A program made the translations under genes and the position numbers. Positions 1 to 64,000 of a stretch of 64,000 nucleotides of DNA are shown one piece after another. The notes below the pieces were generated by a model that was not told the DNA's origin, did not search any database, and saw nothing but the letters and a program-made list of their open reading frames with translations. The stretch comes from Sycon ciliatum. Its lineage: Eukaryota > Porifera > Calcarea > Leucosolenida > Sycettidae. The DNA is taken from assembly GCF_964019385.1 (NCBI RefSeq), contig NC_088643.1:12187003-12251002 (forward strand), given 5' to 3'. The stretch's first letter is position 1. Every line of letters starts with the position of its first letter.

Positions 1-226
1 CAGAGATCACGATAAGTCTTTAGGCCACCAGCTCTGAGCAACTGGATGAGCGCCTCATTATGATCAGATAGTCTATCCCGGGACTGAATTCTCTTTAGTC
101 TCTCTATTGATGCGCTGTCAGTTATGAGATATTTCTTGATCACCATCTGTCGCAGTCGATCTGGGTCAACTTTGTTCAACCATGGTTGAATGTCACACAC
201 AAACCTTGTCAGGTCAAACGGATTGT
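1..226 (-). CDS. Second CARD-like exon of an NLR-like gene (partial, left edge)
   Basis: This is a near-identical paralogue of the second CARD exon of the complete gene (28640-28933). The acceptor follows a CAACAG at 227-232 and the exon starts with two bases that complete a codon, so it joins in phase to the CARD1 exon at 1539-1893. The visible part encodes the helical bundle from NPFDLTRF onwards. The donor end and the NB-ARC and MYND exons lie beyond the left edge, so function cannot be judged. It is probably the 5' half of another CARD-CARD-NB-ARC gene transcribed leftwards. A pseudogene is possible, but no frame break is visible here. Confidence 0.7.
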
Positions 227-1423
227 CTGTTGCGAAAGCAGCAAAATACAGAAGGCACAGATGACACATGAACACACAACTACACACAACTACATGTCAA
301 GAAACAAATAAAAATGGAATTGCACAACACCGATAATACATGGAAAGGAATTTGAGTGGACACACCCATTCCCATAGCGCTGCACATCCGAACAAGTTCC
401 GTTATTTTACAACGTTTCGGCACTTGGCCATCGTCAGGTGATAAGAACAATGGACACACACACACATACACACACACACACACACACACTCACGCACTCA
501 CGTGCGCACGCACACACACACATGCACACACAAACACACACACACATTCCCAGAACCGCACATCGGAGCGCTTCAGCGATTGTTTCAATGGACAGGTCGG
601 AGTTTTCTCTTCGACCTACATATCTTAGTTTTTGAAAATAAAAATAAAAATGACTGAGTTACGATCGATTGAAATCTTCAAAAGTTTCGATCCCAGGGGA
701 TCGAAAGTTGTACAGTCCGTACACAAAGGGTTAAAATGTAAACGCGAGTTGTGACGTGACTGCAGTTTTCACCTGACCCAGGCTGGAACTGAACTCCCTA
801 GCAATAATCTAGTGACCCATGACAGTGCTTCACGCCGGTGGCACCTGCATTTCTTGTAGATCTACAGATTCGTCATGTAGATCTGGTTATAACCTCAGGA
901 CCATGTCCATCTAACTGAACCCACTGCATTCCCAGGGTCAGCTCTCAATACGATTGATGCGAATGCATAAACGAATTGATCTCTGTAAGCACTTCTCACT
1001 GCTAAAAAGTAAGTACTGGCAGTGCTGCTCAATGAAATCCAGTCGTGTCACTCAAGTTTGTGCCTTGCACCATTTTGCAGCCCATTGTTTGCAGGTCTAG
1101 GGCTGCGCAACGCCCAGCGTGTACTTGAGTGATGCTGCGACTGGATTTCATTGAGCAGAACTGTACACGCAAATGTACTGTCGTGGACATGGAAATCCGG
1201 TCGATTGACCGGGGCCGGCGCCCTCAGCGCGTACAGAACGCTGCGTGCAGGGCACATGATTGTTGATCCTTTACGACTAGCGCGCTGCAGCGCTTAAAAT
1301 GCATGTGTGTACCGCTTATCCACGGCTGCATGGCCAGCACCCTGGGGCCGCTAGACGTGCGATTGGATTTCCATGTCCACGACAGTAGTTACATGCATGT
1401 TCAACGAGTTCCCCCCCCCCCTT

Positions 1424-1499
<76 letters not shown>

Positions 1500-1538
1500 T
1501 CCTACGCCACTAGCACTGTAGTCAATGTGAACACTTAC
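227..1538 (-). other. CARD1-CARD2 intron, duplicated copy
   Basis: The stretch aligns over almost its whole length with the corresponding intron at 28934-30347, with only small differences. It holds a degenerate (CA)n tract at about 450-550 and a long pure one at 1425-1498. The copy at 28.9-30.3 kb has a 39-bp sequence expanded to about five tandem units; here it is present once, near 1110-1155. No other gene was seen in it. Confidence 0.7.
1425..1498. repeat. (CA)n microsatellite
   Basis: About 37 uninterrupted CA units follow a C-homopolymer. The paralogous position in the other copy of this intron (30293-30312) has only about ten units, so the tract has expanded in this copy or shrunk in the other. 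Confidence 0.95.
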
Positions 1539-1893
1539 AGGAGGATGAGTCAAGTGTTGACTCACGATCTGCCGACATTGGCTTCGTCGGACGGTCAGTT
1601 TTCCCACTGGCAGTTGCACCGCGTCGCTTTGCCATGGTACTGGCGACATGTTCCGCTACATGAGGCTGGCTGTGTTGAATCAGGCTCAGTAACGTGTCCA
1701 CCTGTTCGTCCGTTTTCTTCAGCATCAGCCTCACCACATACTTTGCCAGCTCCAACTTTTCATTTTCCTTTCCAGAGGCAGTATCATATTCCTCTTCGCT
1801 GAGGACATCGTTCTCCAGCAGGTCCTCCAAGATCAGTGACACATCTAGATTGGATACCAAGTACTTGATGTTGTACCGCACACTGTCCGGCAT
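1539..1893 (-). CDS. CARD exon 1 of the left-edge NLR-like gene
   Basis: The exon is 355 bp, the same length as exon 1 of the complete gene. It starts at an ATG (1891-1893, protein MPDSVRYN), the first Met in the frame, and ends at a GTAAGT donor in phase 1. Residues about 3-88 have the CARD pattern: amphipathic helices with LVSNLDVSLILEDLL, then DVLSEEEY, and the closing helix LIQHSQPHVAEHV. CARDs are death-fold adaptors that recruit CARD partners such as caspases or signalling adaptors. The exon pairs in phase with the CARD-like exon at 1-226. Many differences from the 30.3-30.7 kb copy change amino acids, but the frame is open. Confidence 0.8.
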
Positions 1894-2390
1894 TGCGCCG
1901 TCAGGAAAACCCACCGTCACAACCTACCACTCCGCCACGGCTTCACTCTGTCCCCGCCGGCTGGCATGAATCGGTCTGTCCACAATGAACAATGGAGAAC
2001 GCCGCACACAACTACACGACCGACACAAATCACCAGCACTGCAGCAACCGTCAGACAGAGAAAATGCACCGAGAAAAATAATGATGATCTGTCGGTTTCG
2101 CGTCCACTGCTTGCATTGCATGTAGACCTTTCTGTATCAGCGGCGCGCATGCGCACCGTCCCCTACTAGCCTTAGGTTAGCCTTAGCCTAAGCCAGGCTA
2201 AGGCTTAGGTGTTGGAAGACGATCGAGGCGTTTGGTGGTAGGTCGGCCTACTAGCCTTAGGTTAGCCTTAGCCTAAGCCAGGCTAAGGCTTAGGTGTTGG
2301 AAGACGATCGAGGCGTTTGGTGGTAGGTCGGCATGGCAATTGTAGTAGTTGATTCGCTTTTCAAGTTTTCTCGCTCTTGCTTCAGTTTCG
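1894..2390. other. Upstream region of the CARD gene with an 85-bp tandem duplication
   Basis: This is the 5' flank of the minus-strand CARD gene and matches 30703-31340 in part. At 2162-2331 an 85-bp unit rich in CTTAGCC/GGCTAAG is duplicated exactly head to tail. Each unit contains an inverted repeat able to fold on itself. The paralogous region carries no such duplication; near the corresponding place it has a 30-bp perfect palindrome (31156-31185). No TATA box or other promoter element could be assigned. Confidence 0.6.
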
Positions 2391-3240
2391 CCCATTTACA
2401 TTTTCGCCGAGCAACTGCGTACCGGTGAAGAAGGCTGATGTGGCCATTTGGTGATGGCGAGTTTCGGATGATCGTGGATGCAAGTACAGGTCAATGACTC
2501 ATGATCCGACGAAGTCCGAAGTAGATCACTGGCTGGCTGGGGGTGAGCCAAACCAAGCACCGATTGGCAGCTTGGAAAACCCATTCAAACAAATCCAGAC
2601 GTGTGTGGATGTTCAACATCAACTCCGAGGCTGCCTGCTATGGTCTTGGTCAACTGGAGCCGGTGGTAGGTTTGCTGACCTACCGATGATGATGGAAACG
2701 GTGCTTGTGGACATGGATGCCAGACTGATCAGATGGCTGGCAATAAAGTCATCACATCTGTGCCGTGCGCACTGGTACATAACGGGATAGTGTGAGTGTG
2801 AGTGACTGGCCAGAACAGTGTTCGTTACGAAAAGAGGCTTGCAACAATGAACTGGTAACGACGGTGTTGGTGAAGGCAACGGCCGATATCTCCAACCTAA
2901 CCTGGCATCCATACAAAAGCGGCATCGTTATGGCCAGCTTGCCTGACAAGTTTATCGTCGCTCAGTATCCAGAACCGTTCCAGCAATGAGTGATGATGGT
3001 GGAAACAAGGACAGGTGGCAAATGCCCAGCTGGAAGACATGTTATCACCAACGACCTCGTCCAGAAGGGAAAGGGGCAGCGTGTACGGTTGATTCATGCA
3101 GTGAGTGGTGTGACTTTCTAAATAAGCACGGAACTTTTACATCTACACATCTAGTTGAGTCAGGTTATCTTCACAAAGACGGAAGGAGAATGTGGGAAAG
3201 GGTCAAATTTCGGGAAGAAGTTTGAAGGGTGGCCGTGGCA
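2390..3240 (+). pseudogene. Decaying copy of an unidentified plus-strand gene
   Basis: It aligns with 31340-32200. In that copy a frame of about 75 codons stays open (around VDHWLAWGEPNQAPIG); here it is broken by a frame change near 2445-2500. A later segment (2792-2989, ending in a stop after PYPEPFQQ) is open in both copies and differs mainly by substitutions. I do not recognise the protein. It was probably part of a real gene duplicated with the block and is now degenerate. The alternative is untranslated sequence that happens to be open in one copy. Confidence 0.35.
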
Positions 3241-3493
3241 TGTGATTGATGGTGATTGTGGACTGCAAAATAACCTGTGTTGGTTGCAATATCCATTTCG
3301 TGCCTACTACTCCACGCATGATGTTCGCTACATTGCGAGAAAAGTGCTATCCCGGCAAGGAACTGGTGGGGGTTACATTTCACATTTGAATTTTTCAGTA
3401 TTTCGGGGTTGCCCCTCACGGAAATACAATCTGAAGTAGGAAAGCCGCTCTCTCTCTCCCTCTCTCTCACACATTCTCTCTCTCTCCCTCCCT

Positions 3494-3534
3494 TTCATGC
3501 CGTCCAACGAGTACCACGACTACCATCATGCAAA
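3494..3534 (+). pseudogene. Relic of FAXDC2-like exon 5 (3' end only)
   Basis: Only the last 14 codons of exon 5 remain ([13 protein letters not shown]), directly preceded by a (CT)n tract. In the intact gene that tract lies just before the exon acceptor, so the exon body was deleted between CT tracts. The donor GTTAGT has become TTTAGT. This fragment cannot be spliced or function. Confidence 0.8.
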
Positions 3535-3746
3535 TTTAGTAGTGTAGTGTGTGCATTCTGCATGGATTGGTAGATGTACTAATACCTTGCATATACATGG
3601 GAGGCGGTGAACGCAAAAATCTGACTTGAGCCCCCCCCCCCCTTCCCCTGTGTCTCATTGCTTGTATAAAGCCACGTGCTAACTTTATCCAAAATTGCAC
3701 AGAGAAGAATACAGTCATCTCCAAAAAATCCGGCAAATGCTATGCA

Positions 3747-3803
3747 AGCTACCGGTAGCTATACAGTGCATGCTGCCCATGCACTGTATAGCTACCGGTA
3801 GCT
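3747..3803. repeat. 26-bp-arm perfect palindrome at the start of the satellite
   Basis: The arm at 3747-3772 (beginning AGCTACCGGTAGC) is repeated as its exact reverse complement at 3778-3803, with a 5-base loop CTGCC. Each arm is made of satellite-like sequence, so the array begins with one unit in inverted orientation. Confidence 0.9.
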
Positions 3804-5075
3804 GTACTGTGCATGGGTAGCATGCACTGCCACTGCTACCATTAGCTGTACTGTGCATGGACAGCATGCACTGCCACTGCTACCGGTAGCTGTACTGTGC
3901 ATGGGTAGCATGCACTTCCACTGCTACCAGTAGCTGTACTGTGCATGGGTAGCATGCACTGCCACTGCTACCGGTAGCTGTACTGTGCATGGGTAGCATG
4001 CACTGCCACTGCTACCGGTAGCTGTACTGTGCATGGACAGCATGCACTGCCACTGCTACTGGTAGCTGTACTGTGCATGGGTAGCATGCACTGCCACTGC
4101 TACCGGTAGCTGTACTGTGCATGGGCAGCATGCACTGCCACTGCTACCGGTAGCTGTACTGTGCATGGGCAGCATGCACTGCCACTGCTACCGGTAGCTG
4201 TACTGTGCATGGGCAGCATGCACTGCCACTGCTACCGGTAGCTGTACTGTGCATGGGCAGCATACACTGCCACTGCTACCGGTAGCTGTACTGTGCATGG
4301 GCAGCATGCACTGCCACTGCTACCGGTAGCTGTACTGTGCATGGGCAGCATGCACTGCCACTGCTACCGGTAGCTGTACTGTGCATGGGTAGCATGCACT
4401 GCCACTGCTACCGGTAGCTGTACTGTGCTTGGGCAGCATACACTGCCACTGCTACCGGTAGCTGTACTGTGCATGGGTAGCATGCACTGCCACTGCTACC
4501 AGTAGCTGTACTGTGCATGGGTAGCATGCACTGCCACTGCTACCGGTAGCTGTACTGTGCATGGGTAGCATGCACTGCCACTGCTACCGGTAGCTGTACT
4601 GTGCATGGGCAGCACGCACTGCCACTGCTACCGGTAGCTGTATTGTGCATGGGCAGCATGCACTGCCACTGCTACCGGCAGCTGTACTGTGCATGGGTAG
4701 CATGCACTGCCACTGCTACCAGTAGCTGTACTGTGCATGGGTAGCATGCACTGCCACTGCTACCGGTAGCTGTACTGTGCATGGGCAGCATACACTGCCA
4801 CTGCTACCAGTAGCTGTACTGTGCATGGGTAGCATGCACTGCCACTGCTACCAGTAGCTGTACTGTGCATGGGTAGCATGCACTGCCACTGCTACCAGTA
4901 GCTGTACTGTGGATGGGTAGCATGCACTGCCACTGCTACCAGTAGCTGTACTGTGGATGGGTAGCATGCACTGCCACTGCTACCAGAAGCTGTACTGTGC
5001 ATGGGTAGCATGCACTGCCACTGCTACCAGTAGCTGTACTGTGCATGGGTAGCATGCACTGCCACTGCTAGTGCA
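3804..5075. repeat. 44-bp satellite array, about 29 units
   Basis: The unit contains CTACCGGTAG (a palindrome) and GTGCATG-GGTAG-CATGCAC (7-bp stem, 5-base loop), so every unit can form a hairpin. Variation is mostly T/C in GGGTAGC versus GGGCAGC and CCGGTAG versus CCAGTAG. A shorter array of about eight units lies at 33531-33893, and the third duplicated block has none. It is non-coding. Confidence 0.95.
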
Positions 5076-5279
5076 AGCAATAGCCTAGTGAATGTCTCAT
5101 GCTCTGCTGCCGGGACTGCACTCTGCAGTGCACAGTATGTGCTGTGCTCGACTCGACTGGAGCAGGCAGAGTGCAGAGCCGTGGACTGTATTAGTTCAGT
5201 GCTATGCTGGTAGACCCTCTTATGACTGTAAATGCATGAATGCGATTGTGACAGGCACCATGCCACTGTACATGTATCC

Positions 5280-5544
5280 ATGGCATTGGCTGAATTTTTT
5301 TCGTGACGACTATTACTCCCCAGTCCCTGCCTCCCAACAACAGAAAAGAAATACTCCCTGTTTCCAGCAGTTCACTTGCATACCAGTGTCATGGTTGTTG
5401 TCTCTTCTTACCATGAATGTTCCTATAGGTATTGTCTGATTCTGATCCAATGCACTACAATGCCCTCAGTTTGGTGAGTCTGCCATTCGATGATGCCGAG
5501 ACCTCTGGTCAGTTGAGCATGGCAGGCCCTACCAGCACCGTCTC
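5280..5544. other. Start of the block duplicated from downstream of FAXDC2 exon 5
   Basis: The sequence matches 53283-53530 closely, including the segment around TTCACTTGCATACCAGTG. From here to about 9.65 kb the left end parallels 53.3-57.0 kb. No coding feature was recognised in it. Confidence 0.75.
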
Positions 5545-6308
5545 ACTGCTGACTCCATGCTAGCCCCATGCACTGCTGACTCCATGCTAGCCCCATGTAC
5601 TGCTGACTCCATGCTAGCCCCATGTACTGCTGACCCCATGCTAGCCCCATGTACTGCTGACTCCATGTTAGCCCCATGTACTGCTGACTCCATGCTAGCC
5701 CCATGTACTGCTGACTCCATGCTAGCCCCATGTACTGCTGACTCCATGCTAGTCCCATGTACTGCTGACTCCATGCTAGCCCCATGTACTGCTGACTCCA
5801 TGCTAGCCCCATGTACTGCTGACCCCATGCTAGCCCCATGTACTGCTGACTCCATGTTAGCCCCATGTACTGCTGACTCCATGCTAGCCCCATATACTGC
5901 TGACTCCATGTTAGCCCCATGTACTGCTGACTCCATGCTAGCCCCATATACTGCTGACTCCATGTTAGCCCCATGTACTGCTGACTCCATGCTAGCCCCA
6001 TGTACTGCTGACTCCATGCTAGCCCCATGTACTGCTGACTCCATGCTAGCCCCATGTACTGCTGACTCCATGCTAGTCCCATGTACTGCTGACTCCATGC
6101 TAGTCCCATGTACTGCTGACTCCATGCTAGCCCCATGTACTGCTGACTCCATGCTAGCCCCATGTACTGCTGACTTCATGCTAGCCCCATGTACTGCTGA
6201 CTCCATGCTAGCCCCATGTACTGCTGACTCCATGCTAGCCCCATGTACTGCTGACTCCATGCTAGCCCCATGTACTGCTGACTCCATGCTAGCCCCATGT
6301 GCCTGCTG
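5545..6308. repeat. 27-bp minisatellite, about 28 units
   Basis: The unit includes ACTCCATGCTAGCCCCATG. Because 27 is divisible by three, long repetitive frames stay open on both strands, but these are by-products. The paralogous site at 53530-53565 has a single unit between the same flanks, so the array was born after the duplication. Confidence 0.95.
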
Positions 6309-6328
6309 GTGAGTTTGTGTACCTCGTA

Positions 6329-6845
6329 CAGTGCGTATCGGTTATAGCGTGGTCGTGTAAAAGAATATACTGCCCACAAGAATGAACTCTCATGTTTTCA
6401 TAATCATAACATGGGTTTCAAGTGCACATTTATTCTTACAAGCAATTTTATCGGACAGCCGAATATTATCGGTCCTAAAATTGGACTTTGTGTAGCAAAA
6501 CACACCAGATTAGTACAAAGTATATCGCCTGTAGTAATAACATCTGTCCAATGCAGTTCTGATCCGACTAGCGTTGGGTCGTAGACTACGTAGTGCTGCA
6601 GGTTCAACTGTTGTGGTCATGTAACTCATGTTGCATAGCCACAATGGTCAGCCTATGAGGCTATGGGACTATGACTGGCTGCATGCACAGTAGCACTACA
6701 TTGCATTATAGGATGATCTTCCTGACTCTGCGCACATGCACATGATATGTCACACTTGATTTTCAATATCGTGAGTAATAAATATCGGATATTATAGAAA
6801 TAGAAAGTCGTTTTCAAACACCCACGCTATAACCGATACCTACTG
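6329..6845. mobile_element. MITE-like DNA transposon with 24-bp terminal inverted repeats
   Basis: The 5' end begins CAGTGCGTATCGGTTATAGC and the reverse complement of the 3' end begins CAGTAGGTATCGGTTATAGC. The paralogous intron at 53580 lacks the 517 bp, which gives an empty site. No transposase is inside, so it is non-autonomous. The target-site duplication is unclear; the CAGTG-type ends would fit hAT. Confidence 0.75.
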
Positions 6846-6900
6846 TGTAATTATAAAAACTGACATTATTTTTTTGTTTATGTTGGCTGCTGCTATGCAG

Positions 6901-7031
6901 GAATCTTTGATTTTCTGTATGGCACGGACAGTCGCTTCCGTAAATCAAAGTCGTACGAGCGCCACTCCATGCTACTTGGCACCACCACAGCCAACGTTCT
7001 GATTCCGGACGAACCGAAGAAATGCCAGTAA
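6901..7031 (+). pseudogene. Relic of FAXDC2-like exon 6
   Basis: It encodes the C-terminal tail from [12 protein letters not shown] to [12 protein letters not shown]. The first part of the exon, present at 53629-53655, is deleted, so the acceptor AG now abuts the middle of the exon and the junction phase is changed. It is orphaned: the nearest upstream coding relic is only the end of exon 5. Confidence 0.85.
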
Positions 7032-7080
7032 AAAGGTTAAGTCGGCAGTGCATGTGCATGTGTGCATCCTCACTGCTGTT

Positions 7081-7180
7081 GCTAGTCTCCTCACAGTCCA
7101 CCCTTGACCGTCCCATTCTCCAGTTTCAATGCTAGTCTCCTCACAGTCCACCCTTGACCGTCCCATTCTCCAGTTTGAAT
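7081..7180. repeat. 50-bp direct tandem duplication
   Basis: Two nearly identical 50-bp units begin GCTAGTCTCCTCACAGTCC. The paralogous region near 53833 contains one unit. Confidence 0.9.
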
Positions 7181-8490
7181 GCTAGTATCATCACTACTCT
7201 ACATGTATATGTATTTTAGCATATCCACCATCAATGCTGGTCACATGACAAATTCCACTTACCTACCGTGACTACTTCAAGTAGGCCTATGATATTATTA
7301 TTATTCACACAGCCCATGCTTTTTTGTGCTACATTCATTAGTGCCCTAGCTCGGCCCAATCTGTGTTCTATAATGGGTTGTTAACGACATCGCACTGTTC
7401 AATCCACCAGACTTATCAGTGTCGACTCTCATAGCTAATGTGCATTTTTCCGAGCCATCACCAAGAAGTTCTTTTTCTTTCTCAGCTAGGCCCGTTCACA
7501 GTTTGTTTCTATTTCAAGTTCCATCCGTTCCACCATCCTGGAAGCATGGAGAGGGACTTTATTGTGAATATTTTTAAGTTTATTACAAGGAAAATATTGG
7601 CTATGACATCAGTACTACTTAACGGCTGTACCGCTATGACATCACTACTACTTACTGGCTGTACTGCTATGACATCACTACTCTTAACGGCTGTACTGCT
7701 ATGACATCACTACTACTTGCTGCCAAGTCACTCTGTTTTCTGTACCCGACTAGCGGTACTTATTTACGTCACTATTCAAGATGCTTTATACTTGAAGTAC
7801 TGCATGAATGCTGACTTCATACAAAGTGTTAGGATATGAAACCAGAAATCACATGCAGTCAACACGTGCCTGTACTGTCCCAGACCGGCACTGCAATATT
7901 ATTTGCTGTTGCCCCCCCCCCCCCCCCTTGAACACTGTGTGGCACTGCGCTCGTGGCAAATCCAAACTCAGGATCTGCTCATCCGAATCCAGAGCCTCAG
8001 AGGGCTCAGGTACCCCCACCCCAGCGGGCGTTACCATACTCTTGTGCCTGCCCATGAGCACGGCCAGTAGTGATCTCTGGGTGCAGTATCGCCACAGAAT
8101 CATGGTCCGTGACGTGTACCACCTCCATAATAACTACACTTCAATGTACTGTCGTGGACTTTGAAATCCGTTGAGAAGTCAAGCGGCCACTGGGCACTGG
8201 CCTTGCAGTCGTGAGCACTGCTGATCCATTTTTACAGTGTGCACATAAACTATAGTGTGTGTACATGCAAACAGAAGTAAGGGTGCCGGTCCCGATCATC
8301 CTATCTGATTTCAATGTTCACGACAGTACATTGTAGATCTTAACCATGATGAATTTGATCATTACAACACTGCAGTGCATATTACTGATGACAACGTAAT
8401 GCAAATACTGGCAGAGGTAGGATCCCGTTCATGAGCTTGTAATGAATGGGCACACTCTAGTTTGGCATGGTGTCCCCTTGAGCATGTTCA
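7181..8490. other. Duplicated intergenic block with a small minisatellite
   Basis: This matches 53880-55980 once the insertion at 55078-55876 is removed. At about 7600-7710 a sequence around CTATGACATCACTACTACTT repeats roughly four times; a sister array lies at 54330-54440. There is a C17 homopolymer near 7911-7927. The region contains the uninterrupted site corresponding to the 55078 transposon (near 8360). No gene was found. Confidence 0.6.
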
Positions 8491-8499
8491 TACTCAAAT

Positions 8500-8508
8500 A
8501 ACAAACAC

Positions 8509-8564
<56 letters not shown>

Positions 8565-8830
8565 ATGCACATCCATGCACATCCATGCGCACCCCCCCCC
8601 CCCCACACACACACACGCACACACACGTGCATCCATGCACATCCATGTGCATCCCTCCCCCCCCCCCACACACACACAAACACGTGCATGCACATCCACG
8701 CGCACTCCCCCCCCCCACACACATATACATACACAAACGCACACACACATACATACATACATACATACACAAACACACGCACACAAACACGTGCGCACGT
8801 GCTAACGCACGTACACACAAACACATTGAA
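8500..8830. repeat. (CA)n-rich compound microsatellite
   Basis: Pure CA is followed by alternating blocks of CATCCATG, C-homopolymers and CA/CATA. Long open frames on both strands here are simple-sequence artefacts. Confidence 0.9.
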
Positions 8831-9660
8831 CCTGGGACACATTGCCATGTTCAAGCAGGATAGGTCCTGTGGTCTACTGAAAACCCGGCCACAATTGGAA
8901 ACGTGGAAGGAGCTGCAGTGTGTGTGTGCTAGGGTCGAACTATGGCTACATTCACGATGCTTCATGACTTGGCATGGTAGCAGACAACGGGCATTTCTTG
9001 CTTGCCAAACAAATGCTAGCATTGCTGCTAGATTTCAATACTGGAGTAAAATATGATGTGTATCTCAAAGATAGTAGCATGAACTTGTATGTACAGGGTA
9101 TGGCTGACACTGCTATGGCAATATACATTGCAGTATAAACATTTGTAGAGTAGAGTTTTCCAGGTTTAACTGACATACCGGTAACTATTCTGTACAGTGA
9201 CTAGTGTAAAAACAGTAGGTTAGAGTAGACATGAACACATTCAGTAAAACTGATACCACAGTAGACTGGACTAGACAGTACATGTAGTTCAGTTGATCAT
9301 TATATCTACATAGTAACACAACACTGTGTGTCATAGACAATCTGTATACATCATGTCTATACAAGTGATGTCACAGTGTTGTGATCAATGACAGGTAGTG
9401 TGCTGTTGGAGTATCTCTTACTGCAGTAGCTGGTGGAAATGATCCCTGTCCAGTGCTGGTCAAGTTCACCAATCTCAACTGCTAAACACTATCCAGTAGA
9501 GATCCTCAGAAGCTCACCTCGCCCTGGAGAATGTACAACAGAGAGGGTGCATACACACGTACACATGCATGCATGCAGACACGCACACACGCACGCGCGC
9601 ACACACGCACGCACGCACGCACACACACACACAAACACACACACATTGACAACTCTCAAA
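8831..9660. other. Duplicated non-coding block ending in a (CA)n tract
   Basis: About 9030-9560 is almost identical to 56430-56960. The block ends in CA/CACG repeats at 9548-9645. No gene was recognised. Confidence 0.7.
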
Positions 9661-9899
9661 GCATGTCGAGTCCTTTCAGAGAGGCAATACTATTAATAGG
9701 ACATTCCAGTTCTTACAACAAACTGAATGGTAGGTGGCAATGAGTACAAGCAATGTGGCTCTTCCCACAACAAACACACGCACACCTGACAGAACGCATG
9801 CACTAACACATGCCTAAAATGGTCATGTCAGTCTCCCCGTGAGAGGAGAGAGAAATTGAAAAGGAATCGTGGAAATATGACTCAATTGGCCTCTTGGCC

Positions 9900-10800
9900 T
9901 TGTTGGTCGTTCGTTCGCCCCCACTGGGCAGTATGCTTTATCCCTTGGCAGGTAGGTTCTCAGCCTCGGTGGCTGTTTGCTGGCTCAATAGGCAGTACGA
10001 CTCAGCCCTCAGTCGGTAGTATATGATCATCAGTGACCCACGGTGGGCAGTATGCTCTAGCCCTCGGTGGACAGTATGCTCTAGCCCTCGTTGGGCACTA
10101 CGATTTACCCCTTGCCGGAAGTTTGCTTTAACCCTGGGCTGGGGGGGGGGGGGGGGGGCAGGTTATTGGCCTCAACGGCCTTTCGTGCACCCTCGTAGGG
10201 GCTGTGTGCTTATTCGTGCACCCTTGGTTGGGCTGTAGGCTTCAGCCTTCGGTAGGCAGGTCTCTGGCGTGGGCGGCCATTCGTGCACCCTCGGTTGGGC
10301 TGTTTGCGTTAGGCTTCGGTAGGCAGGTTGCTGGTCTCCGCGGCCATTCGTGCGCCCTCGATTGGGCTGTATGCTTTTAAAACACTCGATGGGTAAGTTG
10401 TTAGCCTCGGCAGCCATTCATGCACCCTCGGCGAGCAGGTTTCTGGCCGCGTCGGCCAATTGGCGGGCAGTATGCTAGCGACCCACGGTGGGCAGGATCA
10501 TTTAGCCCTCAGTGGGCTGGCTGTTGGCCTCGGTGGCCGCTCATGTCATCGGCCCATGGTCGGCCATTTGTGCGCCTGCCCCCAGTGGGCAGTGTGAGTT
10601 GCTGACGATCAGATGTGATGATTTGGCACAGCTATTGTCTCTTGCTTCTTTGGAACCGGTCAATCATGACATATCATAGCTGCGGCTAACGGGGTTCCTC
10701 GGCATTCGTGCCAGTAGTTGTGAGACGTATCCCCTCACCCCCAATGCCAGGCGCTGCATCTGCCGCTAGGGTATCCTGGGTGTTAGCGCCCGTCGTGAGT
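9900..10800. repeat. Degenerate G-rich dispersed repeat
   Basis: Variants of CCCTCGGTGGGCAGTATGCT and CGGCCATTCGTGCACCCTCG recur many times at irregular spacing, with a G run of about 18-20 bases at 10141-10158. The same family, with the same 3' flank (TTGTCTCTTGCTTCTTTGGA), occurs at 21470-21995, so it is a dispersed element with a minisatellite-like body. Confidence 0.75.
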
Positions 10801-11020
10801 TCACTTTTGGAACAGAAACGATAATTTACTTTCTTTATCATCACATACTATTATATAAATTACTGAAAGCATTGAGCATATTCTTTTAACATCCTTTTTT
10901 CTAAAAGAAGTCAGGCAACCCCCAACCCAATGTGTCAATTGTTTGTGAATGTGTGTATGTGTGCATGAGTACGTCGTACGTGCAGGCGGGTGCATGGGAG
11001 CGTTGGCAATTATGTTTGAG

Positions 11021-14874
<3,854 letters not shown>

Positions 14875-14931
<57 letters not shown>

Positions 14932-14978
14932 TAGATAGAGAGAGAGAGAGAGGAAGAGAGAGAGATAGTGAGAAAGAG

Positions 14979-15058
<80 letters not shown>

Positions 15059-15060
15059 AT

Positions 15061-15103
<43 letters not shown>

Positions 15104-15170
15104 GAGTGAAAAAGAAAGAGACAGGGACAGAGACAGATACAAAAACAGAGAGATAAAGAGACAGAGACTG
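14875..15170. repeat. (GA)n microsatellite, right side of the LINE
   Basis: GA repeats with GACA and GATA variants form the second half of the tract interrupted by the LINE. Confidence 0.95.
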
Positions 15171-15248
15171 TTGGAATATAAAATTTATTTAACATTTCCA
15201 AAATCAAAGACCTAGTACAAGTACCACCCTGTAAGTTCACCCCTGTCA

Positions 15249-15665
15249 CAGCACACAGCAGTGGTTCTGGTGTACTGGTAAATTACTGACATACGAGTAC
15301 AGCACACAGCGGTGGTTCTGTTGTACTGTTAAATTACTGACATACGAGTACAGTACACAGCAGTGGTTCTGTTGTACTGTTAAATTACTGACATACGAGT
15401 ACAGCACACAGCAGTGGTTCTGTTGTACTGGTAAATTACTGACATACGAGTACAGCACACAGCAGTGGTTCTGTTGTACTGGTAAATTACTGACATACGA
15501 GTACAGCACACAGCAGTGGTTCTGTTGTACTGTTAAATTACTGACATACGAGTACAGCACACAGCAGTGGTTCTGTTGTACTGGTAAATTACTGACATAC
15601 GAGTACAGCACACAGTGGTGGTTCTGTTGTGCTGGTAAATTACTGACATACGAGTACAGCACACG
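15249..15665. repeat. 51-bp minisatellite, about 8 units
   Basis: The unit contains GGTAAATTACTGACATACGA and is divisible by three, so a repetitive frame stays open. It lies just downstream of the last exon of the relic NLR gene. The equivalent position near gene 2 (22330-22480) has a related single stretch followed by its own short CACAGTGCACACACAG array. Confidence 0.9.
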
Positions 15666-15713
15666 GCACACGGCACACGTGCACACACTCTTGCATGATG
15701 CCATCACTCTAAC

Positions 15714-16130
15714 TTACTGCAGTGTGCGATGTCTGAGTCCTGCCAGCATAGCACAGTGTTGGTTGTGTTCACTTAGGTGCTCATCAGTTTGACGATGTTT
15801 GCCACACAGGTAAGCCATGCCACAACGAGGACATGCTGCGATGTTGTCCAGGTCATAGCAGACAAAACATGCTGCTACACGTGGACACCATTCCAGTAGT
15901 GCAATGTGGTGATCAATGCTCACACGGCCTCTCTTGGATTGACGATGCAGGGCAGCAATGAGAGAGTAGTATAGTAGAGTATCGTCTCCAGCTTGTGGTG
16001 GTAAGTACACAATTCCAGACACTGACAGACCAGTTGCACACTTGCTTGGCAGGCAAGCACTGAGATCATTAACCAATGACTTCAACGCTGGGAAGAGTTT
16101 AGACATTTCTGCAAGTGCAAAGATCGTATT
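15714..16130 (-). pseudogene. MYND-type zinc finger exon of the relic NLR copy
   Basis: It is homologous to the last exon of the complete gene and keeps an open frame to the same stop. The Cys/His set is present: CFVC, CPRC, YLC and a terminal HNQHC. MYND fingers bind proline-rich peptides. However, the acceptor dinucleotide has changed: where copies 2 and 3 have TAG before AATAC, this copy has TGG. The nearest alternative AG (after CACTTGC, exon from 16108) would shift the frame relative to the phase-0 donor. With the truncated upstream exon this suggests a non-functional copy. The stop codon overlaps a strong GTAAGT donor-like site, as in the other copies. Confidence 0.7.
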
Positions 16131-16455
16131 CCAGGGCAAAGCACACAACAAAGAAAAGTGTAGAAAAGAAAGTAACTGAAGCCAGTACACTTGAAACAGA
16201 GAACATCATGCACAATAATAGCAAATCAGACTGATATAGCGGAAAGCAACACATTCCATTTCCATAGTTTACAATGTTCAAAATTATCACATTCCCCTCT
16301 GTGTTCTTCAAGAAATCAACCTTAGAGAGACAGACACTATACAGTAGATAATTACTGAGTATACTGGTTTGCAATACAATGTTCCATTCAGAGTGGAATG
16401 TGGATGAAAAACAGTTATGGTAACCTGAATTGTGAACACTGTACTACCAGCTTAC

Positions 16456-17319
16456 CTCAATCCTGAGCAGTGCTCTAGCCGTCAGAATACAAGACTGCAT
16501 CACTTCAAGATCAGGTATCTTGTTCTGGCTACAGTTGTTAATCAGTGCTGTTGTGTGATCTGCTGGGTTTGAGCCATGACACCATCTCCTGACATAGTCC
16601 ATCACAATGTTGTAGGGATGCTGTGCTGGTAGAGTGAGACCCGTTGGAGTTGTGCATGCCCTTCCATTTACTACCAAGGATATGTACTGGATGTTGTACA
16701 TGCCATAGAAGTACATGTCCAGTTGTCTGGTTACTGTGTCATTATCCATGGAGTACAGGTACTGTTGTAACTGAAAAGCAGACAAGGTAGTGTGGTCGTC
16801 ATGGGTATTGAACGTGCGGCTGATAGCAGTTGGTACATGTTTCCACTTGCACAGCGGTATACCCAGTGGTGTAATCAATGATGGTGAAATAATCCACTCA
16901 CTGCTGCAGGAACCTGACATAACCTTGCCCAGGATCACAGCAATGCACTGTTGCAGAAAACCGTACATTCCAGTACATGAAGGGACTGCACCATCCTGTG
17001 ATAGGAAGCGTGATGACATCACGCTCTCAGCAAGGTCTTCTACCACCTGTACATTGGGCATATCCTTGTTTAGCAGAGTGGAACAATACAGTTGAATGAG
17101 TTTCAGGGCATATTCAGTGACACCTGTTGCAAGACCCATTCCCAGTGTTGTTGTAACACGCTGGTATACCACCTGCAGACGGGATAGTGTTTCCTGCCTG
17201 GGCTCAACCTGTCCTTCCCTGCAGTTGATGTCCAGAGACATGGATAGCCTGCATGACTCCAGAGAAAGTTGCATCAAATGTAGCTGCAGCGGTGACCCCA
17301 CTCCTGTCGGTTCTTGTTC
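16456..17319 (-). pseudogene. C-terminal part of the NB-ARC exon in the relic NLR copy
   Basis: It matches the last 285 or so residues of the long exon of gene 2 (from EQEPTGVGSPLQL to the GTAAGC donor) and is open throughout. The NB-ARC, winged-helix and preceding helical parts are missing. At 17319 the homology switches abruptly to a sequence (17320-17395) that matches the region 1-2 kb upstream of gene 2's long exon (26075-26145). An internal deletion of about 2 kb therefore joined intron to mid-exon. It may be transcribed, but there is no nucleotide-binding domain. Confidence 0.75.
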
Positions 17320-17411
17320 AGCGCTGACACACTGACAGCTCTTGCTCCGTAACCTTTAAAAGATGCCGAGAAAATATTTGATCGTACTGAATCATGCTCA
17401 GCACTTTCATC

Positions 17412-18564
17412 CTAAGGCACTGAACCATCTGCCTTCGCTTGATGGACCTTACATCGATGGTGTGCCGTATGGGGAAAAGGAAGTTTGCACTGTCGGCTAC
17501 ACTGCCAAATACCCCAACCTCTTGTGTGCTCACACCGTTGAAGACATTTAACTTTATGTTCCTTCCCATGACATGTAAACAGGCAGGCTGATTCGTGGAA
17601 TGAGGTGGTAGAAAGCTTCGTAACAGTAGACCTGCAGACTTCTCTCTCGCCGTTGTACGGTGGACAATCACCTTGTGTGTCGCACTTCCTGTTGCACTTG
17701 TGAACTCCGCAGTTGTGGGGTGCCAAGTCGGAGTGTTCATGGAGGTGGCTTGGTTGCGCACACCGTGATTGACAGAATTTCTCCTTACAGTGTCCCCCTC
17801 GATCACATGATTGCGGGCTTTGAATTATGATTGCCTGGCAATTCCGACATTCACGCACTCTGCATGTTCGAACACAGCCTGGCTGCACACAGTTATGTGC
17901 ATGTGTGACATCAGCAGGAGACTCTTTGCATGGCTTTTTGTGATGAGATTCTGAGCACCCTGGACATGGCATTGTGCACTTGTGCTCTTCTTGCTTTCCA
18001 AAGCAGGTGAGAACACAACTATGCTCTTCATTTGTCCAGGGTTCTTTGATAATCTCCGTACAAAATCCCTTCTCACCTTTACATGCATTAGGGCATTGAC
18101 CATTGAGAGAGCATCTCTTGTTACAGGCATGCTTCCCACAGTAGTGATATTCACCATCACTTGGTTTGTGAAGGTGGTCAGTGCTTGCGCAGTCCTTGTG
18201 ACATTGTCGCATTGTACAATGTTGTCCAGACTTCTCTCGGCACATTGGTGGTGAGTCCTGCTTTGTTTTGATTGCTCCACAATTAACACATTGCTTGACA
18301 ACACATGTGTGACGGCAACGCTTCTCTCCACAGACGTGCTCATTTCCTTCGTGACCAAACGGCTTATCGCATTCGTTCTTGCGACAACGAGTGCAGATTA
18401 CATCACATTTGTGTTCTCCGTGACAAGACATGTCGCAATTGCCATCATGAGGCATATCCGCCAATGGTTTGGTGATAGCTAAAAGACACCTGCCCGGTAT
18501 TCCTTCCGGACACCGCCCAGCATCAGTGCATGGCCTTCTGCACATGTGGTTCCCGCAGTTGAAC
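17412..18564 (-). CDS. Cysteine/histidine-rich exon with NFX1-like zinc-binding repeats
   Basis: An acceptor (CTTTCGCAG) precedes 18564. The frame is open for about 383 codons to a stop at 17412-17414, with a possible alternative GTAAGG donor at 17453. It encodes about 2.5 copies of a roughly 140-residue module. Each starts CGxHxCxRxC...GxCP, continues with a CHGxEHKC-like segment, then CxNCxAI, and ends HLHxxSD. Spacing resembles NFX1-type zinc fingers. The exon begins with one base completing a codon, which matches the phase-2 donor-like site overlapping the stop of gene 2's MYND exon 4 kb upstream. It may therefore be the true C-terminus of that receptor. Otherwise it is part of a separate gene. 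Function is not known. Confidence 0.65.
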
Positions 18565-18599
18565 CTGCGAAAGTTTGAAACAGAAATTCCAAGGCAATT

Positions 18600-18905
18600 C
18601 AAAGTTATGGACGATTGAAGTTTGGAAAATGATGACCCGAGCAGTCACAGAAAGCAATCCAAGTATGGATGGGGAATTTGTGGTTTACATCCAGCACTGC
18701 ACTTTTCACCAGCGCTTTGGCCGAGTAGTTGTGGGCTTGCCTGCGAATCACAAGGTCCGGAGTTCGAGACCAGCGCTGGGAGCAGGGAGCGTGTACTGTG
18801 CTAGCAAATGCGGTGATGCATGCGTGAACCACTTTACATGCAGTGAACTGCGCCGACACCCACGGTCAACTGGGTACGAGGTGATTCGTAATTTTTTAAC
18901 ATTGA
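18600..18905 (+). mobile_element. tRNA-derived SINE-like repeat
   Basis: At 18712-18779 there is a tRNA-like head with an A box (TGGCCGAGTAGTTG) and a B box (AGTTCGAGACC). It is followed by a unique body ending TACGAGGTGATTCGTAATTT. The tail recurs in inverted orientation near 20870-20905. The leading 100 bp (AAGTTTGGAAAATGA) recurs at 27837-27920. Poor T-stem pairing argues against a working tRNA gene. Confidence 0.55.
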
Positions 18906-20870
18906 GTCATTTCTTAACAAATCGGTAAAATATCTCATTGCCAGCGCATGCAAAAAGTCATGTCAAATTTCTTTTTGCCATTGCCATTGCCAATGTTCTG
19001 TCAAGTTCGCCTCCAAAATTGAGACTGATATTCCTTCAGGAAGTGACATTGCAAGAGCTTTCAGTCTGCATGTGCGCGATGTTTACGGTAATATAGAGTA
19101 TAAGAGAGTCATAGCCGCTGGTTTCAACCTCCATTGACAACACATTTAGCTGAAGAGGAAGCATATGATAGCTACATACTGGAAACGACGCCTGGGAAGG
19201 AGAAATGTCGGTGTGTTGGCCCTGGAATTGGCCAAACATTGGCAATTACTGAATTTACTCACAGATGTTGATCACAATTGCATATGAAATCAGGGTGATA
19301 CATCTATTGCTATGCAAGCTTGAATTGCTTGAATTTGGATGAACATGAGCCCCAGCCAGCAGAAATCTGAACATGTGAAATTTTTTCTAAAATTATTTTT
19401 TCCCTCGAAATTGTTTCTACACTATTAATCATTCAAGTTATCAAGTTTGGTGACAATCTGATAAGGGAAAGCATGGAAAATAGAGTTTGAAGTCACACAG
19501 GTCAAGATTCCGTACAGTTGGCGCAGCATCCATGCCTAGTGACTCCATGCAAGTTGATCCTACAGTTTCTGATTGTGATGTGGAATAGGTACATGTAAGT
19601 AAATAGAATGCAAGTCAGGCTTGCCCTCTTGGTGCTGCAGGCATGAGTAGTTCAGAAGTGTGACGATATTCCGTATACATCACTACCTTCTTTACAACAC
19701 CAGAGTGCAAAACGATGATTGGTGGCTGGCCTTCCAAATTGTGTTCAGGGACCTCTGTGCAGGCAGTTTGAGCGTTGTCCCAAAGCTTGCCATACTGATA
19801 GATGTACTGACCAATACCACTGACATCCACTCCCTTGCACACTTTCACTCAGACCATGATTTCCGCATAATTGTATTTCAATGATATGAGCGAATACTCG
19901 CGTTTTGTAGCACGTGCCCCAAAGCGTTCAGCCGGTTTGAGTTTTTAGGGATCCCCTTTCTCAGCACAGGCAGCAGCCAGCTTGGCGTCGTCTGGCAAGG
20001 TAGAGTACTGATAATACTATGCTCTGTTTTGCGCCGTGAGAAGCCCTCCATCAGTGTCTGCAACATCATTGTTGTCGATGTAGAAATACGGATCGCTCAG
20101 CGGGTCGACAATCAGCTTCTCCTCGCAGTCGCTATTATTCCAGCACTGACTATCGTAGCCACCAGTATCCAGTGTCGATTTTATGAGGGCTATTCGTTGC
20201 TATGCATATGAGACTCGCCACTGCTGGACAAACTCAGCGAGATCGCCACCAAAGAAATAATTCCAATCGCGAACTAACTTTCAGCGCCGCTTCGTACGGG
20301 GAGTCTCACGCTGACAACTCTGGACCTAAGTCTTTGTCGCGACACCTGTCGCCATCGCTGTGTCTAAACTCAACCTCCGTGTGACAAGCTCTCACCTAGC
20401 GCTAAAATCAATTGACCAGAGACATTTGAAGACACTTGAAACTCCTTTGACAACAAAGACACCCACTCGATCGAAAAAGAATCTTCAAAAGCCAGCTCAC
20501 TGCGCGTCCCAAACTTTGACGTCACATTTTGATGATTGATATCAAGTACACAAGTGCTGGTTTTCGCTGGCCGGGGCTCACATATTCTTGATCCAGTCTT
20601 TCTGGACCATCCTGGACGCATAGGGTCTCTTTCTATTGAAAACTGACTTGAAATTGTGGTGCTAAGGCCTATTTTACCATGATGTTAAGAAATGACCACA
20701 ACAAATAATATGCAGAAAAATTGCCATTTTTCAACTGCCCCCTGCTTCCCAACACCGAGGATTATGTGAATGAACAACCCACCATTGCAATATAAGGATA
20801 TTAGTATTACATTTTTAGGGGAAGAAATGGAAAGATTCGCACCTCGAACCCTACGGAAGGCTTTTTTACT
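18906..20870. other. Non-coding stretch, nothing recognised
   Basis: Only short frames exist on either strand, with no splice-supported coding homology that I recognise. Base composition is more AT-rich than the flanks in places. It would be an intron if gene 2's last exon splices to the Cys-rich exon. Confidence 0.5.
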
Positions 20871-21128
20871 TTCGTGTTAAATAATGACGAATCACCTCGT
20901 ACTCACTACTCGGAGTGAGGGTAACATGGATGCAGCTAACGAGGTTAGCCCCCTTGTCGGGCATTGGTTGTGAGACTTACCACCTCACCCTCGCCGTTAG
21001 GCGCTGCATCTGCCACCTTGGTAGCACAGGCATGGTGGTGGCCTGGCACATGCGAAACTTCCTAAGCTGGTTGTGTTTCTCAACGCAATTGTATAGCCGG
21101 TGGTAACGCGGATGTGCAAACTTTACTT

Positions 21129-21448
21129 TTTTACTACTGCACTATTTGGTGCATACATGCGCGTGTCAGCTGCATGGCGATATAGTATGTACACATGCAT
21201 GCCGTGTGCATGCATGAGTTGCACGACATGCATGCCAGGTGTGCCTGCTTGCACAACTCATATGCTTTCACCGCCACAGCTTCTACAGTGTGAGCGCGCG
21301 CACGCGCACGGTTCACTCCATTTTTACGTCTACCACCGGGAAATCGTTGTGGGCTGGTTTCTGTGATCATTTCCCTTCTACTGCGATAAAGTGCGAGGTG
21401 AAATGTTCTAAAATGCTCTTGTTCTATAGACTAATTCGAGGCTGCTGA
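21129..21448. repeat. Dispersed 320-bp repeat, copy 1
   Basis: It matches 27903-28232 in the same orientation, from GCACTATTTGGTGCATA to AGGCTGCTGAACACGAAAAT, with scattered differences. No coding content is supported. Confidence 0.75.
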
Positions 21449-21469
21449 ACACGAAAATTGTTGTTTTAA

Positions 21470-21995
21470 CCCTCGGTGGGCCGGTTATTGGCTTCGACGG
21501 CCGCTCGTGCACCCACTGTTGAGCTGTATGCTTTTGTGCACCTTTGGCGGGGCTGTATTCTTACTCGCGCGCCCTTGATTGGGCTGTATGCTTTAGCCTT
21601 CTCGTTGACCATCGGTTGGGCTGTATACTTTAACCCTCAATGGGTAAGTTGTTAGCCTCGGCGGCCGTTCATGCACCGTCGGCGGGCAGGTTGCTGGCCG
21701 CGTCGGCCATTTGTGCACCCTTTGTGGGCAGTATACTAGCGGTCCACGGTGGATAGGATTATTTAGTCCTCACGGTGGGCTGACTGTTTGCCTCGGTGAC
21801 CGCTTGTGTCATCGGCCCACGGCGGGAGATTTGTGCGTCTGCCTCCGTTGGGCAGTGTGAATCGCTGACAATCGGATGTGATGATGTGGCTCAGCTATTG
21901 TCTCTTGCTTCTTTGGAACCGGTCTATCATCACGTACCATCACTGCGGCTAATGGGGTGTGATTGTGAGACTTATCCCCTCACCCCTAGCATGAG
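21470..21995. repeat. Degenerate G-rich dispersed repeat, second copy
   Basis: The same family as 9900-10800, ending with the same TTGTCTCTTGCTTCTTTGGA flank and CCTCACCCC motif. Confidence 0.7.
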
Positions 21996-22098
21996 GTAGC
22001 ATGAGGGCTGCATAATACCAAATGCATTGGCGTCGCCATCTTCAGCGCGCAGATTTTTTAAATGCACAGGTGTTGTACGATTTCGCGCAATGAATACA

Positions 22099-22234
<136 letters not shown>

Positions 22235-22364
22235 CCGTTAGAACATACCCTTTCTGTAACATTGCCAAAATCAATGATCTGATGTAAGTACCACCCTGTC
22301 AGTCCACCCCTGTCACAGACACAGCGGTGACTCTCGTGTACGACATAAGTACTGACATACGAGC

Positions 22365-22485
22365 ACAGCACACAGTGCACACACAGCACACAGTGCACAC
22401 ACAGCACACAGTGCACACACAGCACACAGTGCACACACAGCACACAGTGCACACACAGCACACACAACACACACAGCACATGTGC
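22365..22485. repeat. Short tandem array around CACAGTGCACACACAG
   Basis: Six or so near-identical units just downstream of the last exon of gene 2, at the position where the relic copy has its 51-bp array. Confidence 0.85.
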
Positions 22486-22512
22486 ACACACTCTCGTATG
22501 ATGCTAACACTC

Positions 22513-22929
22513 TTACCGTGGTATGCGATATCTGAGTGCTTCCAGCATATCACAGTGTTGGTTGTGTTCACTTAGGTGTTCACCAGTTAGACGATGTTTG
22601 CCACACAGGTAAGCCATGCCACAACGAGGACATGCCGTGATGTTGTCCAGGTCATAGCAGACAAAACATGCTGCAACACGTGGACACCATTCCAGTAGTG
22701 CAATGTGGTGATCAATGCTCACACGGCCTCTCTTGGATTGATGATGTAGGGCAGCAAGGAGAGGGACGTAAAGCCTGTCAAGGGGCCCAGTTAAGGGTGG
22801 TAGGTACACAATTCCAGACACTGAGAGACCAGTTGCACAATTGCTTGGCAGGTAAGCACTGAGATCCTTAACCACTGACTTCAATGCTGGGAAGAGTTCG
22901 GAAATGTCGTCAGGTGCTAAGGCAGTATT
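22513..22929 (-). CDS. Gene 2 exon 4: MYND-type zinc finger
   Basis: A TTGTAG acceptor precedes 22929 and the frame continues in phase 0 from the long exon. It encodes 138 residues. The first 85 are helical (SKRGRVSIDHHIALLEW) and nearly invariant between copies. Then come the MYND ligands: C-x2-C at 88/91, C-x2-C at 100/103, C109, H112, H122 and C126. MYND fingers are protein-interaction modules of nuclear and cytoplasmic regulators. The TAA stop lies inside CACGGTAAGAG, a plausible donor in phase 2. The same overlap recurs at the two sister exons with GTAAGTT. Confidence 0.85.
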   Translation of the reverse strand, partial: NTALAPDDISELFPALKSVVKDLSAYLPSNCATGLSVSGIVYLPPLTGPLDRLYVPLLAALHHQSKRGRVSIDHHIALLEWCPRVAACFVCYDLDNITACPRCGMAYLCGKHRLTGEHLSEHNQHCDMLEALRYRIPR

Positions 22930-25900
22930 CTACAACAAAGCACACAACAAAGAACAGTGTAGGAAAGAACGTAACGGACAAGCAAAACAAGCACATGTTC
23001 AAGAATTACAAACTGGACTGATATAGCAGAAAGCAACACATTCCCTTTCCATAGTTACAATGTTCAAAATTATCACATTCCCCTCTGTGTTCTTCAAGAA
23101 ATCAACCTTAGAGAGACAGACACTATACAGTAGATAATTACTGAGTATACTGGTTTGCAATACAATGTTCCATTCAGAGTGGAATGTGGATGAAAAAAAC
23201 AGTTATGGTAACTTGAACTGTGTACACTGCAATACCAGCTTACCTCGAAAGTAAGCAGTGCTCTAGCCGTAAAAATACAAGACTGCATCACTTCAAGATC
23301 AGGTATCTTGTTCTGGCTACAGTTGTTAATCAGTGATGTTGTGTGATCTGCTGGATCCGAGCCATTACACCATCTCCTGACATAGTCCATCACAATGTTG
23401 TAGGGATGCTGTGCTGGTAGAGTGAGACCCTTTGGAGTTGTGTGTGACCTTCCAATAGCTACTAAGGAGCTGTATCGGTAGCTGTACACTTCACTCCAGA
23501 GCATGCCCAGTAGTGTGGACACTGTGTCATTATCCATGGAGTACAGGTACCGTTGTAACCGAAAAGTAGACACAGTGGTAAAGTCGTCATGGGTTTTGAC
23601 CGAGCGCCTGAAAGCAGTTGGTACATGTTTCCACTTGCACAGTGGTATACCCAGTGTTGTAAGCAATGATGGTGAAATAATCCACTCACTGCTGCAGGAA
23701 CTTGACATGACCTTGCCCAGGATCACAAATATGCATTGTAGCAGAAAACCGTACATTACGGCGCATGACCTGACTGCACCATCCTGTGATAGGAAGCGTG
23801 ATGACATCACTCTCTCAGCAAGGTCTTCTACCACCTGTACATTGGGAATATCCTTGTTTAGCAGAGTGGAACAATACAGTTGAATGAGTTTCAGGGCACA
23901 TTCAGTGACACCTGTTGCAAGACCCATTCCCAGTGTTGTTGTAACACGCTGGTACACCACCTGCAGACGGGATATTGTTTCCTGGCTGGGCTCAACCTGT
24001 CCTTCCTTGCAGTCGATGTCCAGAGACATGAATACCCTGCATGACTCCAGAAAAAGTTGCATGAAAATAAGCTGCAACTGCGACTCCACTCCTGTCGGTT
24101 CTTGTTCAGATTTCTCCAGGAGCATTTGGGTTCTGGAATCCAAACTCTCAAAAGTGAAATCAGAATCTGCAATGCTTGGACGTATAATATAACACAGGAC
24201 CGAGTTGCAAATGCTGTCAGCTTGTACAGATAGCGATGCTTTGGCCAATCTTTGAAACCTGTCCCCAAACTCTCCAACAAGTACTGCTCTCCGAAACAAG
24301 GCCAATAGGATACCCGACGACTTTGTTAATCCAGAGAAAGGAAGCAAGTCATCACCAGACAAAACATCAACAACTGACAAAGCACTCTGTATGTTCACGC
24401 TTTCCTGAAGAAGTTGGTAACTCCAATACATTGCTTTGTCTGCACCACAACCTCTACGGTCATCAACTTCCTTCACAAAGCCAAGGAAATGCTTGCACAT
24501 TCGCCGTTGGTACATGCGTTGCTTGTCTTCAGGGCATTGGTAACGACCAAACTCGGCGACGAATGGTTGCAAAGAGTAGCGTTTCAAATACGAATTGTAA
24601 TCCAGGAAACAAATCTTGATCAGAGGATCAAAACGTACAAGATGAACCACATTGGCATCAGTTGCAGGCAAACCCACCATCACACAAGCACATTCAGATG
24701 AGAACGAGGAGCGTAGTTGAGCAAGTGCATGGAATGACTCCTTGTCATCCTGTTGTAATGTGTTGTATGCTACTTTCAACAGCTGCAGAATCCGATGATT
24801 CGGTTTAAGACGATCATCGTTGAAGACATCAAGACCAAGCTTCTTGAACAATGACAGCAACATGGTGGGAGTTAATCGGCCACCTTGTAGAAGACCAGCT
24901 GTAATGCGTACAGCAAGTGGAACATTTCCACAATGATCCAATAACCTCTGTGCATCTTCAATGCTCACACTACCTTCACCACATAGACCATGGAGAAGAC
25001 CAACAGCACAAACCTTTGTCAGACCATCAAGACGGTGTTGTTGTAGTTTAAACTGGGCAGCGTGTAGGTCAAAGTAAACACGACTTGTCAGTAGGACATG
25101 TACGCTGTGTTGTTGGCGTAGTAGTCGTTGTATGACATCTTGTAGTTGGAAATCCTTATCCGCATTGGCCTGGATAGCATCCTCGGCATTGTCCAGAATA
25201 ACTAGCATGTGGTGTTTGCCACCATCATCATCCATGGCATCAGTTGATTTTGTTGTCTTGCCAGTAGTTTCAGATGAAGCTGGGTTTGTTTCGAGTCGGT
25301 TCTGAATCATTGCCTGGACAGCATCAACACCAGCTACACCGCGTAAGTCAAAGAACTCCACACGACAACCAGCATTGCGACATACATGTCCAACAGCAAT
25401 GGCTACGGACGTCTTACCAAAACCAGCTGGTGCCACAAGACTCTGCACACGTGTAGATGATGACTTGGACTTTGTTGTGATAATGTTGTGACTGATCTCT
25501 TTAACAATGTCATTCCTGCCAGTGAAGTGTCGGTCTTTGTCCGGTAGAGATGACTGGCTTGAAGTTGCTGATCTTGTTGAATCCTGTGTTGTAGTCAATG
25601 TTGTATTGGATGTTGTACCCGTTCTAGTTACACTGGCTGTTGTTTCAGCTGATGTTGGTTGTTTGAAGATTGGTTCACATCTGTTGGACGTCCGTTGTTG
25701 GTCTGCCTGACAAGCTCCCACTGTGTGCTGCAATGGCTGTGTTTTCTGTTTGCCAACTGTTGTCATGGTGATACCTACAAAGGCAACAGAAAGTATGAAT
25801 AAACCTGTTGTAAGTTTTGAAACTCTTTCAAAAGGGATGTATGATGTACTTCCTTTGTTAAGCGAAATGTTGTTGCATGTTTTTGCAGTTCCGTCAAAAG

Positions 25901-28900
25901 CATTTTATGGCTACAACACACTTCGCAGAGGGGAAAACAATGCGCATACGAGAGATAGTAGTTTATAGATGTCACACAATTTGTTTCGAAGTGGTCCAGC
26001 TTCTCTCTTCATCTGAATCCGATCACAACTCATTCCCTGCATTGAGTGTGCTTCCTCACTGACTCCCGTCTTCAGTGCTGACACACTGACAGCTCACGCT
26101 CTGTAAACATTAAAATATGCCGAGAAAATATTTGATCGTACTTCTTTGCTTGAACTGTGAACTTGACGATTTGCACGGTGCCGCTGTCGACAGTTTTTCT
26201 CTCCGCCGCTCTCCAGAATGCGATGGAATGTGCCATGGCAAAACAAGCAAACATTTAATGCTTTTCATTTTGGCAGCGGGGTTCTGCTGCCAGCATGTTT
26301 CCAAAGCCTGCAGAACTTCTGAGCTCCTTTCTGGTTTCCTTCGCCATCAGTGACACGTCTGTCTCCAGGCTGTAGAAGAATGCCAAGTCGTCCGCGTTGA
26401 CATCGGGGTTTTGTCCCGCCTGAACAACAATCTGAATGTCGGGTCCCTTCGCTTTCCCTTGCGCTGCAAACGCACGTGCATTGAGTTTCATTGTGTGCGG
26501 ACGCGGACCATCGTGCTGGTACAGCAGTGGCTGGCCGGCTTCTGTCCAGTTCTAGGCACTTCTTCATGCCACGCGGTCTTCCAAACTAATACTTACTTCC
26601 ATTTTCCCAGCCCCGAATGTTCCACATGGTTGACACGTGCCAGCACCACAGGTCGTGGGAGGGGGGGGGGGGGGGGGTAGATCACCAACATGTTTCCCTA
26701 AAATACCTATGGAAAGATCATAAAATCAAAATTTCTTAGTACTGGTAGTGTTCTGTGCACTGAGCAATGACAGAGGGATACGTTTACGTTGCAAGAATAA
26801 CAGAGGGATACGTTTACGTTTGAGAATAACGCCCCGATTTCAAACAAGAATCCCGGGCTTATCTCGTACTAGTAGAGACGCTTTGCTGAGCAAAACTTTG
26901 CATGGATTACCGCGTCTGGGCTTGCAAATATTTCTGCGAACGTTTGCGCGAAATTTGTATTTTGCATGATTTTCGTTCCAGGAAAACACGCGTGTACTCG
27001 CGCTTGTTTGAGAAGTCGTCTTCATCCGATTATTTATTTTTGCAAGTGGCAGCACCCTGCGACGAGAACTCTTTGACTACGTTGTCCATGACCGGCAGAC
27101 AAACGGGTTTGCCTGTGCTGTAATCCGGCGCATCAACACCTGAAAATCAAGAAAACAGGGATCATTGATATAATCGACTCTGAAAAGACGACCAGGGTAG
27201 GAAATCGGACATGGTTCCGGAGATTAAGCAACACGGGCTGCCATATGGGAAAGCTAGCACTGGAGGACCAAGCCAAGAGTATATCTACTGGATTGTGAAA
27301 GATGAAGCACCAAACATTGCATGAGCGTGGTTCACCAATAGTCACTGGTCCGTGATCAGCGAAAATTACTGCGAAAATTGTTTCGTATTTCCTTCAACTT
27401 TCGCGTTCACAGCTGCGAACGTTCGTGCGAAGTTGCTTCTCGCGACGTCAATCGAAAATTTACGCGAACTTTTGCTCAGCAAAACCTCTCTAGTGGTTGT
27501 TGTAAAACTCTACAATTAATAACAAAGTCATGTTCCACTGATAGTGGATTTTCCACAGTGGTGTTGATGACCATCTTGACCTAGTGAGATCTTTTGGAGG
27601 TCATTGAATGATGGCTGGTAGCCTTGGGCTTAGTATTTCCATGGAAATGTTCAAATTTATGACTGCCGCCAAAGTACCTTGGAATCTTCGCTCGCCAACA
27701 ACTACTGTACTAAGTCTCAGTTGAACATTTTGTCTGGAAAGTGGCATTCTCTGGAATACTGCACTATAGCTGCGGCATAGCAATGAGGAAAAACTGACTT
27801 CTACTAAAACAATGTTTGCGATTTCGAAGCAATTGAAGTTTGGAAAATGAAAGCCTGAGCAGTCACAGAAAGCAATTCAAGTATGGAAGGGGACGGGGTG
27901 GTTTCCGTCCAGCACTGCACTATTTGGTGCATAGATGCGCGTGCGAACTGAAGTGCTTAATTGCATGAAGTGCATGACAATGCAGGTTGTGCACATGTAT
28001 GCCGTGTGCATGCATGTGCTGCACGGCATGCCGGGTTTGCCTGCTTCCACAACTCACATGCTTTCACGGTCACAGCTTCTATAGTGTGCGCTCGATTCAC
28101 TCGATTTTTACGTCCACCACCGGGAAATCGCTGTGGGCTGGCTTCTGTGATAATGTTCCTTCTACTGCGATAAAGTGCGAGGCTAAATGTTCTAGAATCC
28201 TCTTGTTTTAGACTAATTCGAGGCTGCTGAACACGAAAATTGGGTGTACCTGCCGAGGCCGTGTTTGCCTCTGGTCGAGATCAGTACTTCTCTATGCCTC
28301 TGTGCAAACCGCGGCTCCACCTTTTTTGTTCAGGCATGGCATGTGTGGCATCAATGGAAAGGCAATGACCTCAGCTACCTAAAACAGCATCGACAAGGGA
28401 GTACTGGCCACGGGATAAGATAGAAGCGGGGTCAAAGTCAGGCCAAAGAGATCTCACGCGGGGCCCAATTTACGGACTGTACAACTACAAACTTTTCAAA
28501 ATTTCAATCGATCGGAACTCAGTCATTCCTGGGTTATTTCCAAAAACTAACATATGTACGTCGAAAAGAAAACTCTCGGCTGTTCATTACGCACCATCAA
28601 AGTTGAACACATTGCAGTAAACGTATAGCAACAACATACCTGGGTGGGACAAAATGGAGAGCATTTCCTTGCTCTTGTCGGCATAACCAAGTTCCTCAAT
28701 GACAACACAGAGATCACGATAAGTCTTTAGGCCACCAGCTCTGAGCAACTGGATGAGCGCCTCATTATGATCAGATAGTCCATCCCGGGACTGAATTCTC
28801 TTTAGTCTCTCTATTGATGCGCTGTCAGTTATGAGATGTTTCTTGATCACCATCTGTCGCAGTCGATCTGCGTCAACTTTGTTCAACCATGGTTGAATGT

Positions 28901-30702
28901 CACACACAAACCTTGTCAGGTCAAACGGATTGTCTGTTGCGAAAGCAGCAAAATACAGAAGGCACAGATGACACATGAACACACAACTACACACAACTAC
29001 ATGTCAAGAAACAAATAAAAATGGAATTGCACAACACAGATGATACATGGAAAGGAATTTGATTGGACACACCATTCCCATAGCACTGCACATCCGAACA
29101 AGTTCCGTTATTTTACAACGTTTCGGCACTTGGCCATCGTCAGGTGATAAGAACAATGGACACACACACACATACACACACACACACACACATACACACA
29201 CACTCACGCACTCACGTGCGCATGCACACACACACATGCACACACACAAACACACACACACACATTCCCAGAACCGCACATCGGAGCGCTTCAGCGATTG
29301 TTTCAATGGACAGCTGGGAGTTTTCTCTTCGACCTACATATCTTAGTTTTTGAAAATAAAAAAAGAAATGACTGAGTTACGATAGATTAAAATCTTGAAA
29401 AGTTTCGATCCCAGGAGATCGAAAGTTGTACAGTCCGTACACAAAGGGTTAAAATTTACACGCGAGTTGTGACTGCAGTTTTCACCTGACCCAGGCTGGA
29501 ACTGAACTCCCTAGCAATAATCTAGTGACCCATGACAGTGCTTCACGCCGGTGGCACCTGCATTTCTTGTAGATCTACAGATTCGTCATGTAGATCTGGT
29601 TATAACCTCAGGACTGTCCATCTAACTGAACCCACTGCATTCCCAGGGTCAGCTCTCAATACGATTGATGTGAATGCATAAACTAATTGAACTCTGTAAG
29701 CAGTTCTCACTGCTAAAAAGTAAGTACTGGCAGTGCTGCTCAATGAAATCCAGTCGCGTCACTCAAGTTTGTGCCTTGCACCATTTTGCAGCCCATTGTT
29801 TGCAGGTCTAGGGCTGCGCAACGCCCAGCGCGTACTTGAGTGATGCTGTGACTGGATTTCATTCCAGCGTGTACTTGAGTGATGATGTGACTGGATTTCA
29901 TTCCAGCGTGTACTTGAGTGATGCTGTGACTGGATTTCATTCCAGCGTGTACTTGAGTGATGCTGTGACTGGATTTCATTCCAGCGTGTACTTGAGTGAT
30001 GCTGTGACTGGATTTCATTGAGCAGAACTGTTCATGCAAATGTACTGTCGTGGACATGGAAATCCCGTCGATTGACCGGGGCCGGCGCCCTCAGCGCGTA
30101 CAGAATGCTGCGTGCAGGGCACATGATTGTTGATCCTTTGCGACTAGCGCACTGCAGCGCATAAAATGCATGTGTGTACAGCTTATCCACGGCTGCATGG
30201 CCAGCACCCTGGGGCCGCTAGACGTGCGACTGGATTTCCATGTCCACAACAGTAGTTACATGCATGTTCAACGAGTCCCCCCCCACCCCCTTCCACACAC
30301 ACACACACACACCTTCCTACGCCACTGTAGTCAATGTGAACACTTACCGGAGGACGGGTCACGTGTTGACTCACGATCTGCCGACATTGGCTTCGTTGGA
30401 CGGTCAGTTTTCCCACCGGCAGTTGCTTTGCGTCGGTTCGCCATGGTACTGGCAATATGCTCCGCTACATGAGGCTGGCTGTGTTGAATCAAATTCAGGA
30501 ATCTATCCACCTGTTCGTCCGTTTTCGTTAGCATCAGCCTCACTACATACTTTGAAAGATCCCACTTCTCGTTTTCCTTTCCAGAGGCAGTAACGTATTC
30601 CTCTTCACTGAGGACATCCTTCTCCAGCAGGTCCTCCAAGATCAGTGACACATCTACATTGGATACCAAGTACTTGATGTTGTACCGCACACTGTCCGGC
30701 AT
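22513..30702 (-). CDS. Complete CARD-CARD-NB-ARC-MYND receptor-like gene (NLR/STAND type)
   Basis: Four exons: 30702-30348, 28933-28640, 25774-23244 and 22929-22513. Junction phases are 1, 1 and 0, all borders are GT-AG, and the coding length is 3,597 nt, giving 1,198 residues. Order: CARD (about 3-88), a linker, a second CARD-like bundle (about 120-213), a Ser/Thr-rich linker, NB-ARC (about 320-600), a long helical region to 1060, and a MYND-like finger (1148-1186). By analogy with Apaf-1 and NLRs it should be a cytoplasmic ATP/ADP switch that oligomerises and recruits CARD partners; no LRR, WD40 or clear TPR sensor is visible. Introns hold microsatellites, a mariner fossil and MITEs. The stop overlaps a donor-like GTAAG, so a longer form ending in the Cys-rich exon is possible. 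Confidence 0.85.
23244..25774 (-). CDS. Gene 2 exon 3: NB-ARC ATPase and helical region
   Basis: The exon is 2,531 bp with acceptor CCTTTGTAG and donor GAG|GTAAGC. Two bases at its start complete the codon left by exon 2. Motifs, numbered on the whole protein: Walker A APAGFGKTS (332-339; the first Gly of the consensus is Ala in both full copies), Walker B MLVILDNAED (406-415), LLTSR (444-448) and CGNVPLAV (498-505, the GLPL motif). A winged-helix-like part follows. From about 640 to 1060 is an alpha-helical region without recognisable repeats. Near 970-1000 it varies strongly between copies while the flanks are nearly identical. Confidence 0.9.
26255..26560 (-). pseudogene. Fossil mariner-like transposase fragment in an intron of gene 2
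   Basis: One frame reads LLYQHDGPRPHT, then IQIVVQAGQNPDVNADDLAF and FYSLETDVSLMAKETRKEL, ending at a stop near 26257. This matches the second-Asp (QxDxAxxH) and third-acid (PxSPDLNxxDLxFF) regions of plant/protist-like mariner transposases. The N-terminal half and ends are missing. It lies in the intron between exons 2 and 3. Confidence 0.6.
26868..27500. mobile_element. MITE-like element with about 30-bp terminal inverted repeats
   Basis: The left end has ACTAGTAGAGACGCTTTGCT followed by GAGCAAAACTT. The reverse complement of the right end reads CACTAGAGAGGTTTTGCTGA followed by GCAAAAGTT. The interior has repeated CGCGAA/TTCGCG motifs and no transposase. It sits in the intron between exons 2 and 3 of gene 2. 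Confidence 0.55.
27903..28232. repeat. Dispersed 320-bp repeat, copy 2
   Basis: Same sequence family as 21129-21448, in the same orientation, here within the intron of gene 2. Confidence 0.75.
28640..28933 (-). CDS. Gene 2 exon 2: second CARD-like domain
   Basis: 294 bp, acceptor CGCAACAG, donor CCAG|GTATGT. It encodes about 98 residues: FVCDIQPWLNKVDADRLRQM, then a turn, LIQLLRAGGLKTYRDLCVVI and EELGYADKSKEML. The helix pattern and the LLRAGGLKTYRDL segment are typical of CARDs. Similarity to the first CARD is low, so the pair is ancient rather than a recent duplication. A death effector domain is the main alternative. Confidence 0.8.
29826..30020. repeat. 39-bp minisatellite, about 5 units
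   Basis: The unit includes GTACTTGAGTGATGCTGTGA and lies in the CARD1-CARD2 intron of gene 2. The paralogous intron at 227-1538 has one unit. Confidence 0.9.
30348..30702 (-). CDS. Gene 2 exon 1: N-terminal CARD
   Basis: The start ATG is at 30700-30702; an in-frame stop lies about 60 bases upstream, so this is the first possible Met. It ends at TCCG|GTAAGT in phase 1. Residues 3-88 form a clear CARD, with LVSNVDVSLILEDLL, KDVLSEEEY and a final helix LIQHSQPHVAEHI. The rest is a polar, Lys/Ser-rich linker. CARDs mediate homotypic assembly of caspase-activating or NF-kB-type complexes. Confidence 0.85.
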
Positions 30703-31340
30703 TGCGCCGGCAGCAAAACCGTCACAACCAACCACTCCGTCAAGGCCTCACTCTGTCCACGCCGCCTGGCGTGAATCGTTCTGTCCACAGTGAACAATGG
30801 AGAACACCGCACACAACTACACGACCCACACAAATCACCAGCACTGCAACAACCGTCCGACAGAGAAAATGCGCCAAGAAATATTACGATTATCGGGTAG
30901 ACCTACCGGCGCGTAGACCTACCGCGAACCGGTAGATGTTGTAGAGTCTACATAGCGGGGAGTCGTGAAAATCAGGACCCCCGGTATAACCATGTCATGA
31001 TCATGATGATAACTCAACCCTTTCAAGACTCGGAGTCGTTGCTACTACAAGTACTGGTATGACTGTACATGTCTGTACTGTATCAGTGTCACGCGCGCAT
31101 GCGCTTCGTCCCTTGGACAGAGTAGATCTACGTCATGGAAGACGAGACATTTACAAAATTAATGATTTTTAAAAATCATTAATTTGGTGGTGGGTCGGCA
31201 TGGCAATGGTACTTGGCACAAGTACGTGCAGTTGTCAGGGAGTCTAGTCGTCAATTACTTATTTGACGACTCCCTGGTACTGGTAGATCTACTGGTAGTT
31301 GTGATCGCTTTTCTCGCTTTTGCTTCAGTTTCGCCCATTT
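30703..31340. other. Upstream region of gene 2, with a 30-bp perfect palindrome
   Basis: It matches 1894-2390 in part. At 31156-31185 two 15-bp arms (AAATTAATGATTTTT and its reverse complement) abut without a spacer. That sequence is absent from the paralogous region. No core promoter element was assigned. Confidence 0.6.
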
Positions 31341-32200
31341 TCACCGAGCAACCGGTGAAGGAGGCTGATGCGGCCGTTGGTGGTGGCGAGTTTCGGAAGA
31401 TCGTGGATGCAAGTACAGGTCATGACCCGACGAAGTCCGAAGTAGATCATTGGCTGGCTTGGGGTGAGCCAAACCAAGCACCGATTGGCAACTTGGAAAA
31501 CCCATTCAAACGAATCCAGACGTGTGTGGATGTTCAACATCAACTCCGAGGCTTTCTGCTATGGCCGCCTTGGTCAACTGGAGGTAGGTTTGCAATTGGC
31601 TGACCTACCGATGATGATGGCACCGGTGATGGCGGACATGGATGGCAGACTGATGGCTGGCAACAAAGTCATCACATCTGTGCCGTGCGCACTGGAACAT
31701 ACCCGGATAGTGTGAGTGTGACTCTGTGAGTGACTGGCCAGAACAGTGTTCGTTACGAGTAGAGGCTTACAACAATGAACTGGTAACGACGGTGTTAGTG
31801 AAGGGAACGGCCGATATCTCCAACCTAATCCGGCAGCCGTACAAAGACAGCATCATCATGGCCAGCTTGCCTGACGAGTTCATCATCGCTCCGTATCCTG
31901 AATCGTTCCAGCTATGAGTGATGATAATGATGATGGAAGCACGGACAGGTGGCCAATGCCAAGCTAGAAGACATGATTGTTGTCACCACTGAATGGCCTG
32001 GTCCAGAACAGAGAAGGGGCAGCGTGTACGGTTGATTCACGCAGTGAGTGGTGTGACTGTCTAAATAAACACGGAACTTTTACATCTACACATCTACATG
32101 TAGTTTAGTCAGGTTATCTTCACAAACACGGAAGGAGAATGTGGGAAAGGGTTGAATTTCCGGAGAAAGTTTGGAGGGTGGCCGTGGAATGTGACTGATG
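31340..32200 (+). pseudogene. Better-preserved copy of the unidentified plus-strand gene
   Basis: One frame is open from about 31350 to 31603 (SEVDHWLAWGEPNQAPIG near its middle). A second, 31726-31917, ends in a stop after PYPESFQL. Both have counterparts at 2390-2990, but the two segments lie in different frames with no clear introns between them. I cannot name the protein. It starts close to, and runs away from, the CARD gene. Confidence 0.35.
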
Positions 32201-32401
32201 CAGTGATGGTGATTGTGGACTACAAAATGGCCTGTGTTGGTTGCAAAAGCCGTTCGTGCCTAACAGTCCACGCATAATGTCCGCTACATTGTGAGAAAAA
32301 TGCTATCCCTGCAAGAATTTGGTGGGGGTTGCATTTCACATTCGAATTTTTCAGTATTTCGGGGTTGCCGCTCACGGAAATAAAATCTGAAGTAGGAAAG
32401 C

Positions 32402-32515
<114 letters not shown>

Positions 32516-33102
32516 CTTGTACTTGTACTTGTTGCTCACTGCCAAAACTGGTCACGTGGGTCTCCCCGGGAGAGGGGAGAGAGACTCAAAAGGAATCTTG
32601 GAAAGATGACTCAATTGGCCATTGAACCACCCAACGACCGACACCCCCTGAAATCCCCAAACTAGGGTGGACTTGAAATGATCCCACTTATGGGCTCACC
32701 ACACCTCAGTAAGTGGGTGAGGACAAGGTGCAGAAAAGGATTGACGGCATCAGGGTATCCGTCCCGGGATCCAACTGCAGGTACCCCTGCCCCCAGTGAA
32801 GGTAATACTTGGTACTAGTGTCGGTGGCTAAATCAGAGTGGATCTGATATAAGCTTCACTAGCACCATTGATTACACAAGAGTTAATCTAGCCAGAAGCA
32901 GTCCATGGTTAACAGGTATGTATACTTCAAACAGAAAGTATATGAACCCTGAAACCAACAAAGGTGGTAGGTACAACAATACACCTTCAAGCAGCCGAGC
33001 CCGTTGGCAACAGGCCCAACACTATCTGGCACAAGTGCACCCACCAACCGAACTAGCTGGCCCACACACACACACACACACACACATTCTCACCCTCTCT
33101 CC

Positions 33103-33140
<38 letters not shown>

Positions 33141-33161
33141 TTTTGCTTTGCGTTCGTCTAG

Positions 33162-33434
33162 GGCACTTCACATTCCCTTGTGGTATAAACACAACCACAA
33201 GTTTCACCATGAGTGGACCGCGCCGATCAGCAACTCTAGTCTGTACTGTCACCCGGTCGAGCATTTCCTCTCCAACATATTGCCGGTATTGGCTGGTCCC
33301 GTCCTGCTCGGCTCTCACTGTATGCTGCTGCTTTTGTGGGCCTGCATCTCGCTGGCCTCCGTGTCCGTCGCACACTGCGGCTTCCACCTGCCGTTCATGC
33401 CGTCCAACGAGTACCACGACTACCGTCATGCAAA
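33162..33434 (+). pseudogene. Orphan duplicate of FAXDC2-like exon 5
   Basis: It is 273 bp, the same length as the true exon at 52817-53089, with acceptor TCTAG and donor GTTAGT intact and an open frame. It keeps HKFHHEW and HPVEH, but the last box HDYHH is HDYRH, so one metal-binding His is lost. There is no exon 4 or exon 6 within reach, since the next sequence is the 44-bp satellite. It is thus a duplicated exon without a gene. Confidence 0.85.
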
Positions 33435-33530
33435 GTTAGTAGTGTAGTGTGTGCATTCTGCATTGATTGGTAGCTGTACTAATACCTTGCACATACATGG
33501 GAGGCGGTGAACGCAATAATCTGACTTGAG

Positions 33531-33893
33531 CTGTACTGTGCATGGGCAGCATGCACTGCCACTGCTACCGGTAGCTGCACTGTGCATGGGTAGCATGCAC
33601 TGCCACTGCTACCAGTAGCTGTACTGTGCATGGGTAGCATGCACTGCCACTGCTACCGGTAGCTGTACTGTGCTTGGGCAGCATGCACTGCCACTGCTAC
33701 CGGCAGCTGTACTGTGCATGGGCAGCATACACTGCCACTGCTACCAGTAGCTGTACTGTGCATGGGTAGCATGCACTGCCACTGCTACCAGTAGCTGTAC
33801 TGTGCATGGGTAGCATGCACTGCCATTGCTACGGTAGCTGTACTGTGCATGGGCAGCATGCACTGCCACTGCTACCAGTAGCTGTACTGTGCC
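33531..33893. repeat. 44-bp satellite array, about 8 units
   Basis: Same unit as the array at 3804-5075, at the matching place after the exon 5 copy. Confidence 0.95.
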
Positions 33894-33922
33894 AGGCCTG
33901 CTCGTCGAGGATTCGATAGTTT

Positions 33923-34256
33923 TAGGCGGCGTTCGAATTGTCTCCATCAACTGTTCGAACACATTTTTTAAAGAGATTAGTTGAGTGTCCCATTACGGCA
34001 TTAGAACGGTTTCTATCATTTTAGAGTTTTTCAGTGGAATGGTCATGGCGATGATGACGTCCGATCAGATCGACCATCTCCACGTCCTACGTGACGTAGC
34101 TATTCCAAACTCTTCGGAACCAATCCATCTCTCCCATCGGATGAGGTTGTGGAGTTTCGAGGAGCTTCGTTTTTCTGAAGAGGCCAATAAGGCCACCTCT
34201 ACAGAAAAACGAAACTCCTCGAAAAGTCAAAGAGTGACAATTCGAACGCGCCCTTA
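33923..34256. mobile_element. MITE-like element with GTTCGAATTGTC termini
   Basis: The left end TAGGCGGCGTTCGAATTGTC mirrors the right end, whose reverse complement starts TAAGGGCGCGTTCGAATTGT. A second inverted repeat near the right end (TTCGAGGAGCTTCGTTTTTC and its partner at about 34203-34225) encloses a short AAGGCC-containing loop. No transposase. Confidence 0.55.
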
Positions 34257-34728
34257 AAATGCTCCGCTCGCCTCTGTTGTGTGTGTGTGATTGATTGTAC
34301 ATGATTGTATGTCCCACCCACTCCGACATCTCCGACATCTCCCTTGGAGTTAGTCATGGTGCTGGAAGGCCATCATTGGTCTCTTGCACTACTTTGACGG
34401 CTTGCAGGTTTCGTTCGGGGACAGCGCTGAGCCGATGAGGTTACAACCATGAAAGCAATCATTCTAAAAGCCTGAGGCTGAGGCCTGAGGGGCCGAGGAT
34501 GAACAACAATTTAAAAAAAGTCCTTCTTTCGGTATGGAGTCGGTCCGATGTCTACTCTAGTACTCGTACACTCGAAAATCTCATTTCCGCTCAGCAGGTG
34601 TGCACGTGTGTGAACGGACAGGCCGACACGTAGATCTACGTCCGGCATAGTCGGCGACGCGACGTGCTGACAAACTAAAAAAACTCCTTTCCTCTGTTGC
34701 AATGCATCGTCGACGGTCTGACAGAAAT
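34257..34728. other. Non-coding stretch, nothing recognised
   Basis: No supported gene. It lies between the MITE and a weak minus-strand coding candidate. Confidence 0.4.
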
Positions 34729-35034
34729 TCACGATCGGACTGGCTGCAAAGTAGCACACTCGAAGTAGAAACAGCGGCTGGGCTTTGGAGCGTCGAGATT
34801 TTGATTGCTGTCTCTGTGGTACATGGTTGGCTTTCCGCAATCATTGGGCTTTGGCCGTTTCGGCTTCTTGCTCGGTGTGTCGGTGGGAGAGTGATTTGGA
34901 GAACAGCGCGGCATGAGCATCAGTTCGGTTAGGGAGATCATGTCAGTCTTGACAGCGGCATGGTGGTCGTCCTCGGGACCTCCAGTCTCCTTATCACTGG
35001 GCTGCCATTCAGAATTCTCCGCATCGGTAAGCAC
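34729..35034 (-). CDS. Hypothetical minus-strand exon
   Basis: An open frame of about 100 codons follows an acceptor-like TAGCAACAG and ends in a stop. The protein is polar, with a basic Pro/Lys patch (TPSKKPKRPKPN). The plus strand of the same stretch is also open and would encode a hydrophobic segment, so strand and reality are both uncertain. No homology recognised. Confidence 0.25.
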   Translation of the reverse strand: MLTDAENSEWQPSDKETGGPEDDHHAAVKTDMISLTELMLMPRCSPNHSPTDTPSKKPKRPKPNDCGKPTMYHRDSNQNLDAPKPSRCFYFECATLQPVRS

Positions 35035-35385
35035 CTGTTGCTAGCTGAGTAGCTGAGTTAGTCCGTAATGATCAGGTACCGGTATTCTGGTTTTTTTTTT
35101 AATTATTTCAACTCATTTCTCTCCCGCATAATAAATAATGCTATGGGCGAGCGTCATCTTCAAGTTTTGGTGATGGCGATAGTGGGGCTAGCCTAGTTTT
35201 GGTGGTCTGTGTCGTGATAGCACTCATTTCCCGTGTCGCGTCGATATGTCGTGAGAGGAAAGTAGAATCTACCGCTACTAACCCTGCTAATCGTTCACGG
35301 TAGAAAAGAACCGGCATGATCTACTGACTTGAAAGGTGTCTACCGCCACGTACTTGGAGATGGAAAACGAGCGCCCCTTACTTTT

Positions 35386-35422
35386 GGGGGAGGGGGTGCA
35401 GCGTGACTGCACCCCCTCCCCC
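35386..35422. repeat. G/C-rich perfect hairpin
   Basis: The 16-bp arm GGGGGAGGGGGTGCAG is followed by loop CGTGA and the exact reverse complement. It lies about 125 bp upstream of the possible first exon of the FAXDC2-like gene. Its role is unknown. Confidence 0.9.
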
Positions 35423-35546
35423 ATATACTAGCAGACTGCTCAGGAGACGTTCAGGGATCTGACACCTAGCTCTAACACGCACTCTCCGATGCGATAATTA
35501 AAGGTTCGCGGTTGTAGTAGGACACAAGACGTCACGAGAAACCATC

Positions 35547-35747
35547 ATGGTGCAAACGCCAGCTCCCGCTGGAAATCACAGGGAGGCACACAGCGATGGC
35601 AGGCGAAGCAGTGGAGGCGGGGCAGAAGCAGCTAAACCGACCAAGGGTCTCCGTATCAACATTGCTAATGCGGGTCAGGCAGAGAAGAAAACACCGGAGT
35701 CTATAGTGTTTTTATATGAAAGCAAAAAAAGCAGGAGAACGAGCTAG
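35547..35747 (+). CDS. Possible first exon of the FAXDC2-like gene
   Basis: An ATG in good context (ACCATCATGG) opens a 66-codon frame rich in Gly/Ala/Lys, about 280 bp before the first secure exon. None of its GT sites gives both a good donor and the phase needed by the acceptor at 36028. One weak option (GCGG|GTCAGG) would fit only if exon 2 began at 36037-36046. The assignment is therefore tentative. It could be an unrelated short frame. Confidence 0.35.
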   Translation: MVQTPAPAGNHREAHSDGRRSSGGGAEAAKPTKGLRINIANAGQAEKKTPESIVFLYESKKSRRTS

Positions 35748-36027
35748 TACTTTAGAAGTCTGCTTTATTAGTCTCTGTGTAGGCTCCCCCTACGAACTCC
35801 TACTAGTCCTTTCTGTCTGCCTTCGTTTGTGTACCCCCCCCAGCCCCCTGTCTGTTACCCTCCACTAGTTCTGGTCTCACAGTAGACTATCCCGGTATCA
35901 TGAAACATGGAAATCGAAACACTGATGTTTGCAGCTCACCCAGGGGCTCTGTGATCATGACACTTTGATGGAGTCCGTTGTCTTATCATGCACCGCGTAC
36001 CACGTGTGTTGTGTCTGTTTTCCGCAG

Positions 36028-36131
36028 GCACCTGACAGAACTCTGGGATGCATCGAGTCAGTTCTGGCAGCACAGATGGAACCAGCTCTATCACGATGTG
36101 GCGGGAGGCAACGAGTTCCTTCTATCTAGCC
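36028..36131 (+). CDS. FAXDC2: FAXDC2-like exon 2
   Basis: Acceptor TTTTCCGCAG, donor AGCC|GTGAGT (phase 1). It encodes [17 protein letters not shown] and a following acidic/hydrophobic stretch, aligning with the FWxASxxFWQxxW region that opens vertebrate FAXDC2. C plus TT from exon 3 completes a Leu codon. Confidence 0.8.
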
Positions 36132-39100
36132 GTGAGTGGGTTTTAAAGAACACGACGGGCCAGGGTGCTCGCCAAAGCGACATAGCGGGGCGCTGCGCCC
36201 TCCTTCACTTTTGGACCGCCCCCTTTCAAAATGAATGCACCACCCTTCACTTCAGAGAGCGAGCGCCGCACCTTCTTATATGCATGATGAGGACACATCA
36301 CATACATATCTAGTCAAAACCTCTTTAGGACGAACACCAAGGGACCGACGGGATTTGTTCGCAATAACGGGAGTTATTCTTATCCATATCTTATCAGTGT
36401 CTGCTCTAGGATTGTAGGACAGCCGGTACACGTGTAACTGGCGCAACCATTTCAACCGGGTCGGAACCGGGTACACATGCCCAATGATATAAAGGCGAAT
36501 GAATAAGCCGCATTTAGAAAAGAGAGGACAGGAATTAGAAAATTACGAAAGAAGAAGAGGTATCTGACACATACAAGCCATGTAGTCAGTCCATTCAAAG
36601 TTCGAAAGTGTAAAGTACCAACCGGGTCACAGGTGACCCGGTACTATATTTTCAACCGGGTCCAAGCGCCGCCCAACCGGGTGGATTACCTGGCTCACCC
36701 GGCGCTGGAGCAGACACTGTCTTATACCCAGTGAATACACCGTGATTTATCCAATAGAGTTACAAATACTAGTTCTTCTTTTAAAGCGAAAGTTTGTTTT
36801 ATCAGTGTTCTTCTCAACGAGGTTTCACTGTACATGTAGTAGCACAGCATTGCATGAGTCATTGTATGAGTCGTTGTATGAGTCATTGTATGAGTCATTG
36901 TATGAGTCATTGTATGAGTCATTGTATGAGTCATTGTATGAGTCATTGTTAGGCTTGTCCACAAAATGTTTTCAATTATTTTTGAATTTTGGTTGGATTT
37001 TCGCACTTTGAATTTTTTTGGAATTTTGGCCCCATCAGGATTGAATTTTGGCCGTTTTGGAGAACGACAGTGATGTCACATCAGGAGAGTACATGTGCTG
37101 CTCAATATTACCAAGTTTGACATGTGAAAACAGTACTTTCAAATACACACACCTTTGACCTTTGCCTTTTTGACACCCATCCCCGAATTCGGAAGCACAC
37201 AGACACACATGATAAGAAGTTTGTGGATTTTTTGTTTTTTTTGGAACTATTGGGTACGAGTACTGTAAAAACCATGGCAACGGATCGAATTTTTTCTGCA
37301 TTTTGGGGGATTTTTTGAATTTTCTTAAAACATTTTGACCGTTTTTTTCGCTTTTTGACTTTCAATTTTGGACAAAATAATTCGCATGATGTGGCCACCC
37401 TTAGTCATTGTATGAGTCATTGTATGAGTCATTGTATGAGTCATTGCATGAGTCATTGCATGAGTCATTGTATGAGTCATTGTATGAGTCATTGTATGAG
37501 TCATTGTATCATAGTCATCACTTACCTCTGAAAACCATAATTATTATCAATGGCGGGTTCCAGTGGCCGGTGAATAAATACATGGGATGGTCGGTTGCTT
37601 TACTGGTGTTGGTGAAAGCAGCGGCCAAAATGACGACACAAAATGGCGGTGAAATCACAAAATGTTGGGTCCTATAATGATCCCCCCCCCCATCACTTTT
37701 GTTCTGGCTATAACGTTGCGGGCATATTCCCATTCTGACCACACATGTATCAAAAATAAATAAACGTGATAACATAATAACATTTTGTCCTTCTCCCTTT
37801 TCACCATAAATAAACATGACAGTGCAATAACACCTTTTTTGAAGGCCCTAAGAGAAAAATGACCTTTGGCAGGTCTGGAGTAGTGTGCTTTATACTGAAC
37901 TGTGCTGCAGCCAGTTATACTCTCCTAACCATGGTGTAGAGGAAGACTTTACTTTGAAATGTATTTCCCTGTATGGTGGCTAGTTTTATGACGGCGGTTC
38001 TAGTCGACTCAGCACGGCAGCTTTTTCTCGGTCGTTTTTCTGACTGATGCAGCCGGTACTGAGATATCTCTTCCAGCATGGTTCAGCTGAGCTCAGTCCT
38101 ACTGGCAAAAGCTGGAACAGCGTTATGACATCAAATAGTCAGTGCAGGCAAAAAAAAGAAGATATACCTGCTCAATACCTGCTCAATACCTGCTCAAGTA
38201 CTTAGTAATTAGACTCGGACGTTTTCTCGTGACTATCACAAGTGTAAGGATCACCGGATCACACACGCAAACAGCCACGGTCACAAAAGGACGAAGGTCA
38301 ATAACTCTTAGTCTCAAGTCGAGATTCGTTGGAAAGAGAGAGAGTAAGTGTCCAAGTCAGAGCTTATCAAGGGCCTGGGTAGCTATGGACATGAATGTAC
38401 TAGAGCGCGAATCCAGCTACCCAGGCCAACGGAAGAAAAGGTTAGAAAAGGGAACAAAGGTGATGTTCGGTCCTCCACCTTCTTCCATCATACGATTAGT
38501 AATATTACTACATGTATTAATAGGTCGCGACACTGAGTTATGTCTTGTCTCATGTCACCATCTGTGCATACGCGGTTCGGGCACACGCGCGTGCTCGCGG
38601 CTCGCGCGAACTGAACCATGTGAACCGTGAGCAGTACTTTCATCCATATTTGCATGCAACCTGCCCTTATTCATACATGTACTGATAGTGTAGTCAGTGC
38701 TGTTGTTAGTTTTCTGTTTCGCAAGTGGAGACAAGTTGTAGTTTGTTTTCCTCTGCTCGAATGATGTGTTTGTTCTTGCAATAAGTCCTTCCGAATAATA
38801 TCTTTCTCCTTGTCTGAGTCCTGTTCCATCGTGTCTGTTGTGAGAGTCAAGTGACTTTATTAGTGAGGGTTGTGACAGCCCGGACAGCACGAGATTACGA
38901 GTCCAGTGATCCGACATTCTGGTCCTAACAACTTGTCTCCACTTGCGAAACAGAAAACTAACAACAGCACTGACTACACTATCAGTACATGTATGAATAA
39001 GGGCAGGTTGCATGCAAATATGGATGAAAGTACTGCTCACGGTTCACATGGTTCAGTTCGCGCGAGCCGCGAGCACGCGCGTGTGCCCGAACCGCGTATG

Positions 39101-42100
39101 CACAGATGGTGACATGAGACAAGACATAACTCAATGTCGCGACCTATTAATACATGTAGTAATATTACTAATCGTATGATGGAAGAAGGTGGAGGACCGA
39201 ACATACCTCCCTCTCGAACGAAAAGAAACTTCTATGAGTGAGAATCTATTACACACACAGATTTATGTGAGAAGATGAAAGAAAAGTATGAGCGGAACAC
39301 ACATTACTGATCACTCGGTGATGTCACCAATGGTCATGCCGGTGTTGACGCTGCGAATGGCGTTTGCGGGTGAAGCGTCGGGTACCTCCAGCGGCACAAG
39401 GCGGCCAACTGAACGACGGTAAATCTTGATGTCCACGACGCGCACTACACCATCTTCACCGGGGTACGTAGCTTGCACTCTCCCGAGTGGCCAGCGGGCT
39501 CGTGGCGTGTGCTCCTCAAGCACAATCATGACATCACCTACTTTGACATTCTGCTCGCCGCGGTGCCATTTGGAGCGCACATTCAGCTTCGGCACAACTT
39601 CCTTGAGCCACCTGCTCCACACGTCACGTGTCAGCCGCTGAACATACTTCCAACGGCGATGTGGGTGTACCACTCGTTCTGCATCAGCAACATCTTCCAG
39701 GGCAGCAGAGACATCTTGATGGCCAACAAGAAAATGCAGCGGTGTCAGGGGGGCCGGGTCATCAGCATCGCTTGAAACGACAGTCAGAGGACGCGAATTC
39801 AGCAACGCTTCGGCTTGAATTAGCGCTGTCTGGAGCTCCTCATCAGTCAAGTCGGCACGGTACAACACGGACTGGAGAGCCTTCTTCATTGCCTTGAGCA
39901 GGCACTCAAAATAGCCACCAAAATGGGGCGACAACGGTGGGTTGAAACGCCATTTGATGCCTTGTGTAGCGAGTCGCTGGCCTGCTTGCTCACTAGCTTG
40001 ACTCCAAGCCTCCCTCAGCTCTCGCTCGGCGGCAACAAAGTTTGTTCCGTTGTCCGAAAGAATCTCTGTAGGAGTTCCGCGGCGCTTGCAGAAGCGAGTG
40101 AAGCATAGGAGGAAGCCGTCCACATCCAAAGAGTTGACAACTTCCAGATGGCAGGCGCCTGTCTGCAGACATTTGAACACGCATACATACCGCTTCAGCT
40201 GGGTACGACCTCTGCCCTGCCGAGTGTGGAACGGGCCGGCAAAGTCAATACCAACGCGAGAGAAGGTTTGCAGTGGTGGTGCTGTGCGGAAGACAGGAAG
40301 CTGGCCCATGACTGGATTGGCTGTCCTAGCCCAGGTTCTGCGACACTTCACGCAAGCATGGCGGTGGGAACGCACAGCCATCTTGCCACGAACAATCCAA
40401 AACTTGTCGGCCAGATTGGAGAGGAGGTGGTTGGGCCCGACTGAGTGGCGACAGCGGTCATCCTCGCGTCCAATCACCAGCTGGGTGACGCGGTGCCTTG
40501 GGGGCAGGATGGTGGGACTCCTCAGCTCGCCAGGGAGATGGTGGGACGTCTGTAGTCGACCACCGACCCGCATGACTGGGATGCCGTGAGACTGATCCAT
40601 GGTAGGTCGCAGCTGCACCAACGCATCCGAACCCAGCAGCTCCTTGTTGCCCAGGACACGTTTGAACACTTCTGGATACGCATCTTGCTGAGCCTGACTG
40701 ATCCAGAGACGCTCCGCTTGTTGCAGCTCTTCTGCCGAGAGTTCGTTGATGACAAGCGTCCCAGTCTTTGTAGCCACAGTGACCTGCTGTTGACTGCTAT
40801 CCGCTGGCTGTGGTTTACGGCGCGCACGGCGAGCAAACCTACGGCACCAGCCTGTGATGCGAATCAGCTTGTCCAGCGATGAGTACCGGGCTGGACCAAG
40901 ATCAGTGGGTGCTGCAGCAGTAGAACTTCCGACGAAGCTAGCACACATGGATTTCTTTGTCAGTCCTGGCAGCTCCTGGGGAACGACAATCTGCTTTGCT
41001 GGCCATTCAGATTCCGGAGCAGCAAGAAACGCAGGGCCATGCCACCAGACTTCATTGATCGCGAGCTGCGCAGCAGAGAGACCGCGAGTGGCTTGGTCGG
41101 CAGGATTCCGTTTACCAGGTACGTGCTGCCAGTGCCGGCTACTGGTGGTTTCCTGAATCTCCGAGATCCGGTTCCCAACCTCAACCTTGAACTTGCGGCT
41201 TGGAGATCTCACCCAGTAAAGAACATTCATAGAATCCGTCCAGAAGAACCGGCGGGCCGATGGAATGCTTAGAGCAACGCCGACATTGGCGCCCAGCCGA
41301 CCGCCAAGCACAGCGGCTTGAAGCTCTAGCATGGGTATGGACTTGCGACGGACCGGGGAGGGTCGGGCCTTTGCCATGGCGAGTGTCACTCTGTTGACGC
41401 CATCAGTCTGCGGTGATAGCACGTACGTCACAGCGGCATAAGCGGCATCGGATGCATCGCAGAACGTGTGCAACTGCAGCTCTCCCCTGCTGTCGGCAGT
41501 CTTGAAGCTTCGTTCAATGTTGAGAGAGCTGAGGTCTTCAAACTCGCTGAACCACCGCTTCCACTTCACAGCTTGTTCGTGGCCAAGAGGATCGTCCCAC
41601 CCCAGCCCGCTGATGCAGCTCTGCTGGAAGTTCACCTTTGCTCGGATCGTAAATGGGCTGAGCTGGCCACGCGGATCAAACAGCTGCGCCATGGAGCTGA
41701 GCACACCTCGCCGGGTGTACTCTACGTCGACCGGCTCTGGGTAGCGGAACGTGAACTGGTCTTGCGCCGCAACCCATGTGACCCCCAGAGTCTTCGGAGA
41801 CGCAGGTGGCTGCTCGTGAGAGACAATGTCACGGGTATTTGTCACAGCGCGGTGTTCAACAGGAATGGACTGCAGCACTGCGGGGGAGTTGGTGATCCAT
41901 TTCCGAATATGGAACCCTCCTCGTGCCAAAGTGTGCTGCAGATCAGCTCGCACAGAGATTGCCAGTTGCTCAGTTGGTTGGGAGTTGAGCAGATCATCAA
42001 CGTAGAAGCTGTGGTCGATAGCTTCCTTAGCAGCAGGCACCGCCGTCGAACAGCACTCCTCTGCCACTTGTTTGAGCGCCCTGCCAGCCAGGTATGGCGA

Positions 42101-45100
42101 GGCTTTGATGCCAAATACCAGCCGTAGGAACTCAAAGGTGTCGATGGTGCCCGGTGACGACTGCCACAAGAATCGATGATACTTGCGGTCTTCAGGAGCG
42201 AGTTGAACCTTAAGGAACATCTCTGTAATGTCACCGGCGATCGCAATGGGCTCGAGACAGAAGCGCAGCAGGACATGAACAAGGTTGTTCATCAGATTAG
42301 GCCCTGCATGCATCAGGTCATTGATCGAATATCCGTTGCACTTGGCAGCTGCATCGAAAACAACTCGAAGTTTGGTTGTCGTCTTGTCATCCCGTACCAC
42401 AGGGAAGTGGGGAAGGTGCCACTGGTCAGGGATGGAGAGATCAGCCGCTTCGGAGACGCGTCGAATGTATCCTTTTTCCAGGTACGCCTGCAGCACTTTC
42501 GTATACTGCAGCTTGATTGACGGCCACTTGTCAAGTGCCCTTTGCAGAGATTCCAGACGGTGTAAAGCGAGATGTTTGTTGGACTGGACACTCGGCTTGG
42601 TGCCACCCTTCCACGGAATGGCAACCTGGAATCGGCAGTCGCTGTAACTCAAGCTGCGGGATGTGACGGCCTCGGCTTGCTTCTCCGCAGGGCTCAGGTA
42701 CTCCGTGGTTGTAGGCTGCATACCAACAGCCTCTAGGCTCCAGAACTTCTCCACCATTTGGTCGAGTTGAGCTGCGCTGGATACGGAGGCGCCATGCAGT
42801 GTGAATGCTTGCGGTGCAGTAGCGTCGATTGGCGTTGGGCCAAAGCAGATCCACCCCAGCGGTGTAAGCCGAGCAATCGGACCTCCCTCACTGCCACTCC
42901 GCTCCTCATACGCAGTGTGAAGGCTGGCAGCGTTCAATCCGATCAGTAGGTCGATGCTCTGACAAGCTGAGTCGGGGAACTGTATGTCCTGGAGGTGGGA
43001 CCAGTGCTTCTTCTCTGCATTCCAGTCGACTGGTGGCAGGTTGACCGTGACTGCTGGCAGTACCCAGGCATCAAGCACAGTGACGCTCGGAGTGTCACCA
43101 TCAGTGCGGCACACGCTGACGCTGACCTGTTGTCTCAGCCCAGTCACCTTGCCGCCGCCGATGACTGCCGTTTCCACTTGTGACTTCTGGCCTTCAAGTT
43201 CCAGCTTGTGAGCTGCATCCTCTGTTATGTAGCTGCAAGATGATCCGGAGTCAAGCAGCACAGTGGCCTTCATCTTCTTGCCATGTTCGCCGATGACGTC
43301 GGCCTGCAACACCATGAATGCGGCAGTGGTACCACATCCATGCGTACTGAGGCTGTTCTCGTTCACCGCAGCAGAGTTGCCAATGGAGCCAGCTCCAGTA
43401 CGGCTGGCTGTGGACGAGGAAGAATGGTTGGTGACAGACCTCTGAGCTGGCGAGGGTCGCCCGCGCCTCGCACCTGTCTGGCCCTTCATCTCAGCATGCA
43501 GCAAACCATGATGCCGCTTGTTGCACTTACTGCAGGTGTCTTTGCTGCAGCTAGCGGCCCAGTGCCCAGATGACAGGCAACACGCACACAGCTCGAGCAA
43601 CCTCACCAAATCCCAACGCTTGCTAGTTGACAATGCCTTGAAGCTGCTGCATTCGGCTAGGGTGTGCTGCCCACTGCACTTCTTGCAAGACGCCTTGGCA
43701 CCGCTGCTGACGGCGTCATGAGTCCCAACAAACGTACGGTGTGTGGCCGTGGATCGTTCCCTGGTAGCCTGACTGCTGATGTCTTTGGGGCGTTCAGCGG
43801 GAATCCTGTCGGCTGCCCGCTTCAGAGTGCGGACGTGCTCCACCAGCCATGCAGAGAACGTGAAGACGTCATTGACCTGGCCATGCCTCTCGAAATACTT
43901 TACCAAGAGACGCTTGGGTACCTTCTCGGACGCCATTATGTACAGCTCTACTCCAGGACTCACACCACTTGCTCGGAGGTTGGCGACAGTGGTACGGAGC
44001 TTGATGGCGTACCGTTGCAGCCCACTCAAGTCTGCGTCACTGGTAATACGTGCTTGACTCACTACATCCCGAATCTGGTGCTCTATTAGCCTGTCGCTAC
44101 CACCATACCAAGCATCGAGCTCGGTCCATACATGGCTGTAGGCGTCCGGGCCATCCAGAATCCCTCTCACAATCTCCGCAGCACGGCCTCCATCCACTGC
44201 CTCACGCAGCCTCGCGAGTTTGTGATCGCTCGTGTACCGGGGATTTTCATGGATGACGCGGATGAACCTTTGGCGCCACGGAATGTAGTCCTGGTCCAGT
44301 CCGCTGAACTTAGGCAGTTCCATGGGCTTCACAGTTTGCTCTATTACTACCGGCATGGTGGGCGGCTTGTAGGATGGTGGAAGCTGTGTCGACTGAACAG
44401 TTACTGGTGCTGTTACAGGCAGGGTCACTGCTGGCCTACTTATGGGCTTGAACGATGAGGCCGATGGATTGAGCTGTCCAGCTGCTGGATTGAAAATTGG
44501 CAGTTTTGAAATAATAGGTGCAGCTGTCTGCGGCTGTGGCTGCTGCAGCAGCGCAGGCTGCAGTGGTGGCATCGCCTGGGTGCATGCTTGCTGGGCTGAC
44601 CAATAACTTGGAAAAGGCACAGTGTTGCTAACTGTGGCTACCGATTGATGCACTGTTGGTAGCTGCATGGTGGCTGTGGGTGCGGACATTAGCACTGGTG
44701 GAGCACAGGGAGCTGCCACTGGCACAGGTACTGACGGTACACTGCCACTGTTCACAGCAGAAACTAATACTTGATGCTGTTGAGCAACTTGCACAGCACT
44801 CACACTTTGTGTACCCACACCCAGAGCCAGTTGAGGTGCCCTTGACCTGGTGGTCACACTTGCTTGACTTCTACTAGTAGTAGTACCAGCCAACTTACTG
44901 GATGCAGTGAGTGTACCCAATACACTACCTGGCCTATTGACTTGTAGAGGTGACAAAGAAGGGGTTGTCCTACCAAGCACAGGCATTGATCTTCTGCCAC
45001 TCATAATAGCAAGACTAGAACTTACAGTCTGCATGGCTGGGTGCCCAGCACCACTTGATGAATGACCAGCATTGCCAGCAGGCACGCCATCCAGACTGCT

Positions 45101-46803
45101 TTCATGGACTTCAGCAGCCCTTGCAGTGACAGGACTCTTGTTGCTCGTCTGCAACGAAGTGTGACCAATGGCACCAGGGATATCAGAATTCGGCGCACGC
45201 TCTGCTACCATCAACATTTGTTCCATGGCATCCAAGTCCAGGGTGCCTCTCGAGTTTGACCTGGAACTGCTTCTGCCAACACCAACGGAGGGACTACGTG
45301 TTGAAGCCTGCATCCTTTCCTCACGCTCTACGTATGAGCTTACATCGGAGAGGAAGGATCGCTGCGTCCTGTACGCCCTGTCCCAACCATCTAGTTTGAG
45401 CAGTTCCCGGTCGTCATCTCATGACTCCAAGATTTCCCTGTGTCTGGTAACCAGCTCCCGAATCTCTTGATCTAGTTGCTCAGCTTCTTGTAAATCTCTA
45501 GCTAGGTACCGCAGACTTGGTGCTCTTTTAGCAAACTCCCGCTGCAACTCGCCAGCCACTCTTGTGAAACTGCTTTTCAATTTGCTTCGATCTCTCACGA
45601 GCTTCTCGAGAACCGAAACATCACTCGAATTTCTTGTCTCTCCGAGCGTGTCCTCAGCGGCGGCGGCAGCAGCAGCTTCCTCACGAGGAGAAGCAACGCT
45701 CGCTCCGTCGTCCACTTCTGATGTCTGATGTTCCGATGTGTCCATACCTGACGAATCGCAACAGGATCCGGCTCGAAGGACCAGAATGTCGGATCACTGG
45801 ACTCGTAATCTCGTGCTGTCCGGGCTGTCACAACCCTCACTAATAAAGTCACTTGACTCTCACAACAGACACGATGGAACAGGACTCAGACAAGGAGAAA
45901 GATATTATTCGGAAGGACTTATTGCAAGAACAAACACATCATTCGAGCAGAGGAAAACAAACTACAACTTGTCTCCACTTGCGAAACAGAAAACTAACAA
46001 CAGCACTGACTACACTATCAGTACATGTATGAATAAGGGCAGGTTGCATGCAAATATGGATGAAAGTACTGCTCACGGTTCACATGGTTCAGTTCGCGCG
46101 AGCCGCGAGCACGCGCGTGTGCCCGAACCGCGTATGCACAGATGGTGACATGAGACAAGACATAACTCAGTGTCGCGACCTATTAATACATGTAGTAATA
46201 TTACTAATCGTATGATGGAAGAAGGTGGAGGACCGAACAGGTGAGTACGAGAGTAAAGGTGAGTACGAGTCTGTAAAGGTGAGTACGAGTCTGTGAGTGC
46301 ATACGAGTGTGCGAGAGCATACGAGTGTGCGAGTGCGTGCATATGTGAGATCGTGAACCTAACACAAGTGGAACATCGTCACATCGTAAGGATCACTAAA
46401 ACAACCAGTTATGTAGCTAGAATAATACTGATCACAAGTAGCGTGGGAATGTAGCAGCTCGCGGCTACACACAGCGTAATTTACACATGAGCAGTATGGG
46501 CTTATGCAGTGAATGTGAAAATGGTTGTGTAACCGGTGTGGCATCTGGCATTGGATCTGTTTTAAAAACCATTGTGCAAGTAATGGTGACTGTGTTTGGT
46601 GCTATCGGGTGTGTGTTGCAGTTCTATGGAGTTCCATGGTCGCCTTCTACTGGTTGTTCAATGCATTCTTCATCTTCGTGGAGCTGACTGGAACCCCTTC
46701 GAGCATCTTGCAATATCGTATCCAGCCTAAAAAGAAGCCAGCTGTGGTCAGTTATGCTATTCTATGCGCCAGACGTTCTTTTCGGTGTGCCGCCCGGTAG
46801 TGA

Positions 46804-46850
<47 letters not shown>

Positions 46851-46988
46851 CGTGTGCGTGTGTGTATGAGCGCGCGCATGTGCGTACGTGTGTGCGTGTG
46901 TGTGTGCGTGTGTGTGTGCGTGTGTGTATGAGCGCGCACATGTGTGTATGTGCATGTGTGTATGAGCACGCACATGCGTGTATGTGCA

Positions 46989-47044
<56 letters not shown>

Positions 47045-50000
47045 TGTGTGTGCGTGTGCATGTGCGTGTGTGCATGTGCGTGTGTGCATGTGCGTGTGTG
47101 CATGTGCGTGTGTGCATGTGCGTGTGTGCATGTGCGTGTGTGCATGTGCGTGTGTGCATGTGTGTGTGTGCATGTGCATGCGTGCATGTTGGTACTGTAG
47201 GACATTCTTACGCGTATGTCACGGGTACTTTCTGTTGGTGTTTGCGCATGCTGCTTTTGTGTGTGGAAAGCTCGCCTTCGCCGCTTGATTTCGTAATGTG
47301 TAATACCAAGAGTACATACCGGTAACCCCCAAGAGTGTGCAACTGCCTGCACAACCTCTATGCTGTGCTGCGACGGCAGAACTTGACATCACGTGACATG
47401 GTTCAAAAAGGTTACACTGGAAAACAGTGCAAAGTGACCACAAGAGAGTTGTACCCAAAGCTGGGTTGCATATAGGGCTGAAACGATCGTGGATTTTCAC
47501 GTATCGATTACTCTTTAGCTTAACGATCGAGTAATCGATTATAATCGTTAGCAAATAGAGTCATAATTCTGTGCAAACATTACTCTGTTTCCACAAACTA
47601 TGCTTTCATAATACCAACAAATCTGCATTAGTGAAAGGGTAGCTCCGAAACATGGCAGTTTTGAAGTCAATTTAACCTCAGAACATGAACCATACCCCTG
47701 GCAACTGCATACTCCCAGCGGAAACTGATTGAAACTTCACAAAACGAGGGTTTACAGTACTTTCTGGGAACAAATTAAAAAAAACGCAAAATAATCGTAA
47801 TCGGTAATCTAAACGATTGCTCGATCGTTAGAGTTATCAAACGAGTCGATTATTCGGTATAATCGTTTCAGCCCTAGTTGCGTACAACCCTGTATCAATC
47901 ATGCCCAGAGTGCAAATAATGTGACGGGTTCATCATGTTATGTGAAGTTCTGCCGTCGCAGACCCCATAGCTGGAGTTGCACACTCTTGGGGGTTATGTA
48001 CTCTTGGTAATACATGTAATGGCAAATATGTTAGTTATTTTTGGATTCATGTACAGTGCTAGTGCTGACAAGGGACATTTGATCACTTGCTAACGAACTG
48101 AGCAGCAGCGAAGGCGCTACGAACGGCTGAGAAGCGAGGGTGCTACGAATTAAAGCCCACCTGAGCCTGGCAGAGAAAGAGCGCCAGTGGTCGCACTTTG
48201 CTGGACTGAACTGTATGTGGCATTTGAAACCAGTAGTCCAAGGTCGGACCCTGTTAGCTCAACTTCTATCAATCCTCGGTCTTTGTGTGTGTGATTCCAT
48301 ACAGGTGGAATGGCAGACGTTCAAGAAGTGTTTGAAGGTTGTCCTCTTAAACCAGTTGGCTGTGGGTTATAGCAGCCAACTTGCACTCTACTGGATCTTC
48401 CAAAAGCGCGGCGGATTATTTGCCGAGACCCTGCCGTCCTTCCAGTGGTGCTTGGTGGAGCTGGCAATCTCTATGTTTATCTTTGAGGTGATTTTCTTCT
48501 ATTCGCACCGGTAAGGAATGATCAGCAGTGAGGTGAAGTTGCCTTGCGTGTTCACAGGAAAATAAGGTGGGGTTCATGTCATGACTTTGTCGAGCCCGCA
48601 TGATCGAACAATGCTTGCACCGGTGATATATCATGTCTGTTTACGTGTGTATTTTAGTCTTGACCGTCTTCTATATCTCAGCGGTGTGCCATTACTGTGG
48701 GCATGAGTAGTCCTAACACCAGCCGGGATGGCAACGCTGCTACGGGGTGGCTGGTCAGGCCATGCCCGGACTAACTGCTTGGCCACCAGTGCATGTTCAC
48801 ACGTACTGCCGAGGAGGTTATGTGCCCCTGCCATGTCATACACAAACTGTATGAAAGACTAGGGTATGGCTGGACCAATCACACCGTGACTGTTTCCGCC
48901 TGTCCTGTATTGTGGAATTGCGTATTGAACGCCATTTGTTGAGGTGTTGACAGTCTGTAGTTCCCGTATTGCTGTGAGTACATGGGCTGCAGTTCAGCCA
49001 GCATACAACTACTCGGATATTTATTTATTTTTATTTATCGTCTCCACTTCATGGCACATAATAATACATAGCCAATACAAGAAAGGGAGGGTGAATCCAA
49101 CCACGGAAATAGCATTAAAAAAAAGAAGAAAAGGAAGGGAGGTGTCACCATGTGTCAACAGCAGGTAGCACAATACTATTTTGACTGAAATGCATCCTTT
49201 TAAAAGCTGAGAGATACGGTGAACAGCGAATATTATAAGAGAGTTTGAGCCAAAATGTGCAAGCCATAGAGACAGGTGATTTGATCATTAGGGACAATTG
49301 AGGGGAAGGTAATGATACCTGGTGTCTTGTATTTTCTCTCTCGCTGGAACCAATCATATTTCTTGAAGTGCCTGGGGATTTGCTTAAGATAAATAATTTT
49401 CTGAACGAGTGCACACAGGTGTGCTTGGCGTCTATCAGCAAGTGGAGAGGAGGCTACGAGACAGTATAATATGCTTACTGTTATGCATGAGAGGGATTTT
49501 CCAAATAGCCGTTTAATTATTTTTCTATGGTGAATTTCAAGCTTGGAAACAGCAGCTGCACTAAGACCACACCATGCTATGTCAGCGTAATCAAACGAGA
49601 GAGCTTGGAAGCTCAGGGCCCTACGCCGCTATGCGTTTTTGCCTTGATGACCTAGGCAAAAAAAGCATAAAATAATATGAAAATTTTCATTTCTCCTATT
49701 TTTTTCAGACATAACCTGGGATTCGAACCCGCACTATCGCCCTGCATGCATCACCCGATACACTTCGCATACATACTAATTCTTCCAAGTTGCTTCACGT
49801 TATGATCTTGCATTTGAAAGCCCTATTTGAATATCGTGGCCAGCTGTTTCTGGCCAGCCGTCTTTGATGGTACGGGACGGGACAGATACGGTCGAGGGTA
49901 ATACGACACCGTCTACCACCTTGATGACCTAGGCAAAAAAAGCATAGGGATGTTTTCAATTCTCCAATTTTTTAGGCATAACCTGGGATTCGAACCCGCG

Positions 50001-52732
50001 CTATCGCCCTACATGCATTCCCCAATAGACTTCGCTTTCATATTCATTCTTCCAAGTTGCTTCACGTTATGATCTTGCATTTGAAAGCCCTATTTGAATA
50101 TTGTGGCCAGCTGTTTGTGGCCAGCTGTGTTCGATGGTACGGTATGGTACGGGACAGATACGGGATAGCGCCAGGCGTGACACAAACACACAAACAAACA
50201 AATACCAAACGAGAGAGCTTGGAAGCTCAGGGCCCTACGCTATGCTTTTTTGCCTTGATGACCTAGACAAAAAAAAGCATAGGGATGGTATAAATTCTTT
50301 AAAAAAATCCTTTTTTTTAAAGCCATAACCTGGGATTCGAACCCGCACTATCGCGCGCCCTGCATGCATCCCCCGATACACTTCGCATACATACTAATTC
50401 TTCCAAGTTGTTTCACATTGTGATTTTGCATTTGAAAGCCCTATTTGAATATGCATTGTGGCCAGCCGTCTTTGATGGCACGGTACCTGTAGGGGATAGG
50501 TACGGGACAGGTACGATCGAGGGTAATACGACACCGTCTCCCGTACCGTACCGTACCATCAAACACAGCTGGCCACATACAGCTGCCCGCAATATTCAAA
50601 TAGGGCTTTCAAACGCAAGATCATAACGTTTCAATCAGTTTGAATATTATGATTTAGGCAAAAGTATTTGCAGAATTTATTGCAGATTGTGTAATTTTCT
50701 TTAATATCATCTACTTTTGGTTTGCTCCTTCTTCTCTTTTTATCTCCTTATACTGTAAATCAACAAATTTTGGCTGATGAGAAACTTTGGCCGATGAGAA
50801 ACGAAACTTTTCGCCGTCATTAAACTTTGGCCGATTGGAGTTTTCAAAAAGAAATCGATCGGTACTTTTGCTCTCACATGCATCCATTGCTCAATCATGC
50901 ATCATTTGCCTCTGTGACAAACTTTGGCCTGCGATTTACTTTGGCCGGTTGGTACCAAGCGGCGAAATCAGCGAAATAAAATCGCCAGCGAAAATTAGTT
51001 GATTTTAATACAGTATAAATCGGATTTTCTGGCCTTTTTGTAGTAATACATGTACATTGACCTGTTGAGCCAATGACGACGCCGAATGCATGGTTGCCTG
51101 TGGAGCACATTACAACACTTTAGTCTCCTAAAATACTTATCCGGTCTGACGGCAAAAGAGGCTGCAGATTTAGTTTTTCTGCGCGTCGACGGGATGTCTG
51201 TCCTGACGTTTCCTGGGACCTGCGCTGACTCTGCCGATCACGGGCGTTCTGGACTCGACGGGTTGTCTGTCCTGACGATTCCGAGGACCGGCTTAGACTC
51301 TGCCGATCACGGGCGTTCTGGACTCGACGGGATGTCTGTCCTGACATTTTGTTTGTTTATTTACGGATTCTCCAGAGGTAAATGGATACCTATCATGGGA
51401 GTCTCACCAAACCAATAAAATAATGAAAATAAAATATGTATGGAGCGGAAAAAACTCAAAATCTGAGATTTTCTAAGTCAAATGAGAGGATGTCTGTCCT
51501 GGCGTTGCCTGGGACCGGCGCGGACTCTGCCGATCACTGGCGTTCTGGAGTCGACGGGATCTCTCTTCCGACGTTTCCTGTGACCGGCGCTGAATCGCTC
51601 GTTCACGCTTATTTTAGAGACGACGGGATCTCTCTTCCAAAGTATGTTTATGCTGACGCATCCTATCACCTATTCGGCGTCCATTCTAATTTAATTTCCT
51701 CCTCGTCTCCCTATTTCTTTCCACATCTCCCTCTACATCAGGGAGTCATATACATGTACATAATACGACGAATATTGGTACGGTACGGGCCAGATACAGG
51801 AGCCCGCAAATATTGTGGACAGCTGTTATGTACAATCCTGTAGAGCCTTTGTAGTCACAGATACGGGTCAGATACGGGACAGATACGGGATAGCTCCAGG
51901 CGTGACACAAACAAACAAACACACAAACAAACACCAAATTAAAGCTGTGTGGACCCTGGCTAGCGCCAGACGTTACTGAAGTAACGTCTTCTGCATAGCT
52001 ACGGGAATTAAAGCTGTGTGGACCCTGGCTAGCGCCAGACGTTACTGAAGTAACGTCTTCTGCATAGTTACGGGAATAAAGGCAGAATATAGCATCGGTA
52101 GAATAGAATCTTGCAACTGTTTGGGAGATGGGAAAATGAGAGAGCAAGGCTCCAAGAGCAGAGCTGGTACGACAACGAACAGAAATAATATGTTCTGACC
52201 ACGAAAGAGCAGAATCAATCACTACTCCTAGGTGTTTGTGACCACTCACCATCTCAATAGGCTGGGGAGATCCTGGGAAATACAACGCAATGTTATCTGC
52301 CAACGCATAGCCGATGATAAGGGCCTTGGTTTTGTTGAGATTGGGGGATAGGTGCCAGCGACGCATCCAGGACACGACCTTTTCTATGTCCAGCTGTAGA
52401 GATAGGTGAAGTTGCTGAAGTGAGGCTTCGAATTTCATGAGTGCAGTGTCATCAGCATACAAGGAAGTATCAGGTACATCACTAGGCAAATCATTGATAT
52501 ATAAAATGAATAACAGAGGGCCTAATATCGAGCCCGGGCACTCCCGAAAGAACAGGTTGGGGTTGGAGAGTGTTTCTGCCGTCTTCTCTCTTTCCCATGA
52601 GCCTCCGGATGCTGGAATATTATCTGCACAGTCGTTGTCGTTTGACGTTCTACGTTCTCTCTCTCTCCCTCTCCCTCTCCCTTTCCTTCTCTCTCTCCCT
52701 CTCCCTCTCCTCTCCATCCTCTCTCCCCCCTC

Positions 52733-52773
<41 letters not shown>

Positions 52774-53785
52774 TTTCTCTCCCTCTTCCTCTCTCTTTTG
52801 CTTTGTGTTTCTCTAGGGCACTTCACATTCCCTTGTGGTACAAACACATCCACAAGGTTCACCACGAGTGGACCGCACCAATCAGCATTTCTGGGCTGTA
52901 CTGTCACCCGGTCGAGCATGTCATCGCCAACATATTGCCGGTAATGGCTGGTCCCGTCCTGCTCGGCTCTCACTGCCTGCTGCTGCTGCTGTGGGCCTGC
53001 ATCTCGCTGGCCTCCGTGTCCGTCGCACACTGCGGCTTCCACCTGCTGTTCATGCCGTCCAACGAGTACCACGACTACCATCATGCAAAGTTAGTAGTGT
53101 AGTGTGTGCATTCTGCATTGATTGGTAGCTGTACCAATACCTTGCACATACATGGGAGGCGGTGAACGCAACAATCTTACTTGAGCCCCCCCCCCCCCAC
53201 TGTACCCCTAAAAGGAAATACTCCCCCCCCAAAAAAAACATTTCTGGCTGCATGTATAAAAAACCACGTGCACAGAGAAGAATATTACTCCCTCAGTCCC
53301 TGCCCCCCCCCCAACAACAGAAAAAGAAATACTCCCTGCTTCCAGCAGTTCACTTGCATACCAGTGTCATGGTTGTTGTCTCTTCTGACCATGAATGTTC
53401 CTATAGGTATTGTCTGATTCTGATCCAATGCACTACAATGCCCTCAGTTTGGTGAGTCTGCCATTCGATGATGCCGAGACCTCTGGTCAGTTGAGCCTGG
53501 CAGGCCCGGCCTACCAGCACCGTCTCACTGGTGACTCCATGCTAGCCTCATGTGCCTGGCGGTGAGTTTGTGTACCTCGTAAAAAAACTGATATTATTTT
53601 TTGTTTTATGTTGGCTGCTGCTACGCAGGTTCAACCAGAACTTTGGCATGCTGGGGATCTTTGATTTTCTGTATGGCACGGACAGTCGCTTCCGTAAATC
53701 AAAGTCGTACGAGCGCCATTCCATGCTACTTGGCACCACCCCAGCCAACGTTCTGATTCCGGACGAACCAAAGAAATGCCAGTAA
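36028..53785 (+). CDS. FAXDC2: FAXDC2-like fatty acid hydroxylase / sterol desaturase family gene
   Basis: Five secure exons: 36028-36131, 46622-46746, 48305-48510, 52817-53089 and 53629-53785. Their phases agree and give 287 codons plus a stop; the first exon is unsettled. The protein is a multi-pass ER membrane di-iron oxygenase of the fatty acid hydroxylase superfamily. The His boxes are HRALH (across exons 4-5), HKVHH and HDYHH, with HPVEH between. An N-terminal segment with FWQHRW precedes a hydrophobic stretch and the TGxPSxxxxYRIQ motif typical of FAXDC2. A BEL/Pao element occupies most of the 10.5-kb intron before exon 3. In vertebrates FAXDC2 is linked to sterol metabolism and haematopoietic differentiation; the role here is inferred. 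Confidence 0.9.
36398..36716. mobile_element. Small inverted-repeat element (MITE-like)
   Basis: TGTCTGCTCTAG at the left and CTGGAGCAGACA at the right form 12-bp near-perfect termini. The interior repeats ACCGGGT motifs, including the hairpin ACCGGGTCACAGGTGACCCGGT. No target-site duplication found. Confidence 0.45.
36853..37510. repeat. 12-bp tandem array (TATGAGTCATTG) split by a 450-bp insertion
   Basis: Units run at 36853-36950 and resume at 37404-37510. The intervening 450 bp starts TAGGCTTGTCCACAAAAT and ends ATGTGGCCACCCTTA, imperfect inverted termini that suggest a MITE inserted into the array. Confidence 0.8.
37511..38463. other. Intronic stretch, nothing recognised
   Basis: Part of the FAXDC2-like intron 2. 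It includes short CTGCTCAATAC repeats near 38170 and a C10 run near 37682. No gene supported. Confidence 0.5.
38464..38916 (+). repeat. Complete LTR in inverted orientation
   Basis: 453 bp, TGTTCGG to CCGACA, followed by TTC and seven bases of the primer-binding site (TGGTCCT), then a direct switch into the opposite-orientation truncated LTR. Confidence 0.92.
38928..39203 (-). repeat. Truncated 3' LTR
   Basis: About 275 of 453 bp, from the TGTTCGG end inwards. It differs from the other LTRs at about one position (CTCAATG versus CTCAGTG). Confidence 0.9.
39311..45313 (-). CDS. BEL/Pao gag-pol polyprotein
   Basis: 2,000 residues without a break from the first Met after the TGA. Order: Ser/Pro/Gln-rich region to about 330; the DUF1759 gag domain of BEL elements (about 335-500); zinc knuckles (CKKC, CACC, CSKC; 543-600); aspartic protease with DSGSS (688-692); reverse transcriptase with YVDD; RNase H (FCDASD, LELQA, WTDS); and integrase with [15 protein letters not shown] and a GGYFE motif carrying the third acid. 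All catalytic motifs are present, so the element could be active apart from the upstream TGA. Products would form cytoplasmic particles and integrate cDNA in the nucleus. Confidence 0.93.
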   Translation of the reverse strand: MQASTRSPSVGVGRSSSRSNSRGTLDLDAMEQMLMVAERAPNSDIPGAIGHTSLQTSNKSPVTARAAEVHESSLDGVPAGNAGHSSSGAGHPAMQTVSSSLAIMSGRRSMPVLGRTTPSLSPLQVNRPGSVLGTLTASSKLAGTTTSRSQASVTTRSRAPQLALGVGTQSVSAVQVAQQHQVLVSAVNSGSVPSVPVPVAAPCAPPVLMSAPTATMQLPTVHQSVATVSNTVPFPSYWSAQQACTQAMPPLQPALLQQPQPQTAAPIISKLPIFNPAAGQLNPSASSFKPISRPAVTLPVTAPVTVQSTQLPPSYKPPTMPVVIEQTVKPMELPKFSGLDQDYIPWRQRFIRVIHENPRYTSDHKLARLREAVDGGRAAEIVRGILDGPDAYSHVWTELDAWYGGSDRLIEHQIRDVVSQARITSDADLSGLQRYAIKLRTTVANLRASGVSPGVELYIMASEKVPKRLLVKYFERHGQVNDVFTFSAWLVEHVRTLKRAADRIPAERPKDISSQATRERSTATHRTFVGTHDAVSSGAKASCKKCSGQHTLAECSSFKALSTSKRWDLVRLLELCACCLSSGHWAASCSKDTCSKCNKRHHGLLHAEMKGQTGARRGRPSPAQRSVTNHSSSSTASRTGAGSIGNSAAVNENSLSTHGCGTTAAFMVLQADVIGEHGKKMKATVLLDSGSSCSYITEDAAHKLELEGQKSQVETAVIGGGKVTGLRQQVSVSVCRTDGDTPSVTVLDAWVLPAVTVNLPPVDWNAEKKHWSHLQDIQFPDSACQSIDLLIGLNAASLHTAYEERSGSEGGPIARLTPLGWICFGPTPIDATAPQAFTLHGASVSSAAQLDQMVEKFWSLEAVGMQPTTTEYLSPAEKQAEAVTSRSLSYSDCRFQVAIPWKGGTKPSVQSNKHLALHRLESLQRALDKWPSIKLQYTKVLQAYLEKGYIRRVSEAADLSIPDQWHLPHFPVVRDDKTTTKLRVVFDAAAKCNGYSINDLMHAGPNLMNNLVHVLLRFCLEPIAIAGDITEMFLKVQLAPEDRKYHRFLWQSSPGTIDTFEFLRLVFGIKASPYLAGRALKQVAEECCSTAVPAAKEAIDHSFYVDDLLNSQPTEQLAISVRADLQHTLARGGFHIRKWITNSPAVLQSIPVEHRAVTNTRDIVSHEQPPASPKTLGVTWVAAQDQFTFRYPEPVDVEYTRRGVLSSMAQLFDPRGQLSPFTIRAKVNFQQSCISGLGWDDPLGHEQAVKWKRWFSEFEDLSSLNIERSFKTADSRGELQLHTFCDASDAAYAAVTYVLSPQTDGVNRVTLAMAKARPSPVRRKSIPMLELQAAVLGGRLGANVGVALSIPSARRFFWTDSMNVLYWVRSPSRKFKVEVGNRISEIQETTSSRHWQHVPGKRNPADQATRGLSAAQLAINEVWWHGPAFLAAPESEWPAKQIVVPQELPGLTKKSMCASFVGSSTAAAPTDLGPARYSSLDKLIRITGWCRRFARRARRKPQPADSSQQQVTVATKTGTLVINELSAEELQQAERLWISQAQQDAYPEVFKRVLGNKELLGSDALVQLRPTMDQSHGIPVMRVGGRLQTSHHLPGELRSPTILPPRHRVTQLVIGREDDRCRHSVGPNHLLSNLADKFWIVRGKMAVRSHRHACVKCRRTWARTANPVMGQLPVFRTAPPLQTFSRVGIDFAGPFHTRQGRGRTQLKRYVCVFKCLQTGACHLEVVNSLDVDGFLLCFTRFCKRRGTPTEILSDNGTNFVAAERELREAWSQASEQAGQRLATQGIKWRFNPPLSPHFGGYFECLLKAMKKALQSVLYRADLTDEELQTALIQAEALLNSRPLTVVSSDADDPAPLTPLHFLVGHQDVSAALEDVADAERVVHPHRRWKYVQRLTRDVWSRWLKEVVPKLNVRSKWHRGEQNVKVGDVMIVLEEHTPRARWPLGRVQATYPGEDGVVRVVDIKIYRRSVGRLVPLEVPDASPANAIRSVNTGMTIGDITE
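45419..45745 (-). CDS. N-terminal gag segment of the BEL/Pao element
   Basis: The ATG is 22 bases inside the primer-binding site. It encodes 108 residues: an Ala/Glu-rich start, then a helical [20 protein letters not shown] region typical of BEL gag N-termini. It ends at a TGA. The frame after this TGA stays open into the following polyprotein, so the two are separated only by this codon. It may be a nonsense mutation or a read-through site. Confidence 0.7.
   Translation of the reverse strand: MDTSEHQTSEVDDGASVASPREEAAAAAAAEDTLGETRNSSDVSVLEKLVRDRSKLKSSFTRVAGELQREFAKRAPSLRYLARDLQEAEQLDQEIRELVTRHREILES
45767..45783 (-). promoter_or_regulatory. Primer-binding site complementary to tRNA-Tyr
   Basis: The plus strand reads TCCGGCTCGAAGGACCA, which equals the 3' end of animal tRNA-Tyr including CCA. 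It lies three bases inside the LTR. Confidence 0.85.
45787..46239 (-). repeat. 5' LTR of the BEL/Pao element
   Basis: 453 bp with TG...CA ends, the same length as the inverted LTR at the other end. Confidence 0.92.
46622..46746 (+). CDS. FAXDC2: FAXDC2-like exon 3
   Basis: Acceptor GTGTTGCAG, donor GTG|GTCAGT (phase 0). It encodes the transmembrane segment [16 protein letters not shown] followed by the conserved [13 protein letters not shown] motif. It lies just beyond the BEL/Pao element and immediately before a 400-bp (GT)n tract. Confidence 0.85.
46808..47190. repeat. (GT)n and TGTGCATG compound microsatellite
   Basis: GT runs alternate with regular GTGTGCATGTGC units; it begins about 60 bp after the donor of FAXDC2-like exon 3. 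Long frames on both strands are artefacts. Confidence 0.95.
47304..48009. mobile_element. Outer foldback element (MITE) carrying a nested insertion
   Basis: The left end TACCAAGAGTACATACC and the stretch CCCCCAAGAGTGTGCAACT are repeated as reverse complement at the right end. The inverted similarity extends about 165 bp inwards (CGACGGCAGAACTT shared). Its centre is interrupted by the hAT-type element at 47473-47876. Confidence 0.75.
47473..47876. mobile_element. hAT-type MITE nested in the outer element
   Basis: 404 bp with termini TAGGGCTGAAACGAT and ATCGTTTCAGCCCTA. The flanking 8-bp direct repeats are GTTGCATA and GTTGCGTA (7 of 8 match), the target-site length of hAT transposons. There is no transposase inside. 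Confidence 0.85.
48305..48510 (+). CDS. FAXDC2: FAXDC2-like exon 4
   Basis: Acceptor TTCCATACAG, donor CACCG|GTAAGG (phase 2). It encodes [17 protein letters not shown], a membrane segment, [13 protein letters not shown] and FFYSHR, the start of the first His box. The His-box partner is the first codons of exon 5. Confidence 0.9.
48511..49144. other. Intronic stretch, nothing recognised
   Basis: Within FAXDC2-like intron 4. Short frames only. Confidence 0.5.
49145..49600 (-). pseudogene. C-terminal fragment of a jockey/CR1-like LINE
   Basis: Reading from about 49600 the frame gives [10 protein letters not shown], then [11 protein letters not shown] and, after frame changes, the terminal Arg-poor LWxxLP-like region. 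This is the thumb and C-terminus of LINE reverse transcriptase. It should follow directly on the RT fragment at 52085-52540; the two are separated by 2.5 kb of repeats. Confidence 0.65.
49601..50660. repeat. Three tandem copies of a SINE-like unit with a tRNA B-box
   Basis: Each unit has the block GACCTAGGCAAAAAAAGCAT, then CTGGGATTCGAACCCGC (on the minus strand GCGGGTTCGAATCCCAG, a polymerase III B-box), then TTCCAAGTTGCTTCACGTTA and TTTGAAAGCCCTATTTGAAT. Copies lie near 49650-49900, 49920-50160 and 50206-50480, with an inverted piece at 50530-50640. No complete tRNA fold. Confidence 0.6.
50661..51179. other. Intronic stretch with short TTTGGCCGAT repeats
   Basis: The motifs AACTTTGGCCGATGAGAAAC and TTTGGCCGATTGGAG recur between 50770 and 50960. 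No gene supported. Confidence 0.4.
51180..51640. repeat. 69-bp minisatellite, about five units with an interruption
   Basis: The unit contains GACGGGATGTCTGTCCTGAC and CTCTGCCGATCACGGGCGTT. Units lie at 51188-51350 and 51485-51640, separated by about 130 bp of unrelated sequence. The three-fold unit length leaves repetitive frames open. Confidence 0.85.
51937..52074. repeat. 69-bp direct duplication
   Basis: Two near-identical units beginning AATTAAAGCTGTGTGGACC, each with the hairpin AGACGTTACTGAAGTAACGTCT. Confidence 0.9.
52085..52540 (-). pseudogene. Reverse transcriptase fragment of a jockey/CR1-like LINE
   Basis: The frame reads [20 protein letters not shown], then [10 protein letters not shown] (catalytic YADD), [19 protein letters not shown] and [13 protein letters not shown], all standard RT motifs. 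The 5' part is absent. It is antisense in FAXDC2-like intron 4. Confidence 0.85.
52655..52800. repeat. (CT)n-rich tract before FAXDC2-like exon 5
   Basis: CT runs with CCCTCTCC variants reach to about 20 bases before the acceptor and overlap its polypyrimidine tract. The same tract precedes both decayed copies of the exon. Confidence 0.9.
52817..53089 (+). CDS. FAXDC2: FAXDC2-like exon 5 (catalytic histidine boxes)
   Basis: Acceptor TTTCTCTAG, donor CAAA|GTTAGT (phase 2). It contains [25 protein letters not shown], a membrane hairpin with [21 protein letters not shown] and HDYHH, the main iron ligands. A (CT)n tract lies directly upstream. Two decayed copies exist, at 33162-33434 and 3494-3534. 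Confidence 0.92.
53629..53785 (+). CDS. FAXDC2: FAXDC2-like exon 6 (C-terminus)
   Basis: Acceptor CTACGCAG. The frame continues from exon 5 as [20 protein letters not shown] and ends at a TAA after PKKCQ. The G-x-LGxxDxLxGTD pattern is the standard end of the family. A truncated copy lies at 6901-7031. Confidence 0.92.
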
Positions 53786-55077
53786 AAGGTCAAGTCGGCA
53801 GTGCATGTGCGTGTGTGCACCCTCACTGCTGTTGCTAGTCTCCTCACAGTCCACCCTTGACCGTCCCATCCTCCAGTTTCAATGGTAGTATTGTCACTAC
53901 TCTACATGTACGTGTATTGTAACATACCTCCATCAATGCTAGTCACATGGCAAATTCCACTTAGCTACCGTGACTACTTCAGGCATGCCTTTGATATTAT
54001 TATTTTTATTCACATAGCTATGGGTATTTTTGTGGCAAATTCACTAGTGCCCTAGCTCGGCCCAATCTGTGTTCTATCATGGGTGGTTAAATAACGACAT
54101 CGCATTGTTCAATCTTCCAGTCCTATCAGTGACAACTCTCATAGCCAATGTGCATTGTTTCCGACGGCGATCACCAAGAAGTTATGTTCTCTTTCTCACC
54201 TAGGGCCGTTCACAATTTGTTTTCCATTTCAATTTCCGCCCTTTCCGCCATCCTGGAAGCATGGAGAGGGACAGTACCGGTATTATAAATATTTTTAAGT
54301 TACAAGCGGGGCATTGGCTATGTCATCACTCATCAGTACTACTTTCCGGCTGTACTGCTGTGACATCACTACTACTTTCCGGCTGTACTGCTGTGACATC
54401 ACTACTACTTTCCGGCTGTAATGCTATGACATCAGTACTACTTGCTCCCAAGTCACTCTGTTTTCTGTACCCGACTACCGGTACTTAATTGTGTCACTAT
54501 TCAAGGTACTTTATACTTGAAGTACTACGCTTACTTCATACAAAGTGTTGAAATTTGAAGCCTGAAATCACATGCAGTCTAGGCGTGCCTGTACGATACC
54601 GGCATGCTGACACTGCAACTTGCTGTTGGCACCACCCCCCCCCCCCCCCTTGAACACTGTGTGCCACTGCGCTCGTGGCAAATCCAAACTACACTAGTAT
54701 CTGCTCATCCAAATCCAGAGGGCTCAGATACCCCCCCCCCCAAGCGCACGTTACCGTACTCTTGTGACTGCCCATGAGCACGGCCAGTGATCTCTGGGGG
54801 TATTTCCACAGAATCAGGGTCCGTGACTTTTGCCACCTCCATTTATCTACACTTCAATGTGCTGTCGTGGACATTGAAATCCGTTGAGAAATCAAGCGGC
54901 CACTGGGCACTGGCCTTGCAGTCGTGAGCACTGCTGGTCCATTTTTACAGTCAGTACATAAACTATAGAGTGTGTACATGCTAACAGCAGTAAGAGTGCC
55001 GGTCCCGGTCATCCCATCTGATTTCAATGTTCACGACAGTACATTGTAGATCTTAACCATGGTGAATTTGATCATTA
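53786..55077. other. Downstream flank of FAXDC2, duplicated at 7.03-8.36 kb
   Basis: Non-coding, closely matching the left-end block, with a small TTTCCGGCTGTACTGCTGTG minisatellite at 54330-54440 and C homopolymers at 54638-54650 and 54733-54742. Confidence 0.65.
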
Positions 55078-55876
55078 GGCCACACTTTGTTTTTTCTATG
55101 TTTCTCGTCGGCAAATTTTAACAAAAGGTATGCGGGCGGGCGGAAAAAAAACAAAAGCCAAGGAAAAAACAAGAACAATTTCTACTGAAAACTGTATACA
55201 TTTTACATGCATAATATATCCGTGATTCATACAAGACACTGCGTAAACCATGTATACTGATATACAGTACTACATTGTACCATCATGTACATGTAGTCCC
55301 ATACATACTACATTATCACATCAGCCCATGAATATCAGGCAAACTGCAACAATGAGAGTATAAAGTTTGATGAATACGAGATGGCGAAGAGAACATACAT
55401 GTACATTTATCTGTTATCGCATCAACAAACGCTTTCCCACGGGTCATTTTCGGTTTTGTTACTTCAAGGTTCTTGCGTCCGCTTATCAAACTCTTGTCTC
55501 CACGCTGCTCATCTTTTCCTCGCCATGCGTCTATTGCTTGGATTTTCTGCCCACGACATCGTTCCACAGACGCCAGTTGCCACGGTACTCGTCCGACTTA
55601 CGGTATTCCTGGGACCCACGAAGCTCAGGCAGTGAAAGACTGAAAAATGAAAGCTTCGCCATGGCAGCCTTCATCGCAGAGAACGGATAGGACACTGGGA
55701 GCGCTCCTTTGCTGCTGTGGTTCACTTCAAACGTTTATGACTTTGATTGACGCATCTAGCTGCTGCAGCATGTGCAGCGTGCATACATGTACGTAGTATG
55801 AACTTTTTTTTCTTCCGAAATTTCTGAAAACCTACGCGGGCGATGACGAGAAACATAGAAAAAACAAAGTGTGGCC
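55078..55876. mobile_element. Harbinger-like DNA element with TTA target duplication
   Basis: The ends begin GGCCACACTTTGTTTTTTCT and mirror each other for about 30 bp. TTA occurs on both sides (55075-55077 and 55877-55879). The paralogous site near 8360 reads GATCATTACAACAC with no insert, an exact empty site. No complete transposase is visible. A 3-bp TWA duplication is typical of PIF/Harbinger. Confidence 0.8.
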
Positions 55877-56049
55877 TTACAACACTGCTGCATATTACTG
55901 ATGTGTGCACGCATAATGCAAATACTGGCAGAGGAAGAATCCCGTTCATGAGCTTGTAATGAATGGGCACACTCTAGTTTGGCATGGTGTCTCCTTATGT
56001 ATGCACATTCACGCATAACAAATACACGCACACGTGCATCCACATCCAT

Positions 56050-56116
56050 GCACATCCCCTCCCTCCCTCCCCCTCCCCCCCCCCCCCCGCCCTCCACACA
56101 CACACACACACACACA

Positions 56117-56191
<75 letters not shown>

Positions 56192-56240
56192 ACACATACA
56201 AAAACGTGCCCACGCGTGCACGCATGCGCACACACAAACA
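56050..56240. repeat. C-homopolymer and (CA)n tract
   Basis: About 40 CA units after CCCTCC repeats, at the same place as 8500-8830 in the left block. Confidence 0.95.
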
Positions 56241-56984
56241 CATTGGACCTTGGACGCATTGTCATGTTCAGACAGGATGAGTCCTGTTGTCTACTGAAAA
56301 GCCGGCAACAATCGGAAACGTGGAAGGGCTGAAGTCTGTGTGCTCGGGTCGAGCCATGGCTCCATTCATGATGATTTTATGACATGGCATGATAGCACAC
56401 AACGGGTATTTCTTGCTTGTCACACGAATGCTAGCAGTGCTGCTAGATTTCAATACTGGAGTAAAATATGATGTGTATCTCAAGGATAGTAGCATGAACT
56501 TGTATGTACAGGGTATGGCTGACACTGCTATGGCAATATACATTGCAGTATAAACATTTGTAGAGTAGAGTTTTCCAGGTTTAACTGACATAGCGGTAAC
56601 TATTCTGTACAGTGACTAGTGTAAAAACAGTAGGTGAGAGTAGACATGAACACATTCAGTCAAACTGATACCACAGTAGACTGGACTAGACAGTACATGT
56701 AGTTCAGTTGATCATTATATCTACATAGTAACACAACACTGTGTGTGTCATAGACAATCTGTATACCTCATGTCTATACAAGTGATGTCACAGTGTTGTG
56801 ATCAATGACAGGTAGTGTGCTGTTGGAGTATCTCTTACTGCAGTAGCTGCTTGAAATCAGTGATCCCTGTCCAGTGCTGTCACTTTCACCAATCTCAACT
56901 GCTAAACACTATCCAGTAGAGATCCTCAGAAGCTCACCTAGCCCTGTAGAATGTACAACGGGGAGAGTGCACATACACATGCAC

Positions 56985-57001
56985 ACACACCACCACACAC
57001 G

Positions 57002-57040
<39 letters not shown>

Positions 57041-57115
57041 CCAAACACATGCCACCACCACACACACGCGTTCAAACACACACCACCACACCCGCACACA
57101 TACCAAACAACACAC
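56985..57115. repeat. CA / CCACCACA microsatellite
   Basis: CA runs interrupted by ACCACCACAC units. Confidence 0.9.
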
Positions 57116-57594
57116 ACAGACAGAATCAACCATTTACTTGAAGCTCTGGACATAGAATTCGTCTTATGGATTCCATGCGTTGGTGATATAATAATAAGAA
57201 TGAAGTCATTGTTATAATAATCATGGCTCAATGACATCATGACTGGAATCTACAGGCAGTGTTTATAGACATTCTTAATAACATCAAGCTGCAAAGCAGG
57301 TGACCGTCTAGCAGGATAGGTTGCACACATACTACAGAAGCGACATTTTTCCTGACACATTCTGCCATTTGTTTTTTAGAATCGACTCTGGCAATTTCGA
57401 CATATTTATTGGAACTTGTCTGTGTTTACTGGTCACAGGTTTACACTGTGAAAGACCAATCTGAGTGGCAGCAGGGTATGTTGAGTGAATACGACCAGCT
57501 CACAAACTGGCCAGGGAGATAGGCTGCGAGGTGAGCAAGTGCGCATTCGCTCCACAAAAAGAAATCACCAACACAAGAGCCCGTACATGCAGTC

Positions 57595-57605
57595 ACACAC
57601 AGACA

Positions 57606-57650
<45 letters not shown>

Positions 57651-57770
57651 CCGCACCCCCCCCCCCCTTGCTGGTCCTGTGACAGACTCTCGGTGGTTCA
57701 CTCGTATTACTGAAGAACTACCATACAAGTACAGACACCAAACACAAACACAAACACACACATACATTCA

Positions 57771-57829
<59 letters not shown>

Positions 57830-58205
57830 AACACACAAAAACACACAAACTTAAAAGTCTGGCTTATTGAGCCAATGTTACAGTGTAACACAACATCAAG
57901 AATAGGAAATACAAAGAGGCAGTTCGAAAATACAGCGTGATGATGTTACGGATGACCAAAAGTTTGGTTCGCACACCTCCCCTCCAACTCCCCCTCCCCC
58001 CCCCCCCCAACCCACACACACACAGACATACCTGCACCCCCCCCCCCTCCCACACCCACACACCTCTATCCCCTTCTCCCCCACAACGGCACACCCCCCC
58101 CCCCCCCCTCCGAAACACACACACACACCTGCACCCCCACCCCACCCCTACCCCCCCCCCCCACACACACACACCTGCACCCCACCTCCACCCCACACAC
58201 ACACA
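57595..58205. repeat. Cluster of (CA)n and C-rich simple repeats
   Basis: CA tracts at 57597-57650 and 57770-57850, then CACACACACCTGCACCCC units with long C runs from 57960 to 58205. No gene supported. Confidence 0.9.
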
Positions 58206-58257
58206 GAAACGGTTACACAGACTCAGTTGTAATTTTCTCATGATAACAAGGCACTAA

Positions 58258-58515
58258 TGTTGTAGTACGTTATTTTGTGTACGTCGTGTGTACGTCGTGT
58301 GTACGTCATGTTGGTGCATGCGCGTGTTGCTGTGGTATGAAAAGCAGTCTTCGTCTTGAGAGTTCATCATGTCTTCGTCTTGAGTTCGTCATGTCTAGTT
58401 GTGTTTCTTCGTCGTGTCAATAAACAGTCTTCTAAATGTAGTTATCGTCGTCCCTTTGTATAAGTGTGGAGATGGCACGGGACTGGGAGCAGGCAGAGAA
58501 AAGCGAGTTACAACA
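58258..58515 (+). repeat. Left LTR of the short element
   Basis: 258 bp; contains tandem GTACGTCGTGT motifs and an AATAAA (GTCAATAAACAG). Confidence 0.88.
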
Positions 58516-59430
58516 GTGGTGGCAGCGGTAATGGAAATTTGTAAATCTCAACTTCTGGATTCGTCCTGCGTGGCCTTCGCCCCCAGTTTCCGATGTCATC
58601 TCCAGTCGTCCTATCGTCACAGTTTCGTCCGTCTTCAAGAAGTTCGTCTGTCGTCCTCGTCCTTCATCATTCGTCTCTCCCGTCTCTTGTCAGTCGTCGT
58701 CACTGGTGGTCCCGGACACGACGTAAAACTGTGCCCAGAAGAAAAGGAAAGGAAAAAGAAGGATGAATGGTCCCGGACACGACGTAAAACTGTGCCCAGA
58801 AGAAAAACTGAAAAAAAAAAAAGAAGGATGGAAGGTGAAGGCTGCAGTGTGAGGATGTGGACGCTGAGCAGCGCTCCTGGAGATGGTGGACGACATGGCA
58901 GACGGCGTGAGGAGTTTCGTTGGTGAGAGGGTACGTGTGTTGTTGTGAACGTGAGGAGTATGTGAGTTTTGTATTTTCTGTTCTCCCAACATTTTGTTCT
59001 TTATTATTTGCTCTCCTCGAGGGTAAAGAGGCGCCCGCACAGCGCGTGTGTTCTGTTTGTTTTTTGATTTGCTCTTCTATGAGGATAACTAGAGGCCCCC
59101 ACAGAGCCAGTGGATTTTGTTCTTTTTGTTATTCCTATGATTTGTGCTCTCACATTTTTAGAATTTTTGCGTGATCGTGAGGTGGTGTGTTGAGTGAAGC
59201 ATAAGTTAGTTAGAGTTTTGAGGTTATCAGTTCCCACACATGTGACAGCGATCGTGGCTGGTGTTCTGGGTGGGCGGACAGAGTTTTTAATAATCTGCAG
59301 TGCAGGCAGAGGTGTTTATTTATGGGTGTGACTGGTGTGGTATGATTGAGTGATTTGTGTGATCTTTTCCTCTTTTTTACTCTGTTTTATTATTAGAATC
59401 GAGGACGATTCTACTCTTGGGAGGGAGTTA

Positions 59431-59688
59431 TGTTGTAGTACGTTATTTTGTGTACGTCGTGTGTACGTCGTGTGTACGTCATGTTGGTGCATGCGCGTGT
59501 TGCTGTGGTATGAAAAGCAGTCTTCGTCTTGAGAGTTCATCATGTCTTCGTCTTGAGTTCGTCATGTCTAGTTGTGTTTCTTCGTCGTGTCAATAAACAG
59601 TCTTCTAAATGTAGTTATCGTCGTCCCTTTGTATAAGTGTGGAGATGGCACGGGACTGGGAGCAGGCAGAGAAAAGCGAGTTACAACA
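59431..59688 (+). repeat. Right LTR of the short element
   Basis: 258 bp, essentially the same as the left LTR. Confidence 0.88.
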
Positions 59689-59753
59689 CTAACACACCTG
59701 TTTATCACACAGCACTCAAAATCTGTCATGTGAGTTGATGATAACACTCTAAC

Positions 59754-61170
59754 TTACTGGAGTATGCGATGTCTGAGTGCTGCCAGCATAGCACAGTGTT
59801 GGTTGTGTTCACTTAGGTGTTCACCAGTTTGACGATGTTTGCCACACAGGTAAGCCATGCCACAACGAGGACATGCCAGGGGCGGATACAGGGGGGGTTC
59901 AGGGGGTTCGGACGAACCCCCTAAAATAATTTCGACCATGGGTCCAGTCGATTTTTTGTGATCTCCACGTGCGCAGCCAGCGAAGTGTAGCGTACATGCA
60001 GCGATACGCGTAGCCAGTAGACTTCACTGGCAATCCTGCATGCATGCAGTAGTCACGTACAGGCAGTGCAGGTATACGTCACTCCATGCATGCAGTGGTA
60101 CATGGTCGGGACTGTTGTACGCGTACCGTTCGAATCGAAGGGTCTGTAGACTCTGTACGCGTATCATAATAATTAATATGACTTGAAACGATCGACAGTA
60201 ACATTTCAAGTGGTGGAGCAAAAGGAGGAAAACTGCCACTTTGCCTCCTTCCTTGTCGTTTTGTTTTATTTCGCGCTGGCTGGACTGTAGGTTTCCTCCG
60301 TAGCAGTACGAAGATAATGTTTGTGTTTGTCGTGTAGTTTGCCATGTCGCGGTGGAGCAAAAGGTGGAGAAACTGCCACTTGTCCTCCTTACCTTCCTTG
60401 TCGTTTTGTTTTATTTCGCGTTGGCTGGACTGTAGGTTTCCTCCGTCGCAGTACGAAGATAATGTTTGTTTTTGTCGTGTAGTTTGCCATGTCGCGACGT
60501 CTGCCAAAGAGGCGAGCGGCCGATCAGTTGCCATTGAGCTTGGCTTCGTTCCGCCATGTACGGCGCGAATGTGACGACACGGAGTCCCAGCCGGAGGACA
60601 GTCAGAGAACTTCGCCTTCCGTCAGTTCGGAAAATGCTGCAGTCACGGCCTTAGTTTCTGCCTGTGCTGCAGCTTTGTACTTTGTAAGGCTCTAAACGCA
60701 TTACCCTTGTCTTATTGGCCAAGCAATGCAAGGGCTACCGTGACAATAAAGATTTTGCAACTCCCGGTGTATACATGTAGTGAACGAACCGAAAACAGTT
60801 TGAAGCGAATTTAATTCTGTGCACTCGAAAAAATTTGAACCCCCCCTGAAAAATTCCTGGATCCGCCCCTGCATGCTGTGATGTTGTCCAGGTCATAGCA
60901 GACGAAACATGCTACTGCACATTTACACCATTCCAGTAGTGCAAAGTGGTGATCAATGCTCACTTGGCCTCTCTTGGATTGATGATGTAGGGCAGCAATG
61001 AGAGAGATGTACGGTAGAGAATAGTCTCCAGTTTGTGGTGGTAAGTACACAATTCCAGACACTGACAGACCAGTTGCACACTTGCTTGGCAAGCAAGCAC
61101 TGAGATCATTAACTAATGACTTCAACGCTGGGAAGAGTTTGGAACTAACATCAGTCGCCAAGATCGTATT
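59754..61170 (-). pseudogene. MYND exon of NLR gene 3, split by a transposon
   Basis: The exon starts at 61170 after a good CTCTAG acceptor and runs to 60872, encoding the helical part and the first finger residues up to the third Cys (DLDNITAC). A 995-bp element then interrupts it. The exon resumes at 59876 with the rest of the finger and ends at 59754-59756. Reading into the element meets a stop after about 20 codons, so the MYND finger is lost. Some residues differ from the sister exons just before the finger (KCAV for PRVA). It could still yield a truncated receptor. Confidence 0.85.
59877..60871. mobile_element. DNA transposon inserted in the MYND exon
   Basis: Ends are CAGGGGCGGATACAGG and, in reverse complement, CAGGGGCGGATCCAGG. 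The pentamer CATGC flanks both sides (59872-59876 and 60872-60876), and the uninterrupted sister exons give the empty site. Ends of this kind are common in hAT elements, but the 5-bp duplication is not. A segment of about 135 bp (with TTGTCGTTTTGTTTTATTTC) is tandemly duplicated inside. A short frame MSRRLPKRRAADQ near 60489 is the only protein-like sequence. Non-autonomous. Confidence 0.8.
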
Positions 61171-61495
61171 CTAGAGCAAAGCACACAACAAAGAACAGTG
61201 TAGAAAAAAAGGTAACTGAGGCCAGTACACTCAAAACAGAGAACATCATGCGCAATAATAACAAATCAGACTGATATAGCGGAAAGCAACACATTCCATT
61301 TCCATAGTTTACAATGTTCAAAATTATCACATTCTCCTCTGTGTTCTTCAAGAAATCTACCTTAGAGAGACAGACACTATACAGTAGATAATTACTGAGT
61401 ACACTGGTTTGCAATACAATGTTCCATTCAGAGTGGAATGTGGTTGAAAAACAGTTATGGTAACCTGAACTACGAACACTGCACTACCAGCTTAC

Positions 61496-64000
61496 CTCAA
61501 TAGCAAGCAGTTCTCCAGCTGTCAGTATACAAGACTGCACCACTTCCAGATCAGGTACCTTGTTCTGACTACAGTTGTTAATCAGTGCTGTTGTGTGATC
61601 TGCTGGATTTGAGCCATTACACCATCTCCTGACATAGTCCATCACAATGTTGTAGGGATGCTGTGCTGGTAGAGTGAGACCCGTTGGAGTTGTGTGCACC
61701 CATCCATTAACTACCAAGGATATGTACGGGATGTTGTACATAACACCCATGTACATGTTCAGTAGTGTGGTTACTGTGTCATTATCCATGGAGTACAGGT
61801 ACTGTTGTAACCGAAGACCAGACACAGTAGTGTGGTCCTCATGGGTATTGACCGAGCGGCTGATAGCAGTTGGTACATGTTTCCACTCGCAGAGTGGTAT
61901 ACCCAGTGTTGTAATCAATGATGGTGAAATAATCCACTCACTGCTACAGGAACTTGACATGACCTTGCCCAGGATCACAAATATGCATTGGTGCAGAACG
62001 TAGTACATTGTAGTACATGAAGGGAGTACACCATCCTGTGATAGGAAGTGTGATGAGATTACTCTCTTAGCAAGGTCTTCTACCACCTGTACATTGGGCG
62101 TATCCTTGTTTAGCAGAGTGGAACAATACAGTTGAATGAGTTTCAGGGCACATTCAGTGACACCTGTTGCAAGACCCATTCCCAGTGTTGTTGTAACACG
62201 CTGGCACACCACCTGCAGACGGGATAGTGTTTCCTGGCTGAGCTCAGCTTGTCCTTTCCTGCAGTCGATGTCCAGAGACATGGATAGCCTGCATGACTCC
62301 AGAGAAAGTTGCATCAAAGGTAGCTGCAGCGGTGACCCCACTCCTGTCGGTTCTTGTTCAGATTTCTCCAGGAGCATTTGGGTTCTGGAATCCAAACTCT
62401 CAAAAGTGACATCAGAATCTGCAATGCTTTGACGGCAAATACAACACAGGACCGAGGTGCAAATGCTGTCAGCTTGTACAGATAGCGGTGCTTTGTCCAA
62501 TCTTTGTATCCTGTCCACAAACTCTTCAACAAACATTGCTCTCCCAAACAAGGCAAGTAGGATACCCGACCACCCTGCTAATCCAGAGAAAGGAAGCAAG
62601 TCATCGCCAGACAAAACATCAACAACAGACAACGCCATCTGTATATTCACCTGTTCCTGAAGCAATTGGTAACTCCAATACACTGCTTTGTCTGCACCAC
62701 AACCTCTACAGTCATCAACTTCCTTCACAAAGCCAAGAAAATGCTTGCACAGTCGCCGTTGATACATACATTGCTTGTCTTCAGGGCATTGGTAACGACC
62801 AAACTCGGCGATGAGTGGTTGCAACGAGTAGCGATCCGAATGCGAATTGTAATCCAGGAAACAAATCTTGATCAAAGGATCAAAACTTTCAAGATGAACC
62901 ACATCAACATCATCACCTACACAATCCACCATCACACAAGCGCACTTAGATGAGAAGGAAGAGCGCAGTTGAGAGAGAGCATGGAATGATGCCTTATCAT
63001 CCTGACGTAATGTGTTGTATGCTATTTTCAACAGCTGCAGAATTCGATCATTCGGTTTCAGACCATCATCGTTGAACACATCAAGACCAACCTTCTTGAA
63101 CAACGATAGCAGCCTGGTGGGAGTTAATCGACCCCCTTGTAGAAGACCAGCTGTAATGCGTACAGCAAGTGGAACATTTCCACAATGATCCACTAACCTC
63201 TGTGCATCTTCAATGCTCACACTACCTTCAACACATAGACCATGGAGAAGTCCAACAGCGCAAACCTTTGTCAGACCATCAAGACGGTGTTGTTGTAGTT
63301 TAAACTGGGCAGCGTGTAGATCAAAGTAAACACGACTTGTCAGTAGAACATGAACGTTGTGTTGTAGTCGAAGTAGTCGTTCCACAACATCTTGTAGTTG
63401 GAAATCTTTATCAGCACCAGCCTGGATAGCATCCTCGGCATTATCCAGAATACATAGCATGCGGTGCTTGCCACCATCCTCATCCATGCCATCAGTTGTT
63501 TGTTTTGTCTTGCCAGCAGTTTCAGGTGAAGCCGGGTTTGTTTCGAGTCGGTTTTGAATCATTGCCTGGACAGCGTCAACACCAGCTACACCGCGTAAGT
63601 CAAAGAACTCCACACGACAACCAGCATTGCGACATACATGTCCAACAGTAATGGCTACGGACGTCTTACCAAAACCAGCTGGTGCCAGAAGACTCTGCAC
63701 ACGTGTAGATGATGATGTGGACTTTGTTGTGAGAATTTTGTCACTAATCTCTGTAACAATCTCATTCCTGCCAGTGAAGTGTCGGTCTTTGTCCGGTAGA
63801 GATGACTGGCTTGACGTTGCTGATCTTGTTGAATCCTGCGTTGTAGTCAATGCTGTGTTGGTTGTTGTACCCATACTAGTCGCATCAGTTCTAGTTACAG
63901 CTGATGTTGGTTGTTTGAAAACTGGCTCACGTCTGCTGGAGGTCCGTTGCTGGTCGGCCTGGCCATCTTCCACCGGGTGCTGTGATGGCTGCGTTTTCTG
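61496..64000 (-). CDS. NB-ARC exon of NLR gene 3 (5' end beyond the window)
   Basis: Orthologous in layout to gene 2 exon 3 and open over its whole visible length of about 835 codons. It keeps Walker A APAGFGKTS (again Ala in place of the first Gly), Walker B MLCILDNAED, LLTSR and CGNVPLAV, and ends at GAG|GTAAGC in phase 0. The reading frame continues past 64000 (the sequence corresponding to the KQKTQP start of gene 2's exon is visible), so the acceptor and both CARD exons lie outside. The long exon looks functional, whereas the next exon is broken by a transposon. Substitutions relative to gene 2 concentrate near 61705-61785. Confidence 0.88.

Follow-up and report, generated by a model that had tools for sequence, protein, structure and literature searches.

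Architecture of the focal locus

The window, that is, the whole 64,000-nucleotide stretch of Sycon ciliatum DNA analysed here, carries a gene of four minus-strand exons (355 + 294 + 2531 + 417 nt), which join to 3,597 nt encoding 1,198 amino acids, together with parts of related genes. The features, all on the minus strand, are as follows.

1..734, minus strand: left part of an exon-2-type element in a neighbouring gene, holding the exon 2 of that gene and cut at the window edge
1540..1893, minus strand: CARD-encoding exon 1 of the adjacent gene in the array
15723..17320, minus strand: array fragment with the C-terminal half of exon 3 and exon 4, without NB-ARC
17412..18570, minus strand: Cys-rich exon joined to exon 4 by LOC135813568; relatives near C1:44.0 Mb (P0040; own-genome search)
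22513..22929, minus strand: exon 4, a short helical part and a degenerate MYND-like zinc finger; TAA in a donor-like GTAAGA
23244..25774, minus strand: exon 3, Ser/Thr linker, NB-ARC-type switch and long helical tail (by fold, relatives and conserved motifs)
23244..24272, minus strand: putative sensor, the helical tail encoded by exon 3 (exon residues 501-843; by M1a/M2a and pN/pS)
28640..28933, minus strand: exon 2 of 294 nt, encoding the second CARD, with symmetric 1-1 phase
30348..30702, minus strand: exon 1, N-terminal CARD, 118 codons, ending in phase 1 (Pfam CARD 2.9e-8, 34 bits)
60862..64000, minus strand: exons 3 and 4 belonging to the following array gene, truncated at the window edge

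The junction phases are 1, 1 and 0, and the only stop is terminal. This in-phase join had been proposed in a sequence-only reading of the locus, and recomputation reproduced it exactly, with splice sites and frame intact. The order of similar exons is repeated at many other loci, which places the four-exon structure beyond chance. An Rfam scan of the window gave zero matches.

The focal gene lies within a 1.6-Mb tandem array of 54 NB-ARC (exon-3) loci at C1:11.26-12.86 Mb; the earlier estimate of similar exons four times in 64 kb had thus recognized the recurrence and set its extent too low. Chaining of the array took in 54 of 55 exon-3, 63 of 67 exon-1, 58 of 60 exon-4 and 23 of 150 exon-2 matches, those omitted lying outside the region or being short fragments; the exon-2 figure refers to the 150 matches scored among 274 candidates. 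The genome matches of exon 1 divide into 61 in the array, two near C1:13.75 Mb and four elsewhere. All four exons are present in order at 17 loci, and of the 48 loci at which exons 1, 3 and 4 could be chained, 31 are without exon 2; as chained, the majority of array loci carry a single CARD of these two kinds. The expanding receptor family foreseen from the sequence accordingly takes the form of a CARD-(CARD)-NB-ARC-helical-zinc-finger array in which the second CARD is optional. Focal exons 2-4 are 96-99% identical to those of a locus at 11.76 Mb, with just 71% for exon 1, and by such comparisons the array clearly recombines.

Domain assignments

Exon 1 exceeds the gathering score of the Pfam CARD family PF00619 (34 bits versus 23.9). 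Exon 2 of the window is not matched by PF00619, only 2 of 21 members of its family match, weakly (best E 0.045), and searching PDB and Pfam with its sequence gave nothing significant. Its predicted structure is a six-helix death fold, nearest to CARDs in a fold search, and it is this fold search alone that settles exon 2 as a predicted CARD. The proposed tandem CARD is consequently upheld by profile for exon 1; for exon 2 Pfam gives no such backing and the CARD is one by fold. As a side observation, two designed proteins head the PDB rows for exon 2 (E 0.031 and 0.081), and the name of one gives 1cy5 as its template.

Exon 3 displays the P-loop APAGFGKTS, Walker B LDNAED, TSR, GNVPLA and a winged helix with LQP replacing MHD; P-loop, Walker B, GxP and winged helix follow one another in this order in alignment and fold. 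Across 33 aligned proteins GFGKTS and L-DNAED are invariant, VPLA is near-invariant, and the MHD histidine is replaced by Gln (Q619, invariant in all 33 rows), where the motif names, including the identity of LQP/Q619 with the MHD position, are our presumed assignments. The window exon is not matched by Pfam NB-ARC (PF00931), so that the assignment leans on relatives and fold: the RefSeq model P0045 passes PF00931 (5.9e-13, 49.1 bits), and the best structural matches in Foldseek include Apaf-1, CED-4, plant NLRs (NRC) and STAND-TPR. The model of the full-length protein is poor (pLDDT 53.8). Judged by predicted structure, exon 3 encodes a STAND switch of the Apaf-1/NB-ARC type, followed by a long helical tail, and the NB-ARC domain of the sequence-only reading survives through P0045 and fold, not through a Pfam match of the window exon itself.

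MYND fingers coordinate zinc through eight ligands in the pattern C-x2-C, C-x2-C, C-x3-C, H-x3-C. The exon-4 finger reaches 10.8 bits against Pfam MYND, with a cut-off of 22.7, and its sixth ligand is Arg, not Cys, in all 29 parsed array copies. By eye, the relatives P0047 and P0050 keep the sixth Cys, with one additional residue ahead of His. All seven family members compared have MYND matches below the cut-off (best E 0.013), the top PDB match of the exon-4 finger profile is ZMYND12 (E 0.1), and hhalign against 12 of the 15 MYND fingers found in Sycon gives prob 73.7 and E 2.9e-5. A genome-wide PF01753 search listed 15 places, none within the array. On these comparisons the array finger is only MYND-like and degenerate, and the MYND finger claimed earlier is retained in this reduced sense, not as a full MYND domain.

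Exon 2 resides in a TTAA element

The second CARD comes ready-made as a phase 1-1 exon within an element of ~1 kb that has a TTAA target and CCC...GGG termini and encloses exon 2 along with its own acceptor and donor; relatives of the element occur at unrelated sites and on other chromosomes. Its parts in the window are given below.

28471..29452, minus strand: piggyBac-type inverted-repeat element enclosing exon 2, left end intact, right end decayed
29305..29452, minus strand: left terminal inverted repeat with TTAA
28471..28588, minus strand: right terminal inverted repeat, its terminal stretch including TTAA lost

The left end of the focal element reads TTAACCCTTTGTG at 29440-29452 (plus-strand coordinates), and its inverted arms, 28471-28588 and 29305-29439, match at 87-100%. 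Both ends are present at five of six dispersed loci with flanks, all five showing TTAA at both ends and occupying four distinct sites; at one of the six, on C4, the left end was not found. Terminal inverted repeat (TIR) ends number 263 genome-wide (reversed control, 0). When 100 of these were compared with 41 of the 42 exon-2 matches at ≥82% (a partial C12 copy was omitted), an exact TIR end lay within 1.5 kb of at least 19 of the 41 close copies, with 0.03 expected. At least 40 CARD-bearing copies of the element, 18 of them outside the array, emerged from the 40 of 1592 candidates scored, and in 26 of these 40 both ends were reached. Donor and frame are intact in all seven element copies compared, which were found via their acceptor. 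Most dispersed CARD copies could nonetheless be passengers, because dN/dS between them is ~1.0, indicating no constraint.

The piggyBac transposase profile PF13843 has 116 matches in the genome, many with open frames; at 113 of these places (three on small contigs were omitted) no transposase lay within 25 kb of an exact TIR end among the 100 of 263 ends listed. A Kolobok origin was considered and dropped, as the CCC...GGG termini do not fit the 5'-RR...YY-3' termini that mark Kolobok in the account of PMC9587614. By its termini and target site the exon-2 element is classed as a piggyBac-type non-autonomous transposon.

At the annotation level, RefSeq models place a close relative (~90% identical) of the exon-2 CARD in Roco GTPases and a diverged relative (61-64%) in a NACHT-LRR protein; therefore the element may, we infer, connect receptors of different kinds to a single CARD pathway. 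The RefSeq model P0060 (CARD-CARD-ROC-COR, C1) may itself be an annotation join.

Positive selection on the helical tail

Site models M1a/M2a, in our own implementation, were applied to the 30 of 55 exon-3 matches nearest the focal copy, of which 26-30 remained per run after removal of identical rows. For the tail, 2dlnL is 338.3 with 37 selected sites and an omega of 5.3 for the selected class, versus 2dlnL 5.5 for the switch core of the same array. Since the core is conserved while the tail is under strong positive selection, the tail is likely the sensor. It aligns with the STAND-TPR protein 6mfv (Foldseek E 1.2e-6, from a low-confidence model). Pfam WD40 is unmatched in the window exons and in P0017, and no LRR scores above cut-off, LRR_8 alone appearing at E 0.11-0.15 in the paralogues P0030 and P0017; the lack of LRR and WD40 sensors noted previously is in keeping with this, and the statement that there is no clear TPR is softened by 6mfv. 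Two further leads were discarded. For helical periodicity of the selected sites, three of five segments, picked post hoc, had p < 0.05 by one or both of the two measures used, with p 0.77 and 0.29 for the whole tail, and matches of the A4 profile to AfsR are trivial because SARP-type bacterial regulators were already in the alignment.

Alternative explanations

RefSeq describes the focal locus differently: P0040 (LOC135813568) begins within exon 3, at its residue 304, splices exon 4 onward into the Cys-rich exon and so is without both CARD exons and with an added Cys-rich tail. Taken at face value, there would be no CARD-CARD-NB-ARC gene, the CARD exons would belong to another transcript or to none, and the truncated model would be the real gene. 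The TAA of exon 4 suits such a reading, as it is embedded in GTAAGT or GTAAGA in all 29 parsed copies (29 of 30 loci were taken in; GTAAGA in the focal gene) and for that reason may be a splice donor rather than a stop. We nevertheless hold this explanation to be improbable. The four-exon gene keeps its reading frame and every splice site, and all four modules are contained in five RefSeq models, among them the paralogues P0017 and P0016, the latter with only part of exon 1. Moreover, the Cys-rich exon has no other array match among the five matches listed, hinting that annotation has drawn in a neighbour. Less credible still is a spread of exon 2 from one receptor gene to another through segmental duplication or gene conversion, with bystander MITEs accounting for the inverted repeats. 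Flanks common to two C8 copies, a flank common to the two array copies compared and the mosaic identity of the focal gene to the 11.76-Mb locus speak for it; yet in the five complete dispersed elements similarity stops at TTAA on both sides, leaving four distinct flanks, L108 (the single such element read) has the same TIR around an interior without CARD, and 80 of the 100 exact TIR ends listed are more than 1.5 kb from any close exon-2 copy. Spread by gene conversion only was considered and dropped.

The high dN/dS of the tail could in turn reflect relaxed constraint or a recombination artefact. By counting, pN/pS of the tail is about 1 overall (1.03, CI 0.82-1.32, versus 0.39 for the core; 27 of 30 exon-3 and 26 of 30 exon-4 copies remained once near-identical ones were removed), and recombination does inflate the test, with null simulations giving 0-0.9 on one tree (4 of 4) and 9.6-34.5 with recombination (8 of 8). 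The recombining nulls, however, yield at most 5 selected sites against the 37 observed and stay well below the value for the tail, both halves of which score high on separate trees (2dlnL 78.9 and 215.9), whereas the core of the same array is low. We therefore think an artefact of this kind unlikely. A somewhat stronger competitor, though one we still doubt, is that allorecognition or developmental cell death, and not antimicrobial defence, is the role of the array: a tandem array with mosaic copies and a diversifying tail would equally suit a self/non-self locus, and an Apaf-1-like core would suit apoptosis. For the array as a whole, an immune function is putative.

Discussion

We consider it probable that the focal gene is one of a tandem array of intracellular STAND-switch receptors which acquired its second CARD via a TTAA element, and in which the tail senses and the CARDs signal. 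In this scheme ligand would bind to the fast-changing helical tail together with the finger, ATP-driven oligomerisation of the switch would cluster the N-terminal CARDs, and these could trigger CARD-dependent signalling towards defence or cell death, by analogy with Apaf-1, CED-4 and NLRs. Insertion of the element into a phase-1 intron would add one CARD in a single step. The broader proposition, that a transposon repeatedly delivers a splice-ready CARD exon to receptor introns and thereby rewires NB-ARC, Roco and, given the diverged relative, possibly an earlier NLR lineage into one CARD network, we rate as evenly poised.

In contrast to Apaf-1 and CED-4 (CARD-NB-ARC), the Sycon family has no WD40 match, a C-terminal degenerate zinc finger, a second CARD inside a transposon, a 54-locus array and LQP replacing MHD. 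Bona fide sponge NLRs (CARD/DEATH-NACHT-LRR) are described in PMC12909245, whose main text contains neither Sycon nor MYND; the species-specific expansion and, in the NLRC class, the N-terminal CARD reported there are common to the Sycon array, which differs from these NACHT and LRR proteins in being NB-ARC-type with no LRR match above cut-off. Plant Pack-TYPE DNA transposons, described in PMC13317346, bear host sequence within their TIRs and contribute it to transcripts. A TIR element with carried sequence is the shared feature, but the Sycon element is animal and TTAA-targeting, its cargo is a CARD exon that comes splice-ready and is associated with receptor genes, and it is RefSeq annotation that has this exon entering transcripts. 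In brown algae, ROCO candidate immune receptors have diversified through exon shuffling, according to PMC11378527; Roco-type candidate receptors are common to both, and in Sycon it is a CARD exon that is shuffled, and its vehicle can be seen. In plants, NLRs with integrated domains have repeatedly gained foreign domains, as described in PMC5819176; there exogenous domains are fused to receptors, whereas in Sycon a signalling domain lies inside the transposon.

A limited search of the open-licence literature yielded no described animal family with this domain combination, in agreement with the sequence-only reading, and no papers on NB-ARC or NLR in Calcarea; a limited literature search found no animal TTAA-targeting element with a splice-ready CARD exon at receptor genes. 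To our knowledge, death-fold domain shuffling in invertebrate immunity has usually been inferred from end products. Here the vehicle can still be seen, as can its target-site marks and young copies of the cargo, and therefore exon delivery into immune receptors becomes testable. For Calcarea, the array adds a non-LRR, diversifying sensor candidate. If the proposed delivery holds, receptor outputs would spread by transposition, while inputs would diversify via selection on the helical tail.

Domain structure of the focal gene

The window covers C1:12187003-12251002 in the 538-Mb genome of the calcareous sponge Sycon ciliatum. The four-exon model proposed by the sequence-only reading proved exact (3,597 nt, 1,198 residues, join phases 1, 1 and 0), and exon 1 encodes a CARD as claimed, with a Pfam match. 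For the NB-ARC assignment of exon 3 the outcome was divided: the P-loop, LDNAED, TSR and GNVPLA motifs are conserved and the relative P0045 passes the Pfam NB-ARC profile, whereas the window exon itself fails it. Judged by its motifs and by P0045, exon 3 carries an NB-ARC-type switch. For the paralogue P0017 the full-length structure model has low overall quality (pLDDT 53.8), but the predicted core resembles Apaf-1, CED-4, plant NRC proteins and a STAND-TPR protein.

The finger of exon 4, originally called MYND, is MYND-like and matches the profile of 12 MYND fingers from Sycon itself fairly well, but it lies below the Pfam cut-off, and Arg replaces the sixth zinc ligand in all 29 parsed exon-4 copies. 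A MYND search of the whole genome returned no array copy among the matches listed. A diverged sister group is located at C1:13.74-13.75 Mb, probably corresponding to the models P0047 and P0050, whose fingers, judged by eye, have all eight ligands. In sequence the sister-group finger stands much nearer to the array than does the preceding helical region, a hint of exon exchange.

A mosaic array

All 55 genome-wide matches to exon 3 fall at C1:11.26-12.86 Mb. When exon matches were chained by strand and order, the full set 1-2-3-4 was recovered at 17 loci, 1-3-4 at 31 and 2-3-4 at 3, besides various partial loci. Database models with all four modules number five, of which one has exon 1 only in part; a further sixteen models from the array have exons 1, 3 and 4 but no exon 2. 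By sequence identity the array is mosaic: the locus at 11.76 Mb matches focal exons 2-4 at 99, 99 and 96% and exon 1 at only 71%, while focal exon 1 is 98% identical to two other loci whose exon 3 reaches 86%. In one of the sixteen models that lack exon 2, P0030, residues 119-229 derive from a different two-exon cassette in the exon-2 slot. This cassette recurs near C1:11.51, 12.55, 12.70 and 12.73 Mb, with relatives on C7 and C9 as well.

Exon 2 resides in a transposon

Six copies of exon 2 outside the array resemble the window beyond the exon itself, extending into the flanking intron; they share one right end and show an inverted match. The window itself carries inverted arms:

28471-28588, inverted arm
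29305-29439, inverted arm

Longer flanks defined the element ends as TTAACCCTTTGTGTACGG... and its complement. Five of the six dispersed copies are complete elements, 967, 972, 989, 999 and 1388 bp long and bounded by TTAA on either side; one pair among them has common flanks (duplication), so that four distinct sites remain, and for the sixth copy, on C4, the left end was not found. TTAA together with CCC...GGG ends fits a piggyBac-type element. Kolobok was rejected, its ends being RR...YY (PMC9587614).

The 34-base end occurs 263 times in the genome with up to 3 mismatches, and its reversed control 0 times. An exact end lies within 1.5 kb of 19 of 41 close exon-2 copies versus 0.03 expected, a count drawing on 100 of the 263 ends. 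From 1592 first-look candidates at least 40 CARD-bearing elements were scored, of which 22 belong to the array and 18 lie outside it; both ends were reached by 26 of the 40 scored, 16 of them dispersed. The left flank is common to two array copies, so one insertion was passed on to at least some of the array. At a C10 site lacking exon 2, the one element read has a terminal repeat of ~144 bp in common and an unrelated interior, so the family seems to exist also without CARD cargo. The genome contains many piggyBac-type transposases with open frames; of 113 compared, none was near an exact end among the ends listed.

Splice donor and frame are intact in all seven copies compared, which were located by their acceptor. 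Among these copies dN/dS of exon 2 is ~1.0, and divergence is 4.7% in exon 2 versus 7.0% in the intron before it and 9.2% in the intron after it; these values argue against every copy being functional. For four of the 18 dispersed copies, a CARD exon that is older but belongs to the same superfamily lies less than 7 kb away in the same orientation, where 0.07 would be expected within 10 kb.

The window also holds other repeats and open frames:

39311-45418, minus strand, 2,035-aa open frame resembling a BEL/Pao gag-pol retrotransposon (protease, reverse transcriptase and integrase motifs by eye)
11654-15184, minus strand, open frame of 1,176 aa that includes a reverse transcriptase domain (RVT_1, 2.7e-23) and is probably of non-LTR type
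51746-52822, minus strand, fragment whose reverse transcriptase match only just reaches the Pfam cut-off
5494-6341, protein-like tandem repeat with a TADSMLAPC unit, several frames open on both strands

Selection contrast within exon 3

Selection was analysed on the 30 exon-3 copies most similar to the focal one, 27 after thinning. In the thinned set pN/pS is 0.39 (0.30-0.49) for the switch core and 1.03 (0.82-1.32) for the helical tail (residues 501-843), a difference reached in none of 5000 codon permutations. A site-class test, run with custom code, gave 2dlnL 338.3 for the tail, with omega 5.3 at 16.8% of sites and 37 sites at posterior >0.95, versus 5.5 and zero sites for the core. The tail halves, each on its own tree, gave 78.9 and 215.9; residues 411-500 gave 18.0, which is not a safe result given inflation by recombination. 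Null simulations without positive selection produced 2dlnL 0-0.9 in all four runs on a single tree and 9.6-34.5, with at most 5 sites, in all eight runs in which eight segments had different trees. Recombination thus inflates the test, though not up to the tail value. The helical tail is therefore a putative sensor.

Possible continuation beyond exon 4

The RefSeq model of the focal locus, P0040, begins within exon 3 and, bypassing the TAA stop of the four-exon model, joins exon 4 to a Cys-rich exon by splicing:

22513-22520, minus strand, TAA stop within a donor-like motif, also in parsed exon-4 copies
17412-18570 (to 18644), minus strand, Cys/His-rich exon joined by P0040

The motif is conserved: of the 29 parsed copies, 28 read GTAAGT and the focal one GTAAGA, which makes an additional exon plausible; many database models stop two residues past the TAA, apparently through another exon. 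The Cys/His-rich exon has no Pfam match and, by eye, a likeness to NFX1-type repeats. Its relatives near C1:44.0 Mb are 46-77% identical across matched parts, and a search of its own genome gave no further array match among the matches listed.

Proposed working

The openly licensed literature searched yielded no paper joining Sycon ciliatum with NB-ARC and none combining MYND, NB-ARC and CARD. Among the literature matches listed there was no case of MYND with an NLR, of a calcareous sponge with an NLR, or of a transposon-borne exon with an immune or death domain.

Gene structure, array, second-CARD fold, mobile element and selection contrast are shown by the analysis. Beyond these we propose, borrowing from Apaf-1, CED-4 and NLRs, that the tail would bind a ligand, that the switch would form a ring driven by ATP, and that the CARDs may then cluster to give a defence or death output. 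If the element inserted into a phase-1 intron, the host gene would gain a CARD with the frame unbroken.
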